From assembly GCA_001972305.1 (NCBI GenBank), contig BDDD01000082.1:434001-498000 (forward strand): 64,000 nucleotides of DNA, in the 5' to 3' direction. Position numbers and translations under genes: made by a program. The DNA comes from Cephalotus follicularis. Taxonomy: Eukaryota; Streptophyta; Magnoliopsida; Oxalidales; Cephalotaceae. The notes beneath the pieces are model-generated. The model was not told the DNA's origin. It searched no databases and worked only from the letters and a program-made list of their open reading frames with translations. Positions 1-64,000 of the stretch are shown here, one piece after another (the first letter of the stretch is position 1; every line of letters begins with the position of its first letter).

Positions 1-128
1 AAAACAAAAGCTTGGAAAGCTTGAACTTTGGGAGCCAGAAACTTGGACTTGGAGCTACTAGGGAGCTTAAGGCCATTGGTCGGTAAAGCTTAAAGAGGTG
101 GACTTCGATTCCTAACTTGGAATCAAAG

Positions 129-1327
129 GTAGGGATTTTATAAACGTAAATTTGAGTTCAATAATGGTAGATGATCATTTGATGAGATGCATGATGGTTG
201 TGATTTCGCGGACTGTACTATGATGATTGTTTGCCATGTTTAGATAATCTGCTGCACGTGGGGTGTTTTGGAATGATATTGGATTGCATTGCATGTATTG
301 CATGCCTGATTTCTACTTTTGTTTAGGATGAGTTGGAGAGGACGAGGTTCAGGTCTTCTCTAATAGTTGATGCTTAAAGAATAAGCGTCAACGTTTTTAA
401 CTGAAATATGCTATAAACGTTGACGCTTAGAGAAAACGTCGACGCCTTGGTTTGCTGTGCATGGAATGGACATGTGAAACGTTGACGCTTAAGGTTCCTA
501 CCTTAAAGCATCGACGGTATGGTTAAAGCGCTGACAATCAAGGATCCTTACTTTGAAGCGTCGATGCCAAGAGACAAATTGTTAACGCTTAAAACTTCTG
601 GTTAAAGCACTGATGCTAAGGGAATGGTTTGAACATTGACGCTTAGACAGTACTCGTTGACGCGAAAAGAGCCTGTTGCATTTTGAGCATTTGTTTGCTT
701 ACATATTGTTATGGATTGAATTGTTGATTGGATTGTTAACGGTTTATAAATGTTTTATCATTTTGGAAAGTGCATACATGATTTGAAATAAATCATTATT
801 TTAAATGGAATATGATATTTCAAAGGATTGAATTTTCTTTTCAAGGATTGGATTTACATTTTGAACAAATGTAAGTATTCAAGTATTTTATAACTTATAA
901 ACTACTTGAAACGGATTGATTTTTGGATTGATTGCCGGATTGTGATTGGGATTGTTGCCGTATTAGTCGCGTGGCGGAGGTTGCCATTGACGACTAATGG
1001 CGGGTTTGGGCTGTAGGTGCCAGTAGATAGCTAGACACGCCCACACTGGTTACTTAGCCACCGTGCAAGTAACATGGATTGTTGACATGCTTTGAGTTGG
1101 CCGGAGATGGGGCTAAAGTAGAAGTACAATGTCGGGGCCAGGAGATGGCGACGCTCTTCGTATGTATGGATTGATTGATCCTTTGAGGACATGATTATTG
1201 GATTGCTCATATATAAACTATTGCATCATGATGCATTCATTACATGGAATTTATTACTGTTGACCCCAAAATACTTTTATATCTTTCCTACTTAGCCAGT
1301 GGATTCGGCTAACCCTATCAATTTTAG
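129..1327 (+). other. Predicted leader intron inside the LTR
   Basis: The donor AAAG|GTAGGG at 129 follows a hairpin at 107-124 (stem GATTCC/GGAATC, loop TAACTT). The acceptor TTTTAG|ATTGATGC ends at 1327, with CTAAC at 1309-1313 lying in the 3' arm of a TTAGCC/GGCTAA hairpin. The same arrangement recurs in every gypsy LTR family of this window. Splicing itself is inferred from sequence only. Confidence 0.5.
383..666 (+). repeat. Array of GTTGAC/GTCGAC-centred short words
   Basis: About ten loosely spaced copies (roughly every 20-45 bp) of a word like AAACGTTGACGCTTA are present, with variants such as AACGTCGACGCC and AAGCATCGACGG. The spacers are unrelated. The array lies inside the predicted LTR intron. 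Comparable arrays with other flanking bases occur in the other LTRs. Confidence 0.75.
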
Positions 1328-1715
1328 ATTGATGCAGTGGGATCGATATGGACAAGCGTGGAGGAGAATAAATTTGTGATAATGTTAAATGATGGAATTG
1401 TATTTCCTTTTTGAGATTGTTTAAATGTTATTGGTACTTAATGGATTAAGGTATCTTATGGATAATGTTTTGATCATGCTCCGTTTTATGGGCAATTAAC
1501 GATGGAATATTGTATCGTTGTTAAACAAAGAGTAACATGTAGTATGGGATGCACGTTATGTACTTAATTCGACTTATGTTTTATGCTTCCGCAAATGATT
1601 ATGTATGAATGGGAAAGTTTTAAATTTTCCATAATTTTATATAAGATGAATATATGTTGATTGCCACGACCGCCGAGTCTTATATTCCATGTTGTGGAAT
1701 GGGGTGTGACAATAG

Positions 1716-1727
1716 TGGCATCAGAGC
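1716..1727 (+). other. tRNA-iMet primer-binding site
   Basis: TGGCATCAGAGC differs by one base (C for T) from the usual TGGTATCAGAGC complement of plant initiator-Met tRNA. It sits 4 bases after the LTR end. The downstream interior of this element is broken by the E1 insertion at 1797. Confidence 0.85.
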
Positions 1728-2171
1728 TGACCCAATATAACTTCCATGTCGGATACACGGTCATTATAGGTTGACCACGAGCATGTCGTGGTATTTTGTC
1801 ACGCCCCCGTTTTCACGACAAGACAACATATAAAGTGGTAAGGCAATAAACACAAGATAATTCAGCTCATGCGATAAAACGAATAAATAAAAACCTTCAG
1901 TAGCGGAAGCAATAACTTAAACAAGCTGAATTTAAACACGCACCACGCATCTCATACTATGCGATGCCCAACAAGTTTATACAAAACCCAACATAACTGT
2001 CGATCACCCAAACGGAGCGTGATAATACAGTACGAGATAATAATATAACCCATGTTACAAAATCCGATTACATAATCATTGTTCATTAACCCAGTACAAG
2101 AAATAAGAGAAACTACACAGTCTTCTCTCTAAGTCTCCATGCATGCTCCATCTCATATCCATTCCGTCAAT

Positions 2172-3826
2172 CTGTTACAGTAGGGGTTAGCCTTTGTCCT
2201 CACTCGGCTAAGTGAATAAACCCATAAATACAGTTCGAGTCATATGATAATGAGTATCATGAATGAATGCATTATGATGCAGTATAACATGTCATTTTTA
2301 CAGTCATTTTATCTCCGTATGTACATATAAAAATACATACATGTTCACTGTACAAGTATAACTCATAAGTTATATCAACACAAGCAGTAAATATGTCCCA
2401 AAAGGAACCAGACAAACCAATCGTCATGACCGTCGCCACCACCTGGCCCCAACGTCGTGCACTCTTACTCCATCCCCGTTTGCGAACGGTTTTAGAGCAA
2501 GTCCTCCATAAGTTGTTTAGCACGGTGGCTAAACCAACAGCAAGTTACTAGCACAGTGGCTAAGTAATCAACAAGTTATTAGCACGGCGGCTAATAATCA
2601 ACAGGCACAAGTATTGCACAGTACAAGTCAAGCAATAAAATATAATTACTTGATCAAATATATTTGTTTAAAATATATTACTCCGTTCACAAGTTGTGAT
2701 AAGTTATAAAACTTAAAACAATACATTTCTCCGTCTTTGGAAATACTTCCCCAATCATTTCAAAAATATATATATTCATATGTTGTCAAATATACATTTT
2801 CGCACAATACAGTTGGTTTTATAATCAATCCTTTAAAATATTTCTCTGTCTTTGGAAAATACTTCCCCAAACACTTCGAAAATATATATATTCATATGTT
2901 GACAAATATACATTTTCGTACAAAAATGATTATAATAATCATACAAGCTTTTCAAAATGGTTAACCCTTTTTAGAAATCAACCATAATGCAAATCATAGT
3001 AATAATGCAAACATATGCTCAGAATGCATCTAGGTTCATTCCTAGAGTTGTTTCGGGTCTAGCGGGTCCCATTCGAGTGAAATTCCATTAAACAGGGAGA
3101 TAGGCGTCGATGTCTATCCCTAAGGCGTCGATCCTATGTACAATTATTCCCAGGCGTTTTTGGACCAAAGACGTCGATGTCTTTCAAAAGACGTCGATGT
3201 CTTTATGATACGAGAAGGTATCAGTTCGCGAGTCTTGATTCCGAAGGTAGAATCCGGCCTTTTAATCCTTCATGTAAGCGAATCTCACTCTCTCAACGTG
3301 TAAGGCATGCTACTGGTTAACAGGGAATATAACCAGAACATCATTTCATGCATAAAACTTGTAATTCCAAGGGCAATTAACCGACAACCGTAAACACTAC
3401 TGTTCTGTAATACCCAGAAAAGGCGTCCATGTCTCCCAATAGACGTCGATGTCTTTCGCATCCACACACGAAGGCATAACGTTATTGTTATATAAAGCCC
3501 AGAAAAGGCATCGATGTCTTTACTCAAGCATCGATGTCTTTCACGTTTTCGCACGAAGGCATCGACGTCTTCATGTAGACGTCGATGTCTACCCAACCCA
3601 AAACGTTTTCTCCAAAACTTTAACATAGCAAGCCATGATCAAAATCATCCATACACAACCCAGTTCAATATTCATGTAATCTACACATGCATATTAACTC
3701 CGTATCTCAAAGTAAACACCATAACAAGTCCAGAATCAAAATTCAATCATTTGCATGCAAAACACCCATGGTATTCATTAACTTAAAACTCCAGAATGCA
3801 TGTATAAATCTATCACTTTCCCCTAC
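2172..3826 (-). other. Predicted leader intron, E1 left LTR
   Basis: In sense orientation the hairpin GATTCC-TAACTT-GGAATC (3848-3831) is followed by AAAG|GTAGGG (intron starts at 3826). The acceptor is CTAAC, then 15 nt, then CAG|ATTGACGG (intron ends at 2172). The TTAGCC/GGCTAA arms are at 2206-2211 and 2187-2192. Inferred from conservation across LTR families. Confidence 0.5.
3096..3594 (-). repeat. Array of GACGTCGATGTC words, E1 left LTR
   Basis: About ten copies of A-G-R-C-R-T-C-G-A-Y-G-T-C-T, many followed by TTC, are grouped in pairs (near 3097, 3125, 3170, 3190, 3421, 3442, 3507, 3530, 3557, 3578). The array lies inside the predicted leader intron and is kept in the sister LTR. Confidence 0.8.
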
Positions 3827-4154
3827 CTTTGATTCCAAGTTAGGAATCGCACTACCACCAGCACAGTCGAGCCGCAGGTTCAATTGCCGAACCTCTCCCA
3901 GAAACTGTTGAACCGAAGCCGGTTCTCGCCAATTGATCAGTTCTTCACTGCCAAAACCAATCGCCGCTTTCACACTGCACATACAACACATTTCCGTTAT
4001 GTTCGACACATAAAACATTTTCGTTGCCAAAACGCTGGCCGGATTCCGACCGACACAACCAGGCGGTGAAACACCCATCAACGGTTTCCACATTGAACGG
4101 TCTACTCAGAACCGGTCAAGACTCGCCGGGAATCAGCGCCGAACGCTGCGCCAC

Positions 4155-4275
4155 GGCCGGCAGTGAGTCGTGACTCACTGAGTCAACTCGCCGGACCTCC
4201 ACAGGTCCGATCGCCACCCAAAAACACCATATATTCACCAGTCCTACACGTCACTGCCCGTGACTCACCAAGCCG
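4155..4275 (-). repeat. Cluster of TGACTCA/GAGTCA words in LTR leader
   Basis: GTGAGTCGTGACTCACTGAG and neighbouring GAGTCAACTCG and GTGACTCACC give several overlapping near-palindromes on the motif TGACTCA. This is the core bound by plant GCN4-like bZIP factors (family knowledge; binding here is untested). The E1 right LTR repeats the cluster at 10378-10560, and the unrelated copia LTRs have a similar one. Confidence 0.65.
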
Positions 4276-4961
4276 GCCATTTTCGGCCGAATCACGCCTC
4301 ACCGGTGGTCGAAATGGCAAGAGCTAGCCATCTACACCAAAACCCAGGCCACCCGAGACGCTAACGACGCTGGGAAACTCCGGGAGGAGGCGCGACAGTG
4401 GCGGAAAGGAGAAGGAAAAGAAGAGAAAAAGAGAAGAGGGGGAGGACGTTACCGTCGGTTGGAGGCCCTGGGTTGACCGGCGTGCTCTCCCGGTCCGGTA
4501 GCTGGCTCCGATGTCCTCTCTCTCCCTCTGCTCCGGTCTCTCTCCTACTCTCTCTCGCTATCTCTCCCAGATGCAGGCGCACAGAGCGCCTGCTTTCTTT
4601 TCATGCACGGGTGCGTGATGCACCCATGTGTGTGTCTCTCCCCCCTTTATTCTTTTGGCATTTTGCTTTCTCTTTAGTATTTTTTGGTAAAATACTAAGT
4701 TATGGGTCCCGATTTTTCCGTGAATCGTGACATAAATTATCCAAACGACCACCAAAATAATCACAATAATATTGCGAGCATTTGAGCTTTATTGTCGCGC
4801 ATTAAAAAATAATTTTTATTAGCCATCTTAGCCATCTTAGCTAACACGATTACGACTTAAATGCGTAATGCCTTTTTTATTACTCCGGGCTCATTCGATT
4901 TCATCACGACTGCACACGCACCAATATCATAATAATTATTTATGAAATTCGGGGCGTTACA

Positions 4962-4974
4962 TTCTCCACTCCTT
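4962..4974 (-). other. Polypurine tract of E1
   Basis: The minus strand reads AAGGAGTGGAGAA directly before TGTAACGCCCC, the position expected of the plus-strand primer of reverse transcription. It matches the ends of the other two Tekay-type elements here in position and type. Confidence 0.8.
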
Positions 4975-6375
4975 AAAGAAATCTCGTCCCGAGATTCCCT
5001 AGATAAAACATGTGAAGGTAGAATGCCTTCACTTCTTCTTCACGTTCTAAGTGGCTTGCAACCACAGCTCATCCACATCAGACAATTCATAAGCATACGA
5101 TCCATAACCATATGGTTTACGACTGCACAATTCATAACCATACAACTTGTATCCGTTCAATCTGTAACCATACTATATCCATATCACTGGGTCTCCAAGA
5201 ACCCAACACCTTACCCATTATTATTCTGCAACCCCAAATAACTCCAATTAGCACTTATTCAGCTAATCACTTTCAATCTCCCAACAGTAAGGATCCTGCA
5301 CTGGTATATCCAGCACAGCTCCGCAACAGTCATACATCAATCATACTCAAAAGTGCTATAAGCTAGAACTTTAAACAATCACATCATGTCAGCGGAATAA
5401 TCAGTTGAATACATTTCAACTCTTATAATCTCCCGAAAATTGGGCATGAAGTATTCGTTTACAGGACTATGCCCCCTGTAAAGATAACACAATTTATATA
5501 TTCACACTCCCGAAGGAGGAACCAACAGTTCATAATTGGGCTCAGCCCTCAACAAACCACAATTTAGATCCGAATCGTCATTCTAATATGTCAAGTATTG
5601 AATCCATTAAAATCACTCCTAGGATTTCTCGAAATTTCGGCGTGAAGTATTCGTTTATCGGACTCCATGCCACCTGATAAACCACAGTTTATATGTGTTT
5701 GGGGTTTAACGCTCATATCATCACAATCTATATGCTGGGGGCTCCGCCCACACCAGACTACATCACAACTAATTCCAAATATATCATTTGCATGCAAAGG
5801 ACAATCCTTTCAATACCCTCAATAACGGGCTTGATCATATCCAATAACATCATACGCATGCAAAGGATAGTCATGTCAAAACCTCAAAAGAAGGGTCTGA
5901 TCATATCCAATAATATCATACATCAATCAAATGATGCGCTGCCACATGCCGGCAGGTCCAATACATCAACACACATTTATTTTGCAGCACTGCCATAAGC
6001 CGGCAGGTCATATAATATAAATACACTGTCCATCTACATCAACTACCTCATACAACCATAGATCAAAGAATATATATTCTTACGCTGCACTCGGACTGTC
6101 TAACCACTGACACGTCCACTTGAACCTGAACCTGACCCACTTCATTTCATTGAAACAGGTCAGCAACCAATGACTATGTACAATATACATATGCAATGAA
6201 TGTATGTAGAGGTGTAGGGGATTTATATATATATATAATGTCAATCATGTGAGACGCGTACATAGCATAAGCAATGTGAACAATGTCATTTCACATTTAT
6301 ACAAGTCATGACACAATACGTCATCAGTAACTCTACCATATACCGTCATCCGGGGCCTTTAGTCCCGTGTCAATC
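4975..6375. other. E1 interior without coding capacity
   Basis: AT-rich low-complexity sequence dominated by CATA/CCATA words. An imperfect direct repeat about 196 bp apart (both copies contain GAAGTATTCGTTTA, near 5450 and 5645) is followed by shorter duplications (5805-5930, with GATCATATCCAATAA repeated; 5938-6010, with GCCGGCAGGTC repeated) and a short AT dinucleotide run at 6218-6238. No protein similarity is recognised on either strand. Confidence 0.6.
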
Positions 6376-6560
6376 CATGATTGTGCTCTATCCATTACAT
6401 TTCACATCCGTTTATGGTCCATAGCCGTTTACGGTCCCTATCCATTCACAATCCATATCCGTTTATGGCCCACAACCGTTTACGGTCAATACCAATTTAC
6501 AATTCATGTTCGTTACGGCCAACAGCCATTCACGGTCCATATCCGTTCACTCTACTAGGA
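6376..6560. repeat. Short degenerate array with CCGTTTAYGG words
   Basis: About ten units of roughly 15 bp on the pattern CATATCCGTTTATGG / CAACCGTTTACGG, several ending in TCCAT. It shares the CCGTT/AACGG core with the 30-bp array that starts 130 bp further on and may be its degraded relative. Confidence 0.65.
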
Positions 6561-6690
6561 ATCCAGAGGCTAACATGTGTAGTTCACCTCTAACGGTCGA
6601 CTAAATATATATACTGTCCCATACCAGCACATATAAGTAGTTGGCCGCCTCATCAGTTCATTCGCAATCTATTTCGAGCATACACGCAAT

Positions 6691-7200
6691 GCCCATCTAC
6701 TCGATAACAGACCATTCGACCACTATCCTATCGATAACGACCCATTCGATCATTAACCGCTCAATAACAGTTTAAACGATCACTATCCCTCCAATAACGA
6801 TTCATACGATCGCTAACCGCTCAACAACGGTTCAAACGATCACTATCCCTCCAATAATGATTCATACGATCGCTAACCGCTCAACAATGGTTCAAACGAT
6901 CACTATCCCTCCAACAACGATTCATACGACCGCTAACCACTCAACAACGGTTCAAACAATCATTATCCGTCCAATAACGGTACATTCGATCACCAACCGT
7001 TCAACAACGGTCCATATGATCGCTAACCGCTCAACAACGGTTCAAACGATCACTATCCGTCCAATAACGGTACATTCGATCACCAACCGTTCAACAACGG
7101 TCCATATGATCGCTAACCACTCAACAATGGTTCAAACGATTACTATCCGTTCAATAACGGTACATTCGATCACCAACCATTCAAAAATGGTCCATTCCGA
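6691..7200. repeat. 30-bp tandem array, 17 units without indels
   Basis: Seventeen consecutive 30-bp units fit the pattern YAYYAWCCNYTCAAYAAYGR plus a 10-base variable end, usually TTCAAACGAT or TACATTCGAT. Units alternate as a 60-bp dimer in the first half and switch to a 90-bp trimer from 6961. No unit has gained or lost a base, so reading frames stay open by chance (for example 118 codons at 6857-7213 on the plus strand). That ORF is antisense to the element and low-complexity, so it is not called a gene. Nearly every unit carries an AACGG/AACGA-like core. Confidence 0.92.
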
Positions 7201-7654
7201 TACGATGCGATAGATAACGACACGATACGATCGATGATGATACACTAGCCATTCGAAATGACCATTCATATCCTATCTCGATCAACCACTATTCGATACG
7301 AAAAAATTTTCCGACAACACTTACGCCTTCCGGCTCATCCGATCGACCATATAGCCATTACGGCTTATTCGGTGAGTCACTTGACCATTTCAGACTTCAA
7401 AGCACTGACTGTCACTTCATTTGATATATCCCATAGGATTTCGGGAGGTCTGCCTTCTCGAGGTCAGCCTTCCGGGAAAGTCTAGACTGCTCAGCAGCCT
7501 TAGGCGCTATTTCGGAGGATTAAACATTAGCATGATCTCAATCAGAATCAAGATCCATGGAAAACTGGGTAGTTTTACTAAAACAGGGCTATTGGCGTCA
7601 ACACCATCCGTAGGCGTCGACGTAATCACTCTAGGTATCTACGTTCAAATCATG

Positions 7655-7883
7655 CTCTTCCAAAACGGTTCCCATCATGCCGCGCAACATGGTCAGGAAT
7701 AATGTGTTGTGACTATGCTTGTGCGTACAATCGACACACATCCTCCATGTTTGCTGCATTCGCAGCCATCTGCTTCTGGAAGTAATCCGCTATGCGGCTC
7801 ATAAGGTCCGTTCTATCATTCACTTCCATTGGAATACTTTCATTAACGGCTCGAGACCTTCCGCGTTTTCTCCTTCCATCCAT
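7655..7883 (-). pseudogene. Gag N-terminal stub of E1
   Basis: The start at 7883 gives MDGRRKRGRSRAV, the same opening as the two other Gag proteins in this window. MAANAANME...RLYAQA follows, then a TAG stop at 7713-7715, then homologous codons up to HDGNRFGR near 7655, where similarity ends. The Gag core, zinc knuckles and all of pol are missing. The stop falls at exactly the codon where the Tekay-like element (44687) also has TAG and the gag-only element has CAG. The open frame continues upstream of 7883, but conservation marks 7883 as the start. Confidence 0.8.
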
Positions 7884-7972
7884 TTTGTTTCCTATATGGA
7901 ATGACATAATCATTAGGAAAAAATTCACTTAATTTTCAAGAAACTTATCCCAGCTTAGCATATATGGAATAT

Positions 7973-7984
7973 GCTCTGATACCA
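7973..7984 (-). other. tRNA-iMet primer-binding site of E1
   Basis: The minus strand reads TGGTATCAGAGC three bases after the LTR end at 7988. This fixes the element's orientation and makes 7988-11241 the 5' LTR. Confidence 0.93.
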
Positions 7985-8357
7985 CGTTGTCACGCCCCCG
8001 TTTTCACGACAAGACAACATATAAAGTGGTAAGGCAATCAACACAAGATAATTCAGCTCATGCGATAAAACGAACAAATAAAAACCTTTAGTAGCGGAAG
8101 CAATAACTTAAACAAGCTGAATTTAAGCACGCATCACGCATCCCATACTACGTGATGCCCAATAATCCAAACATAACTGTTGATCGCCCAAAACGGAGCG
8201 TGAAATAATAATACAGTACGAGATAATAAAATAACCCATGTTACAAAATCCGATTACATAATCATTGTTCATTAACCCAGTACAAGAAATAAGAGAAACT
8301 ACACAGTCTTCTCTTTAAGTCTCCATGCATGCTCCATCTCATATCCATTCCGTCAAT

Positions 8358-10045
8358 CTGTTACAGTAGGGGTTAGCCTTTGTCCTCACTCGGCTAAGTG
8401 AATAAACCCGTAAATACAGTTCGAGTCATATGATAATGAGTATCATGAATGAATGCATTATGATGCAGCATGACATGTAATTTTTACAGTAATTTTATCT
8501 CCGTATGTACATATAAAAATATATGCATGTTCACAGTACAAGTATAACTCATAAGTTATATCAACACAAGCAGTAAATAGGTCCCAAAAGGAACCAGACC
8601 GTCATGACCGTCGCCACCTCCTGGCCCCAACGTCATGTACTCTTACCCCATCCCTGTTTGCGAACGGTTTTGGAGCAAGTCGTCCGTAAGTTGTTTAGCA
8701 CGGTGGCTAAACCAACAGCAAGTTACTAGCACAGTGGCTAAGTAATCAACAAGTTATTAGCACGGCGGCTAATAATCAACAGCCACAAGTATTGCACAGT
8801 ACAAGTCAAGCAATAAAATATAATTACTTGATCAAATATATTTGTTTAAAATATATTACTCCGTCACAAGTTGGGATAAGTTATAAAACTTAAAACAATA
8901 CATTTCTCTGTCTTTGGAAATACTTCCCCAATCATTTCGAAAATATATATATTCATATGTTGACAAATATACATTTTCGCACAATACATTTGGTTTCATA
9001 ATCAATCCTTTAAAATATTTCTCCGTCTTTGGAAAATACTTCCCCAAACACTTCGAAAATATATATATTCATATGTCGACAAATATACATTTTCATACAA
9101 AAATGATTATAATAATCATACAAGCTTTTCAAAATTGTTAACCCTTTTTAGAAATCAACCATAATGCAAATCACAGTAATAATGCAAACATATGCTCAGA
9201 ATGCATCTAGGTTCATTCCTAGAGTCGTTCCGGGTCTAGCGGGTCCCATTCGAGTGAAATTCCATTAAACAGGGAGATAGGCGTCGATGTCTATCCCTAA
9301 GGCGTTGACGTCTTTACCCTAAGGCATTGATCCTATGTACAATTAGTCCCAGGCGTTTTTGGACCAAAGACATCGATGTCTTTCAAAAGAAGTCGATGTC
9401 TTTCAAACGACGTCGATGTCTTTATGATACCAGAAGGTATCAGTTCGCGAGTCTTGATTCCGAAGGTAGAATCCCGCCTTTTAATCCTTCATGTAAGCGA
9501 ATCTCACTCTTTCAACGTGTAAGGCATGCTACTGGTTAACAGGGAATATAACCAGAACATCATTTCATGCATAAAACATGTAATTCCAAGGGCAATTAAC
9601 CGACAATAGTAAACACTACTGTTTTGTAATACCCAAAAAAGGCGTCGATGTCTCCAAATAGCCGTCGATGTCTTTCGCATCCACACACGAAGGCATAACA
9701 TTATTGTTATATAAAGCCCAGAAAAGGCATCGATGTCTTTACTCAAGCATCGATGTCTTTCACGTTTTCGCACGAAGGCATCGACGTCTTCATGTAGACG
9801 TCGATGTCTACCCGACCCAAAACGTTTTCTCCACAACTTTAACATAGCAAGCCATGATCAAAATCATCCATACACAACCCTGTTCAATATTCATGTAATC
9901 TACACATGCATATTAACTCCGTGTCTCATAGTAAACACCATAACAAGTCCAGAATCATAATTCAATCATTTGCATGCAAAACACCCATGGTATTCATTAA
10001 CTTAAAACTCCAGAATGCATGTATAAATCTATCACTTTCCCCTAC
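8358..10045 (-). other. Predicted leader intron, E1 right LTR
   Basis: The donor AAAG|GTAGGG starts at 10045, four bases after the hairpin 10067-10050. The acceptor CTGTAACAG|ATTGACGG ends at 8358. Length 1688 bp, with the palindrome array 9279-9815 inside it. Confidence 0.5.
9279..9815 (-). repeat. Array of GACGTCGATGTC words, E1 right LTR
   Basis: Same array as in the left LTR, with extra copies around 9300-9420 (GGCGTTGACGTC, GACGTCGATGTC). This copy-number difference between sister LTRs shows that the array gains and loses units after insertion. Confidence 0.8.
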
Positions 10046-11241
10046 CTTTGATTCCAAGTTAGGAATCGCAGTAACACCAGCACAGTCGAGCCGCAGGTTC
10101 AATTGCCGAACCTCTCCCAGAAACCATTGAACCAAAGCCGATTCTCGCCAATTGATCAGTTCTTCACTGCCAAAACCACTCGTCGCGTACACATTGCACA
10201 TACAACACATTTCCATTATGTTCGACACACAAAACATTTCCGTCGACGAAACGCCGGCCAGATTCCGACCGACATAACCAGGCGGCGAAACACCCATCAA
10301 CGGGTTCCACATTGAACGGTCTACTCAGAACCGGTCAAGACTCGCCGGGAATCGGTGCCGAATGCACCGCCAATGGCCGGCAGTGAGTCATGACTCACTA
10401 AGTCAACTCGCTGGACCTCCACAGGTCCGATCGCCACCCAAAAACGCTACATATTCACCAGTCCTACACGTCACTGCCCGTGAGTCGCCAAGACTCGGTG
10501 CCAAATGCCGTGTCTCAGGCGACAGTGAGTCGAGTCGCTGTGTCGACTCATTTAACTGATTCCGGCCGATTCCGACCGAATCACGCCTCACCGGTGGTAG
10601 AAATGGCAAGAGCTAGCCATCTACACCAAAACTCAGGCCACCTGCGATGCTAACGACGCCAGGAAACGCCGGGAGGAGGCGTGACAGTGGCGGCAAGGAG
10701 AAGGAAAAGAATAGAAAAAGGGAAGAGGGGGAGGACGTTACCATCGGTTGGAGGCCCTGGGTTGACCGGCATGCTCTTTCGGTCCGGTAGCTGGCTCCGG
10801 CGTCCTCTCTCTCCCTCTGCTCCGGTATCTCTCCCACTCTCTCTCGCTATCTCTCCCAAATGTAGGCGCACAGAGCGCCTACATTCTTTTCATGCACTGG
10901 CGCGTGATGCGCCCGTGTGTGTGTCTCTCCCCCCTTTATTCTTTTGGCATTTTGCTTTCTCTTTAGTATTTTCTGGTAAAATACTAAGGTATGGGTCCCG
11001 ATTTTTCCGCGAATCGTGACATAAATTATCCAAACGACCACCAAAATAATCGCAATAATATTGCGAGCATTTGGGCTTTATTGTCGCGCATTAAAAAATA
11101 GATTTTATTAGCCGTCTTAGCTAACACGATTACGACTTAAATGCGTAATGCCTTTTTTATTACTCCGGGCTCTATCGATTTCATCACGACTGCACACGCA
11201 CAAATTTCATAATAATTATGTATGAAATTCGGGGCGTTACA

Positions 11242-12059
11242 TATTTGGATCTGTTCGGCGCCTCGCCTGGCGAGGGCGCCAGGGATTAAACTGGGGGAGT
11301 TTGTCATGAGCCACATCCCACATCGGAAGTGTACTGGGGAGATCCTTTGTATATATGTGAAAACCCTTCTCAAACTTGTGAGGCACTTTTTGAGGACAAA
11401 ACCGTGCGGGGCAAAATGCCACGTGTGGGACATGGGGGCCACCTCTTGAACCCAAAGCGGACAATACCTCACAAGATTTGGGTCGGATCGTTACACTTAA
11501 GTCATTGTCTACACACACGGTTTTCTACCCACAAGGCCGCATCTCTCTTTTCTCTCTTCTTTAACTTCTCCAACGAAGGTGGAGCTCTCCATTAATGGAT
11601 TTAAAGAGCTTGAAAGCTGAAGAAGTGTGAAGCAAAAATACTTTCCTCAGCACCCTCCATAACTGTTATTAGGTGGAGATTTCATTTTGATCTCTTCCTA
11701 CTTTGAGTTTTCTCTAGGATAGATCATCACTCAAAACACCTTCCTAAAAACCTCTAGCCGTGCCGTTGGGAGGACTTTTTGTGAAGGAAGTTTCCTTGGA
11801 AAGCTACTTGGAGGAAGACACCATTTGAAGGAGAAAAGAGTTTTTGTAAGGAACTTTCTTCCTTCATCTTTTTACCTTCTTTGTGGTATGTGTGTTGGTC
11901 GCTAGGTTTTTGCCAAACCCTAGCACGTTTTCCCCATTGTTTTGTGCAGGTTTTGTGATTTTGAAACCCTTAGGGTTAGGGTTTTGTTTATGGTGGGATT
12001 CATTTAGGGTTATGTGTGCTACCCTAATTAATTTGTGGTATTTGGCCTTTTGCTAGGGT
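11242..12059. other. Unassigned stretch, LTR-like fragment and leader-like sequence
   Basis: After the E1 target duplication the disrupted plus-strand element should resume. From 11307 to about 11495 there is a dispersed-repeat-like segment with CCCACATCGG, a TATATATGTG box, GCGGACAATACC and an ending GGATCGTTACA, which together resemble a small LTR. No duplication was found at its ends. From 11500 to 12059 the sequence is CT-rich and then contains TAGGGTT words. No ORF with recognisable similarity. Confidence 0.4.
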
Positions 12060-12223
12060 TAGAGTTCCCTAGCCCACCCAAACCCATGCATCCTTGGAAC
12101 CTGCCATGGTTGCTTTTAATGGACCAATTGGGGATCCTATGATGCAATTGGGACATTTATGGACATAGGTTACGGGTAATTCCTTCACCGGAATAAAAAA
12201 TTTAAATTTAGTCACCCTAAACC

Positions 12224-12427
12224 CTAATGTCGATGAATGTTTTTCTTCCACTGCTTTCCAAATTCCAACAGAGAGGCAACCTATGTAGGCAGTGTAGGTA
12301 TAGGGGACTCAAAAACATGGTCTATGTTCTCTGAACCGAGAACAATTCTCAGGTTCGTGAGCCAATCCAAAAAATTAGGACCAGTGAGCACATTTTTCTC
12401 AAAAATGATAGATAATGGGTTTGTCAT
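12224..12427 (-). pseudogene. Copia-type Gag N-terminal fragment
   Basis: The reading starts at Met 12427 and contains LTGPNFLDWLTNLRIVL, the hallmark opening of many plant Ty1/copia Gag polyproteins (usual form KLTGPNYLDWLRNLRIVL). After about 49 codons a TAG interrupts the frame; some 18 more codons follow before the final TAG at 12224. The typical downstream zinc knuckle and pol are missing, so the element cannot move on its own. Confidence 0.8.
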
Positions 12428-13679
12428 TGCGGTATCTACAGATATAAAATAAGAAAATAATTAGTAAAGCAGAAATTAAATCCAATAAAAGTATAAACAT
12501 AAAGATTTGGTTTTAAAACTTTATGATACCTCCCACTGTTTTTTGAGAATCCCATAACCCTAAAAATATGGGAGACTACAATTAGCAATTTATCTCATGG
12601 ACTCTAATTCCCAGTGGGGATGAATGTCTTGCAACATGTTTTTCACAACCTTGAGTGTGCTAAACAAATTATGATAATCCCTTAATTTAGGAAAAGCTCT
12701 TTGCCGATTGTGTAACTCTTGCAAAACCCTCAATCTTTTGTTTTGCCTTTAGATGCAAACTGACCTTGAGTGTGCTCAACAAGTCAAATGCACCCTAATC
12801 AAGCAGGACCCTCCATCAACATGCATATGAATAAGTGATTAGACCCTTGGGTGCGACCCAAACCGAATCCGATCACTAATTCATTAGTATGCACATCTCA
12901 TGTTCTATTGATGAGAATGCCCTACTGGAATGCAAGATTTAAGTGTGCTCAACAAGTTTACACCCCACAGAATCATTCACATTAAAAGTAGTGGAGGAAG
13001 TTGACGACCTAAATTAGTTTTTTCATATATTTGATATTTGTTTTTTTAGGGATTATAAGGTCACATTTTGATTATTAGGCAAAACCTTTATTAATTATAT
13101 AACGGGTATATGGCGTAAAATTAAGAGGCTATTGGAACCTCTAGAAGAAATTTAGGCATGTATCTCATGCATCCTAATACCCTAATGATAAATCACAGAC
13201 TCCTACTACTGTGACTTGCTTGAGCTCTAAACAAGCCACCAGTCTTAGTCCTAGGTGTGATTATTACAACAAGCATTCATATCTCATGCCATGTGTATTG
13301 TAACTTTCTTTATTCTTCATTCTTCTCAACCTCTGCTTCTGTTGCGACACTCAATCATAAATTACAATTATCTACTTATAACTAAAGAAACCATGATTCC
13401 AAATCAAGGGGAGTTACAAAGAGGAGGAAAGAATTAATAGATACATAATTAAGAGGGAGAATAGGCCTGCAAGCCCCAATTAAAAAAAAATATTACAACC
13501 ATTCTCATCATTGAAAAATAATCACACCATTCAATAATTGAATATCAAACCCTAAACTAGGTCAAGTCTGTGAATTATCATCATGCATATATATATTAAT
13601 TCAATATCATGAAGTAATAAAAAATATGATCTATTTGCTACTATTATAATAGTAAATTGACTGAGTAATTATGAAAGTT

Positions 13680-13980
13680 CAAATTCATACCCTAAGGGTT
13701 AGAAAACCCTAAGGGCTGGAATTCATTGCTTATGGTTTCTACAAGCCTAAACTATAAAGTGGTATCTCAGGTTAGGGTTTGGAAAAACCCTAAGGGTTAG
13801 GTAGTTAGGGTTAGGGTTTCTAAAACCCTGATGTTTGGTGCCTAGGGTTAGGGTTTAGGAAACCCTAAAGGTTAGGAAAAAACCCTAAAGGTTTGAATTT
13901 TAGGGTTTTGAAAAAAGAACTAAGGGTTAGGGTTTAGGGTTTCTAAAACCCAAAGTCCCAAACCCCTACCACATGTCATC
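13680..13980. repeat. Telomere-like degenerate TTTAGGG tract within element C1
   Basis: Many AGGGTTAGGGTTT, GGGTTTAGG and AAACCCTAA words occur in both polarities within 300 bp. The equivalent place in the other C1 copy (59745-59970) has the same kind of tract. It is therefore part of the element's leader and not evidence of a former chromosome end. Confidence 0.8.
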
Positions 13981-14616
13981 ACATTGCATCTCCACATCCC
14001 TAATTAAACCCTAGCCATCCATGACCTCTCATCCAATGGTCAAGATTGAGTCTTACAAATTAAGATATTTAAGTGACAAAAATTTCAACTCATTTTATCC
14101 ATAAGGTCAAAAATTGCAACTACATAACCTTTTATAAAAACATGACATAATCAACTTATGATTACATCATCTACCTTGACTAAGTGAGATACCTTTAGGT
14201 CTCCCTTAATGGGGTCGGCCAAGGAGGAGATGTGGTGGTGCCAATGGTGGTTGGTGGTAGAGGTGAAATCAACCAATACCAGAAATATTCATTTTCACCT
14301 CCTTAACACATTTAATGAAACCAATTTTTATGAAAACAATCACAACACCACTTCCTTCACCACCAAACCCGAAATATCATGAAAGATTATGGGGTAGATA
14401 TATTGGTTTTTAGGTCAAGAAACAAGAAGATAAAATGGTTACCACATCCTCCTCATCACTACCAAGGCCTTCAAATTCTTTGTCAAACAACTTCGAACAA
14501 GAAATTTGCCACGGATGCCAAGTAACCCTAGCCACTAAAACAAGCCTCAACAACCATGAAAACTCAATCAATTCAGCAAAATACAATCACTAAAACAACT
14601 TACAAGCATTAATTAA

Positions 14617-14628
14617 GCTTTGATACCA
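14617..14628 (-). other. Primer-binding site of C1, minus-strand copy
   Basis: The minus strand reads TGGTATCAAAGC, one base from the initiator-Met complement, two bases after the LTR end at 14631. The sister copy has TGGTATTAGAGC at 59086-59097. Confidence 0.8.
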
Positions 14629-14630
14629 TT

Positions 14631-16308
14631 TATTGAAATTAGTTTTCAAAGAAACATAAACATAAAATTGGCTAGAACATAAAGTGTGTTTCAAAAAAAA
14701 TTTCTCTACAAAACCAATCCTTCTTCAAGGATCATTGATGCTTAAGTAAGTTATTAACATGCATTAGAATCAAAATCTAGCGAGAGAGGAAGAATAAAAC
14801 TCACTCAAGGAAGACACTCCTTCCTTCAAGTCCCTTTTTGATTCAAGATTAGCTTCCAAGTGTAGGATAGCCTTGTTGCACACCAAATGATCTCCTTTCT
14901 TCCTTCAAGTTCCAAGCCAAAAGATAAGATAAGAACTCTTTCTTTCTTTGTCTCTTATTTTGGATGAAATTATTAATTGAAAGGACAAGTGTCTTCCTTT
15001 TAACTTATGCTAGTAAGTTCTACAAAAAGGAAGACGAGTTTAAGGAAATATCTAACTTGCTTATCCTTTAAAAAATGGAACAAGTCAAAAACCTAGTGAT
15101 AGATGAATTTCCCTTTAAATAAATCGTCTCATGGTTTATTTAGTGTGTAACCCTAATACACACCATGTTATTGGAGATTAACAGTTGTATTGTGTGTGGC
15201 CCTATAGGTTCATTGTTATGCTGACCGTACAATTAAATTGCAAATTCTGCAATCCATCAATTAGGTATTTTCATCACATGAAAATCATCCTAATTGGCAT
15301 TCCTAATTAAATATCTTTTAATCATTTTTTTCCTGAAACTGGTTATCAGTCTGTCTCAGGCATTATACTGATCAGTATCAACATCTAGCAATGCATACTG
15401 ACCCCCAGGTAATATGAATTTACCTTGAACCATAAAACGCAGGTACGTGCATGTTTAATCCTTCCATCGTCAATGCTCTAATCAAACCTAGGGCATGGAT
15501 TACATCAAACCATAATATCTTCATTAATAGGTATCATGATGTAATGTCATTGGCCGCATCATATTAGAAGTACCCCTCTAATATGAACCAGTGATATTTG
15601 AACACTTTCTGCATATCACTGCTCTGACCCTAGCCAGGGATTTCCTCTAATGACCAATGAATATGAGCATGTCGCTTGTACTGGGAGCGATTGAGCGATG
15701 GATTCAATCATACTCACTCACCTATCACTGCCATAAACCTACCATACCCAATTAATGCATCTATACTCCCAGTGGTTATGAGACATACGTAACTATCATT
15801 AAAGCATGCCATCTTATGCACAGGATACAAGTGGTGGCTCATGTCTAAGGACCACAGTTGCACTGCTACTGTTAGGAATGTCTGTTTGATGTACGGTAAA
15901 AGTTACATACAGGCACTCCATCTTGCCAGCCAGCTTCAGTGAACTCATTCACCCATCTGTATTGCCCTTGTCTCCACAAGATGACTTATGAGATCAGTCA
16001 CCCTCTAAACGAGCTGGCATACTCCGTGCTGGTCTTCTTGGATTAAGCATGCCCTGAATACTTAATCCTATGACCAGAAATATTTAAGAATAAATCTTAC
16101 TGAGAATCTAATTCTCTCTTTTTGATCTTATCAAGAATTTTGGTTCCTCCAACTTTAATCTTAGGACATTCATTTATAAATACATACATTAATACAATAA
16201 ATGAACTCATAGCCATTGACATGAAATATAAATTTTTATTGAATATCATTAAAGATAAGTTTACATATTACAAGATATGGTAACTACTTGAGGGACTTAT
16301 CTCTAACA
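14631..16308 (-). repeat. C1 LTR (1.68 kb)
   Basis: In sense it starts TGTTAGAGATAAGTCCC at 16308 and ends ...TTTCAATA at 14631, a decayed form of the TTCCAACA end seen at 59083. It aligns along its length with the interrupted LTR 52332-59083, for example around CCATATCTTGTAATATG near 16260-16285 and 52360-52385. Confidence 0.85.
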
Positions 16309-16313
16309 TGGGG

Positions 16314-16867
16314 AATCGATAGGCGGAGGCCACCAAAAAAACCATCCTAGTCATACTTGGTAGGGTAATCTATGAAGATCCTAAGAGTTGGTCGGACGCT
16401 CTCCCTCACACATTTTGGGTTTATCATACATCCAAACGAAGAGTTATTGGGGCAACCCCCTTGTTATTGGTCAATGGTGTGGGAGCAGTCATCCCAACAA
16501 AAATGACAATCCCTTCAGCAAGAAATTCCTTGCCAGCGAAACTAGAGCTCGACAGTAAAATGAAGATAGAGGCTATAGAGGAACGAAGGCAGCATGCTCA
16601 AAGGAAGGCACATATGTACAGTAGGAGGGTTACTAGGGCATATGAAAAATGATGCACCCTATTGTTTTTAACCAAGGAGACTTAGTCATGAAGATCGCCG
16701 ACCATGTCAAATGGAGTGAAGTCGCGGGGAAACTTGCGCCTAGTTGGGAGGATCCCTATTTGGTAAAGGAAATCAGCAAAAATGGCTATTATAAATTGAT
16801 GGATGTACGTTTGGATGTAGAACTGCCACCGTTTAATTTACAATGTGCAAATAAATTCTATGCATAA
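16314..16867 (+). pseudogene. Integrase C-terminal fragment of a Tat-lineage-like Ty3/gypsy element
   Basis: Translation from 16314 gives N-R-stop-AEATKKTILVIL, matching the conserved NGQAE...NKTIL region around the catalytic Glu of gypsy integrases. WVYHTSKRRVIGATPLLLV follows (usual AYRTSKR...TGATPF.LVYG), then RAYEK, a one-base deletion near 16650, then FNQGDLVMK, WEDPYLVKE and a final KFYA stop at 16865-16867. The RAYxK / GDLV / W-GPY / KxYYA order is that of Tat/Ogre-type integrases, which lack a chromodomain. The protease, RT and RNase H that belong upstream are gone; the C1 LTR abuts at 16308. Clade assignment is by motif only. Confidence 0.82.
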
Positions 16868-17656
16868 TGTAATAAAGAAAAATCCTTCATGCAAACAAAA
16901 AAAGAGGCGAGTCACTTGAAAGAAAACTAATATTTCATTGCCAGTTTGATGAAGTACATTGCAAATAAAATAACATAAAAAGAACTATCATAGAATTCCC
17001 TACAAGGCTATAAAACATTTGGCCGCTAGGAATTCCTCAAACTTCCCAAAAGACCTTGCCCATGTCCAGATAAGGGAAGGTCTCACCCTGCTTGGCCTTT
17101 ACCTTTTTGAGTTCCATCTTGAAGTCAAGGACTTGACCACCTCGGTCTTATTCGGGGAACCCAACTCAACACCGACCATCCTATAGTCTTTCATCTGCTT
17201 CCTGAAAGTCTCCAACATCTCATCCTGAGCAGCCATAATCTTAGAGGAAGAAGAGAGCGTCCTATCCTGATTATCTGTCACACCCCGTTTACAAAACGCA
17301 GCATCAAAGCGGTAAAGGCAATTAACATACAATACAGCTCATGCAAAACCGTGAAATTTAAAACTTAAACCGTTAACAAGGTACAAACAGTTACGGAAGC
17401 ACAAAACCATAAGCTGTAAACCATAACGTGTGTCCCATACCACACGCTGCTCCAGTACAAAACGTTAAGCTAATCGCCCATAAAAACGGAGCGTGAAATA
17501 CAGTACAAGTTTAAATTCCTTTAAGAACAGAACCAAAATAACAGTACAACTTAAAAACATAACCACAACAGGTTTGATACACAACAGGAGAAGTAAAATG
17601 AAGAAAACAACAACTGGATCACTGCTCATGTCCGCCCGGCCAGTCCACGCATCAAT

Positions 17657-19184
17657 CTGAAAAGTAGGGGGTTAGCCGTTGTCCTCACTTGGCTAAAGCA
17701 TAACAGCAGCTCAAGATTAAAATCAGTGCATGTCATGACATGAATGCATAAATGATGCAGTGCAGTGGAGACCCAGTTTTATACATATGTGAAAATACGT
17801 ATATCAGTACAGTAAAATATCAGTGTTACATATATAAGAAATATATGTATACAATAACAGTGCAGTAGTAACCCGGCCAGGGCTACGTCAACAATCACAG
17901 TAATGTCCGTAAAGGACCAGTAAACAGTACAGTACAGTATGTCCGCATAGGACCACAACAGTCAGGATGTCCACATAGGACTACAACAGGCAGTATGTGT
18001 AGCGCCGCCAACTCCTGGCCCCACGCTACACTCCCACTCCGGCCCCTACATCAGGCAACCGAGCGAGGCAACAGTACAGTGAGTTACCCAGCCAAACTCC
18101 TGGCCCCTGGGTCAATCCTCCACTAGTCGGCGCTGGCAGTCCCCGCCATGCAACTAGTGGTTCAAGCACAATCACATAGCAATTCACAGAGCAACCAATG
18201 AATTCAGGCAGTACAGTGCAGTAATCAGTAGAGATCGATTTGATCCACATCAGTCGGGTTATTTTCAAAATGTTTACAAAGTGACACATTTGAAAATTGG
18301 TATTTCCTGTAGAAAATATCAGTAAACAGTTTCAGTAGTGTAAATTGTTACCGGTTCGGTTGAAATTTCTTTGTTTGGTCAATACATAATTTTGTACCCA
18401 AAATATCTTATTCCAATCACATGTATATATTTCTAAGGTTTTAAAACATTAGAAATTGTAATCGACACACAAACAGTACACAATCAGGCAGTAAACAGTA
18501 CATGTGCAATGCATACATATGCTCAAATGCACCCAAACAAGAATTGGGATCGTTCCGTGTCATCCGATGAAGAAAACTTCAAACAGTAGCAAAGACGTCG
18601 ACGTCTTTCCCAAAGACGTCGATGTCTTCCAGTCATGCGTCGAAATCCAGGTCCTCAGTGTCGACTTGTTCTTCTACAGAAGGAACCTTAAACGACAGCG
18701 TATCATCGAAAAGGCGTCGATGTCCAACTAAAAGGCGTCGATGCCTTTTTCAACAAAACCCAGGTAAGCAGCCTGAGTGTCGACGTCTTCCAAAGGACGT
18801 CGATCTCTCTCAGTCAGTGTCGAGGTAAATCATGAAAGACGTCGATGCAATTATAAAGGGATCGACGTTTTAGGGTCTGGGTCCTCAAAACGACAGTGTA
18901 TCACATAAAAGAGTCGACGTTATTATAAAAGAAGTCGAAGTCATTTCCAACAGTGTCGTCTTCTACCTCACGACTTATCAAACAGTAACTTCAATAACCC
19001 ACAATCATGCATATCAACGGGTAAACATGGCAAGAAACCTACATGCAGATACTTAACACATACCTAACATGTCATAGCATCAAACCAGTAACCAAAACAG
19101 TTCCAGAATCATGCATAAAATACACTCAACATCATAGACTAAGCATGGATAATAACTTGAGATACAGTTATGGCTTTCCCCTAC
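17657..19184 (-). other. Predicted leader intron, solo LTR 17276-20102
   Basis: Sense: hairpin TGTTCC-TAACGT-GGGACA (19206-19089 side; exact arms 19201-19206 and 19189-19194), then AGAG|GTAGGG with the intron starting at 19184. The acceptor CTAAC...CTTTTCAG|ATTGATGC ends at 17657. The stem differs from the other families but still pairs (one U-G). Confidence 0.5.
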
Positions 19185-19935
19185 CTCTTGTCCCACGTTA
19201 GGAACAGGAAAGTCCACCCCTTTGTGTATCCAACAGGTCACAGCAACTCCCAAAGGTTCGTCCCGAAGTTGCACTAGTGGCTCCAAGCTCCAAGCTTTCA
19301 AGCTTTCAACAATGGTGGTCAAGGGAGGAAGTGTTTTCTCTCTTTACTTTCCGTTTCTTGACAGTCACAGCGTCTCTTTCAAGTGTTTGGTTCCTTCTCA
19401 AACAGTGGTAGCCGAAGGCAGGAGGTGGAGGTCGTCATTTATGTAACTCATCCTCCCTATTCTTCCATTTCATTTGTGTTGCATGTCACATGTGCCTAGG
19501 TTTACTCCAACCTCTGCATGTAGTAGCAGGTCTGTTCCTTCCATCCTTTCATGCCAGACAGTCACCCGATCCTTCTGTCTATCCCATGCAACCACACATG
19601 TCCCATGCCTCTTGTCTTTCTTGCATGTAACCTTACCAGCCACACTTGTCCACAAGGTTTCAGTTGTGCAGGTTAGGAGTAGGGTGCATGCCCAACACGT
19701 CCTAACCCATGCATCAAGACACCTGCAAAAGACCCCCACTTGATACCCTTTGCACGTCTTCTGTCAGAAAGGTAACATGCAAGACATTCGAACTTAAGAC
19801 GTCGACGTCTTTCCCAAAGACGTCGATGTCTTTGGTCCCGATCGAGGTGCATGTGCATGCAGTTACGTGAAACATTCTGTCAAAAAGGCGTCGACGTGTT
19901 TAATAAAGGGGTCGATGTCTTTACTTCAAAACAGC
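18594..19935 (-). repeat. Two arrays of GACGTCGATGTC words
   Basis: Copies near 18594, 18615, 18716, 18735, 18780, 18797 and 18838-18925 lie inside the predicted intron. A second set (19797-19830 and 19886-19920) lies upstream of the donor in sense. The words vary around ACGTCGAYGTC. Confidence 0.75.
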
Positions 19936-20164
19936 GTCGTTTTAGCCCTTAACAACATTCTTTTGACATAAAACATCTAAGCTTCAAATAAGAAGGATTG
20001 GAAAACATCACCAAATTCGGAAAATCCATCTTTTTATTAATTCCACAATTTAAGAGTACAATACTTGTGAAATAATAATACATGGAAATCTCGGGCATTA
20101 CATTATCCACCTGACTCCCTCAAAAAACAAGATCCTCTTGCGTCTTCTCTAGCTCTCAAACCAT

Positions 20165-20549
20165 GGTAGAATACCACTTCCTCACATGGACCAGCTCTTT
20201 TGACAACGATCTTGGAGAACTTGCAATTTAAAAATTCCCAAGAGTTTTAGAGAAGGAGATGAAAAGAAAGGAGTAGTAAGAACGATAGAGATAAGCCGGT
20301 CCTACATACGGTGGAAGAGTCCTTTCTAGTTACGAACATCATTTAATGAAGACTTTCTGCATTCTCGAGGGATACTAAAAGCAAACGCTTAAAGTCCCCA
20401 ATGAGTTTTAAATGGAAAGGTCACCCGATACATATTTGGGCTTTAATAGGATTTGTGCATTTAAGTCCTAGTGGAATTCACCCAACAAGCAGAGTTTAAT
20501 TAGTGTGCCGATGAGACTCTTATCTAATCAAGAGGTCTAACCCTATTAG
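20165..20549. other. Non-coding remainder between solo LTR and copia element
   Basis: Read on the minus strand this would be the region just upstream of antisense ORF 2: a CT-rich stretch near 20215-20290 and no open frame. It could be leader or promoter of that ORF, but no promoter element is recognisable. Confidence 0.35.
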
Positions 20550-20974
20550 TGTTGGAAACCCGGGAGGGGTCCTGGTCGATTTTGGGTCTAGGATTCTAGT
20601 GTGTATAATTTTTTAATTTTTCAAAACACCAAGATAGCAAGTCAAGGTTCACACCAACATCTTGCTACCAAAATCAATACGCCAAGGATCTCCATTTAAT
20701 GTTCAATCGAGAAATTACGAAATCAAGCATGCACATAAACGTAAACCAAAAAAACACATCGATAAACATAAAAGCATAAGGGAAGCAACCATACCAATGT
20801 TGGAGGCTCCACCACTTTGCCGCTACACGCTTGCAGCGGCCACTGCCGGTCACCGGTACCACCGTCGAATTTCGGCCATTTCACTTGAGGTCCGATCTTG
20901 ACACAAACGGACTCCAAAAAATATGCTCTACCCGTTTCTGGCAGAGACACGCCGCGATTCGCACCAGAACATGA

Positions 20975-21270
20975 TGAACAGCTGCAGTGACTCACTGAGT
21001 TCAGACTCAGTGAGTCTCGGTCAACTCTCCATTGACCGACCGTGACATATATGGAGGCCAACACCCCGATCTACACACTGGTGGCCGAGACTAGGCGAGA
21101 CTCAGCCTGGAACTCTAAGAGCGGCCGACGGCACATCACTGAGTTGACTCACCGTTCACCAACAGCGGTGACCAAGCCACCAAACGCCTCAACTCCTTCA
21201 GGCTGACACACCTACACCCTAGACTCGCCATGACTCGGTGCGGAAATCCAAGTCACAGCTCACAATGAGT
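20975..21270 (-). repeat. TGACTCA/GAGTCA cluster in copia LTR
   Basis: GTGACTCACTGAG, GACTCAGTGAGTC, GAGTTGACTC and further variants recur within 300 bp; the sister LTR has the same cluster at 34670-34945. E1, of the other superfamily, carries a comparable cluster in its LTR leader. Confidence 0.7.
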
Positions 21271-21688
21271 TGACTCGGCAGAGTATACTCTCCAACCAAA
21301 AACCAGCCAACCAACGCCAGAAAAACCTAATCTAGAGTCAAGATAGGTTGAGCGAAAGGTTGGCTCCACCAACCGGTGACCATCGGTGGCGGAAAGAGAA
21401 GCTGGGAGCAAGTGGCGGCAAAAACTGATTCTACCGCTAGAGAGAGAAAGAGGGAGAAAGAGGGAGAAAATGGGAGAGAGAAGGGAAAGAGACTCATCGT
21501 AGAAGGATGCCCGCCTTCTGCACCGGTCATCTTTCTCGACTGAATAGCACCCTTGCGCGTTAACGTGTTGAACGCGTCTCTCTCGCCCAAAACGCACGAA
21601 TGCGGGAGAGAAAAAGAAAATTGAGAGAGTGTGTTACACGGGAGAGAGTGTGAGAGAGATGAATAAATTAAAATTGACTTAAAAATAT

Positions 21689-21692
<4 letters not shown>

Positions 21693-21741
<49 letters not shown>
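21693..21741. repeat. CT dinucleotide microsatellite
   Basis: An almost pure CT run of about 45 bp in the copia LTR. The sister LTR has the same at 35310-35353, so it predates the insertion. Confidence 0.95.
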
Positions 21742-21743
<2 letters not shown>

Positions 21744-22714
21744 TTTATATTTCTTTTTTCTGCTTTTAAAAAATCTCTTTCAATTTAAAATCTGTTTATC
21801 CCTTTATTATTTAAAGACTCTCTCTTTAATTAATTAAATTTCTCTCTTTTATGATTTAATTAAAGGCTCACACTTTAAATAATTAAAGACTCTCTCTTTA
21901 ATTAATTTAATTAAAATTAAATCATGCTCTGGCTTTAAAATCTATTTATATATTAAAAAGGCAAATTGTGGAGAGTGAAACAATCCACAAATGTCAAATT
22001 AATATATACCAGTTAAAAAGTAGATTTACCACCAAGCGAACATGTGTGCAGCACGAGTCACATTTCAAATAATGAGGCGGTACCCGAAAGCCCGGTGGAT
22101 TTTCGATACGATGATAAATTTCCCAGAACATCCCAAACTTCTGGTATGACTATCGAACAGATAGCCCCGGTGTGATCTATAATCACCCCCGGATACGTGG
22201 ACCACAAAGTACCACGTCTATCATTCGTAGCCGGTTCCCCAGTGCTTTATCACTGTCATCGGTTTTGTGCTGCATATCCTTCATCATCTCAGCTCCGACC
22301 CCGAACTGGACTTTTGATAAATGTCACCCCTAGGTAAAACCGCGATAACTATAATTCTATGAATGCACTGAGACTATGGGAGACCTCTCAGGAAACATCT
22401 CGTTCCCTACCTCCCAGTGCCCGGCCGGAACTTTAAGTCTCCAACGGTCACAGATGTTATGGAGCTTATAACCCTCAACACGGGTGTGATGATTCCATCT
22501 TGCGCACTCGCCCAAACATCTCAATGCAGATCCCACAAGGCCCAAAGATAACCCTTTTGCCAGTACGTGGCTAGTGCTAGGGGAGGTGAAAATAAAATCA
22601 AGGCAGTTACTACACAATGCATGCCAGCCGCTCAGGTCTAAGGACACAACGTAAATCACGTACGATCAACTAGTCCTTTTTGACTAAGAAGTACCGCGAC
22701 AATAGGAACCCTAT

Positions 22715-24361
22715 TGTAACACCCGGGATTTTTGTTAATGTGTAATATTGCATTTTTATGTAATTTTATACGTGGAATTAATGAGAATTATGTTTTTCCC
22801 CTTTGGTGTGGGGAAAGTTGCAAGAAAAAGTGTGTTTGTGTACTTTTGGTGCAGGGGGCAGCCGACTGCCACAGGGAGGCAGCCGACTGGACTCCCCTGG
22901 GTAGGTGGCAGCCAGCTGCAGTGAGGAGGCAGCCGGCTGTTTTGAGTGTAGGCAGAAACAGTCGACGGCCAAGCCATGGCAGCCGATTGCCATGCGCCAG
23001 ACAGCCACGTGCTGTCAGCCTTTAAGTGAGAAAAAGTGGGTATTTTGGCATTTCTGGCATTTGGCAGAGAGAGGGGGCCGGGTCTCCTTCATAAAAACAC
23101 AACTTCCTCTCCTCAATCTCCATCTCCTTTGTGATTCAAGTGTGTTTGAAGGTGAGTTTGAGAGTGAAAGTGTGTGTGTGTGTGTGTTGTCGACATACGG
23201 AGTTGGTGTTGAACCGTGGCTTGGAGGCTCGGACCAGTGGAGGATCCGGACCCGTGGAAGGTTGCTGGATGCGTTTGGAGGTGCAAGGACCTCGGATCTA
23301 GGACGTAAAGAGGTGGATTGCAACTCCTAACTTGGAGTTCTAAGGTAGGGGAAAGCTATATTTGTGATTCAAAGTCAATTGTAATGATGTTATGAGTGAA
23401 ATGCATATGTGATATTGTGATAAAAGCCTGGATATGTATTATGGTGATAGTGTTTGTGGCTTTGAAAGGTTTAATGCGGATTGAAGTGTCTGATTGCTGC
23501 TGTTTTTGGGCACTGCCCGTAGGGGTAGTCGACTGTCCAGGGAGGACAGCCGACTGTCAAAGGAGAACAGCCGACTGGGCACTGGAGCCAGTCGACTGTT
23601 GTGCCTAGAATTACAGGTTTATTCCTGTTGATTGTGTAGCCGACTGCCAAGGAAGGTAACCGACTGTGTGGTGGTGCAGCCGACTGTTTTGGGTAATAGC
23701 TGACTGTCCACGTGTCACCCTACCAGGCCTGTTGGGACAGGTGGCAGCAAGGAATGTGTATTGTATTGGACCAGCCGACTGCCTGGAGAGGGCAGCCAAC
23801 TGCTAAGTATGGGATAGCCGACTGCCAAGGAGGGCAGCCGACTGTTGGCAAGGAACAGCCGACTGCCAAGGAGGGCAGCCGACTGGTGGTTAAGGGCAGC
23901 TGACTGCCAAGTGTGGGATAGCCGACTGTTGAAGGAAAACAGCCGACTGTCAGTGAGAAACGACCGATTGTTGGAACCGTTTTGCATTGTGAGCATATGT
24001 GTGCATATTGTACTGTGTTAAATTGTATTTCGAGTTGGTTATTGAGGATTGTGAAACGTTTTACCCCGTTTTGGAAGTGCAAATGTGATTTACATAAATC
24101 ATTACCTTGTGTGAAATGTACGTTTTGAGATATATACATATTCTCGAAAGATTGTTAAAGTAGATTCCAAAACATTGTGAAAATGTGTTCGGTTAAAAAT
24201 TTACTAAAATCATTAGTTGTTTGGAAAATGGTTTCCAAAAGGATTGTGAAAATGTGTTTTCATGGATATGGAAAGTTTTAATTTTATGGTATTTTTGTAT
24301 AAGCCGGATTTATATGTTAATTGCCACCACTTTTATATATGTTGTGAAGCGGGGTGTGACA
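22715..24361 (+). repeat. 5' LTR of the gag-only element
   Basis: 1647 bp. Compared with the 3' LTR it lacks about 325 bp corresponding to roughly 27571-27896, a piece that includes the conserved acceptor island, but has extra CAGCCGACTG units near 23810-23870. The hairpin AACTCC-TAACTT-GGAGTT (23322-23339) and donor CTAAG|GTAGGG (intron start 23345) are present. Confidence 0.93.
22859..23980 (+). repeat. Arrays of CAGCCGACTG / CAGTCGACTG words (5' LTR)
   Basis: Two or three copies upstream of the donor (22859-22868, 22880-22889 and variants to 22990) and about fifteen downstream between 23526 and 23980, typically 15-30 bp apart with spacers such as CCAAGGAGGG. The consensus is one base from the perfect palindrome CAGTCGACTG, which itself occurs. 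The second block is inside the region that would be the leader intron. Confidence 0.85.
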
Positions 24362-24364
24362 ACA

Positions 24365-24376
24365 TGGTATCAGAGC
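24365..24376 (+). other. tRNA-iMet primer-binding site, gag-only element
   Basis: TGGTATCAGAGC, three bases after the LTR end: a perfect match to the complement of the plant initiator-Met tRNA 3' end. Confidence 0.95.
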
Positions 24377-24568
24377 TTATATTCCGTTTATAAGCTATCG
24401 CTGGGATACTATCCTTGGCAACCAAATGATTGATACTACAATAGTGGTAATCGAGCATATTCCATGTGTGCTTAAATTGAATAAGGAACTTATCCGAGCT
24501 AATATTTTCCTTGGCAATTAACGAATTGTTTCCTTAAGATGACTACTAATGACATCTTTTCCAACAAG

Positions 24569-25780
24569 ATGGACGGTCGGAGAAGACGCAGAAGGCGTGG
24601 GTTTGTTAATGAGAATGTTCCCGAGGGAATGAATGTTGGAGGGGATCCTATGGACGATGTTCCACAAGGAGCTGTGAATGTGAATGTGCAGGGGGCAGCA
24701 CCCGGAGTGAGAGATCTGTTGGATCGCATCGCTGATTTCTTTCAGCAGCAGATGGTTGCCTATCAGCAACAGATGGCTGCTAACGCAGCAAATATGGAGG
24801 AGATGCGACGACTATACGCCCAAGCTCAGCCTCAGTACATGGCTCCGGCTCAGGGTGCATATGATGACGGTAATCAGTTTGGGAGGGACCTTGAGAGGTT
24901 CATGAGACAGAGTCCACCCAGTTTCAGAGGAGAGTTGGATGCTACCATTGCTGAGAGGTGGTTACAAGATCTGGAGAAGATCTTTGATGTTATGAACTGT
25001 ACAGAAAACAAGAAACTAAAGTTTGCTGTCTACCGTCTATGGGGCGAGGCCATCCACTGGTGGGAGATGGTCAAGGCTAAGTGGGAGTCGACTAGATTCG
25101 GTTATACTTGGGAGGGGTTCCGGAAGGAGTTCCTCGATGCTTATGTGCCACGACTTGAGCAGGAAAGAAGGGAGACAGAGCTCTTGGAGCTACGTCAAGG
25201 AGAGATGACTGTGGCAGAGTATACAGAAAGGTTTATGGAGCTAGCCAGTTATTCCCCCTATCTGGTAGCTGATGATGGTAAAAAAATACGGAAGTTTTTG
25301 AAAGGTCTGCGATCGGATCTTCGGTCAAGGATCAGGGCTATGGAACTGGGGACTTTTGTGGAAGTCGCTCAGAAGGAAAGGTTGTTGGAGAGCATCTCGA
25401 ATGAAGACCATGCTGAAAGGGCTCGTAGGCAGCAGAGCAAACAGGGCCCTACTCAGTTCAGGCCAGCGTCATCACAATGGCAAGGCAGTGATTCTCCGCC
25501 CAGATCGTCTGAGAACCAGTCTCAGCAGACTGCCACCCAAGGAACTCCTAGTCAGGGGAGTAATGTAAGGCCTGGAGTTTGTTTCCACTGTGGTCGTACC
25601 GGTCATCAAGTGAAGGATTGTCGGGTAAAGAAAGGGCTATGTATCAAATGTGGAGCATCTGGTCACTTGGTGAGGGATTGTCCAGAGATTTCTATGGCAG
25701 TAACCGCAGGACCTAATGGCGGTAGTGGCACTGCGGCTGGGTCTTCGCAGCGAAGGGACACCGGCAAGGGCATCATGTGA
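24569..25780 (+). CDS. gag: Gag polyprotein with two zinc knuckles (intact)
   Basis: Structural protein of a Ty3/gypsy virus-like particle, binding the RNA genome for packaging. The frame is open from 24539; I prefer the Met at 24569 (403 aa) because MDGRR opens the two related Gags here as well. Layout from the 24539 Met (413 aa): basic start; a Gln/Met/Ala-rich helix around residues 60-95; a retrotransposon-gag capsid-like core at about 115-300 with WLQDLEKIFDVM, YRLWGEAIHWW and ELRQGEMTVAEY; a Gln/Ser-rich linker; CCHC knuckles at 348-361 (CFHCGRTGHQVKDC) and 368-381 (CIKCGASGHLVRDC). It stops at GIM, just before the point where the related element runs on into its protease. It has no stop or frameshift, unlike any other long frame in the window. 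Confidence 0.95.
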   Translation: MDGRRRRRRRGFVNENVPEGMNVGGDPMDDVPQGAVNVNVQGAAPGVRDLLDRIADFFQQQMVAYQQQMAANAANMEEMRRLYAQAQPQYMAPAQGAYDDGNQFGRDLERFMRQSPPSFRGELDATIAERWLQDLEKIFDVMNCTENKKLKFAVYRLWGEAIHWWEMVKAKWESTRFGYTWEGFRKEFLDAYVPRLEQERRETELLELRQGEMTVAEYTERFMELASYSPYLVADDGKKIRKFLKGLRSDLRSRIRAMELGTFVEVAQKERLLESISNEDHAERARRQQSKQGPTQFRPASSQWQGSDSPPRSSENQSQQTATQGTPSQGSNVRPGVCFHCGRTGHQVKDCRVKKGLCIKCGASGHLVRDCPEISMAVTAGPNGGSGTAAGSSQRRDTGKGIM

Positions 25781-26054
25781 GGTAACAGTCCTTACTTTTG
25801 TTTTAAGCAAGAGTTGTTTTCTTTTGCTCTTGTAAGTGACTTGTTGTTACCAATAAGAGTTGTTTTGGGTTTATGAACCGTCTGTGTTGTAAGTAAGTTG
25901 TTTGGGAGGACCAACTCCTTGTAAGGGTTGTAAGAGAAAGTGAACCATATGCGGCTATGGCCGTGGACAGACGGGGGATCGTGGAGGAGAAAATGCGAGA
26001 GCGTTGTTCTCTTTTGCCTTGGTGTTGTTTTAATTTCGAGGACGAAATTCCTTG
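25781..26054 (+). other. 3' non-coding stretch of the gag-only element
   Basis: No ORF. Its last part, TTTTAATTTCGAGGACGAAA, is almost the same as the sequence after the pol stop of the Tekay-like element (minus strand near 40300-40325). The gag-only element thus looks like a deletion derivative joining the end of gag to the 3' end of a Tekay-type element, with about 200 bp of other sequence between. Confidence 0.6.
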
Positions 26055-26067
26055 AAGGAGGGGTGGA
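26055..26067 (+). other. Polypurine tract, gag-only element
   Basis: AAGGAGGGGTGGA directly precedes the 3' LTR start TGTAACGCCCGGG. The Tekay-like element has the same 13 bases at 40287-40299 on the minus strand. Confidence 0.9.
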
Positions 26068-27998
26068 TGTAACGCCCGGGATTTTCGTTAATGTGTAATA
26101 TTGCATTTTTATGTAATTTTATACGTGGAATTAATGAGAATTATGTTTTTCCCCTTTGGTGTGGTGAAAGTTGCAAGAAAAAGTGTGTTTGTGTACTTTT
26201 GGTGCAGGGGGCAGCCGACTGCCACAGGGAGGCAGCCGACTGGACTCCCCTGGGTAGGTGGCAACCAACTGCAGTGAGGAGGCAGCCGGCTGTTTTGAGT
26301 GTAGGCAGAAACAGTCGAGTGCCAAGCCATGGCAGCCGACTGCCATGCGCCAGACAGCCACGTGCTGTCAGCCTTTAAGTGAGAAAAAGTGGGTATTTTG
26401 GCATTTGTGGCATTTGGCAGAGAGAGGGGGCCGAGTCTCCTTCATAAAAACACAACTTCCTCTCCTCAATCTCCATCTCCTTTGTGATTCAAGTGTGTTT
26501 GAAGGTGAGTTTGAGAGTGAAAGTGTGTGTGTGTGTGTGTTGTCAACAAACGGAGTTGGTGTTGAACCGTGGCTTGGAGGCTCGGACCAGTGGAGGAGCT
26601 GGACCCGTGGAAGGTTGCTGGATGCGTTTGGAGGTGCAAGGACCTCGGATCTAGGACGTAAAGAGGTGGATTGCAACTCCTAACTTGGAGTTCTAAGGTA
26701 GGGGAAAGCTATATTTGTGATTCAAAGTCAATTGTAATGATGTTATGAGTGAAATGCATATGTGATATTGTGATAAAAGCCTGGATATGTATTGTGGTGA
26801 TAGTGTTTGTGGCTTTGAATGGTTTAATGCGGATTGAAGTGTGTGATTGCTGCTGTTTTTGGGCACTGCCCGTAGGGGCAGTCGACTGTCCAGGGAGGAC
26901 AGTCGACTGTCAAAGGAGAACAGCCGACTGGGCACTGGAGCCAGTCGACTGTTGTGCCTGGAATTGCAGGTTTCTTCCTGTTGATTGTGTAGCCGACTGC
27001 CAAGGAAGGCAGCTGACTGTGTGGTGGTGCAGCCGACTGTTTTGGGTAATAGCCGATTGTCCACGTGTCACCCTACCAGGCCTGCTGGGACAGGTGGCAA
27101 CAAGGAATGTGTATTGTATTGGACCAGCCGACTGCCTGGAGAGGGCAGCCGACTGCTAAGTATGGGACAGCCGACTGCCAAGGAGGGCAGCCGACTGGTG
27201 GTTAAGGGCAGCTGACTGCCAAGTGTGGGATAGCCGACTGTTGAAGGAAAACAGCCGACTGTCAGTGAGAAACGACCGATTGTTGGAACCGTTTTGCATT
27301 GTGAGCATATGTGTGCATATTGTACTGTGTTAAATTGTATTTCGAGTTGGTTATTAAGGATTGTGAAACGTTTTACCCCTTTTTGGAAGTGCAAATGTGA
27401 TTTACATAAATCATTACCTTGTGTGAAATGTACGTTTTGAGATATATACATCTCTCGAAAGATTGTTAAAGTAGCTTCCAAAACATTGTGAAAATGTGTT
27501 CTGTTAAAAATTTACTAAAATCATTAGTTGTTTGGAAAATGGTTTCCAAAAGGATTGTGAAAATGTGTTCGGTTAATGATTTACTAAAATCATTAGTTGT
27601 TTGGATGAGGACAAAGGCTAACCCCCTACAACTTCAGTGTGTTTCAGGTTGATGCAGCCGATGGTTACGGTTGGGCTCCGAGGAGCAAAGTGGAGTTTTA
27701 TGTTGTTTACGTCCGAAAAATATTTATGGATGTTGTAATAAAGAATGGTTGTAATAAATGTATAAAGGTACTGATGGTAAATTGTTCACGCTCTGTTTGA
27801 GGGCAGTTAACTGTGATGATGTTCCTGTTGTAGCATGTAGTATGGGATGCATGCTATGTTATGATTCGGCTTATTTTATATGCTTCCGTAGGTTGTTAAT
27901 GGATATGGAAAGTTTTAATTTTATGGTATTTTTGTATAAGCCGGATTTATATGTTAATTGCCACCACTTTTATATATGTTGTGAAGCGGGGTGTGACA
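26068..27998 (+). repeat. 3' LTR of the gag-only element
   Basis: 1931 bp, retaining the acceptor island that the 5' LTR has lost. CAGCCGACTG arrays lie at 26212-26350 and 26878-27290. A 141-codon ORF (26258-26683) is present in both LTRs, but only because they are copies, and it has no recognisable domain. Confidence 0.93.
26698..27647 (+). other. Predicted leader intron, gag-only 3' LTR
   Basis: Hairpin 26675-26692, CTAAG|GTAGGG (intron start 26698). Acceptor: GGCTAAC with the branch-like A at 27621, then GTTTCAG|GTTGATGC (intron end 27647). At 950 bp it is the shortest of the set. It would be usable only in copies whose 5' LTR keeps the acceptor. Confidence 0.5.
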
Positions 27999-28494
27999 CC
28001 TATTGACTGAGGTGTTGATTCTCCAAATAGATAACCTATGGTGGGTGGGTTCAGTGTCATGCCTCTGCACGCACTCCGCATCAGCTTTAGGGTAAAACGC
28101 AAATGGCAATGAGATAATCCATTCTCCTTCACCATTCGGAGCAAGCATAACACGGCAAGTCTTTTTGGTTCATCAATTTCCCTAAGAAAGTGAACCTATG
28201 ACTTGGAACTTTTGTCACAAGGGAGTAAGGATCTTATTCTAATAACCTCTCAGGCATTTTCGGACAGGGCACTATATGTATATTAGGTTGACGTCGTGAT
28301 CAACTGATCCTTTGAGACAGTTTGGGATTCTACATATAGCAAGATGCCAATGTTTTCTGAATATGCACAATAGAACCCGAATGGAACTAAGAATCTACGA
28401 TTCAAGAGTGTGTCATATGCTGAGAACATATGTCTGCAGCCTCCTCGTGGCTTGCAGGGACACCCTAATCTAACAATCTACCGCTTGGCCCTCC

Positions 28495-31430
28495 AGCCAC
28501 GAAGACCTACAGCCTAAGCATATCATACTCTCTAGCACTTTATTGCTCATGGCAGTGGTCAGTGGGTTTGCTAAGTTCGCTTCCCGCGCGACTCTCTCTA
28601 TGGTGACATCTTCTCCTATGATGTCTCCTATATTTCCTCAATAAAATTTCTTTTGAAACGTTATATTCATTTATGATCTCCATGATCAAATGATGTCGTT
28701 GATGTATATGTTTGGGCGGTAATGAGACCCAGATTCCATGGTTTGTGCAAAGCCCATCGTCGTCCCTATGCTGCACAATTGGACAATGATGGATGGAACC
28801 ACATAAAGTTCTACAATGAACTTCCGCTACCAAACAAGCTACCATAACTCGTATCACAGGTTGCAACATACTTTCATTCTCCAGTGGAGTCTGCAGTCCT
28901 CAACTGGCACAAAGTCCTTCCACTCATGCAGCACATCCATTTAGGATCAACACATATCCTGAAATGGATTTGTGATCATCCAGATCACAATTGAAACTAG
29001 AGTTAACTTAACTCTTACTTCTCAATTCACTTTCTTCTCCATATGTCAAGAGATAATCCTGAATCTCTTTCAGGTATTACATTCTCTTGACAATGTCCCG
29101 ATGTCTCTTATAGGGACTAGACTGAAATCGATTAGCCAAACCCTTAGGCATATTGAAATCTGGCCTAGTACAAAGTATAGCAAACATGATGGAGCCTATG
29201 GCCGAATCATAAGGTTGCCTAATCATGCGTGTCCTCTCCTCAGAATTCCTGAAAGATATCCTCTTCGAAAAGTGAATTCCATGGCTAATTGGCAGTAAGG
29301 CATATATGGAATTCATTCCATACCATTTCAGCTCCATGGTGATGTACATGCTTTGGGAAAGTCCAAGCAATCTACTCGATCTACTCTTTAGATCTTCATT
29401 CTCTAAAACTTAGAAAGCCTCTCCCAAATCCTTTACGGAGAAGTTCTTGCTTAACTGTACTTCAACATACCTACATCATTCTCTATGTGTAGTATTTCTT
29501 CTACATACAGTATCAAGAATGTGATATCTGGATTATCCTATTTTCGGTAGACATTTGGCTTATCCATGTATTCGACAAAGTTAAAATGGATATTTCAGCT
29601 ACGGGACGCTTTCTTAAGGTCGTAGACCTTTGGAACTGGCATCTCTTGTGCGAATACTCATTGGATGTAAACCCTTGGGTTTAGGACATTAAAGATGTCC
29701 TCTTCAAGATAGCCACTCTTGCAGATTGTCTTCACATCCATTTGCCATAGCTCATTATCATAATGACCGGCAATTTCAAGCATTATCCGAATGGAGTAAA
29801 GCATTGTAACTGATGAGAAAGATCCCAGTATACAGACCTCTTGTATTAGTGTATATCCTTTCTCTACCAATTGCGCTTTAAAGGTTTAAACCTTTACCAT
29901 TAACGCCAATCTTCCTCTTGAAGATTTACTTCCATCCGATAGGATTTTAAGCCTTTAGGTACGTGTACCAAGTCTCTCACTTGGTTGGCGTATATGGAGT
30001 CTTTTCGGGTTTCATGGCCTCTTACCATGACCTGGAATCAGTGCTTTTCACTGCTTCCTATAGCTGATAGGCTTATCATCTCTTAATGACATTAATTTTG
30101 GCAGTGCCATCGTCAAGAAACACTATCTCTTAGGCGCTGTCGAAAACTTTGCATGTTCTTCTTGTTAAAGAAGTGTGTTACAGAGACTCCATCTCAGATT
30201 GCGATCCTTTCCAAATTATGTCTTTAGAGGATTAAACCTCCAATTCCTTATTGGTCTGTGGGTTTCTACCAAGTAAAAACTCTCTTTGTTTCACCTTACT
30301 TCCACTACTTCCTGTAATCAGGTATTCCTTCTCTAAGAATTTTGAAGTACGAGAAACAAAACCATATTTGTTAGTTGGGATAGTAGAAGTTATATCTTAA
30401 GCTCTCCTTAGGATATCTCATACACAGACGTCTCAATCGTGCCTGCAGCTTAGAAGGTTTCCACCTTCTTATATAAGCCAGACAACCTTTAACCAAACAA
30501 TGGTTTAGGCTGGGTTTCCTCCATGTATGACCTCCTTGATCATATGGTATCCTCTCGATATCCGAGGGGACGAATTCCAAGGAATCCAGATTTGGATAAG
30601 TATTGCCCTGTGCAATGCATAACCCAGAAGGAGATAAGAAGATGTGTAAAAGATGTAATGAACTGGACCCTTTCCACAAAGTCCATACACTCCGTACTGA
30701 TATACCGTTTCCGCATGGTTTTTCTGGAGTTGTCCATTTACAGAGAATGTCCCATTATCTCTCAATAATCTTTTATTAGATGTTCCTTATTGCATTGTTA
30801 ATACAATGGTTAAAACTTAGTTCCTTTTGTATCCATGTGCCTCTTGCACTAACTAGAATATTGCTATGTATCAGAATAAAGAATTTACCACAATTCAAGC
30901 TCCTTGCTTATCTCATACAATTCGAAACAATGTTTCTTACAACATTTTTTATATTTAAGCATCCAGTTTTAATATATATCCATTCATAATATTTAAACAA
31001 TTCATTACACCTACAAAAAGTTGTGAATCCCATGACTCATCACTATGGCGTATATCCACAGCTTTAACAACTCCTTCCTGCCTAGCTTCTCTTAGCACCT
31101 TGCATAGAGATACCAATGTTAGTGTCATAACCTGAGTTCCTTACTCAAGCTGAACTTACATCATATGCCAAAAAATAAATGTTGAAGTATCTTACACCGA
31201 GATACATCCACTTGTGGATTTAAGGAACTTTTACAATTTTCCTTTTTAATGCCTTGCTTCCCACAGCAAGCATTCTCTTTTATAAACATTTCATTAATGG
31301 CATCCCAAAGCTCTCCTTGTGCTTTATCCTTCCTTCTTTTTAAAGTTCCTCGCCTTTGGAACAAGATCCCTCTCGGATATTGTCCCACAAGAAGATGGAA
31401 GTACGAGCGTGGCTGACTTAGTCCTACCAC
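28495..31430 (-). pseudogene. Decayed Ty1/copia gag-pol
   Basis: Broken by many stops and frameshifts, but the domain order is clear on the minus strand. A zinc-knuckle trace CCGKQGIKKENC lies near 31270. Integrase-end pieces span 30770-30371 (FITSFTHLLISFWVMHCTGQ and, further on, a GCLAYIRRWKP-like piece). RT follows at 29870-29658 (HYDNELWQMDVKT, YLEEDIF). The RT/RNase H junction is at 29370-29077 (MLGLSQSMYI, PISHGIHFSKRIS, YDSAIGSIMFAILCTRPD). The RNase H end (KHIHQRHHLIMEII, then VTIERVA...ANPLT after a frameshift) lies close to the 3' LTR. Integrase before RT is the Ty1/copia order. Not functional. Confidence 0.88.
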
Positions 31431-34231
31431 GAACTAAATCTGCCTCCTATAGAGCCAAAAAAAACTTTCTCAGTTGTGTAAGGATGGCCCTTAAGATATC
31501 AGAGTGCTCATGTTATCTTTGCAATGATATCCCTATGCTATGAAGTGCTAAGCAACAAGCTCGCTCGTATTCGTGCAATCATTTGACCTCCTTGGTCATG
31601 TCACACTCTGACGGATTAACATGAAGGGTTGTGTTTAGCATAAAAATGTGTGGTTTTTAATGATATATTTGTTATATTTTTATGCTTGGAATAGACTACT
31701 GTGGTTGTGTTTATTTGATTTTCAAGTATTATTTAATTATTGCGGGATAAGAGAAAATGAAGCTAAAACGAACTTTTCGAGTTAAAGTGGTTTGAAGTCA
31801 AAGATCGATTAAGGAGTGCACCCACTTAAACGAGAGAAGTTAAAATTGAAGCTCGGAAGATATTGAATATTGGGCTCATTTTGTTCATAAAATTATTTGG
31901 AGCACTTTTAGTCTTGGACCGACTCATTTTGAAGATCCGATGAAGAGATATTGCAAGAAAACAAATGTTGAAACATGTGGAGCCCATCACTTATATCATC
32001 ATGACGTCATTCCATATTCAACAATTGTTTCACGCCATTCATCTCACGCCAGAGTCTTCATCCATGCGCCTAAAGCCATCTGCCAAAGCCATGTCATGCA
32101 CAATGCAATGCCACATACATCAAGCCTCAATTCAGCAATTCAATCAGCCCAAGCTTCCACGCGACATCAAAGCAATTCATGCAGCATCAATTAAAACGCC
32201 TCAAGTCAGCAATTCCACGATTGCTTCACAGCCCATGCGCGCAATACATAAACGTGCGCAAAAGAAAAGGAAAAAAAAAGTTTTGCCAAATTTTGATTGC
32301 TTTATGCGGGAATAATTGATAAGTAGGAGAATTGTTTTAATAGGTGTATATATATATTGCATTGCACGGCAGAGAAGGCAGTAGAGAACACTAGCAGCCG
32401 ACCTCCCTTTTATTTTCTGCACGTGTTCTTTTCAATTATTTTATTTTAGTCCGTTATTTTATTTTATTTATTTATTTCCTGTTTTCAATTATTTTATTAT
32501 TTTGGCATAATTAGGAGTAGTTTTTAATATTTATCTCAAATTTGGTATACTTCGCCTAGGTTGAATAAATTATAACTAGTTTACGTTTCCATGCGTTCGA
32601 CCCGTTACTGCATGATCCGTGCACTTGCGGCTATAAATATTAAAACATTCTTTTTACGTGAACAGGTTGGGAATAGTTAGTCATCACATGAGCCTCTCTC
32701 ATGCTCGTGAGTATAAAGCGTACCTAACACTATCATTAAACATATATGTGTTTAAATTTGTTTGTGTTGTTTGCCAGTTTGAGTATTTTGTCAAGAATGT
32801 GAAAATTAACAACCTTTATGAGGAAAGAGAGGGAGAATATTAACAGATAATTCCATTTATATTATTACCATAATCCTTAGTCTTTTGTAATTATGGCTCC
32901 TCCCACTATTCTAATCGTACCCCATACCTCCAATGTGGAACTCGAGAAGCCTCTTGCCTCCTAGTGGGGATTGGAATGTATCCCGCCATATCCTGGTCCC
33001 AACTGTAGGTGCGCAAACCATAATACCGAATAGTTAGGCTTAAAACATCATATTTGCATTAGGGCCTCTTGCCCAAAATGTAAGATCCGATACAACTTCA
33101 GCCTGCCGGCCCATATAGTCCCACTTACAGTGCGCCAACATTATGGTCACGGTATAAGTCCGGACGCACAATCCTCAAAGAAATTGACATGTTTTTAACA
33201 CCCATACGTGACCGTGTCCTGATGCCAAAACATCATTTCCTTCCAGTGCAACCCCTGTGCTGAATTAAATAGAAATGGTCATATGAAGGACCTTAGCTGT
33301 AGCTGGTGCCATCCCCAATATGTGCACCCCATTCAACGAAAATTATGGAAGGCCAACGATGGGACAGCCTTATGTCCCACCGCTTATTGACTTACTATTT
33401 CAGTTTGGAGGAATTTTAGGTCTCATACACTTTCATATTTTATCATGCCGTTACTAGATTGATTTTATCTTCCAATCCAATTTGACGGCTTAGCATGCTC
33501 GACGTGTTTGGATTTGTTTACAAAAAGAAAACATCCATCTCATGCAACCTATTTCCCTCTTAGAAATAAATATGGTATGGCCAGGGATTAATTCTACGAG
33601 AGATCACACGAGCGTATGTGATCCCTCGGTCTCCTAGGTGAACTATTCAATACTACTTTATTACAAAATGCACCATGCATACGTGGCCTTCAATTGGTCT
33701 TGCAAATTCCTTGATCTTCCACTTCTCGCTCCTTTGTAATTCTTCTCTTCTTTGTGTACAAAATGAAATTTCTCAAATAAATTTAAAAAATAAAGAATAG
33801 AATACAAAATTGGAGGGAGAGAGAATAAAATAAATAAGGAAATAAAAAGGTGCTCGCAGACAACCTTATTACAGACCAAATAAAGTACATGATAATAAAG
33901 CGAATTAAACCATCCACAAAAGAAACCAAAAGCTAGGTTCAATCCCCTAGCCTACCATCATGCGTAAGACATTTAAAATCTACATCCACTATAGACTTTA
34001 AATAAACACAAGCAATTTCAATTTCCGATGGCCAATCAAAATAATTCCACAAGTTCACCGACATTCCAGTAAGCCTCCTACTAGATTATTTAAAACCTAG
34101 TTTCCTGAAAAATATATTTTATTTTATAAAAGAACCATGGGAAGCGAATTTAACTAGAATTTTAGGTACTTTAATTATTTCAAAATAGCCATTAAAACCG
34201 AAATTAAAGTCAAATTGAAATTAAACGGATC
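31431..34231. other. Copia leader/gag region with a possible nested fragment
   Basis: Between the zinc-knuckle trace and the primer-binding site no clear Gag frame is left. 31599-32670 has LTR-like traits (start TGTCACACTCTGACGG, T-rich body, TATAAATATT at 32634, end GTGAACA) but I found no matching target duplication, so an insertion is not claimed. 32880-33660 contains no recognisable frame. Confidence 0.4.
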
Positions 34232-34243
34232 GCTCTAATAACA
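34232..34243 (-). other. Decayed primer-binding site of the copia element
   Basis: The minus strand reads TGTTATTAGAGC two bases after the LTR end: the initiator-Met complement with two changes. Confidence 0.65.
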
Positions 34244-34245
34244 CT

Positions 34246-35306
34246 TGTTGGAAACACGGGAGGGGTCCCGGATGATTTTGGGTCTAGGATGCTAGTGTGT
34301 ATAATTTTTTAATTTTTCAAAACACCAAGATAACAAGTCAAGGTTCACACTAACATCTTGTTACCAAAATCAATATGCCCTCCGTTTAATGTTCAATCGA
34401 ACAATTACGAAATCAAGCATGCACATAAACGTAAACTGAAAAAACACATCTGTAAACATAAAAGCATAAGGGAAGCAACCATACCAACGTTGGAGACTCC
34501 ACCACTTTGCCGCTACATGCTTACAGCAGCCACTGCCGGTCACTGGTACGACCGCCGTATTTCGTCCAAGTCACTTGAGGTCCAATCTTGAAACCAACGG
34601 ACTCCAAAAAATCTGCTCTACCCGTTTCTGGCGGAGACTCGCCGAGAATCGCGCCAGAACACGATGAACAGTGGCAGTGAGTGAGTCTCGATCAACTCGC
34701 CATTGAGCGACCGTGACATATATGGACGCCAACACCCCGATCTACACACTGCTGGCCGAGACAAGGCGAGTCACGGACTGGAACTCTAAGAACGGCTGGC
34801 GGCGAGTCACTGAGTTTACTCGCCGTTCACCATCAGCGGCGGCCAAGCCGCCAAATGCCTCAACTCCTTCAGGCCGACACACCTACACCCTAGACTCCCC
34901 GTGACTCGGTGCGGAACGCCAAGTCACAGCTCACAATGAGTTGACTCGACAGAGTCAACTCTCCAACCAAAACCGGCCAATAAACGCCGAAAAAACCTAA
35001 TCTAGAGTCAAGATAGGTAGAGCCAAAGGTTGGCTCCACCTACCGGTGATCATTGGGGACGGAAAGAGAAGCCGGGAACAAGTAGTGGCAAAAACCGATT
35101 CTGTCACTAGAGAGAGAAAGAGGGAGAAAACGGGAGAGAGAAGGGAAGGACACTCAAGCGCCGGTCATCTTTCCAAGCTGAATCGCGCCCCTGTCTCTCT
35201 CGCCCAAAACACACGAATGCGGGAGAGAAAATGAAAATTGAGACAGTGAGTTGCACGTGAGAGAGTGTGAGAGAGATGAATAAGTTAAAATTGACTTTAA
35301 AAAAAT

Positions 35307-35356
<50 letters not shown>

Positions 35357-36808
35357 ATTTCTCTTTTCTCCTTTTAAAAAATCTCTTTCAATTTAAAAGT
35401 TGTTTCTCCCTTTATTAATTAAAGACTATACCTTTAATTAATTAAATTTCTCTCTTTTATGATTTAATTAAAGTCGCTCACTTTAAATAATTAAAGACTC
35501 TCTCTTTAATTAATTTAATTAAAATTAAATCATGTTACGACTTTAAAATCTCTTCATATACTAAAAAGGCAAATTATGGAGAGTGAAACAATCCACAAAT
35601 GTAAAATGAATATATACTAGTTAAAAACTAGATTTACCACCAAGCGAGCATGTGTGCCGCATGCGTCACTTTTGCAATAATCAGGCAGGACCCGAAAGCC
35701 CGATGGATTTCCGGTACAATGATAAATTTCCCAAAACATCCCAAACTTCTGGTACGACTATCATACTGATAGCCCCGGTGTGATCCATAATCACCCCCGG
35801 ATTTGTGGACCACAAAGTACCACGTCTATCATTCGTTAGCCAGTTTCCAGTGCTTTATCACTGTCATCGATTTGTGTGCAGCGTATCCTTCATCATCTCG
35901 ACTCCGACCGCGGAATAGGGTTTGGATAAATGTCACCCCTAGATAAAACCGAGATAACTACAATTCTATGAACTCACTGAGACTATGGGAGATATCCCCG
36001 GAAACCTCTCGTCCCCTATCTCCCAGTACCGGCCCGAGACTTTAAGTCTTCAATGGTCACAGATGTTATAGAGCCTATAACCCTCAACACGGGTATGACA
36101 ATTCCGTCTTGCACACTCGCCCATACATCTCAATGCATATCCCCATAGGCCCAAAGACAACCCTTTTTCCCGCATGTGGCTAGTGTTGGGGAAGGTGGAA
36201 ATCAAAGCCAAGCAGTTACTACACAATGCATGCCAGCCGCTTAGGTCTAAGGACACAACATGAATCACGTATGATCAACTAGTCCTCTTTGACTAAGCAC
36301 TACCGCGATAATAGGAACTCTATTGACAGAGGTGTTGACTCTCCAAATAGATAACCTATGGTTGGTGGGTTCAGTGTCATGCCTCTGCACGCACCTCGCA
36401 TCAGCTTTAGGGTAAAGCCCAAATGGCAATGAGATAAATCCGTCCTCCTTCACCATTCGGAGCAAGCATATCAAGACAAGTCTTTGCAGTTCATCAATTG
36501 CCCTAAGAAAGTGAACCTATGACTTGGAACTTTTGTCACAAGAGAGTAAGGATCTCATTCTCATAACCTCTCAGGCACGAGATCCAACCCTTTTCGGACA
36601 TGGCGCTATATGTGTATTCAGTCGACATGTTGATCAACTGATCCATTGAGACGGTTTGGGATTTACATATATCAAGATGCCAATGTTTTCTGAATATGCA
36701 CAATAGAACACGAATGGAACTATGAATCTACGATTCAAGAGTGTGTCATATGCTGAGAACATATGTCTACATCCTTCTTGTTGTTTGCAGGGACACCCTA
36801 ATCTAACA
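34246..36808 (-). repeat. Copia 5' LTR
   Basis: 2563-bp uninterrupted copy of the LTR at 20550-28475, with the TGACTCA cluster (34670-34945), CT microsatellite (35310-35353) and the same end CTAATCTAACA. Many single-base differences and small indels from its sister suggest an older insertion than the nested gag-only element. Confidence 0.92.
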
Positions 36809-38341
36809 ATTAGGTATCTATCATTTTATTTCAACTGTTGGTCTAGGAATAGACCAAATGGTATCATCATGATTAATGATTAATTTCGTCTGACATTAGC
36901 TGTATTTTTAATAAAATACGCATTCTTGAAATGATGGAGAAAATATTTCATTAATCAAAAATCTTAAGTACACAAAAGGTGGGCCCAAACTATTCATATA
37001 ATTATGGTTAGCCTAAGAAATCGGGATACAAGGGCGCATCTTGAGGTATCATAGTTTCAGCTCTCTCTAAGTCCCTCAACATCCCCATTGATTTCCTTTT
37101 CGAGGCATTCACCCTGCCAATATCCCCTTGAAGCTTCTCCATGTATTCCTCAATCCGTGCCTTGTTTCTCTTAATGAATTTCAGGTCAACAAGGCACATG
37201 GTCTTCAAACCCACCCTTGAGTGTACATCGGAAATCATTTCAATGCCTTCCTTCACCCAAGGAACGTTGAACCCAAATTCCAATACAAAATACTTGTAGT
37301 CCTCAAGTAACTCTTCAACAACACTAGATGGGCAGTTTGAACTAATGGCAGTACATATATTTGACAGCAACTATCCTAATAAGTTAAAACCCATTGCAAT
37401 GCCTCGAGGCCCCAAAAGAATTGAAGGTGCGATGAATCCATACTTGTGTTCTGCCTTTTTTAGAAGTGGCAGCCACCGCTCTTCAACCTTGAGACCTCAA
37501 ACTGATTGAACATCTAGAATGATGCCCTCATCTTTACCAATATCAACTGTAAGTGACACGCCCGTGTCCGAGTACCCCCGCCCAAGGACGGCCATTCCAG
37601 GTCGAAGGATCGCTCACCTGGATCCCTAACCAAAACCCAACAAACAAGCAAACAAACAAGGCTAACGCTAAGGCCAGGCAGGCGTTAAAACACACTGCCG
37701 AGGAGAAAAGAAGGATGGGTAAACCACAAAAGAACCCTTACATAAACTGTCCCCAATGCTCACCGTTTAACTAAAAGAAACGCGCACAACACCCACTTAG
37801 CAACGCAACGTTTAACTAAAGGGAAAGTGCACCACACCCACTGCCCAAACGCACCATCCCACCAAAGGAAACATACCAGAGAAGGGAGCAAGGGCAGAGA
37901 ACGCAACACTAATTCTTGCCTGGGGTCCCGGGAAAGGATGCCAACACAGCATAACGTAACGTAAACTAGGTGTCACACCCCGTTCCCGTTAAGACACCAT
38001 TAAAGCGGTAAAGGTAATCAATATAACGTTATCCAGCTTATACAAATATGATAAAATTTAAAACTTCAATTCCATTCACACGAGCAGAAAAATTTAACAA
38101 CAAGCTAGATAAACAAACCGAATCATGCGTCCCATACCACATGATTCCAACATTTTATAAAACCATGAGCCATCGTTGATTGCCCATAACGGGGCGTGAT
38201 CAAAAGTCGATCAACACCATTAATACATTAATCCAAAATAACACGGTTCTCAATACATTGTTAAACATTTATTTAAACAATAAAACTCCATCTCCCCACA
38301 GATTCACCGCAGACGGTCGACATCCTCATCACTGCATCAAT

Positions 38342-39655
38342 CTGCAATAGTAGGGGGTTAGCCTTTGTCCTCACTCGGCTAAATCATAAGTGAAATTCAA
38401 GGTCAGTGATAATGAATGTCATGAAATGAATGCACTCATGATGCTATATATATATATATGTCAATAGGTGAAACCATGCCAAGTGGCCACCACCTCAAAT
38501 CATCATCATGCCTCGAGGGATGTCAAATCAAATCAATTCAAATAAAATCAAATCACTGTCTCAAAGGACAATCAAATCTAATCAATATCTCAAAGGACAA
38601 TCAAATCATTGTACGAAGAGCACCGCCATCTCATGGTCCTGACGTCGTACTCTTACTCCGGCCCCCGACTCCCGGGTCACGAAGTAAGGCAACAAATCAG
38701 ACTCTTGAAGCTCGCACTATGTGTTCAGCAATCATGGTCCCCCGTGTTACTTACACTCTGTGCTTAGTAACATTGTATTTGAGTGTCCCTAGCCAACTCC
38801 TGGCACCTAGGAGAACATCCCCGCCACCAGCCATCAGTGACACTACGTCACCCCAGCCAGTACGACATCAATCGCAATCAACAATTCAATTCAATTCAAA
38901 TCGTTTCCAAGTATTTTATAAAGTACTGGAAATAATACATTTATATTTAAATGTATTGCATCTTTGAAACCATGTTTCAATACATTGAAAACATACATTT
39001 ATCAAAATATATATTTTCATATCAAATAATGATTTACATAAAATCATGTACATATTTCTAAAATGAATAAAACACTTTAGAATCATCCATATCTCAATCA
39101 TCAATTCATTTCATATCAAATGCAATGCAAGGATATGCTCAAAGTACGGGTCAGTCTCTGACCAGCCGGCTGTCTCCTTATGACAGTCGGCTGTCTTCCT
39201 TCGACACCTGGCTGTCCTAGCTCTGGCAGTCGGCTGCCTTCCTTAACAGTTGGCTGTCTCCTTTAAAAGTCGGCTGCTCTCCTCATCCAGTGGGCTGCCC
39301 TCCCTTGGTAGTCGACTACTCAACCTTCTGCAGGTATGTTCTATTTAACGTATGAACATTCGACTGGGTATTACGTCCAGTCGGCTGTTTCCTATTGAGT
39401 AGTCGGTTGTTCGCACTGAACATTCGACTGTTCTTGCTCGCCAGTCGGCTGCCCGCCTTGGCAGTCGACTGGATTTATACCAGTAGGCGAAAACAGCAGA
39501 AAAATGCATGTCTTTCACACGTTAATCAGACCAAACACGAGCATTCAACAGCAATAACATACATTTATGCTCATAATACAGTCCATAGCATGCAATTCGT
39601 CCATTAACTCCCATTATAACAGAACTTAAATAAAAACTATGAGATTTACCCCTAC
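38342..39655 (-). other. Predicted leader intron, Tekay-like left LTR
   Basis: Hairpin AATTCC-TAACTT-GGAATT (39678-39661), then CTAAG|GTAGGGG at 39655. The acceptor CTAAC...TATTGCAG|ATTGATGC ends at 38342. 1314 bp. Confidence 0.5.
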
Positions 39656-40145
39656 CTTAGAATTCCAAGTTAGGAATTACAATCCACCTCTTTAAGTTCC
39701 AATTCGAGTTTCCAAGCCTCCGAATTCGTCCAGCAACTCCACCAAGTCTGGTTCGAGCTCCAAGTCCAGATTCCAAGCTCAAAATTGGAGAGATACAACT
39801 TCTCTCTCTCTCTTTTTCTCTCCACTGTCCTCTCCCTCTTCACGACTCTCAATGTCTTTGAATTTGTTGATGAGAAGAGGAAAGAAAGTGTGTTTTTATT
39901 GCCATTTTCGTGTCTCTCTCTCTATAACCCCACAACTGAGCAATTTTGTCCTCTCCCCCTTTCTCTCTGCCAACGACAGACTGCCAACACGTTTTAACTG
40001 ACCTATCCCATGGAAGTCGATTGCCTTATCTTGGCAGTCGGCTGTCTCTGCCGACACCATTCAGCCGGCTGTCCCACATAGCAGTCTGCTGGTTTCGTAC
40101 AAGGGGGTCCAGTCGACTGTCCCTCTTGGGCAGTCGGCTGCCCGC
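39162..40145 (-). repeat. Arrays of CAGTCGGCTG words, left LTR
   Basis: About fifteen copies at 39162-39475 (inside the predicted intron) and about six at 40010-40145 (upstream of the donor). These are the reverse complement of the words in the gag-only element's LTR, so both elements carry the same word in the same sense and in equivalent places. Confidence 0.85.
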
Positions 40146-40286
40146 CCTGCATCAGCACTTCCACACTTCAACTTTTACCCAAGTTTAACATTACAAAAAG
40201 GGAAAAGTCATAATTCTGATTAATTCAAAGCGTAAATTACATTGTGAATACAATATTACACCTTAACGAAAATCCCGGGCGTTACA

Positions 40287-40299
40287 TCCACCCCTCCTT
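40287..40299 (-). other. Polypurine tract, Tekay-like element
   Basis: The minus strand AAGGAGGGGTGGA immediately precedes TGTAACGCCCGGG, identical to that of the gag-only element. Confidence 0.9.
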
Positions 40300-40331
40300 C
40301 AAGGAATTTTGTACTCAAAATTAAAACAGTA

Positions 40332-43300
40332 CTAAAACAGAAGAGGGTAACGCTCTCTAATGTCCTCTTCGCGTTCCCAAGTCGCCTCATCGGGTCGGTG
40401 GAATTGCCACTGAACCTTCACCATAGGAATGGTTCGGTTCCTCAATACCTGCATCTTCCAATCCAAAATCTGCACCGGTAACTCCTCGCAAGATAGATCA
40501 TCTCGCACAGGAACTGAATCATAGTTCAAGACATGTGATGGGTCTCGAATATATCTCCTCAACATAGACACATGGAAGACATCGTGCACATTTGACAGTG
40601 CAGGAGGTAAAGCAAGTTGATAAGCCACCTCCCCGACTCTCTCTAATATCTCAAAAGGACCAATGTAGCGCGGAGCTAACTTGACCTTCTTCCCAAATCT
40701 CTGTACGCTCTTCCATGGCGAAACCTTCAGAAACACATGATCACCAATGTCAAAGGTCAGGGGCCTTCTCTTGACGCTGTCCACATAGCTCTTCTGCCTG
40801 CTTTGAGAGGAAAGTAGTTTCTCCCTGATGAACCTGACCTTCCTGGATGTCTCCTCCACCAGATCTGACCCAAGCAAAGGTCGCACACCAACCTCATCCC
40901 AAAAAATGGGTGATCTACACTTCCTTCCATACAGAGCCTCGTATGGTGTCATACTAATACTGGAATGATAGCTGTTATTATAAGAAAACTATATCAAAGG
41001 AATGTGGTCTTCCCAAGTACCAGCAAAGTCGATAATGCAAGCTCGGAGCATATATTCCAAGGTCGGGATAGTACGCTCTGACTGGCCATCTGTATGTGGG
41101 TGAAAAGCTGTGCTCAAGTTCTGCTTTGTCCCAAAAGCTGTCTGAAATCTCTTCCAAAAGTTGGAAGTGAAGATTGAATCTCTGTCACAAACTATACTCA
41201 CAGGGACACCGTGCAACCTCACGATCTCCTTGATGTATAACGGAGCTAACTTGCCCGCAGAATCTATGACGTGGGTAGGCAAAAAGTGAGCCGATTTGGT
41301 AAGCCGATCAATAATAACCCATACCGCATTGTGACGGTTCCGAGTCTGAGGAAAACCCGAAACAAAATCCATCGTCACATGTTCCCACTTCCAATCTGGA
41401 ATTGGTAAAGGCTGTAACATGCCCGCTGGCCTCTGGTGCTCCGCCTTGACAGTCTGACAAGTATAACACTTTGCGACATAATCAGCAATCTCCTTCTTCA
41501 TACCGGACTACCAGTTAGTCCTTTTCATATCCTGATAGATTTTTGTGCAGCCAGGATGTATGCTATACCATGATTTATGTGCCGTATGTAACAATTCACT
41601 TCTTATCCAAACCTCATCAGGAACACATATTGGACCTCAAAATCTCAGAATGCTGTCAGAGTGCATCTGAAAATCAGACTCTGGACCGAGATTCTCGCGA
41701 ATCCCCATTAGTTCAGGATCACTCAACTGTGCATCCTTTATATGGTCCAGTAATGCCGGCTGTGCCTGCATGCTAGCCACAAATACCCCCGTTGACTGAT
41801 TAAATGGAGACCACTCTTGGAAGTCCTCTAACATCTTCCATTGCGACACCATCGCACTGGCAACCATAGTCTTGAGGCTTAAAGCATCTGCAACCACATT
41901 CGCTTTCCCAGGATGGTACTGAATACTGTAGTCGTAGTCATTAAAGAACTCAACCCATCACCGTTGTCTCATGTTTCTTGTATCTTGACAGAAAATATAC
42001 CTCAAACTCTTGTGGTCAGTGAAAATCTGAAAATGTGCCCCATATAGATAATGTCTCCATTTCTGAAGAGCAAAAATAATCGCGGCCAATTCAAGATCAT
42101 GCGTTGGGTAGTTCTCCTCATCCGACTTTAACTTACGCGAAGCATAAGCGATCACTCTACCTCGTTGCATCAACACATAACCCAATCCCTTACCCGAAGC
42201 ATCACTATAGATTACGAAGCCCTTGTTACCCTCGGGTAATGCTAAAACAGGAGCGGAAACCAACTGATCCTTCAGATCACAAAAACTGGCTTCACATTCA
42301 TTATCCCAGATAAACAAAGTCTTCTTTTGCGTCAGCTTCGTCAACGATGTAGCTATTCTCGAGAAGTTCTGAATGAACCTCCGATAATAACCTGCCAAAC
42401 CAAGAAAACTGCGCACTTCCATCACATTCCTTGGTTGCGGCCAATCTCGCACCACTTTAGTCTTCGATGGATCCACTGCCAAACCCTCTCAAGATACGAT
42501 GTGACCAAGAAAGATCACATGATCGAGGCAGAACTCGCACTTGCCAAACTTGGCATACAACCGATGCTCTCTGAGAATCTGCAGCACCAATCTCAGATGA
42601 TAGGTGTGCTCCTCCTCACTCCTTGAGTACACTAGTATGTCATCAATGAACACCACTACAAACTGATCTAGGTACGGTCGAAACACATCATTCATCAGTG
42701 ACATAAATGCTGCCGGTGCGTTGGTGACACCAAACGGCATTACCAAGAACTCACAATGACCATACCTAGTCCGGAAGGTAGTTTTCTCTATATCTCCTTC
42801 CTTTACTCTCAACTGGTGATAACCCGACTTCAGGTCGAGTTTCGAGAACACCATTGACCCTTGTAACTGGTCAAACAAATCTTTGATATGTGGAATAGGA
42901 TACTTATTCTTGATAGTAGCCTTATTCAACATCCTGTAGTCGATGGAAATCCTCATCGACCCATCTTTCTTTTTCACAAACAATATTGGCGCACCCCATG
43001 GAGAAACACTGGGCTGTACAAAACAATTATCAATCAGGTCTTGCAGCTGCAACTTCAACTCTCTCAACTCTGCAGGAGCCATTCGGTAAGGCGCCTTAGA
43101 GATAGGAGCCGTACCTGGTACTAGGTCAATCACAAACTCTATGCTCCTCCTCGGTGGCAAGAACACCAAGTATGCAGGAAACACATCTGGAAATTCATTC
43201 ACAACCGAAACTTCCTCTAGGCTCTTACCTTTCTCTTTTCTTTTGTCAACCGCGTGAGCCAGAAATCCTTCACACCCTTTTCTAGATACCTCGATGCCCG
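40332..43300 (-). pseudogene. pol: Tekay-like pol: RT, RNase H, integrase, chromodomain
   Basis: One frame with five stop codons (42489, 41958, 41637, about 41507 and 40989). [15 protein letters not shown] and FIDDILVYS (near 42647) keep the catalytic Asp pair. RNase [19 protein letters not shown] and [11 protein letters not shown]. Integrase: HTAHKSWYSIHPG and CYTC zinc finger, MDFVSGFP, CDRDSIF and DGQSERT acidic residues. PYEALYGRKCRSPIFWDEVG is a signature of the Del/Tekay clade. The C-terminus MVKVQWQFHRPDEATWERE is a chromodomain, which in this group directs integration to heterochromatin. At least two stops are TGA in place of conserved Arg codons (CGA to TGA), as expected from cytosine deamination at CpG. 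Not functional. Confidence 0.95.
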
Positions 43301-44944
43301 AATGAAAGATATAATCGGCGTCGAGAACCCTTTGTTTCCCTTGAACTGTATAGTAGTTCCATCTGGTAAGCAAAAATCCACAGTCTTGTTGTAACAGTCC
43401 ATGCATGCACGGTAAGCTGATAACCAGTCCATACCCAAGATGACATCAAAATCATGTATGGGCAATACAATCAAATCTGCATACACTGTAACACCTGTCA
43501 TAGAAATCTCGCAATCTCTATACACCGAATCTGTACACATGGAACCTCCAGTGGGTGTACTCACATCAAGAACATAAGGCATGCAATTAGGAAACACATC
43601 TAACCATGATGCAAAACGGGAAGCAATGAAAGAATGCAATGCTCCCGAGTCCATCAACACTCTAGCAGAAAACCCATAAACATATATAGTACCTCCCACA
43701 ACAGAAGTAGACTCTGGAACCTTTGTCAGAGTGAGAATGAAAACTCTACCTTTCACGATACCCTTACCGGTATCTCTCTGCTGTGACGGTCCAGGTGCCG
43801 AACTGCTACCACTCGCTGTCCTAGTAGATGCTGTCATCTGACCCCTCGGGCAATCCCTCGCCATGTGGCCAGACTCCCCACATCTCATACACAGCCCTTT
43901 CTTCAACAAACAGTCCTTATGAATGTGATCCATACAGCCGCAGGCAGAACAAGCTCCTGGCCTCGTGTTACTCCCTTGACTGGAAGACTGGTTAGATCTA
44001 TTCTTTGGTGACTTCGTTGGAGAATCGCTGCCCTGCCATTTCGATGATGCTGGCCTAGACTGAGTAGATGTCTGTTTACTCTGTTGTGCTCGAGCCCTCT
44101 CAGCCCGGTCTTAATTCAATACACTCTCTATCAATCTCGCCTTCTGGGTAACTTCCACAAAAGTACCCAGCTCCATAACTCTGATCCGAGACCGAAGATC
44201 CGGTCGTAAACCCCTCAGAAGTCTCTGAATCTTCTTTTCTTCATCTGCCACCAGATAGGATGAATGTTTGGCAAGTTCCACAAATCTGGCCTGATACTCA
44301 GCCACGGTCATCTCGCCCTGACGCAGCTCCAAGAGTTCCGTCTCTCTCCACTCACGCTCTATGCGTGGCACATAAGCCTCTAGAAACTCCTCCTGGAACC
44401 CATCCCAGGTATTGGCAACTCCGGTGGCTTCCCATTTAGCTTTAACCGCCTCCAACCAGTGGGTGGCCTCTCCCCATAATCGGTACACAACAAATCTCAG
44501 TTTCTGTCTGTCGGTGCATTCCATCACCTCAAAGATCTTCTATAGGTCCTGTAACCACCTTTCAGCCATTGTAGCATCAAGATCCCCTTTGAAATTGTAA
44601 GGATTCTGTCTCATGAACCTTTCAAGGTTCCTTCCAAACCGATTACCGTCATCATGTATACCCTGAGCCAGAGCCATCTGCTGATGCTAAGCTTGAGCAT
44701 ACAATCTCCGTATATGCTCCATATTCGCTGCATTAGCAGCCATCTGCTGCTGATTAGCAGCTATATGCTGCTGGATGTAGTCGGTGATGCGGTACATCGG
44801 ATCTCTAACAGCATGTGCCGCCTCCAGAACATTCATGTTGGCAGCTCCCTGTGGAACATCATTCATTGGATCTCCCCGAAGATTCACCTCCTCGGGAACA
44901 TACTCATCAACAACTCTATGCCTTTCGCGTCTCCTTCGGTCCAT
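43217..44944 (-). pseudogene. gag: Tekay-like gag-protease
   Basis: The start at 44944 gives MDGRRRERHRVV. In-frame stops are at 44687 (TAG), near 44540 (TAG in place of Glu in DLEKIF) and at 44111 (TAA). Both knuckles are intact (CSACGCMDHIHKDC and CMRCGESGHMARDC near 43910-43960). DTGKGIVKGRVF links to an aspartic protease with LMDSGALHSF (Asp near 43649) and [11 protein letters not shown]. Near 43285 a frameshift separates this frame from pol; the frame then runs into a stop at 43217. The Gag core is roughly 70 percent identical by eye to that of the gag-only element. Confidence 0.93.
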
Positions 44945-45040
44945 TGGTTCCTACAAGAAGGACGACGGTTTGTCACGACTTTAGGAAAACAATTCATTAA
45001 TTGCCGAGGAAAATTTCCCAGCTAAGCATATTTGGAATAT

Positions 45041-45052
45041 GCTCTGATACCA
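45041..45052 (-). other. tRNA-iMet primer-binding site, Tekay-like element
   Basis: TGGTATCAGAGC on the minus strand, four bases from the LTR end at 45057. Confidence 0.95.
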
Positions 45053-45427
45053 CTGCTGTCACACCCCGTTCCCGTTAAGACATCATTAAAGTGGTAAAGG
45101 CAATCAATATAACGTTATCCAGCTTATACAAATATGATAAAATTAAAAACTTCAATTCCATTCACACGTGCGGAAGCATTTAACAACAAGCTAGATAAAC
45201 AAACCGAATCATGCGTGCCATACCACATGATTCCAACATTTTATAAAACCATGAGCCATCGTCGATTGCCCATAACGGGGCATGATCAAAAGTCGATCAA
45301 CACCATTAATACATTAATCCAAAATAATACGGGTCTCAATACATTGTTAAACACTTATTTAAACAATAAAACTCCATCTCCCTACAGATTCGCCGCATAC
45401 GGTCGACATCCTAATCACTGCATCAAT

Positions 45428-46820
45428 CTGCAATAGTAGGGGGTTAGCCTTTGTCCTCACTTGACTAAATCATAAGTGAAATTCAAGGTCAGTGATAATG
45501 AATGTCATGAAATAAATGCACTCATGATGCAATATATAATATATCGCCATACGTAAAGATACATATATATATATATATACACATATGTATATATATATAT
45601 ATACACATATGTATATATACATATGTACATATGTATATACATATGTACATATGTATAGATATGTATATACATGTGCATATGTATAAACACATACATATGT
45701 ATATATATATATGCCAATAGGTGCAACCATGCCAAGTGGCCACCACCTCAAATCATCATCATGCCTCGAGGGGTGTCAAATCAAATCAATTCAAATCAAA
45801 TCAAATCACTGTCTCAAAGGACAATCAAATCACTGTACGAAGAGCGCCGCCATTTCCTAGCCTCGACGTCGTACTCTTACTCCGGCCCCCGACTCCCGGG
45901 TCACGAAGCAAGGCAACAAATCAGACTCATGAAGCTCGCACACTGTGTTCAGCAATCATGGTCCCCCGTGTTACTTGCACTCTGTGTTTAGTAATATTGT
46001 ATTTCGGTGTCCCTACCCATCTCCTGGCGCCTAGGAGAACATCCCTGCCACCAGCCATCAGTGACACTCCGTCACCCCAGCCAGTACGGCATCAATCACA
46101 ATCAACAATTCAATCCAATTCAAATCGTTTCCAAGTATTTTATAAAGTACTGGAAATAATACATTTATATTTAAATGTATTGCATCTTTGAAACCATGTT
46201 TCAATCCATTGAAAACATACATTTATAAAAATATATATTTTCATATCAAATATTGAGTTACATAAAATCATGTACACATTTCTAATGCAATGCAAGGATA
46301 TGCTCAAAGTACTGGTCAGTCTCTGACCAGTCGGCTGTCTCCTCATGACAGTCGGCTGTCTTCCTTCGACAGCTAGATGTCCTAGCTCTGGCAGTCGGCT
46401 GCCTCCCTTAACAATAGGCTGTCTCCTTTAACAGTCGGCTGCTCTCCTCATCCAGTCGGCTGCCCTCCCTTGGCAGTCGACTAGTCAACCTTCTGCAGGT
46501 ATGTTCTATTTAACGTATGAACAGTCGACTGGTTCTTACGTCCAGTCAGCTATTTCCTATTGAGTAGTCGGCTGTTCGCACAAAACAGTCGACTATTCTT
46601 GCTCGCCAGTCGGCTACCTGCCTTGGAAGTCGACTGGATTTATGCCAGTAGGCGAAAAAAGCAAAAAAATGCATGTCTTTCACACTATAATCCAACCAAA
46701 TACGAGCATTCAGCAGCAATAACATACATTTATGCTCATAATACAGTCCATAGCATGCAATTCGTCCATTAACTCCCATTATAACGTAACTTAAATAACA
46801 ACTATGAGATTTACCCCTAC
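45428..46820 (-). other. Predicted leader intron, Tekay-like right LTR
   Basis: Hairpin AATTCC-TGACTT-GGAATT (46843-46826; one loop base differs from the sister LTR), CTAAG|GTAGGGG with the intron starting at 46820. Acceptor TATTGCAG|ATTGATGC ends at 45428. Branch-like CTAAC with its A at 45444. Confidence 0.5.
45537..45713. repeat. AT-rich microsatellite (TATACATATG-type) in one LTR only
   Basis: TATATATACACATATGTATA-like repeats over about 175 bp. The sister LTR has only a 15-bp TA run at 38446-38460, so the expansion happened after insertion. The ORFs here are repeat artefacts. Confidence 0.95.
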
Positions 46821-49800
46821 CTTAGAATTCCAAGTCAGGAATTACAATCCACCTCTTTAAGTTCCAATCCGAGTTTCCAAGCCTCCGAATTCGTCCAGCA
46901 ACTCCACCAAGTCGGGTTCGAGCTCCAAGTCCATATTCCAAGCTCAAAATTGGAGAGATACAACTTCTCTCTCTCTTTTTCTCTCCACTGTCCTCTCCCT
47001 CTTCATTACTCTCAATCTCTTTGAATTTGCTGATGAGAAGAGGAGAGAAAGTGTGTTTTTATTGCCATTTTTGTGTCTCTCGCTCCATAACCCCACAACT
47101 GAGCAATTTTGTCCTCTCCCCCTTTCTCTCTGCCAAAGTCAGACTGCCAACACGTTTTAACTGACCTATCCCATGGCAGTCGACTGCCTTATCTTGGCAG
47201 TCGGCTGTCTCTGCCGACACCATTCAGCCGGCTGTCCCACACAGCAGTCTGTTGGTTCCGTACAAGGGGGTCCAGTCGACTGTCCCTCTTGGACAGTCGG
47301 CTGCCCACCCTGCATCAGCACTTCCACACTTCAACTTTTGCCCAAGTTTAACCTTACAAAAAGGGAAAAGTCATCATTCTCATTAATTCAAAGCGTAAAT
47401 TACATTGTAAATGCAATATTACACCTTAACGAAAATCTCGGGCGTTACACTAGGCCTGCGCCCCGTCGTAAGACATGCCTTCCCAGGATGAACCATCCTT
47501 AGGCGAGTCTTCATTGTACGACAACATAAAACAAAAGGCTAAGCCTGGGATCAACACAAGGGCCCAGGGACAAACGCCATGCGCCTTGGATAACCACCCG
47601 AGGTCCATGCAACACTCAAACTACACTAAGGAGATAACATCTCCCCCCGACCAGGTACCCAACGGATCCACCAGGGCTCATCCACCAAAACATCTCCAAG
47701 GACCAAGCTGGTCCGAGGTCGGGAGGTCAGGCAAAACTAAAGAAAACTACAAACCTCCACTAACGTTTATGGCATGCCCGAGGACAACGCCCGGGGACGC
47801 CACCAGACCCCAACTTTGGGTGAACCAACCCGAGCTGCAAATTCAACCTAAAGGATTGGCCAACCGTGATCAAGCCACCTTTCCCCGGCAGCTCAGTAGA
47901 GGTGCCACGCACAAAAGGTCCCGAGGAGAAACACTGCAGTTTCACCAAGGCCAGGGCTGGGGAGACCAGCTCCTCTACCCAGGGTCAAACAACCCTCGAA
48001 CACACACGTCGTCCCTGCACACCCAAACACTAAGTAAAAACAGCGCCAGGGCTGGGAAAACGGTATAACAACGAACTATATAAAACAAAAGAAATGCATT
48101 ATATACGCGGTCCAGGGCAAACTGCCAAGGACGCCCAACATCCAAAGGTTTATACACGAGCTTACAGAGAAGGTTTTTACAAGTCATAGATATCAACAAA
48201 AACTACACAAAAACCCCATGAATGTCCCCAAATGCATGAAGGTGTCCGAGGCCTAAGAGCCATCCTAAGGTGCTTCGTCCGGCGTCTACCTCTCTCCACA
48301 AGCAGCCCTTAGTGGATCTCAAGAACACTGCTGCCTTGCTCCCTCTGCACACAAAACTTAGAGGGATATAGTCCAACTGACTAGTGAGTGAGTCCAAAGT
48401 GTATCCTGGGCGACCCACTTCCACCGGGGTGCCAAGAGTCAAAGTGAACGTGCCCTGCCCCAACTGGGCCGAGGACAACCCATCTCCCCTGCTCAACAAA
48501 ACAAGGCAGAGGTAAAAGTATAGAAGGATAATCGATAACAAAGAAAAGTCTGAGGAGATGTCAGAGCTGCCAACTCAATGACTGACCTCAAGGAAAGAGA
48601 ATAAACAATAGTTTATTTATATAAGAACATGCCATGGATCCAAGGATCAACAAAAGATCAACTCTAAGGATCAAGAAAGCTCAAGAGGACTACTGGTATT
48701 GTATCAATCACAAGCACATTCCATACATGCACATGCACAAATGACTCACACACTTCTATAGCCGGAACCACCTCGGCAGCATACATAGCAAACTTCGTTG
48801 ATGTTCTATCAACGCGGTCATGAGCTAAAGGATTGAACACATCCCTCATATACTCAATATAGATACCCACTTCCAGAGCACCACATGAACATCGGTAGAA
48901 TGGCTACACAACCACTCCTCCCTCGGCAAATCAAACATTAGCGCACCTTACCACATGAACCTCGAACGAGGGACTACGCAAACCTTCCCTTGTCCGCAAT
49001 CACGCTCATCACTACACTGGGTGAACCTCGATCGAGAGGCAACCTCATCGGCAATCACATAGCGTTAATATCGTTCAAGGGGCCCGCGAATCACTGCTCA
49101 GCTCCGCCCTTGACGAGATAACAGAGGAGAACCTCGGCTCAGAGGTAAGTGTATCACCACTTAGACCATCTCGTGCCGACAAACTCATAACCAAGTAACC
49201 AACACCCAGTAACCAGTATCCAAGGACAATAACACATGATATCAAATAAAGCATGAATACTCAACAAGAAAGGGGAAACAACAAGCTCAACCCAAGCAAA
49301 GCAGTATTCACATGAAATATCAACAAGATGACAGGAGAATAAATCCTAGTCAAAGGTAATATCATGGAAAGGCATAAAATCAACAACTCTCAGTTATCAA
49401 TTGATAGAAAGAAGAACATCCCGCTCACTAGTATCAACAGCTTTGTCAACTAGTTTCCCTACTGTGCGAACTCCGTGCCTAGATATTCCCTTACAAGACC
49501 AACACACAACAACGCTTAGCTACTGAGAACAGCATCCCTGAAGCTATGCAAGAACCACATACAACCATGAAAACCATGGCGAAGCTTCCTCGGCCTCAAG
49601 GGTCTTTCCTGCACCAACCATGCGACGCACCAAATCACACTGAGGAGGACACTCACCTACTAGACGTGTAGACGGGTGAAAGAAAGTTCCAACCTCAGAC
49701 AGCGCTCAAAGTTTCAGTGGAAAGACAAAGAAGAAGATTAAAGATGAAGGCTCACTCTCCCAACTGCTTCTTCCGAGGTGAGGTGACGGGCATGATAGCC

Positions 49801-51062
49801 AAAGTCAACTAACAGGCTTCCTAAACAAGCTTTGCACATCTCCCAATACCAACTCAACCTCTCTTATCAACTTAACCACATACACAAACCTCTCTTAAGC
49901 CAACCAACACTTACCCAAGGAAAAGAAAAAAAAATTTCCCCAGGCCCAAACATCAATTTACCCAAAATTAATACGGGTCGTTATAGTAAGAGTATCATCT
50001 GCAGGGCCAGAAGGAGGATCATTCATGGGTGCTTTGACAAATGACAAGCCTCTCCTAAGGCCACAAGGGTGTCCAGTTCTGTTATCTCTCTGGCCTCATC
50101 AAAAGAGCTAATGTATGAAAAGAGAAGCATAAAGTTAAAAAAGAAAGGTAGACACAGATGGAATGAAACTTCAACATCAAAGTGAAACGGTCAATTACCT
50201 GTATCTTCTATTTGGGTCAGCACAACCCACGAAGGAGCTAGAAGCTCAAGAGTGTCAGAAAAATAGTCTGTAGCCCCAAGGATGAATCGTTCCACCCACT
50301 TTGGCCCTGTGAAGGCCGCTCTGATCATGACAACCCCCGACTCAATCGTTTGTATATTTCCTTAGGAGTCTTCAGCATTAGATAAGAATTGCCTATACTT
50401 AGTGGTTTAGTATTCAAGAACTCCAATAAACAAGAGTCCAAAGAAGAAGAAACTGACATTTCTACAACTACAGGAACTTAAACACTTATCAGTAAACATG
50501 CCCTTAGAAGAAAAAAAGGGAGCTACATGCAGAACACGTGTATGAAAAATGAAACTTTGAGCAGAGGTAAGACACAAAGTGGTAGCACCTTAATTGGGAA
50601 ATTAATACAAGAAAATATATTACGAAGACCAAGTGGAAAAAATCTTACTAATAGGAATCATTAGAGAGACAAAAGGCACATCGCCCATGAAACAACAACG
50701 AATACATAGTAAAAGAAACTACCAAGGATCACACAACGCAGTCGCATCAACAAGATTACCCTAGATCTCCACCCAAAGTTCTTCTAAATCACTGAAAAGC
50801 CTATCCATATTAATTCAGGATAAGCATCCTCAATCTCTTTCTTTAGAATTGCTATGTCAAGATGACAAAGCAAGTGTGCAACATGAATGGCTTTCTTCCC
50901 ATCATTCTACTTCTTTTGATAAATCTTGAGAACCTGACTCAAGAGATCACACATCTTCTCAATAGAGTTTAACCTTCCCTCTTTATGATCCAGCTCTCGT
51001 CGTGTCAACTACACTGTCTCATGAATCGCACCAAGTTCTTGAGCAGAGTCCCTGTCAGCCAT

Positions 51063-51690
51063 TTTTACTAGAGTAAGTAATTCTTCGGTTCAAAAAAAGG
51101 GAACTCTAAGCTAGTATACAACCATCACTCTGTGAATGATAAGCTACAGAGTCCCTTTGAATTTATACTAGGAGATATGATATTACAGTCTTCCAAGGAA
51201 ATAAATGCGATGATGTTTGCATTATCCAATATGGTACGAGTCTAAGAAAGTTGGCATGGATCTATCAAGTCAAGGCATCTAACCTTTGACCAAAAAAATG
51301 CTTTGAATTCTAGTACAATGAAGGGACATTGCACCTTAGCAAGTATCAATCGTAATGATACACTCGAACCGCTCAATCATCATGATCCAAGCATAAGGGG
51401 ATAATGTTTATACAAGGAAAATCATCAGAGCATTGTGTCAAGTACATCATGAAGAGCCACATTGGTCGAGGGGACTAGTCAACACGCCCTGGGTATATTA
51501 AATATCATCATATCATGTGCCTCTGTAAATGAGCCACAAACAAACTTCCAGGAGCGTTGTGATGCCTCATGGAATATCACATTTGCGTTTATTAAAATAT
51601 AAATTCCCGCATTGATGGTGGCGCTAATTCCCTACTCCCTTGCAACATAAATTCCTATACGATGTTTTTATGTGTTAGAATCATGCCATA
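51063..51690. other. Non-coding stretch upstream of antisense ORF 1
   Basis: It precedes the ATG at 51062 on the minus strand and so could hold that ORF's leader or promoter. No clear TATA box or ORF is seen. It ends where the 2294-bp duplicated unit begins. Confidence 0.35.
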
Positions 51691-53984
51691 AAGGAACCGT
51701 TGGTCTTTTTGTGATCATAGTAGGCCAACATTTGCATATAAAGAGCCATAGGAGACATCCCGTGCTAAAAGAGTGAGCCAGCTCTGAAACGCGCCCCTCT
51801 TAAGGGATAAATCGTGTAGGCCTATTTTCTAGGGATAGAGCTTTATCACAAAGGTGGATAATATTTCTGGATAATTAGGATAAAATCCTGATAAACTAAT
51901 CCTGACAAAGATTACCGTCCTAGTTGGGATAATTTTCCTGTAACCACAACAATGAGGATAACATTCTATAAAAGAGGCCTTTGGATTATAAGGAGAAGAG
52001 CTTGAACTGAAATTTGAATTCAGGATACACAATAGAAATACCACAAAGTGATCATTGTTAAATATATAAGAACCCCTAAGAAAATACTTCTTTTTTTTCC
52101 ACTAACCCCTCTTAATAATCATCCTTGTTCCTGTCAATTATGTACTTAACTACCCATTATCAGTATCCGGTTCTCTCTAAAACACACAAAAACAAGAGAC
52201 AGTGTGCTATGCCAAATCATTAAAACCCAAATGATTAAGAAAGTTCCTCACATTGAAACGTCGGAGTAAAGCCTCTGCAGGTTATTGATAATCCTGATCT
52301 TGAATATTTATCTCATTAACTCTGAAAGAACTGTTAGCAATCATTCCTACAAGCAGTTGCCATATCTTGTAATATGTAAACTTATCTTTAATGATATTCA
52401 ATAAAATTGTATATTTCGTTATCAATGGCTATGAGTTCATTTAATTTATTAATGTGTGTCTTAATATCTGAATGTCCTAAGATTAAAGCTAGAGGAACCA
52501 AATTCTTGATGAGATCAAGAAGTGAGAATTGGAGCCTCGGTAGCTTTATTCTTGAATCTTCCTGGTCGTAAGATTAAGTACTCAGGGTATAGTTAATCCA
52601 ATAAGACCAGCACGTAGTATGCCAGTTCGGTTAGACGATCACTGATCTCATAAGTCATCTTGTGGAGACAAGGGTAATACATGTCGGTGAATGAGTTCAC
52701 TGAATCTGATTCGCAAGATGGAATGCACGTATTGAATTTTTATTGTACGTAAAACGGACAATCCTGACATCAACAGTGCAACAGTGGCCCTTAAACATGA
52801 GCTACCACTAGTATCCTGTGCATAAAATGCTATACTTTAATAATGCTTGCATATGTCTCCTAACCACAGGGAATATACAGGTCTTGATTAGGTATGGTAG
52901 GTTTGTGGCAGAGATATGTGAGTGAGCAAAATTGAATCCATCGCTCCTAGTAAAAGGGAAAGATGCTCATATTGATTGGTTATTGGCATAAACCCCTGGC
53001 TAGGGTAAGAGCAGTGATATGCAAGAAGTGTTTAGATATTACTGGTTCATATTAGAGGGGTACCTCAAATATGATGGGACTAATGATATTATATCATGGT
53101 ACCTATTAATTGAGCAACTGGGGTTTGACTCAATCCACACCCTAGCATTAATTAGAGCGTTAATGATGGAAGGATTAAACATGCACGCACCTGCATTTTA
53201 TGGTTGATGGAAGATTCATATTACCTGAGGATCAGTATGCGTTCCTAGATATCGATGCTGATCTGTAGAATGCCTGGGACAGATTGATAACCTATCTCGG
53301 AGGAAAAAGAATTAAAAGAGTTTTCATTAGGAATACCAATTAGAATGATCTTCATGAGATGAAAATACCTAATTCATAGATTGCAGGAATCACAATTTAA
53401 TTCTACAGCCAGCGTAGTAATGAACCTATACGGTCAGACGCAATACATGTGTTGATCTCCAATAACAAGTTGTGAATTAGGGTTATACACTGAATAAACC
53501 ATGAGATAATTTATTTGAAGGAAAAATTCTGCAAAGACTATCACCTTGACAAAGTACATTTCTTAAGAGTTAAGTTATGAAGATTTTTCTTTAACATTAT
53601 CTTACTCACAAAATATCTTACCAACATAAGTAAAAAGTGAGTGAGAGACAAAACACTTAGTTTTTCTTCTAAGGGGTTTAGCCGACTTTGAGAGAGTGTG
53701 AGAAAGAGTTCTTCTTCCATCTCTAGGCTTAGAACAATAAGAAAAGAATGAGATCTACTTGGTGTGGATTACTTTAGAGGACTTCCTACACTTGGAAGCT
53801 AGCTTTGAACCCAAGGGAACTTGAAAGAAGGTGTCACACCCCGTTTTAAGAGAAGGTAACATTAAAGCACTAAGGGCAATTAACACATAAAAATACAGCT
53901 CATGTAAAATCCATAAAATTTAAACTTTAAACCAGAAGTCAGTTGCGGAAGCATTTAAAAATCCATAAGCTGTAAAATCCATAG
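51691..53984 (+). repeat. Tandem duplication unit A (2294 bp)
   Basis: The unit holds an LTR-like piece with a CTATAAAAGAGG box at 51966-51977 (possibly the Tat element's 3' LTR), most of the C1 LTR from 52332, the GAAGG target duplication at 53827-53831 and the first 153 bp of the solo gypsy LTR. It is joined abruptly at 53984/53985 to the start of unit B. The two units appear identical at every place compared. Confidence 0.92.
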
Positions 53985-56228
53985 AAGGAACCGTTGGTCT
54001 TTTTGTGATCATAGTAGGCCAACATTTGCATATAAAGAGCCATAGGAGACATCCCGTGCTAAAAGAGTGAGCCAGCTCTGAAACGCGCCCCTCTTAAGGG
54101 ATAAATCGTGTAGGCCTATTTTCTAGGGATAGAGCTTTATCACAAAGGTGGATAATATTTCTGGATAATTAGGATAAAATCCTGATAAACTAATCCTGAC
54201 AAAGATTACCGTCCTAGTTGGGATAATTTTCCTGTAACCACAACAATGAGGATAACATTCTATAAAAGAGGCCTTTGGATTATAAGGAGAAGAGCTTGAA
54301 CTGAAATTTGAATTCAGGATACACAATAGAAATACCACAAAGTGATCATTGTTAAATATATAAGAACCCCTAAGAAAATACTTCTTTTTTTTCCACTAAC
54401 CCCTCTTAATAATCATCCTTGTTCCTGTCAATTATGTACTTAACTACCCATTATCAGTATCCGGTTCTCTCTAAAACACACAAAAACAAGAGACAGTGTG
54501 CTATGCCAAATCATTAAAACCCAAATGATTAAGAAAGTTCCTCACATTGAAACGTCGGAGTAAAGCCTCTGCAGGTTATTGATAATCCTGATCTTGAATA
54601 TTTATCTCATTAACTCTGAAAGAACTGTTAGCAATCATTCCTACAAGCAGTTGCCATATCTTGTAATATGTAAACTTATCTTTAATGATATTCAATAAAA
54701 TTGTATATTTCGTTATCAATGGCTATGAGTTCATTTAATTTATTAATGTGTGTCTTAATATCTGAATGTCCTAAGATTAAAGCTAGAGGAACCAAATTCT
54801 TGATGAGATCAAGAAGTGAGAATTGGAGCCTCGGTAGCTTTATTCTTGAATCTTCCTGGTCGTAAGATTAAGTACTCAGGGTATAGTTAATCCAATAAGA
54901 CCAGCACGTAGTATGCCAGTTCGGTTAGACGATCACTGATCTCATAAGTCATCTTGTGGAGACAAGGGTAATACATGTCGGTGAATGAGTTCACTGAATC
55001 TGATTCGCAAGATGGAATGCACGTATTGAATTTTTATTGTACGTAAAACGGACAATCCTGACATCAACAGTGCAACAGTGGCCCTTAAACATGAGCTACC
55101 ACTAGTATCCTGTGCATAAAATGCTATACTTTAATAATGCTTGCATATGTCTCCTAACCACAGGGAATATACAGGTCTTGATTAGGTATGGTAGGTTTGT
55201 GGCAGAGATATGTGAGTGAGCAAAATTGAATCCATCGCTCCTAGTAAAAGGGAAAGATGCTCATATTGATTGGTTATTGGCATAAACCCCTGGCTAGGGT
55301 AAGAGCAGTGATATGCAAGAAGTGTTTAGATATTACTGGTTCATATTAGAGGGGTACCTCAAATATGATGGGACTAATGATATTATATCATGGTACCTAT
55401 TAATTGAGCAACTGGGGTTTGACTCAATCCACACCCTAGCATTAATTAGAGCGTTAATGATGGAAGGATTAAACATGCACGCACCTGCATTTTATGGTTG
55501 ATGGAAGATTCATATTACCTGAGGATCAGTATGCGTTCCTAGATATCGATGCTGATCTGTAGAATGCCTGGGACAGATTGATAACCTATCTCGGAGGAAA
55601 AAGAATTAAAAGAGTTTTCATTAGGAATACCAATTAGAATGATCTTCATGAGATGAAAATACCTAATTCATAGATTGCAGGAATCACAATTTAATTCTAC
55701 AGCCAGCGTAGTAATGAACCTATACGGTCAGACGCAATACATGTGTTGATCTCCAATAACAAGTTGTGAATTAGGGTTATACACTGAATAAACCATGAGA
55801 TAATTTATTTGAAGGAAAAATTCTGCAAAGACTATCACCTTGACAAAGTACATTTCTTAAGAGTTAAGTTATGAAGATTTTTCTTTAACATTATCTTACT
55901 CACAAAATATCTTACCAACATAAGTAAAAAGTGAGTGAGAGACAAAACACTTAGTTTTTCTTCTAAGGGGTTTAGCCGACTTTGAGAGAGTGTGAGAAAG
56001 AGTTCTTCTTCCATCTCTAGGCTTAGAACAATAAGAAAAGAATGAGATCTACTTGGTGTGGATTACTTTAGAGGACTTCCTACACTTGGAAGCTAGCTTT
56101 GAACCCAAGGGAACTTGAAAGAAGGTGTCACACCCCGTTTTAAGAGAAGGTAACATTAAAGCACTAAGGGCAATTAACACATAAAAATACAGCTCATGTA
56201 AAATCCATAAAATTTAAACTTTAAACCA
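53985..56228 (+). repeat. Tandem duplication unit B (2244 bp)
   Basis: Constant offset of 2294 bp from unit A with no indel. It stops 50 bp short of A's end (at TTTAAACCA, 56228), then jumps back to the sequence equivalent to 53712 (TTCTTCCATC). The following third partial copy (56229 on) differs from A and B at several bases within about 250 bp and leads into the complete solo LTR. Confidence 0.92.
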
Positions 56229-56737
56229 TTCTTCCATCTCTAGGCTTAGAACAAGAAGAAAAGAATGAGATCTACTTGGTGTGGATTACTTTAGAGGACT
56301 TCCTACACTTGGAAGCTAGCTTTGAACCCAAGGGAACTTGAAAGAAGGTGTCACACTCCATTTTAAGAGAAGGTAACATTAAAGCACTAAGGGCAATTAA
56401 CACATAAAAATACAGCTCATGTAAAATCCATAAAATTTAAACATTAAACCAGAAGTCAGTTGCGGAAGCATTTAAAAATCCATAAGCTGTAAAATCCATA
56501 GAGTGCATCCCATACTACACACTACTCAAAACAAACCCATCATTGTTAATTGCCCACAAATGGAGCGTGATCACAGTACAAGTTAAATTCCACCATAAAT
56601 TAAACCCATAAGTACAGTACATTAAAATTCCCTTTAACAACTCAGTTTATTACAAAATAGGAGATTAAGTAAAACTAAGAACAACATAACAACTTCGTTC
56701 CTCGTCCATGCCAGTCCAAACACTCCACCGCATCAAT

Positions 56738-58068
56738 CTGTAAAGTAGGGGGTTAGCCTTTGTCCTCACTCGGCTAAGTCACAAAAGTAGCTCGGGGTCA
56801 ACATTAGATGCATGTCATGATATGAATGCATGAATGATGCAGTGCATTAGAAATTCCAGTTTATATATATATACGAAAATATATATATTTAACAGTACGG
56901 TAAATATCAGTAAAATATATGTATGCAGAAACAGTACAGTAGTAACCCGCCCAGGGCTACATCAACAAGCACAGTAATGTCCGAGAAGGACCAACAGATA
57001 GTACAGGATGTCCACATAGGACCACAACAACAGGCAGTATGTGTAACGCCGCCAACTCCTGGCCCCACGCTACACTCCCACTCTGGTCCCTACTTTAGGC
57101 AACCGAGCGAGGCAACAGTACAGTGAGTTACCCAGCCATACTCCTGGTCCCTAGGTCAACCCTACCACTAGCCGGCGTTGGCAGCCTCCGCCATGCAACT
57201 AGTGGCTCAAGCACAAATACATAACAATTCACAGAGCAAACAGTGAATTGAAGCAGTAACAGTACAGTAAACAGGACGGTAGTGATCGTTTAGATCCACA
57301 ACAGGTAGGTTATTTCCAAAATGTTTCAAAAGTGACAACATTTGAAATATTGCATTTTCAGTAGAAAATATTCTTTGAAACAGTTCAGTAGGAGGGAAAT
57401 TACTCCCTCAGTATGTTCAAAATTATAATAACATTCATCTTATATTTTGTACTCAACATGGCAGTTTTATATGCATTTCTAAAGCAATAATACTTAGAAA
57501 TCATAACCAATTTCAAACAGTCAAGAACAGGCAGTAAAACAGTACATATGCGATGCATACAAATGCTCTAATGCATCCTACGCGAAAACGGGATCGTTGA
57601 GTATCAAAACCGTAAAAACTGTCCAAACAGGGCTTTAAAGCGTCGGCGTTTATTCCTCAGGCGTCGACACTTATGTGTCTTAAGCATTGTCGTTTAGTCC
57701 CTTAGCGTCAGCGCTTTCAGTGTCTGGGCATCGATATCTACTCCTTCAAACATCGACGTTTGAACGTATATAAAACACAGTTCACAGTGTTAAGCATCGA
57801 CGGTCATCACTTAGGCATCGACGGTCTAGAACGGGGGTCGTCTTCTACCTCACGACATGGCTAAACAGTGACATTTCCATGCATAAAACATGCATTCCAA
57901 CAGGTATAAAGCATAGAAAACGGTCATGCAATATCATGTGACACACCTAGTACAAGGTAGCATCATTTCAATGACTAAAAACGGATCATCAAGCTATGAA
58001 ATTAATGCATGAACATCACTGGACAACACTAAGCATTGAACTCAAAATACAGTTATGGCTTCCCCTAC
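56738..58068 (-). other. Predicted leader intron, solo LTR 56349-58890
   Basis: Hairpin GGCTTC-TAACTT-GAGGCC (58090-58073), then AGAG|GTAGGGG at 58068. Acceptor CTAAC...TTTACAG|ATTGATGC ends at 56738. The stem sequence is quite unlike the other families but still pairs over 6 bp (one U-G). Confidence 0.5.
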
Positions 58069-58700
58069 CTCTGGCCTCAAGTTAGAAGCCAAAAGTCCAC
58101 CTCTTTTAGTATTCCACAAAGTCACTTGAGTCCCCAGGTACGGCTTGGAAGCTCCCTGGTTCATCCTAGCAGCTGGTGTGCAAGCTCCAAGCATCCTTGC
58201 TCAACAATGGTGGTTAAGTCCCTCTCTCAAGTTCGTTTGCTCTCTTTTACCACTCACAGAGTCTCTATAAAGTCTCTGGTTCTCTGTAACAGAAAGGAGG
58301 GTGAGAGGAGTAGGTATTTTATGCCAAACATTTTTGTTTCTTCTGCCAAAACCCACCAGATCAACTCCTCCCCTTCATGCAGACCGGGTGCAACAGGTGT
58401 CATTCTCTTCCTCTTCCCAGGCCAGGCACTGAAGGATTCTCCCTCTGTCCCATGCCCTATTGTTGCAGGTATGTCTGGCAACAAAAGGCATCCACGCCAC
58501 GTCCTTAAAAGTCTACCAAGACGCTTGATAAAAGGCCAGAAAACCCCTCCCTGTGACACGTTCATCTGCTGTCATGAACGTACAGAACACGCTGCAAAGC
58601 GTCCACAGTTGCATGCAGGCGTCGGCGCTTATGTGTTGCATTTAAACATGCGTTTTAACGGCTTAAGCGTCGACGCTCCAAGTGTAGGCGTCAGCGCTTT
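57640..58700 (-). repeat. GCGTCGACGCTT-type word arrays
   Basis: About nine variants at 57640-57830 (inside the predicted intron), such as AGGCGTCGACACTTA and CATCGACGTTTG, and a second small set at 58617-58700 upstream of the donor (GGCGTCGGCGCTTA, AAGCGTCGACGCT). Confidence 0.75.
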
Positions 58701-59083
58701 AACCCTAAAACTGTGCCGTTTTACCAAAATACACATTTAACATTCCTCTCACAATTGGATTCCGATTCCTTCATCATTAGAGTTTGGGAACACATCATCA
58801 AATTCAGAAAAATCCATCACTTTATTAATTTCACAAATAGAATACCTTTACACTGTGAAATTACAATTCATGAAAATTACGGGCGTTACAGAAGGAGTGG
58901 CTCCATCATGTGAGTTCAACTTTTCTTCTAGTGTTAGATTTTGATTGTAATGCATTTTAAAAACTTACTTAAGCATCAATGATCCTTGGAGTAGGATTGG
59001 TTTTGTAAAGAAATTTTTGAATCCTAATTTTGCTTCAAGTCTATTTTGTGTTGGGGTTTTGCTATGCAAAACTAATTCCAACA

Positions 59084-60961
59084 AATGGTATTAGAGCTTA
59101 ATTTAAGCTTGTATGTTGTTTTAGTGATTGCATTTGCTTGTATTGATTGAGTTTTCATGGTGGTTATGGGTTGAATTGGAAGCTAGGGTTACTTGGAATC
59201 TATAGCAAATTTATTGTTCAAAGTTGTTTGGAAATGAATTTTAATGTCATGATTGTAATGAGTAGGTTGTATTTTGATCTTATAACCACCATATCTCCTC
59301 CATGTGCTCTCTTGAATTTTTGGGTTTCGTGGTGTGCTAAGTGGTGTTAGGGTTATCTTTAAAAAAATTGGTTTCATTAAAAGTGCTTAGGAGGTAAAAA
59401 GAAATATTTTTTGTGTTGGTTGTTTTTACCTCCACCACCAACCACCATCTCCACCACCACCTCTCCTCCATGGCCAACTCCATTAATGGAGATATTAAGG
59501 TCTCATGCTTGGTCAAGCTTGAAAATGAAGTCATGAGATGATAATATACTTTAGTATAAAATGTTTATAATATTGTTAGATTTTTATGGCATTAAAATTT
59601 TGAATAAGAAGAGTTGAAATTCTTGCTTTCAAATTTTCTAATTTTGGAAGACTTTATCTTGGCAATTAGATGCATGATCATGGATGGCCAGGGTAGGTCA
59701 AAGATGAGGTGGAGATGTCATGTGATAACATGTGGCAAGAGTTCGTGTTTTAGGGTTTTAGAAACCCTAAACCCTTAGAGTTCTAACCCTTGGGGTTTTC
59801 CAAACCCTAAATCCTAGGGTTTCTCACACCCTAACCCTTAAAGTCCCTAACCATAGACATACAATTTTAGGGTTTTAGAAACACTAATCCAAGGTACAAT
59901 TTTTGGCATTTTAGAAACCCTAGTACAAGGCACCAAACTTTAGGGTTTTAGAAACCCTAACCCTTAGGGTTTGAATTTGAACTTCCACAATTACTCAATC
60001 AATTTACTAAGGTGATAGTAGCAAATAGATCACATTTTATATTACTTCATGAGATTGAATTAATATATATACATGATGATACTTCACGGACTTGACATTT
60101 ATTTTTGAGTGTTGAATGGTGCGATTATTTTTCAATTATGGAAATGATTGTAATATTTGTTTATTGGGGCTTGCTTGCCTCTTCTCCTCATGTACTCTGT
60201 ATCTATTAATTCTTTTTTTCTCCTTGTAACCCCCCTTGATTTAGAATCAAGGTTTCTTTAGTTATAAGTAGAAAATTGTAATTCATGATTAAGAGTTGTA
60301 GCAAAAGAAAAAGATTGAGAAGAATGAAGACAAAAGAATATTACAAGACCCATGGGATGTATGGGATATGAATGCTTGTTGTAATAATCACAACTAGGGA
60401 TAAGACCAGTGGCTTGCTTAGAGATCAAGCAAGTCATAATAGTAGAAGTCCATGATTTATCATAGGGTGTTAGGATGGATGAGATGCATGCCTAATAAGA
60501 TGACCTTACAATCCCTGAAATCTATAAATATCAAGCAAATGACGAAACTAAATAGTATTAGGTTATCATCTTCCTCCATTACTATTAATGTGAATGATTC
60601 TGTGGGATGTAAACTTGTTGAGCACACTTAAGCAGAGTGTTCACATCAATAAAACATGAGATGTACATACAAATGAATTAGTGATCGGATTCGATTTGGG
60701 CCACACCCAAGGGTCTTATCACTAATTCACATGCATGTTGATGGAGGGTCTTGCTTGACTAGGGTGCATTTGACTTGTTTAGCACACTCAATGTCATTTT
60801 GCATCTAGAGGCAAAAAACAGATCGAGGATTGTGCAAGAGTTACACAATCGGCAAAGAGCTTTGCCTAACTACAGAAATTATTATAACTTGTTGAGCACA
60901 CTCAAGGTTATAATAACAAGGTTGTAGGACATCGATCCATCCACTCAGAATTAGGGTCTAT
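59084..60961 (+). mobile_element. C1 interior, plus-strand copy (truncated)
   Basis: The primer-binding site TGGTATTAGAGC is at 59086-59097, followed by a leader co-linear with the reverse of 14616-12600. It includes a telomere-like TTTAGGG tract (59745-59970) and repeated TTGTTGAGCACACTCAAGG words (60620-60910). No Gag start remains; the sequence is broken off at about 60961 by another repeat. Confidence 0.8.
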
Positions 60962-61387
60962 TGACATTTACTTCTTACAATCTTGGTTTTGATGATAACA
61001 AAGCAGCTAACATGTTTGTTAATATGAATGAATGCTTAAATAAACATACAAGTAAAGTAGTAAGTGCAAAACAAGCAAATTGTGCAAATTAGTCATACTG
61101 GCGTCAACGCCTATATCTTAGACGTCAACGTGCTGGGCTTGAGTATGAGTTCTGGGCTTTGGAAGATGATCTTTGTCAATGCCTTGAATGATTCTCGTTG
61201 ACGTTCTGAGAATTGCATTATTGACGTCAACGCCATGAGGAAGACGTCAAAGCCAAAAGGTGTAATTTCAGACAATAGCTTTGGACGTCAACGTGAAGAT
61301 ATTTTGGTATCAAAGCAGATGATATACACATCAACACCATATATAGACGTCAACGCAAAAGGATGCTCAAATCTCATTAAGAGTTAG
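60962..61387. repeat. LTR-like fragment with GACGTCAACGCC words
   Basis: TTGACATTTACTTCTTACAA and TTTTGATGATAACAAA resemble the start of plant copia LTRs of the SIRE type (from memory, not verified). Seven or more GACGTCAACG words occur at 61100-61360. No coding sequence; both boundaries are uncertain. Confidence 0.45.
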
Positions 61388-64000
61388 TGTAAAATCCCGT
61401 TTTCCGTATAGATTTTTGGGCTTTTCGATATGTTTTGTATGGGCTTTACGATTTGTTTCGTGTGGGCTGCCGATTGTTTTTCGGTTTGTGGAGTGCCCGT
61501 TTTTCGGTTTGTTTTGCTTTTGGCTTGGATAAGCGGGTTTTAGTCTTAGCCAGTGGGTTTTGATTTTATGTCTATGATTTGATAAAATAATATTTTTGGC
61601 TTTTTTTTTAATTTTTTTTTTTTTGTGTTTAAACCCATTTTGAGCATTTTTTTTGAACAAAAGAAAAACCCAATTTTTGTGTTAAACTTGTGTTTCTCTC
61701 CCACACATCTCTCTCCCTCTCTCTCTCCCTATCTCTCCCGACCATCTCTCTCTCTCTCTCCCGTTCTCTCTCCTCCTCTCACCTGCTGCCGTCACCGTCA
61801 GTTTCGCTATGGCACCGGCGAAGGCACCGGTCGAACCCCCGTGACGCCCTGAGTCCACCGGTACCAACCTCTGCACCGGCCAACGTCCCCACAGGTGTGC
61901 GCGATGACTTCTCTTCCCAGAACTGTTTGACGCCGTAACTTCTTCTCCGGTGATCGTCACGATAATCCAACCACAGATTCGGCATCCTGTCGACGAGAGG
62001 AAGCGAACCCGACCGCCCTCGACCCCTGACGACGTCGAAAAAGCAGATCAGCGACGTGACAACCCGCGGTCAAAGGCGTTCGTTCTGGCCAAACGCGGCA
62101 GAATCAAGCCAAACGCGCCCCAGATATGGAATCAGCGGCCTCAAAACGTCCAGATCGGCTCTTTTTGGTGACTGACATACGACGCATGACGGACACATGC
62201 CGGCGACCCTCCGGCGAGAATTTTTTTGGACAGTTTCCGACTCCGCTCTTCGCGTAGGTGTGATCCGTCCCAGTTCCGCGATGTGATTATGGCTCTGTGC
62301 GTTGTTTCGATGGCTTTCGGTAAACTCCGAACCCTGCTCCGTTACATTCTGTTTTCGTTTGAATTATGTATTTATGTAATTGTTTTACGATATTATGAGC
62401 TGAAATAGTATTATGATTCAATATTGGATGAATTGGACAAATTGGACTTGCCTTAGTGAATCCGAAAATATGTTTAGATGAGACTTCTAAGAATTGGACG
62501 TATTAAACGTGTTATTATGCTATATGGTCATGATTAGTGTACAATGACCCATGAGTTGAGGTCTGATGTTATTTCAAGTCCTTATGAGAATGATTTTATT
62601 TCTGTTAGATGTTTGCAATAACCGAGGAGTGGTCTAGGGATGTCTCGATTCATGTTCTTGAGATTGTTTTGGTGATCGCTTGAGGTACAGATTTTTCGTT
62701 CCTTCATACACTCCTACTGTTTTATAGTAAAAGAATAGTTTTACTTTACGAATGATGTACGGATCATTCTTTCTTTGGCGCTCTTATCGATTTTGTTTGA
62801 GTAAAGTCAATTTTACTGTTTAATGATTATGTACGGGATCTCTTTGCTTTGGATTCCTCTGTCGGTTTTGTTTAAATGAATTCGGTTTTATTTGAATCGA
62901 CTCTGTTTTTGAAATGTACGAATTATTCTTTTGTTCTTGGATACTCCGTTCTGTTTTGTTTGAATAAAGTCGGTTATGTTTTTGTACGGATGCGTCGTTC
63001 CTTGTTATCTCTTTCGGTATTGTTGGGATAAATTCGGTTTTGTTTTAGTATATGAAGTACGAATGTCCTTCTTTCTTTGATATCCTTCTGATTTTATTTG
63101 AGATAATTTCAGATTCTGTATTGGGTATGGAATCCCTTTCTTGGTTATCATCGATCGGTTTTTGATTGAATAAAACCCGTTTTATTGCCTAATGGAGATG
63201 TACGGATTTCTAACACTCTTGGGCTATCTGACTTTATCGAACGAAAATCAGCTTTGTTTTTATGCTATGTTCTTTCGGTTTATGAACTCGGAAATGTTTT
63301 ACGGTTTCGATATGTTTCGAAAATAAAGTCGGTTTTTGACATTTTATAAAATTTGAATGTTCTCGACTTTATTATTCTTATACTATGATATGTTATGAAA
63401 TATGTTATGATCATCTCTTTAATGGTGGAAATAAATGAGTTAATTTCCGATTATGAAATGTAAGTTATGATATCGTTTGTCAACGATTTTTGAATATGTT
63501 TCGAAAAAGCATATTTTATGTGATTTTAAGTTGATTTTGATAAATCAATTATTTTAATTTAAATGCTGAGTATTGTACCCACCTATGGGGCGTATCCATA
63601 GGCACGTCGTGGGCCTGGCACGGGGACGTGACACTTCCGTACTAGTGTGATTTGACTACGGCGTCTCTGAGTGTATGAACGAATCCCATGAGGTGGATTT
63701 GTGGATCCGCTATGTGATAGAGGCGTATGAATCGATTCTAGTTTATGTTATGTGATCTGATGTGTGATCAGATATGTGATCCGAGGTGTGATTCGGATAT
63801 ATGTTATGAGAATTGATATGTGTAGTGTCGTACACTTCAATTCTAGTGGGCATGTGGGATTAGCTACTCCCTTGCCATATGTGATCAGATGTGATCACGT
63901 TAAGTGGCTCAGTATGGAACTTATGTTTTGAAAGGTTTGTTATACGTTTTGAAAGTTATGGAACCCATGTTTTGGAAAGGTATACTTTATGTTTTCAAAG
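61388..64000 (+). repeat. LTR start running off the window
   Basis: TGTAAAATCCCGTTTTCCG at 61388 has the TGTAAxxxCCCG start of gypsy LTRs, probably with duplication GTTAG at 61383-61387. A CT-rich tract (61697-61790) and a GC-rich leader-like zone (61790-62290) follow, then a T-rich body with recurring CGGTTTTGTTT / GTACGGAT words (62740-63260). The end and any coding part lie outside. The conserved hairpin/donor island was not found here. Confidence 0.55.

Follow-up and report, generated by a model that had tools for sequence, protein, structure and literature searches.

It has long been asked how a single retrotransposon transcript can be mRNA and genome at once, and the question is raised here by a small hairpin, H1, which stands a few bases upstream of AAG/GTAGGG in the long terminal repeats (LTRs) of several retrotransposons (a slash separates the arms of a stem or the two sides of a splice junction). 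The original prediction ascribed to this hairpin either control of the adjacent splice donor or a part in a packaging or dimerisation step that distinguishes spliced from unspliced RNA. We examined the window, that is, the whole 64-kb stretch of DNA in which the hairpins lie, together with further copies from the 1.58-Gb host genome.

Ty3/gypsy elements of the window

A profile search returned Retrotrans_gag, RVP_2 and RVT_1 above cut-off, and LTR pairs and a tRNA primer-binding site (PBS) are present around the gag, protease and reverse transcriptase domains; the elements are Ty3/gypsy LTR retrotransposons. A Chromo match (E 0.00025) reached 21.3 bits, under the Pfam cut-off of 25.1, and its neighbour SH3_Tf2-1 reached 100.1 bits; the clade name Tekay (Del) is plausible for these elements.

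The repeats of the window show some features of their own. Between the two paired LTRs 1797-4961 and 7988-11241, the internal part contains short repeats (6704-7201) and no frame of at least 200 aa, and for the latter reason the element looks non-autonomous. At 51686-56502, a 2.25-kb stretch is arranged head to tail with 99.96% identity, plus a shorter third piece, which is either a recent duplication or an assembly artefact. The repeat pair 20550-28477 / 34246-36810 is broken where element A has inserted, near 22715-28000, and the covariance model found no H1 module in this pair outside element A.

The hairpin module

Nine hairpins had been predicted in the window, and a direct check bore out the coordinates and the stem of every one. 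The copies, and the conserved motif upstream of one of them, are as follows.

107-124, plus strand: H1, GATTCC/GGAATC, in an LTR ending near 1711, with a PBS-like site at 1716
3831-3848, minus strand: H1, GATTCC/GGAATC, in LTR 1797-4961, without GGTGGA
10050-10067, minus strand: H1, GATTCC/GGAATC, in LTR 7988-11241, without GGTGGA
19189-19206, minus strand: H1, TGTTCC/GGGACA, loop TAACGT
23312-23317, plus strand: conserved GGTGGA upstream of the hairpin, element A
23322-23339, plus strand: H1 of the element A 5' LTR, AACTCC/TAACTT/GGAGTT
26675-26692, plus strand: H1 of the element A 3' LTR
39661-39678, minus strand: H1 of the element B 3' LTR, AATTCC/GGAATT
46826-46843, minus strand: H1 of the element B 5' LTR, loop TGACTT
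58073-58090, minus strand: H1, GGCTTC/GAGGCC

The scan considered every GTAGGG on both strands of the window and accepted every hairpin with a 6-nt loop of free sequence and six stem pairs all formed, G-U counting as a pair, whose end lay 0-13 nt upstream. It returned exactly these nine hairpins, with the loops TAACTT (seven), TGACTT (one) and TAACGT (one). The covariance model recovered the same nine at 43.8-71.9 bits and no tenth module in the window, the next match scoring 9.3 bits. Additionally, TAACTT..AGGTAGGG matched seven times in the window and never in 100 shuffles of it, and GGTGGA stands upstream of the hairpin in seven of the nine copies, 3831 and 10050 being the two without it. 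No Rfam 15 family reached its gathering threshold in the window; within 23050-23450 there were four matches with E values of 5.2-8.7, far under the gathering scores.

Compensatory change in the stem

Throughout the host genome, the pattern GGTGGA..TAACTT..GTAGGG matched 12,027 + 12,042 places, compared with 54 + 52 for the reversed pattern. The covariation sample comprised 80 of the 100 listed places, each with about 540 bases around it, and the nine window copies; left out were mostly second LTRs of elements already included, one place with N flanks and some last rows. Loci picked for odd stems were kept out as well, since they had been selected for those very stems. As the genome pattern fixed loop and donor, their invariance across the 80 loci is in part a product of the search. 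The first tally covered 87 sequences, the copies at 3831 and 10050 lacking GGTGGA, and the later ones 89.

Changes were mapped on a tree of all 89 sequences for which only the flanks were used; of its 86 inner branches, 43 reach 95. The flanks are diverged, as had been claimed, but the LTRs are not too diverged to be aligned for a tree, and their conservation peaks in a module of about 50 nt. Several families are indeed present, with the count nearer six than the proposed five, since copy 107 shares the stem GATTCC with 3831 and 10050 but lies apart from them on the flank tree, and only the latter two are without GGTGGA.

All six pairs are formed in 59 of the 89 sequences, five in 25 and four in 5. 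With the pairs numbered outward starting at the loop, pair 1 is C-G in 85 (other, 4), pair 2 is C-G in 71 and U-A in 15 (other, 3), pair 3 is U-A in 79 and U-G in 10, pair 4 is U-A in 71 and C-G in 17 (other, 1), pair 5 is A-U in 49, G-C in 28 and G-U in 8 (other, 4), and pair 6 is G-C in 39, A-U in 22, G-U in 2, U-A in 1 and unpaired in 25. On the flank tree the two sides of the stem changed together 16 times, compared with a mean of 2.8 and a maximum of 9 in 400 simulations with independent columns. Over 720 pairings of left with right columns the mean was 6.0 and two reached 16, the true pairing included. When five rows of odd placement or of a far family were dropped (L093, L095, L096 and the copies at 3831 and 10050), 8 coincident changes remained against a permutation mean of 2.8, again with 2/720.

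A 40-row alignment was drawn from 72 distinct locus modules and compared with shuffles, a kind of test that kinship among the rows inflates. Here 92.5% of the H1 cells pair, two-sided cells number 38 against 13.9 in shuffles, and the covariation score is 0.463 against 0.269; after a slide by one column it is 0.233 or 0.090. Two more measures on this alignment, how many pairs show two-sided change and how many further pair types occur, were not above shuffles.

The kinship of all copies is also what would speak for an absence of function, in which shared LTR ancestry and chance made the pattern. With 16 coincident changes exceeding a simulated maximum of 9, this reading is disfavoured and has a very small probability. 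Selection on RNA structure, as originally proposed, agrees with both the pair counts and the flank-only tree, and in the enlarged alignment of 89 sequences the two-sided changes exceed the phylogenetic expectation. Sequence comparison thus supports an H1 stem maintained by compensatory change, with the proviso that LTR recombination may carry whole stems between families.

Three of the dropped loci, L093, L095 and L096, have a stem of one type, while on the tree their flanks group with LTRs that carry another; this points to template switching between LTR families. In the host genome, 115 copies have a purine before CTAACTTG and 141 a base other than T at pair 3, and most of the 100 listed from each set are uncompensated. 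The compensated exception is the group GATCCC/GGGATC, with 6 copies among the 100 listed of the pair-3 set; in this group (C185, C252, C850, C872, C3306), both bases of pair 3 have changed, giving C-G in place of the U-A or U-G found elsewhere. Since the listed odd-stem copies are mostly uncompensated, covariation among single decayed copies was rejected, and compensation is a matter of differences between families rather than of dead copies.

A putative splice donor at the end of an ATG-poor leader

The sequence that follows the hairpin was analysed with respect to GT, and the following features of element A are involved.

23090-23096, plus strand: TATA-like box CATAAAA, 255 nt before the donor
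23345-23350, plus strand: putative 5' splice site AAG/GTAGGG, assigned by spacing and by the steps in ATG and T content

From the end of the hairpin to GT there are 4 nt in 52 and 5 nt in 37 of the 89 sequences, in a search pattern that allowed 2-8. The 200 nt before GT contain 71 ATGs compared with 212.9 expected from dinucleotide shuffles (88 sequences), and the 200 nt after it 995 compared with 832.3 (89 sequences), the depletion ending within about 20 nt past GT. ATG is absent from the 200 nt before GT in 47 of 88 sequences and present at least once in the other 41, and 60 of 88 are free of it over 150 nt; the putative first exons of elements A and B hold one and two ATGs, respectively. 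T content steps up as well: in 10-nt bins it is 0.13-0.32 before GT, except for 0.47 in the bin bearing the loop, and 0.34-0.46 past the first ten intron bases. The T-rich stretch is about 200 nt long, and T content rises again from about +600 (85 loci). A TATA-like box was found roughly 250 nt upstream in 51 of 82 usable loci, with 51 of 52 matches at -300 to -180 from GT; a strict search found no such motif in the other 31.

GTAGGG, which is part of the genome pattern and adjoins all nine window hairpins, is thus an AG/GT site at a step between exon-like and intron-like composition. Because of the fixed spacing, the steps in ATG and T content and the TATA-like box upstream, the GT has the appearance of a plant 5' splice site that is in use. 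The consensus donor is GTAAGT, from which GTAGGG departs. Another base at donor position +4 occurs in 825 copies (398 + 427) of the host genome; the 100 listed belong to many different stem types, and no family shifted to a stronger donor was found among them. The original prediction presupposes that the donor is used, which the composition steps and the acceptor described below support, and it would need transcription to start upstream of the hairpin, for which the TATA-like box (51/82) and the ATG-poor leader argue; judged by the position of that box, a start downstream of the hairpin was not seen.

The same alignments contain two other conserved features. TGCATG occurs 172 times in the first 200 nt after the donor (27.7 expected; 82/89 sequences), for instance downstream of 46820 on the minus strand, and never in the 200 nt before GT. 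The RNA-sense strand is favoured (177 TGCATG, 74 CATGCA), as expected for an RNA motif rather than a DNA box. In animals UGCAUG is the RBFOX splicing motif; we know of no plant reader of it, and a search of the open-licence PMC literature for UGCAUG in plants returned nothing usable. Within the putative first exon, a second and weaker conserved patch (alignment columns near 272-400) lies about 100 nt before the hairpin, with the consensus ccatt.ttga.c.....agcTtGg.

A candidate acceptor before gag and a PBS inside the proposed intron

A matching 3' splice site can be proposed between the PBS and gag. The features of elements A and B are as follows.

23345-24568, plus strand: candidate leader intron of element A, 1,224 nt, with the PBS and 26 ATGs
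24365-24376, plus strand: PBS TGGTATCAGAGC of element A, directly past the 5' LTR (22715-24361)
24567-24568, plus strand: putative 3' splice site AG of element A, directly before the ATG at 24569
24503-25780, plus strand: open frame with gag domains of element A, limits from stop to stop, probable start ATG 24569
44951-46820, minus strand: candidate leader intron of element B, 1,870 nt, donor G at 46820, with the PBS and 68 ATGs
44951-44952, minus strand: putative 3' splice site of element B, CCTTCTTGTAG/GAACCAATGG
45041-45052, minus strand: PBS of element B

Donor, PBS and acceptor were found in one sequence in three cases, namely element A, element B and the genomic locus L004. All three have their donor within the LTR and the PBS farther downstream. 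The acceptor sequence reads CTACTAATGACATCTTTTCCAACAAG/ATGG in element A and GACTAATGACATCTTTCTTATAG/GGACCTATGG in L004, each between PBS and gag, and the L004 intron would hold 23 ATGs. The linkage of donor and acceptor within single elements rests on these three; elsewhere, both appear to belong to the same kind of element. The acceptor-region pattern matched 5,654 places genome-wide, compared with 103 for the reversed pattern. By hand transcription, 92 of the 100 listed have TATAG/G (88), TACAG/G (2) or TGTAG/G (2) before ATGGAC; the other eight are mostly decayed or variant-looking sites, with two chance-like matches. These regions conform to the pyrimidine-rich tract and AG acceptor of plant U2-type spliceosomal introns. 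A branch-site-like CTAAY or CTGAC was seen by eye in many of the listed acceptor rows.

A search with one exact pattern found no genomic copy in which exon 1 is joined to the bases before the gag ATG. The pattern joining exon 1 to ATGGAC gave 59 matches, against 26 in the reversed control. Read one by one, most keep GTAGGG or a near variant and the rest are chance- or deletion-like, so these were rejected as spliced copies. The absence of spliced genomic copies is expected if spliced RNA escapes reverse transcription, but it equally fits no splicing.

An ATG-poor leader followed by an ATG-rich stretch would also suit ribosomes that shunt from the hairpin directly to gag, with no splicing involved. 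Ribosome shunts of the pararetrovirus kind use a short upstream ORF. Here such an ORF is missing, the 150 nt before GT being ATG-free in 60/88. Pararetrovirus leaders do work by shunting, according to the text cited (PMC5902531). A shunt would leave AAG/GT, the T-content step and the acceptor before gag unexplained, and we set it aside as very improbable. Taking donor, acceptor and composition together, we regard the leader intron as very probably real.

A possible competing fold over the donor

A second fold, H2, may compete with H1; in it, CCUAaCUU (left arm and loop) pairs with AAGgUAGG, the first intron G being mismatched. In short modules at 22 C, H1 exceeds a probability of 0.5 in 43 and H2 in 35 of the 89 sequences; at 37 C the numbers are 42 and 34. 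With 200 nt of upstream sequence they become 43 and 20 at 22 C, and 33 and 21 at 37 C.

These folds would permit a bistable donor switch, in which H1 leads to splicing and H2 hides the donor, leaving the RNA unspliced; needing intron bases, H2 would exist in genomic RNA only and could mark it for packaging. H2 can form in 89/89 sequences, is more stable than H1 in 52 and lies within 3 kcal/mol of it in 45. RNAalifold prefers it to H1 in the 40-row alignment, where 99.3% of its cells pair and its variable pairs vary mostly in pairable ways, and the minimum free energy folds of the copies at 23322 and 46826 use it. Against the switch, not one H2 pair shows two-sided change, no more than 20 or 21 of the 89 sequences have H2 above 0.5 once the 200 nt upstream are included, and among 1,072 loops placed in 12 family representatives, 164 hide the donor as well as TAACTT or better, which puts TAACTT in the top sixth. 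With no two-sided change and with TAACTT no outlier in donor hiding, H2 was dropped as a proven switch; a switch of this kind is a minority reading with perhaps some chance of being right. At loop position 3, 244 copies carry another base. Those listed are spread over many stem types with no shifted family, and inspection by eye showed no excess, among the matches listed, of the base change that would make H2 perfect.

The UAACUU loop might instead be read by Gag or by a second RNA copy as a packaging or dimerisation signal, its nearness to the donor being secondary. Retroviral leaders combine donor, dimer and packaging signals. The loop is near-fixed in the nine window copies, which were found with no condition on it, while the stem varies, and the HIV hairpin at its donor is a precedent in the text cited (PMC3847799). 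The loop is not self-complementary, however, and the spacing of 4-5 nt to GT in 89/89 points to the donor. H1 lies in exon 1 and would be kept in both RNA forms, so that by itself it could not select the genome. The originally suggested role as a mark of spliced versus unspliced RNA fails on this logic, and discrimination by H1 alone was rejected as unlikely; only a structure reaching into the intron, such as H2, could discriminate. A packaging or dimerisation signal is accordingly an improbable account of the module. Control of the donor is made plausible by the fixed spacing, and we consider it slightly favoured that the hairpin has some role in donor use.

Comparison with known systems

One close parallel is an animal retrovirus. 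In foamy virus the major splice donor lies in R, and RNA structure controls the access of U1 to it, according to the passages cited (PMC3694450). As in the elements here, that donor is inside the LTR and upstream of the PBS, and it is present at both RNA ends, as it would be here if R reaches the donor (PMC3694450). The foamy structure contains the donor, whereas here a covarying hairpin stands beside it, with a putative acceptor just before gag; the cited passages do not describe foamy Gag as made from leader-spliced RNA (PMC3694450). The mechanism shown in foamy virus for a donor present twice could be at work here as well, since the donor lies in the LTR and is hence duplicated (PMC3694450), and it could coexist with splicing. 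AATAAA holds no consistent position before or after the donor, which argues against that mechanism, and we judge it rather remote.

In HIV-1 the donor lies within a hairpin and downstream of the PBS, which differs from the elements here. The likeness is in the control of splicing by RNA structure at the major donor, as the text cited has it (PMC3847799).

Among plant elements, barley BARE1 keeps distinct RNA pools, with a 104-nt intron spliced out 2 nt beyond the gag domain (PMC3735527). It resembles the present case as a plant LTR element in which splicing helps to part translation from replication, with the same argument from U-richness; it differs as a copia element with no leader intron, a retained PBS and, in the passages cited, no hairpin (PMC3735527). 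A 2025 review states in its cited part that plant LTR elements are generally without introns, Ogre and EVADE being notable exceptions (PMC12786077). Functional introns, as proposed for the elements here, are present in both, but they serve subgenomic RNAs within or after gag/pol, and that of EVADE removes part of the protease (PMC12786077). An intron of the BARE1/EVADE type, at or after the gag coding region, does not fit the elements here, whose putative acceptor precedes the gag ATG.

For Diaspora, an Athila-lineage element of soybean with a long leader, splice donors were predicted inside the LTR and acceptors on either side of the gag start codon, and its authors stated that none was known of an intron upstream of gag (PMC1142308). 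The likeness to the present elements is in these positions; the Diaspora sites are predictions of unsettled relevance in another lineage, with no hairpin in the part cited (PMC1142308). In cDNAs of a maize tandem repeat derived from CRM4, most of the UTR is spliced out (PMC3648361). The splicing concerns CRM-clade tandem-repeat transcripts and is not shown there for element mRNA, and the passages cited make no argument from a hairpin or a PBS (PMC3648361). The cited passages of the LORE1 paper describe no splicing of the element, and the terms splic and intron are absent from the text of a centromeric-retrotransposon survey. In a sunflower survey, Tekay elements are missing from the highly expressed set, as far as the cited part goes (PMC7730604); low expression may be why the junction has escaped notice.

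Structure-linked splicing of retroelements as such is already known. Our searches of the open-licence PMC literature found no leader intron with a covarying hairpin. What appears to be new, from comparison of copies in one genome, is a probable PBS-containing leader intron together with a covarying hairpin at a fixed distance from its donor.

Proposed mechanism and implications

We propose that the LTR carries the 5' half of a leader intron. Transcription would start some 200-230 nt before the hairpin, judging from the TATA-like box, and would yield an ATG-poor first exon ending at AAG/GTAGGG. The intron would span the rest of the LTR and the PBS, up to the conserved acceptor, which precedes the gag ATG by a few bases. 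The spliced form, being without the PBS and not primable, would serve as the Gag(-Pol) mRNA; unspliced RNA would retain the PBS and act as the genome, with tens of ATGs before gag. H1, 4-5 nt upstream, may tune the use of the non-consensus donor by U1, keeping the donor open against local pairing. The hairpin, its covariation, the donor, the acceptor and the position of the PBS inside the intron are supported by the comparisons above; beyond these, the model supposes that the plant does splice the RNA, though only in part, and that the hairpin determines how much. Counting against it are the ATGs left in part of the first exons, the 31 loci with no TATA-like motif, and the folding predictions, which favour H1 in only 43 of 89 short modules. 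For the proposal as a whole, leader-intron splicing with H1 as the tuner of donor use, we see about even chances.

A bolder form, a self-switching leader in chromovirus-like elements with H1 leading to the PBS-less Gag mRNA and H2 to the PBS-bearing genomic RNA, is rather unlikely; if true, one element of about 45 nt would allot transcripts either to translation or to replication and label the genome for packaging. If the leader-intron model is true, a plant LTR group with thousands of copies would part its mRNA from its genome by splicing out the primer site. The spliced junction would then be a simple marker of real element mRNA, and these retrotransposons would provide a plant parallel to foamy virus.
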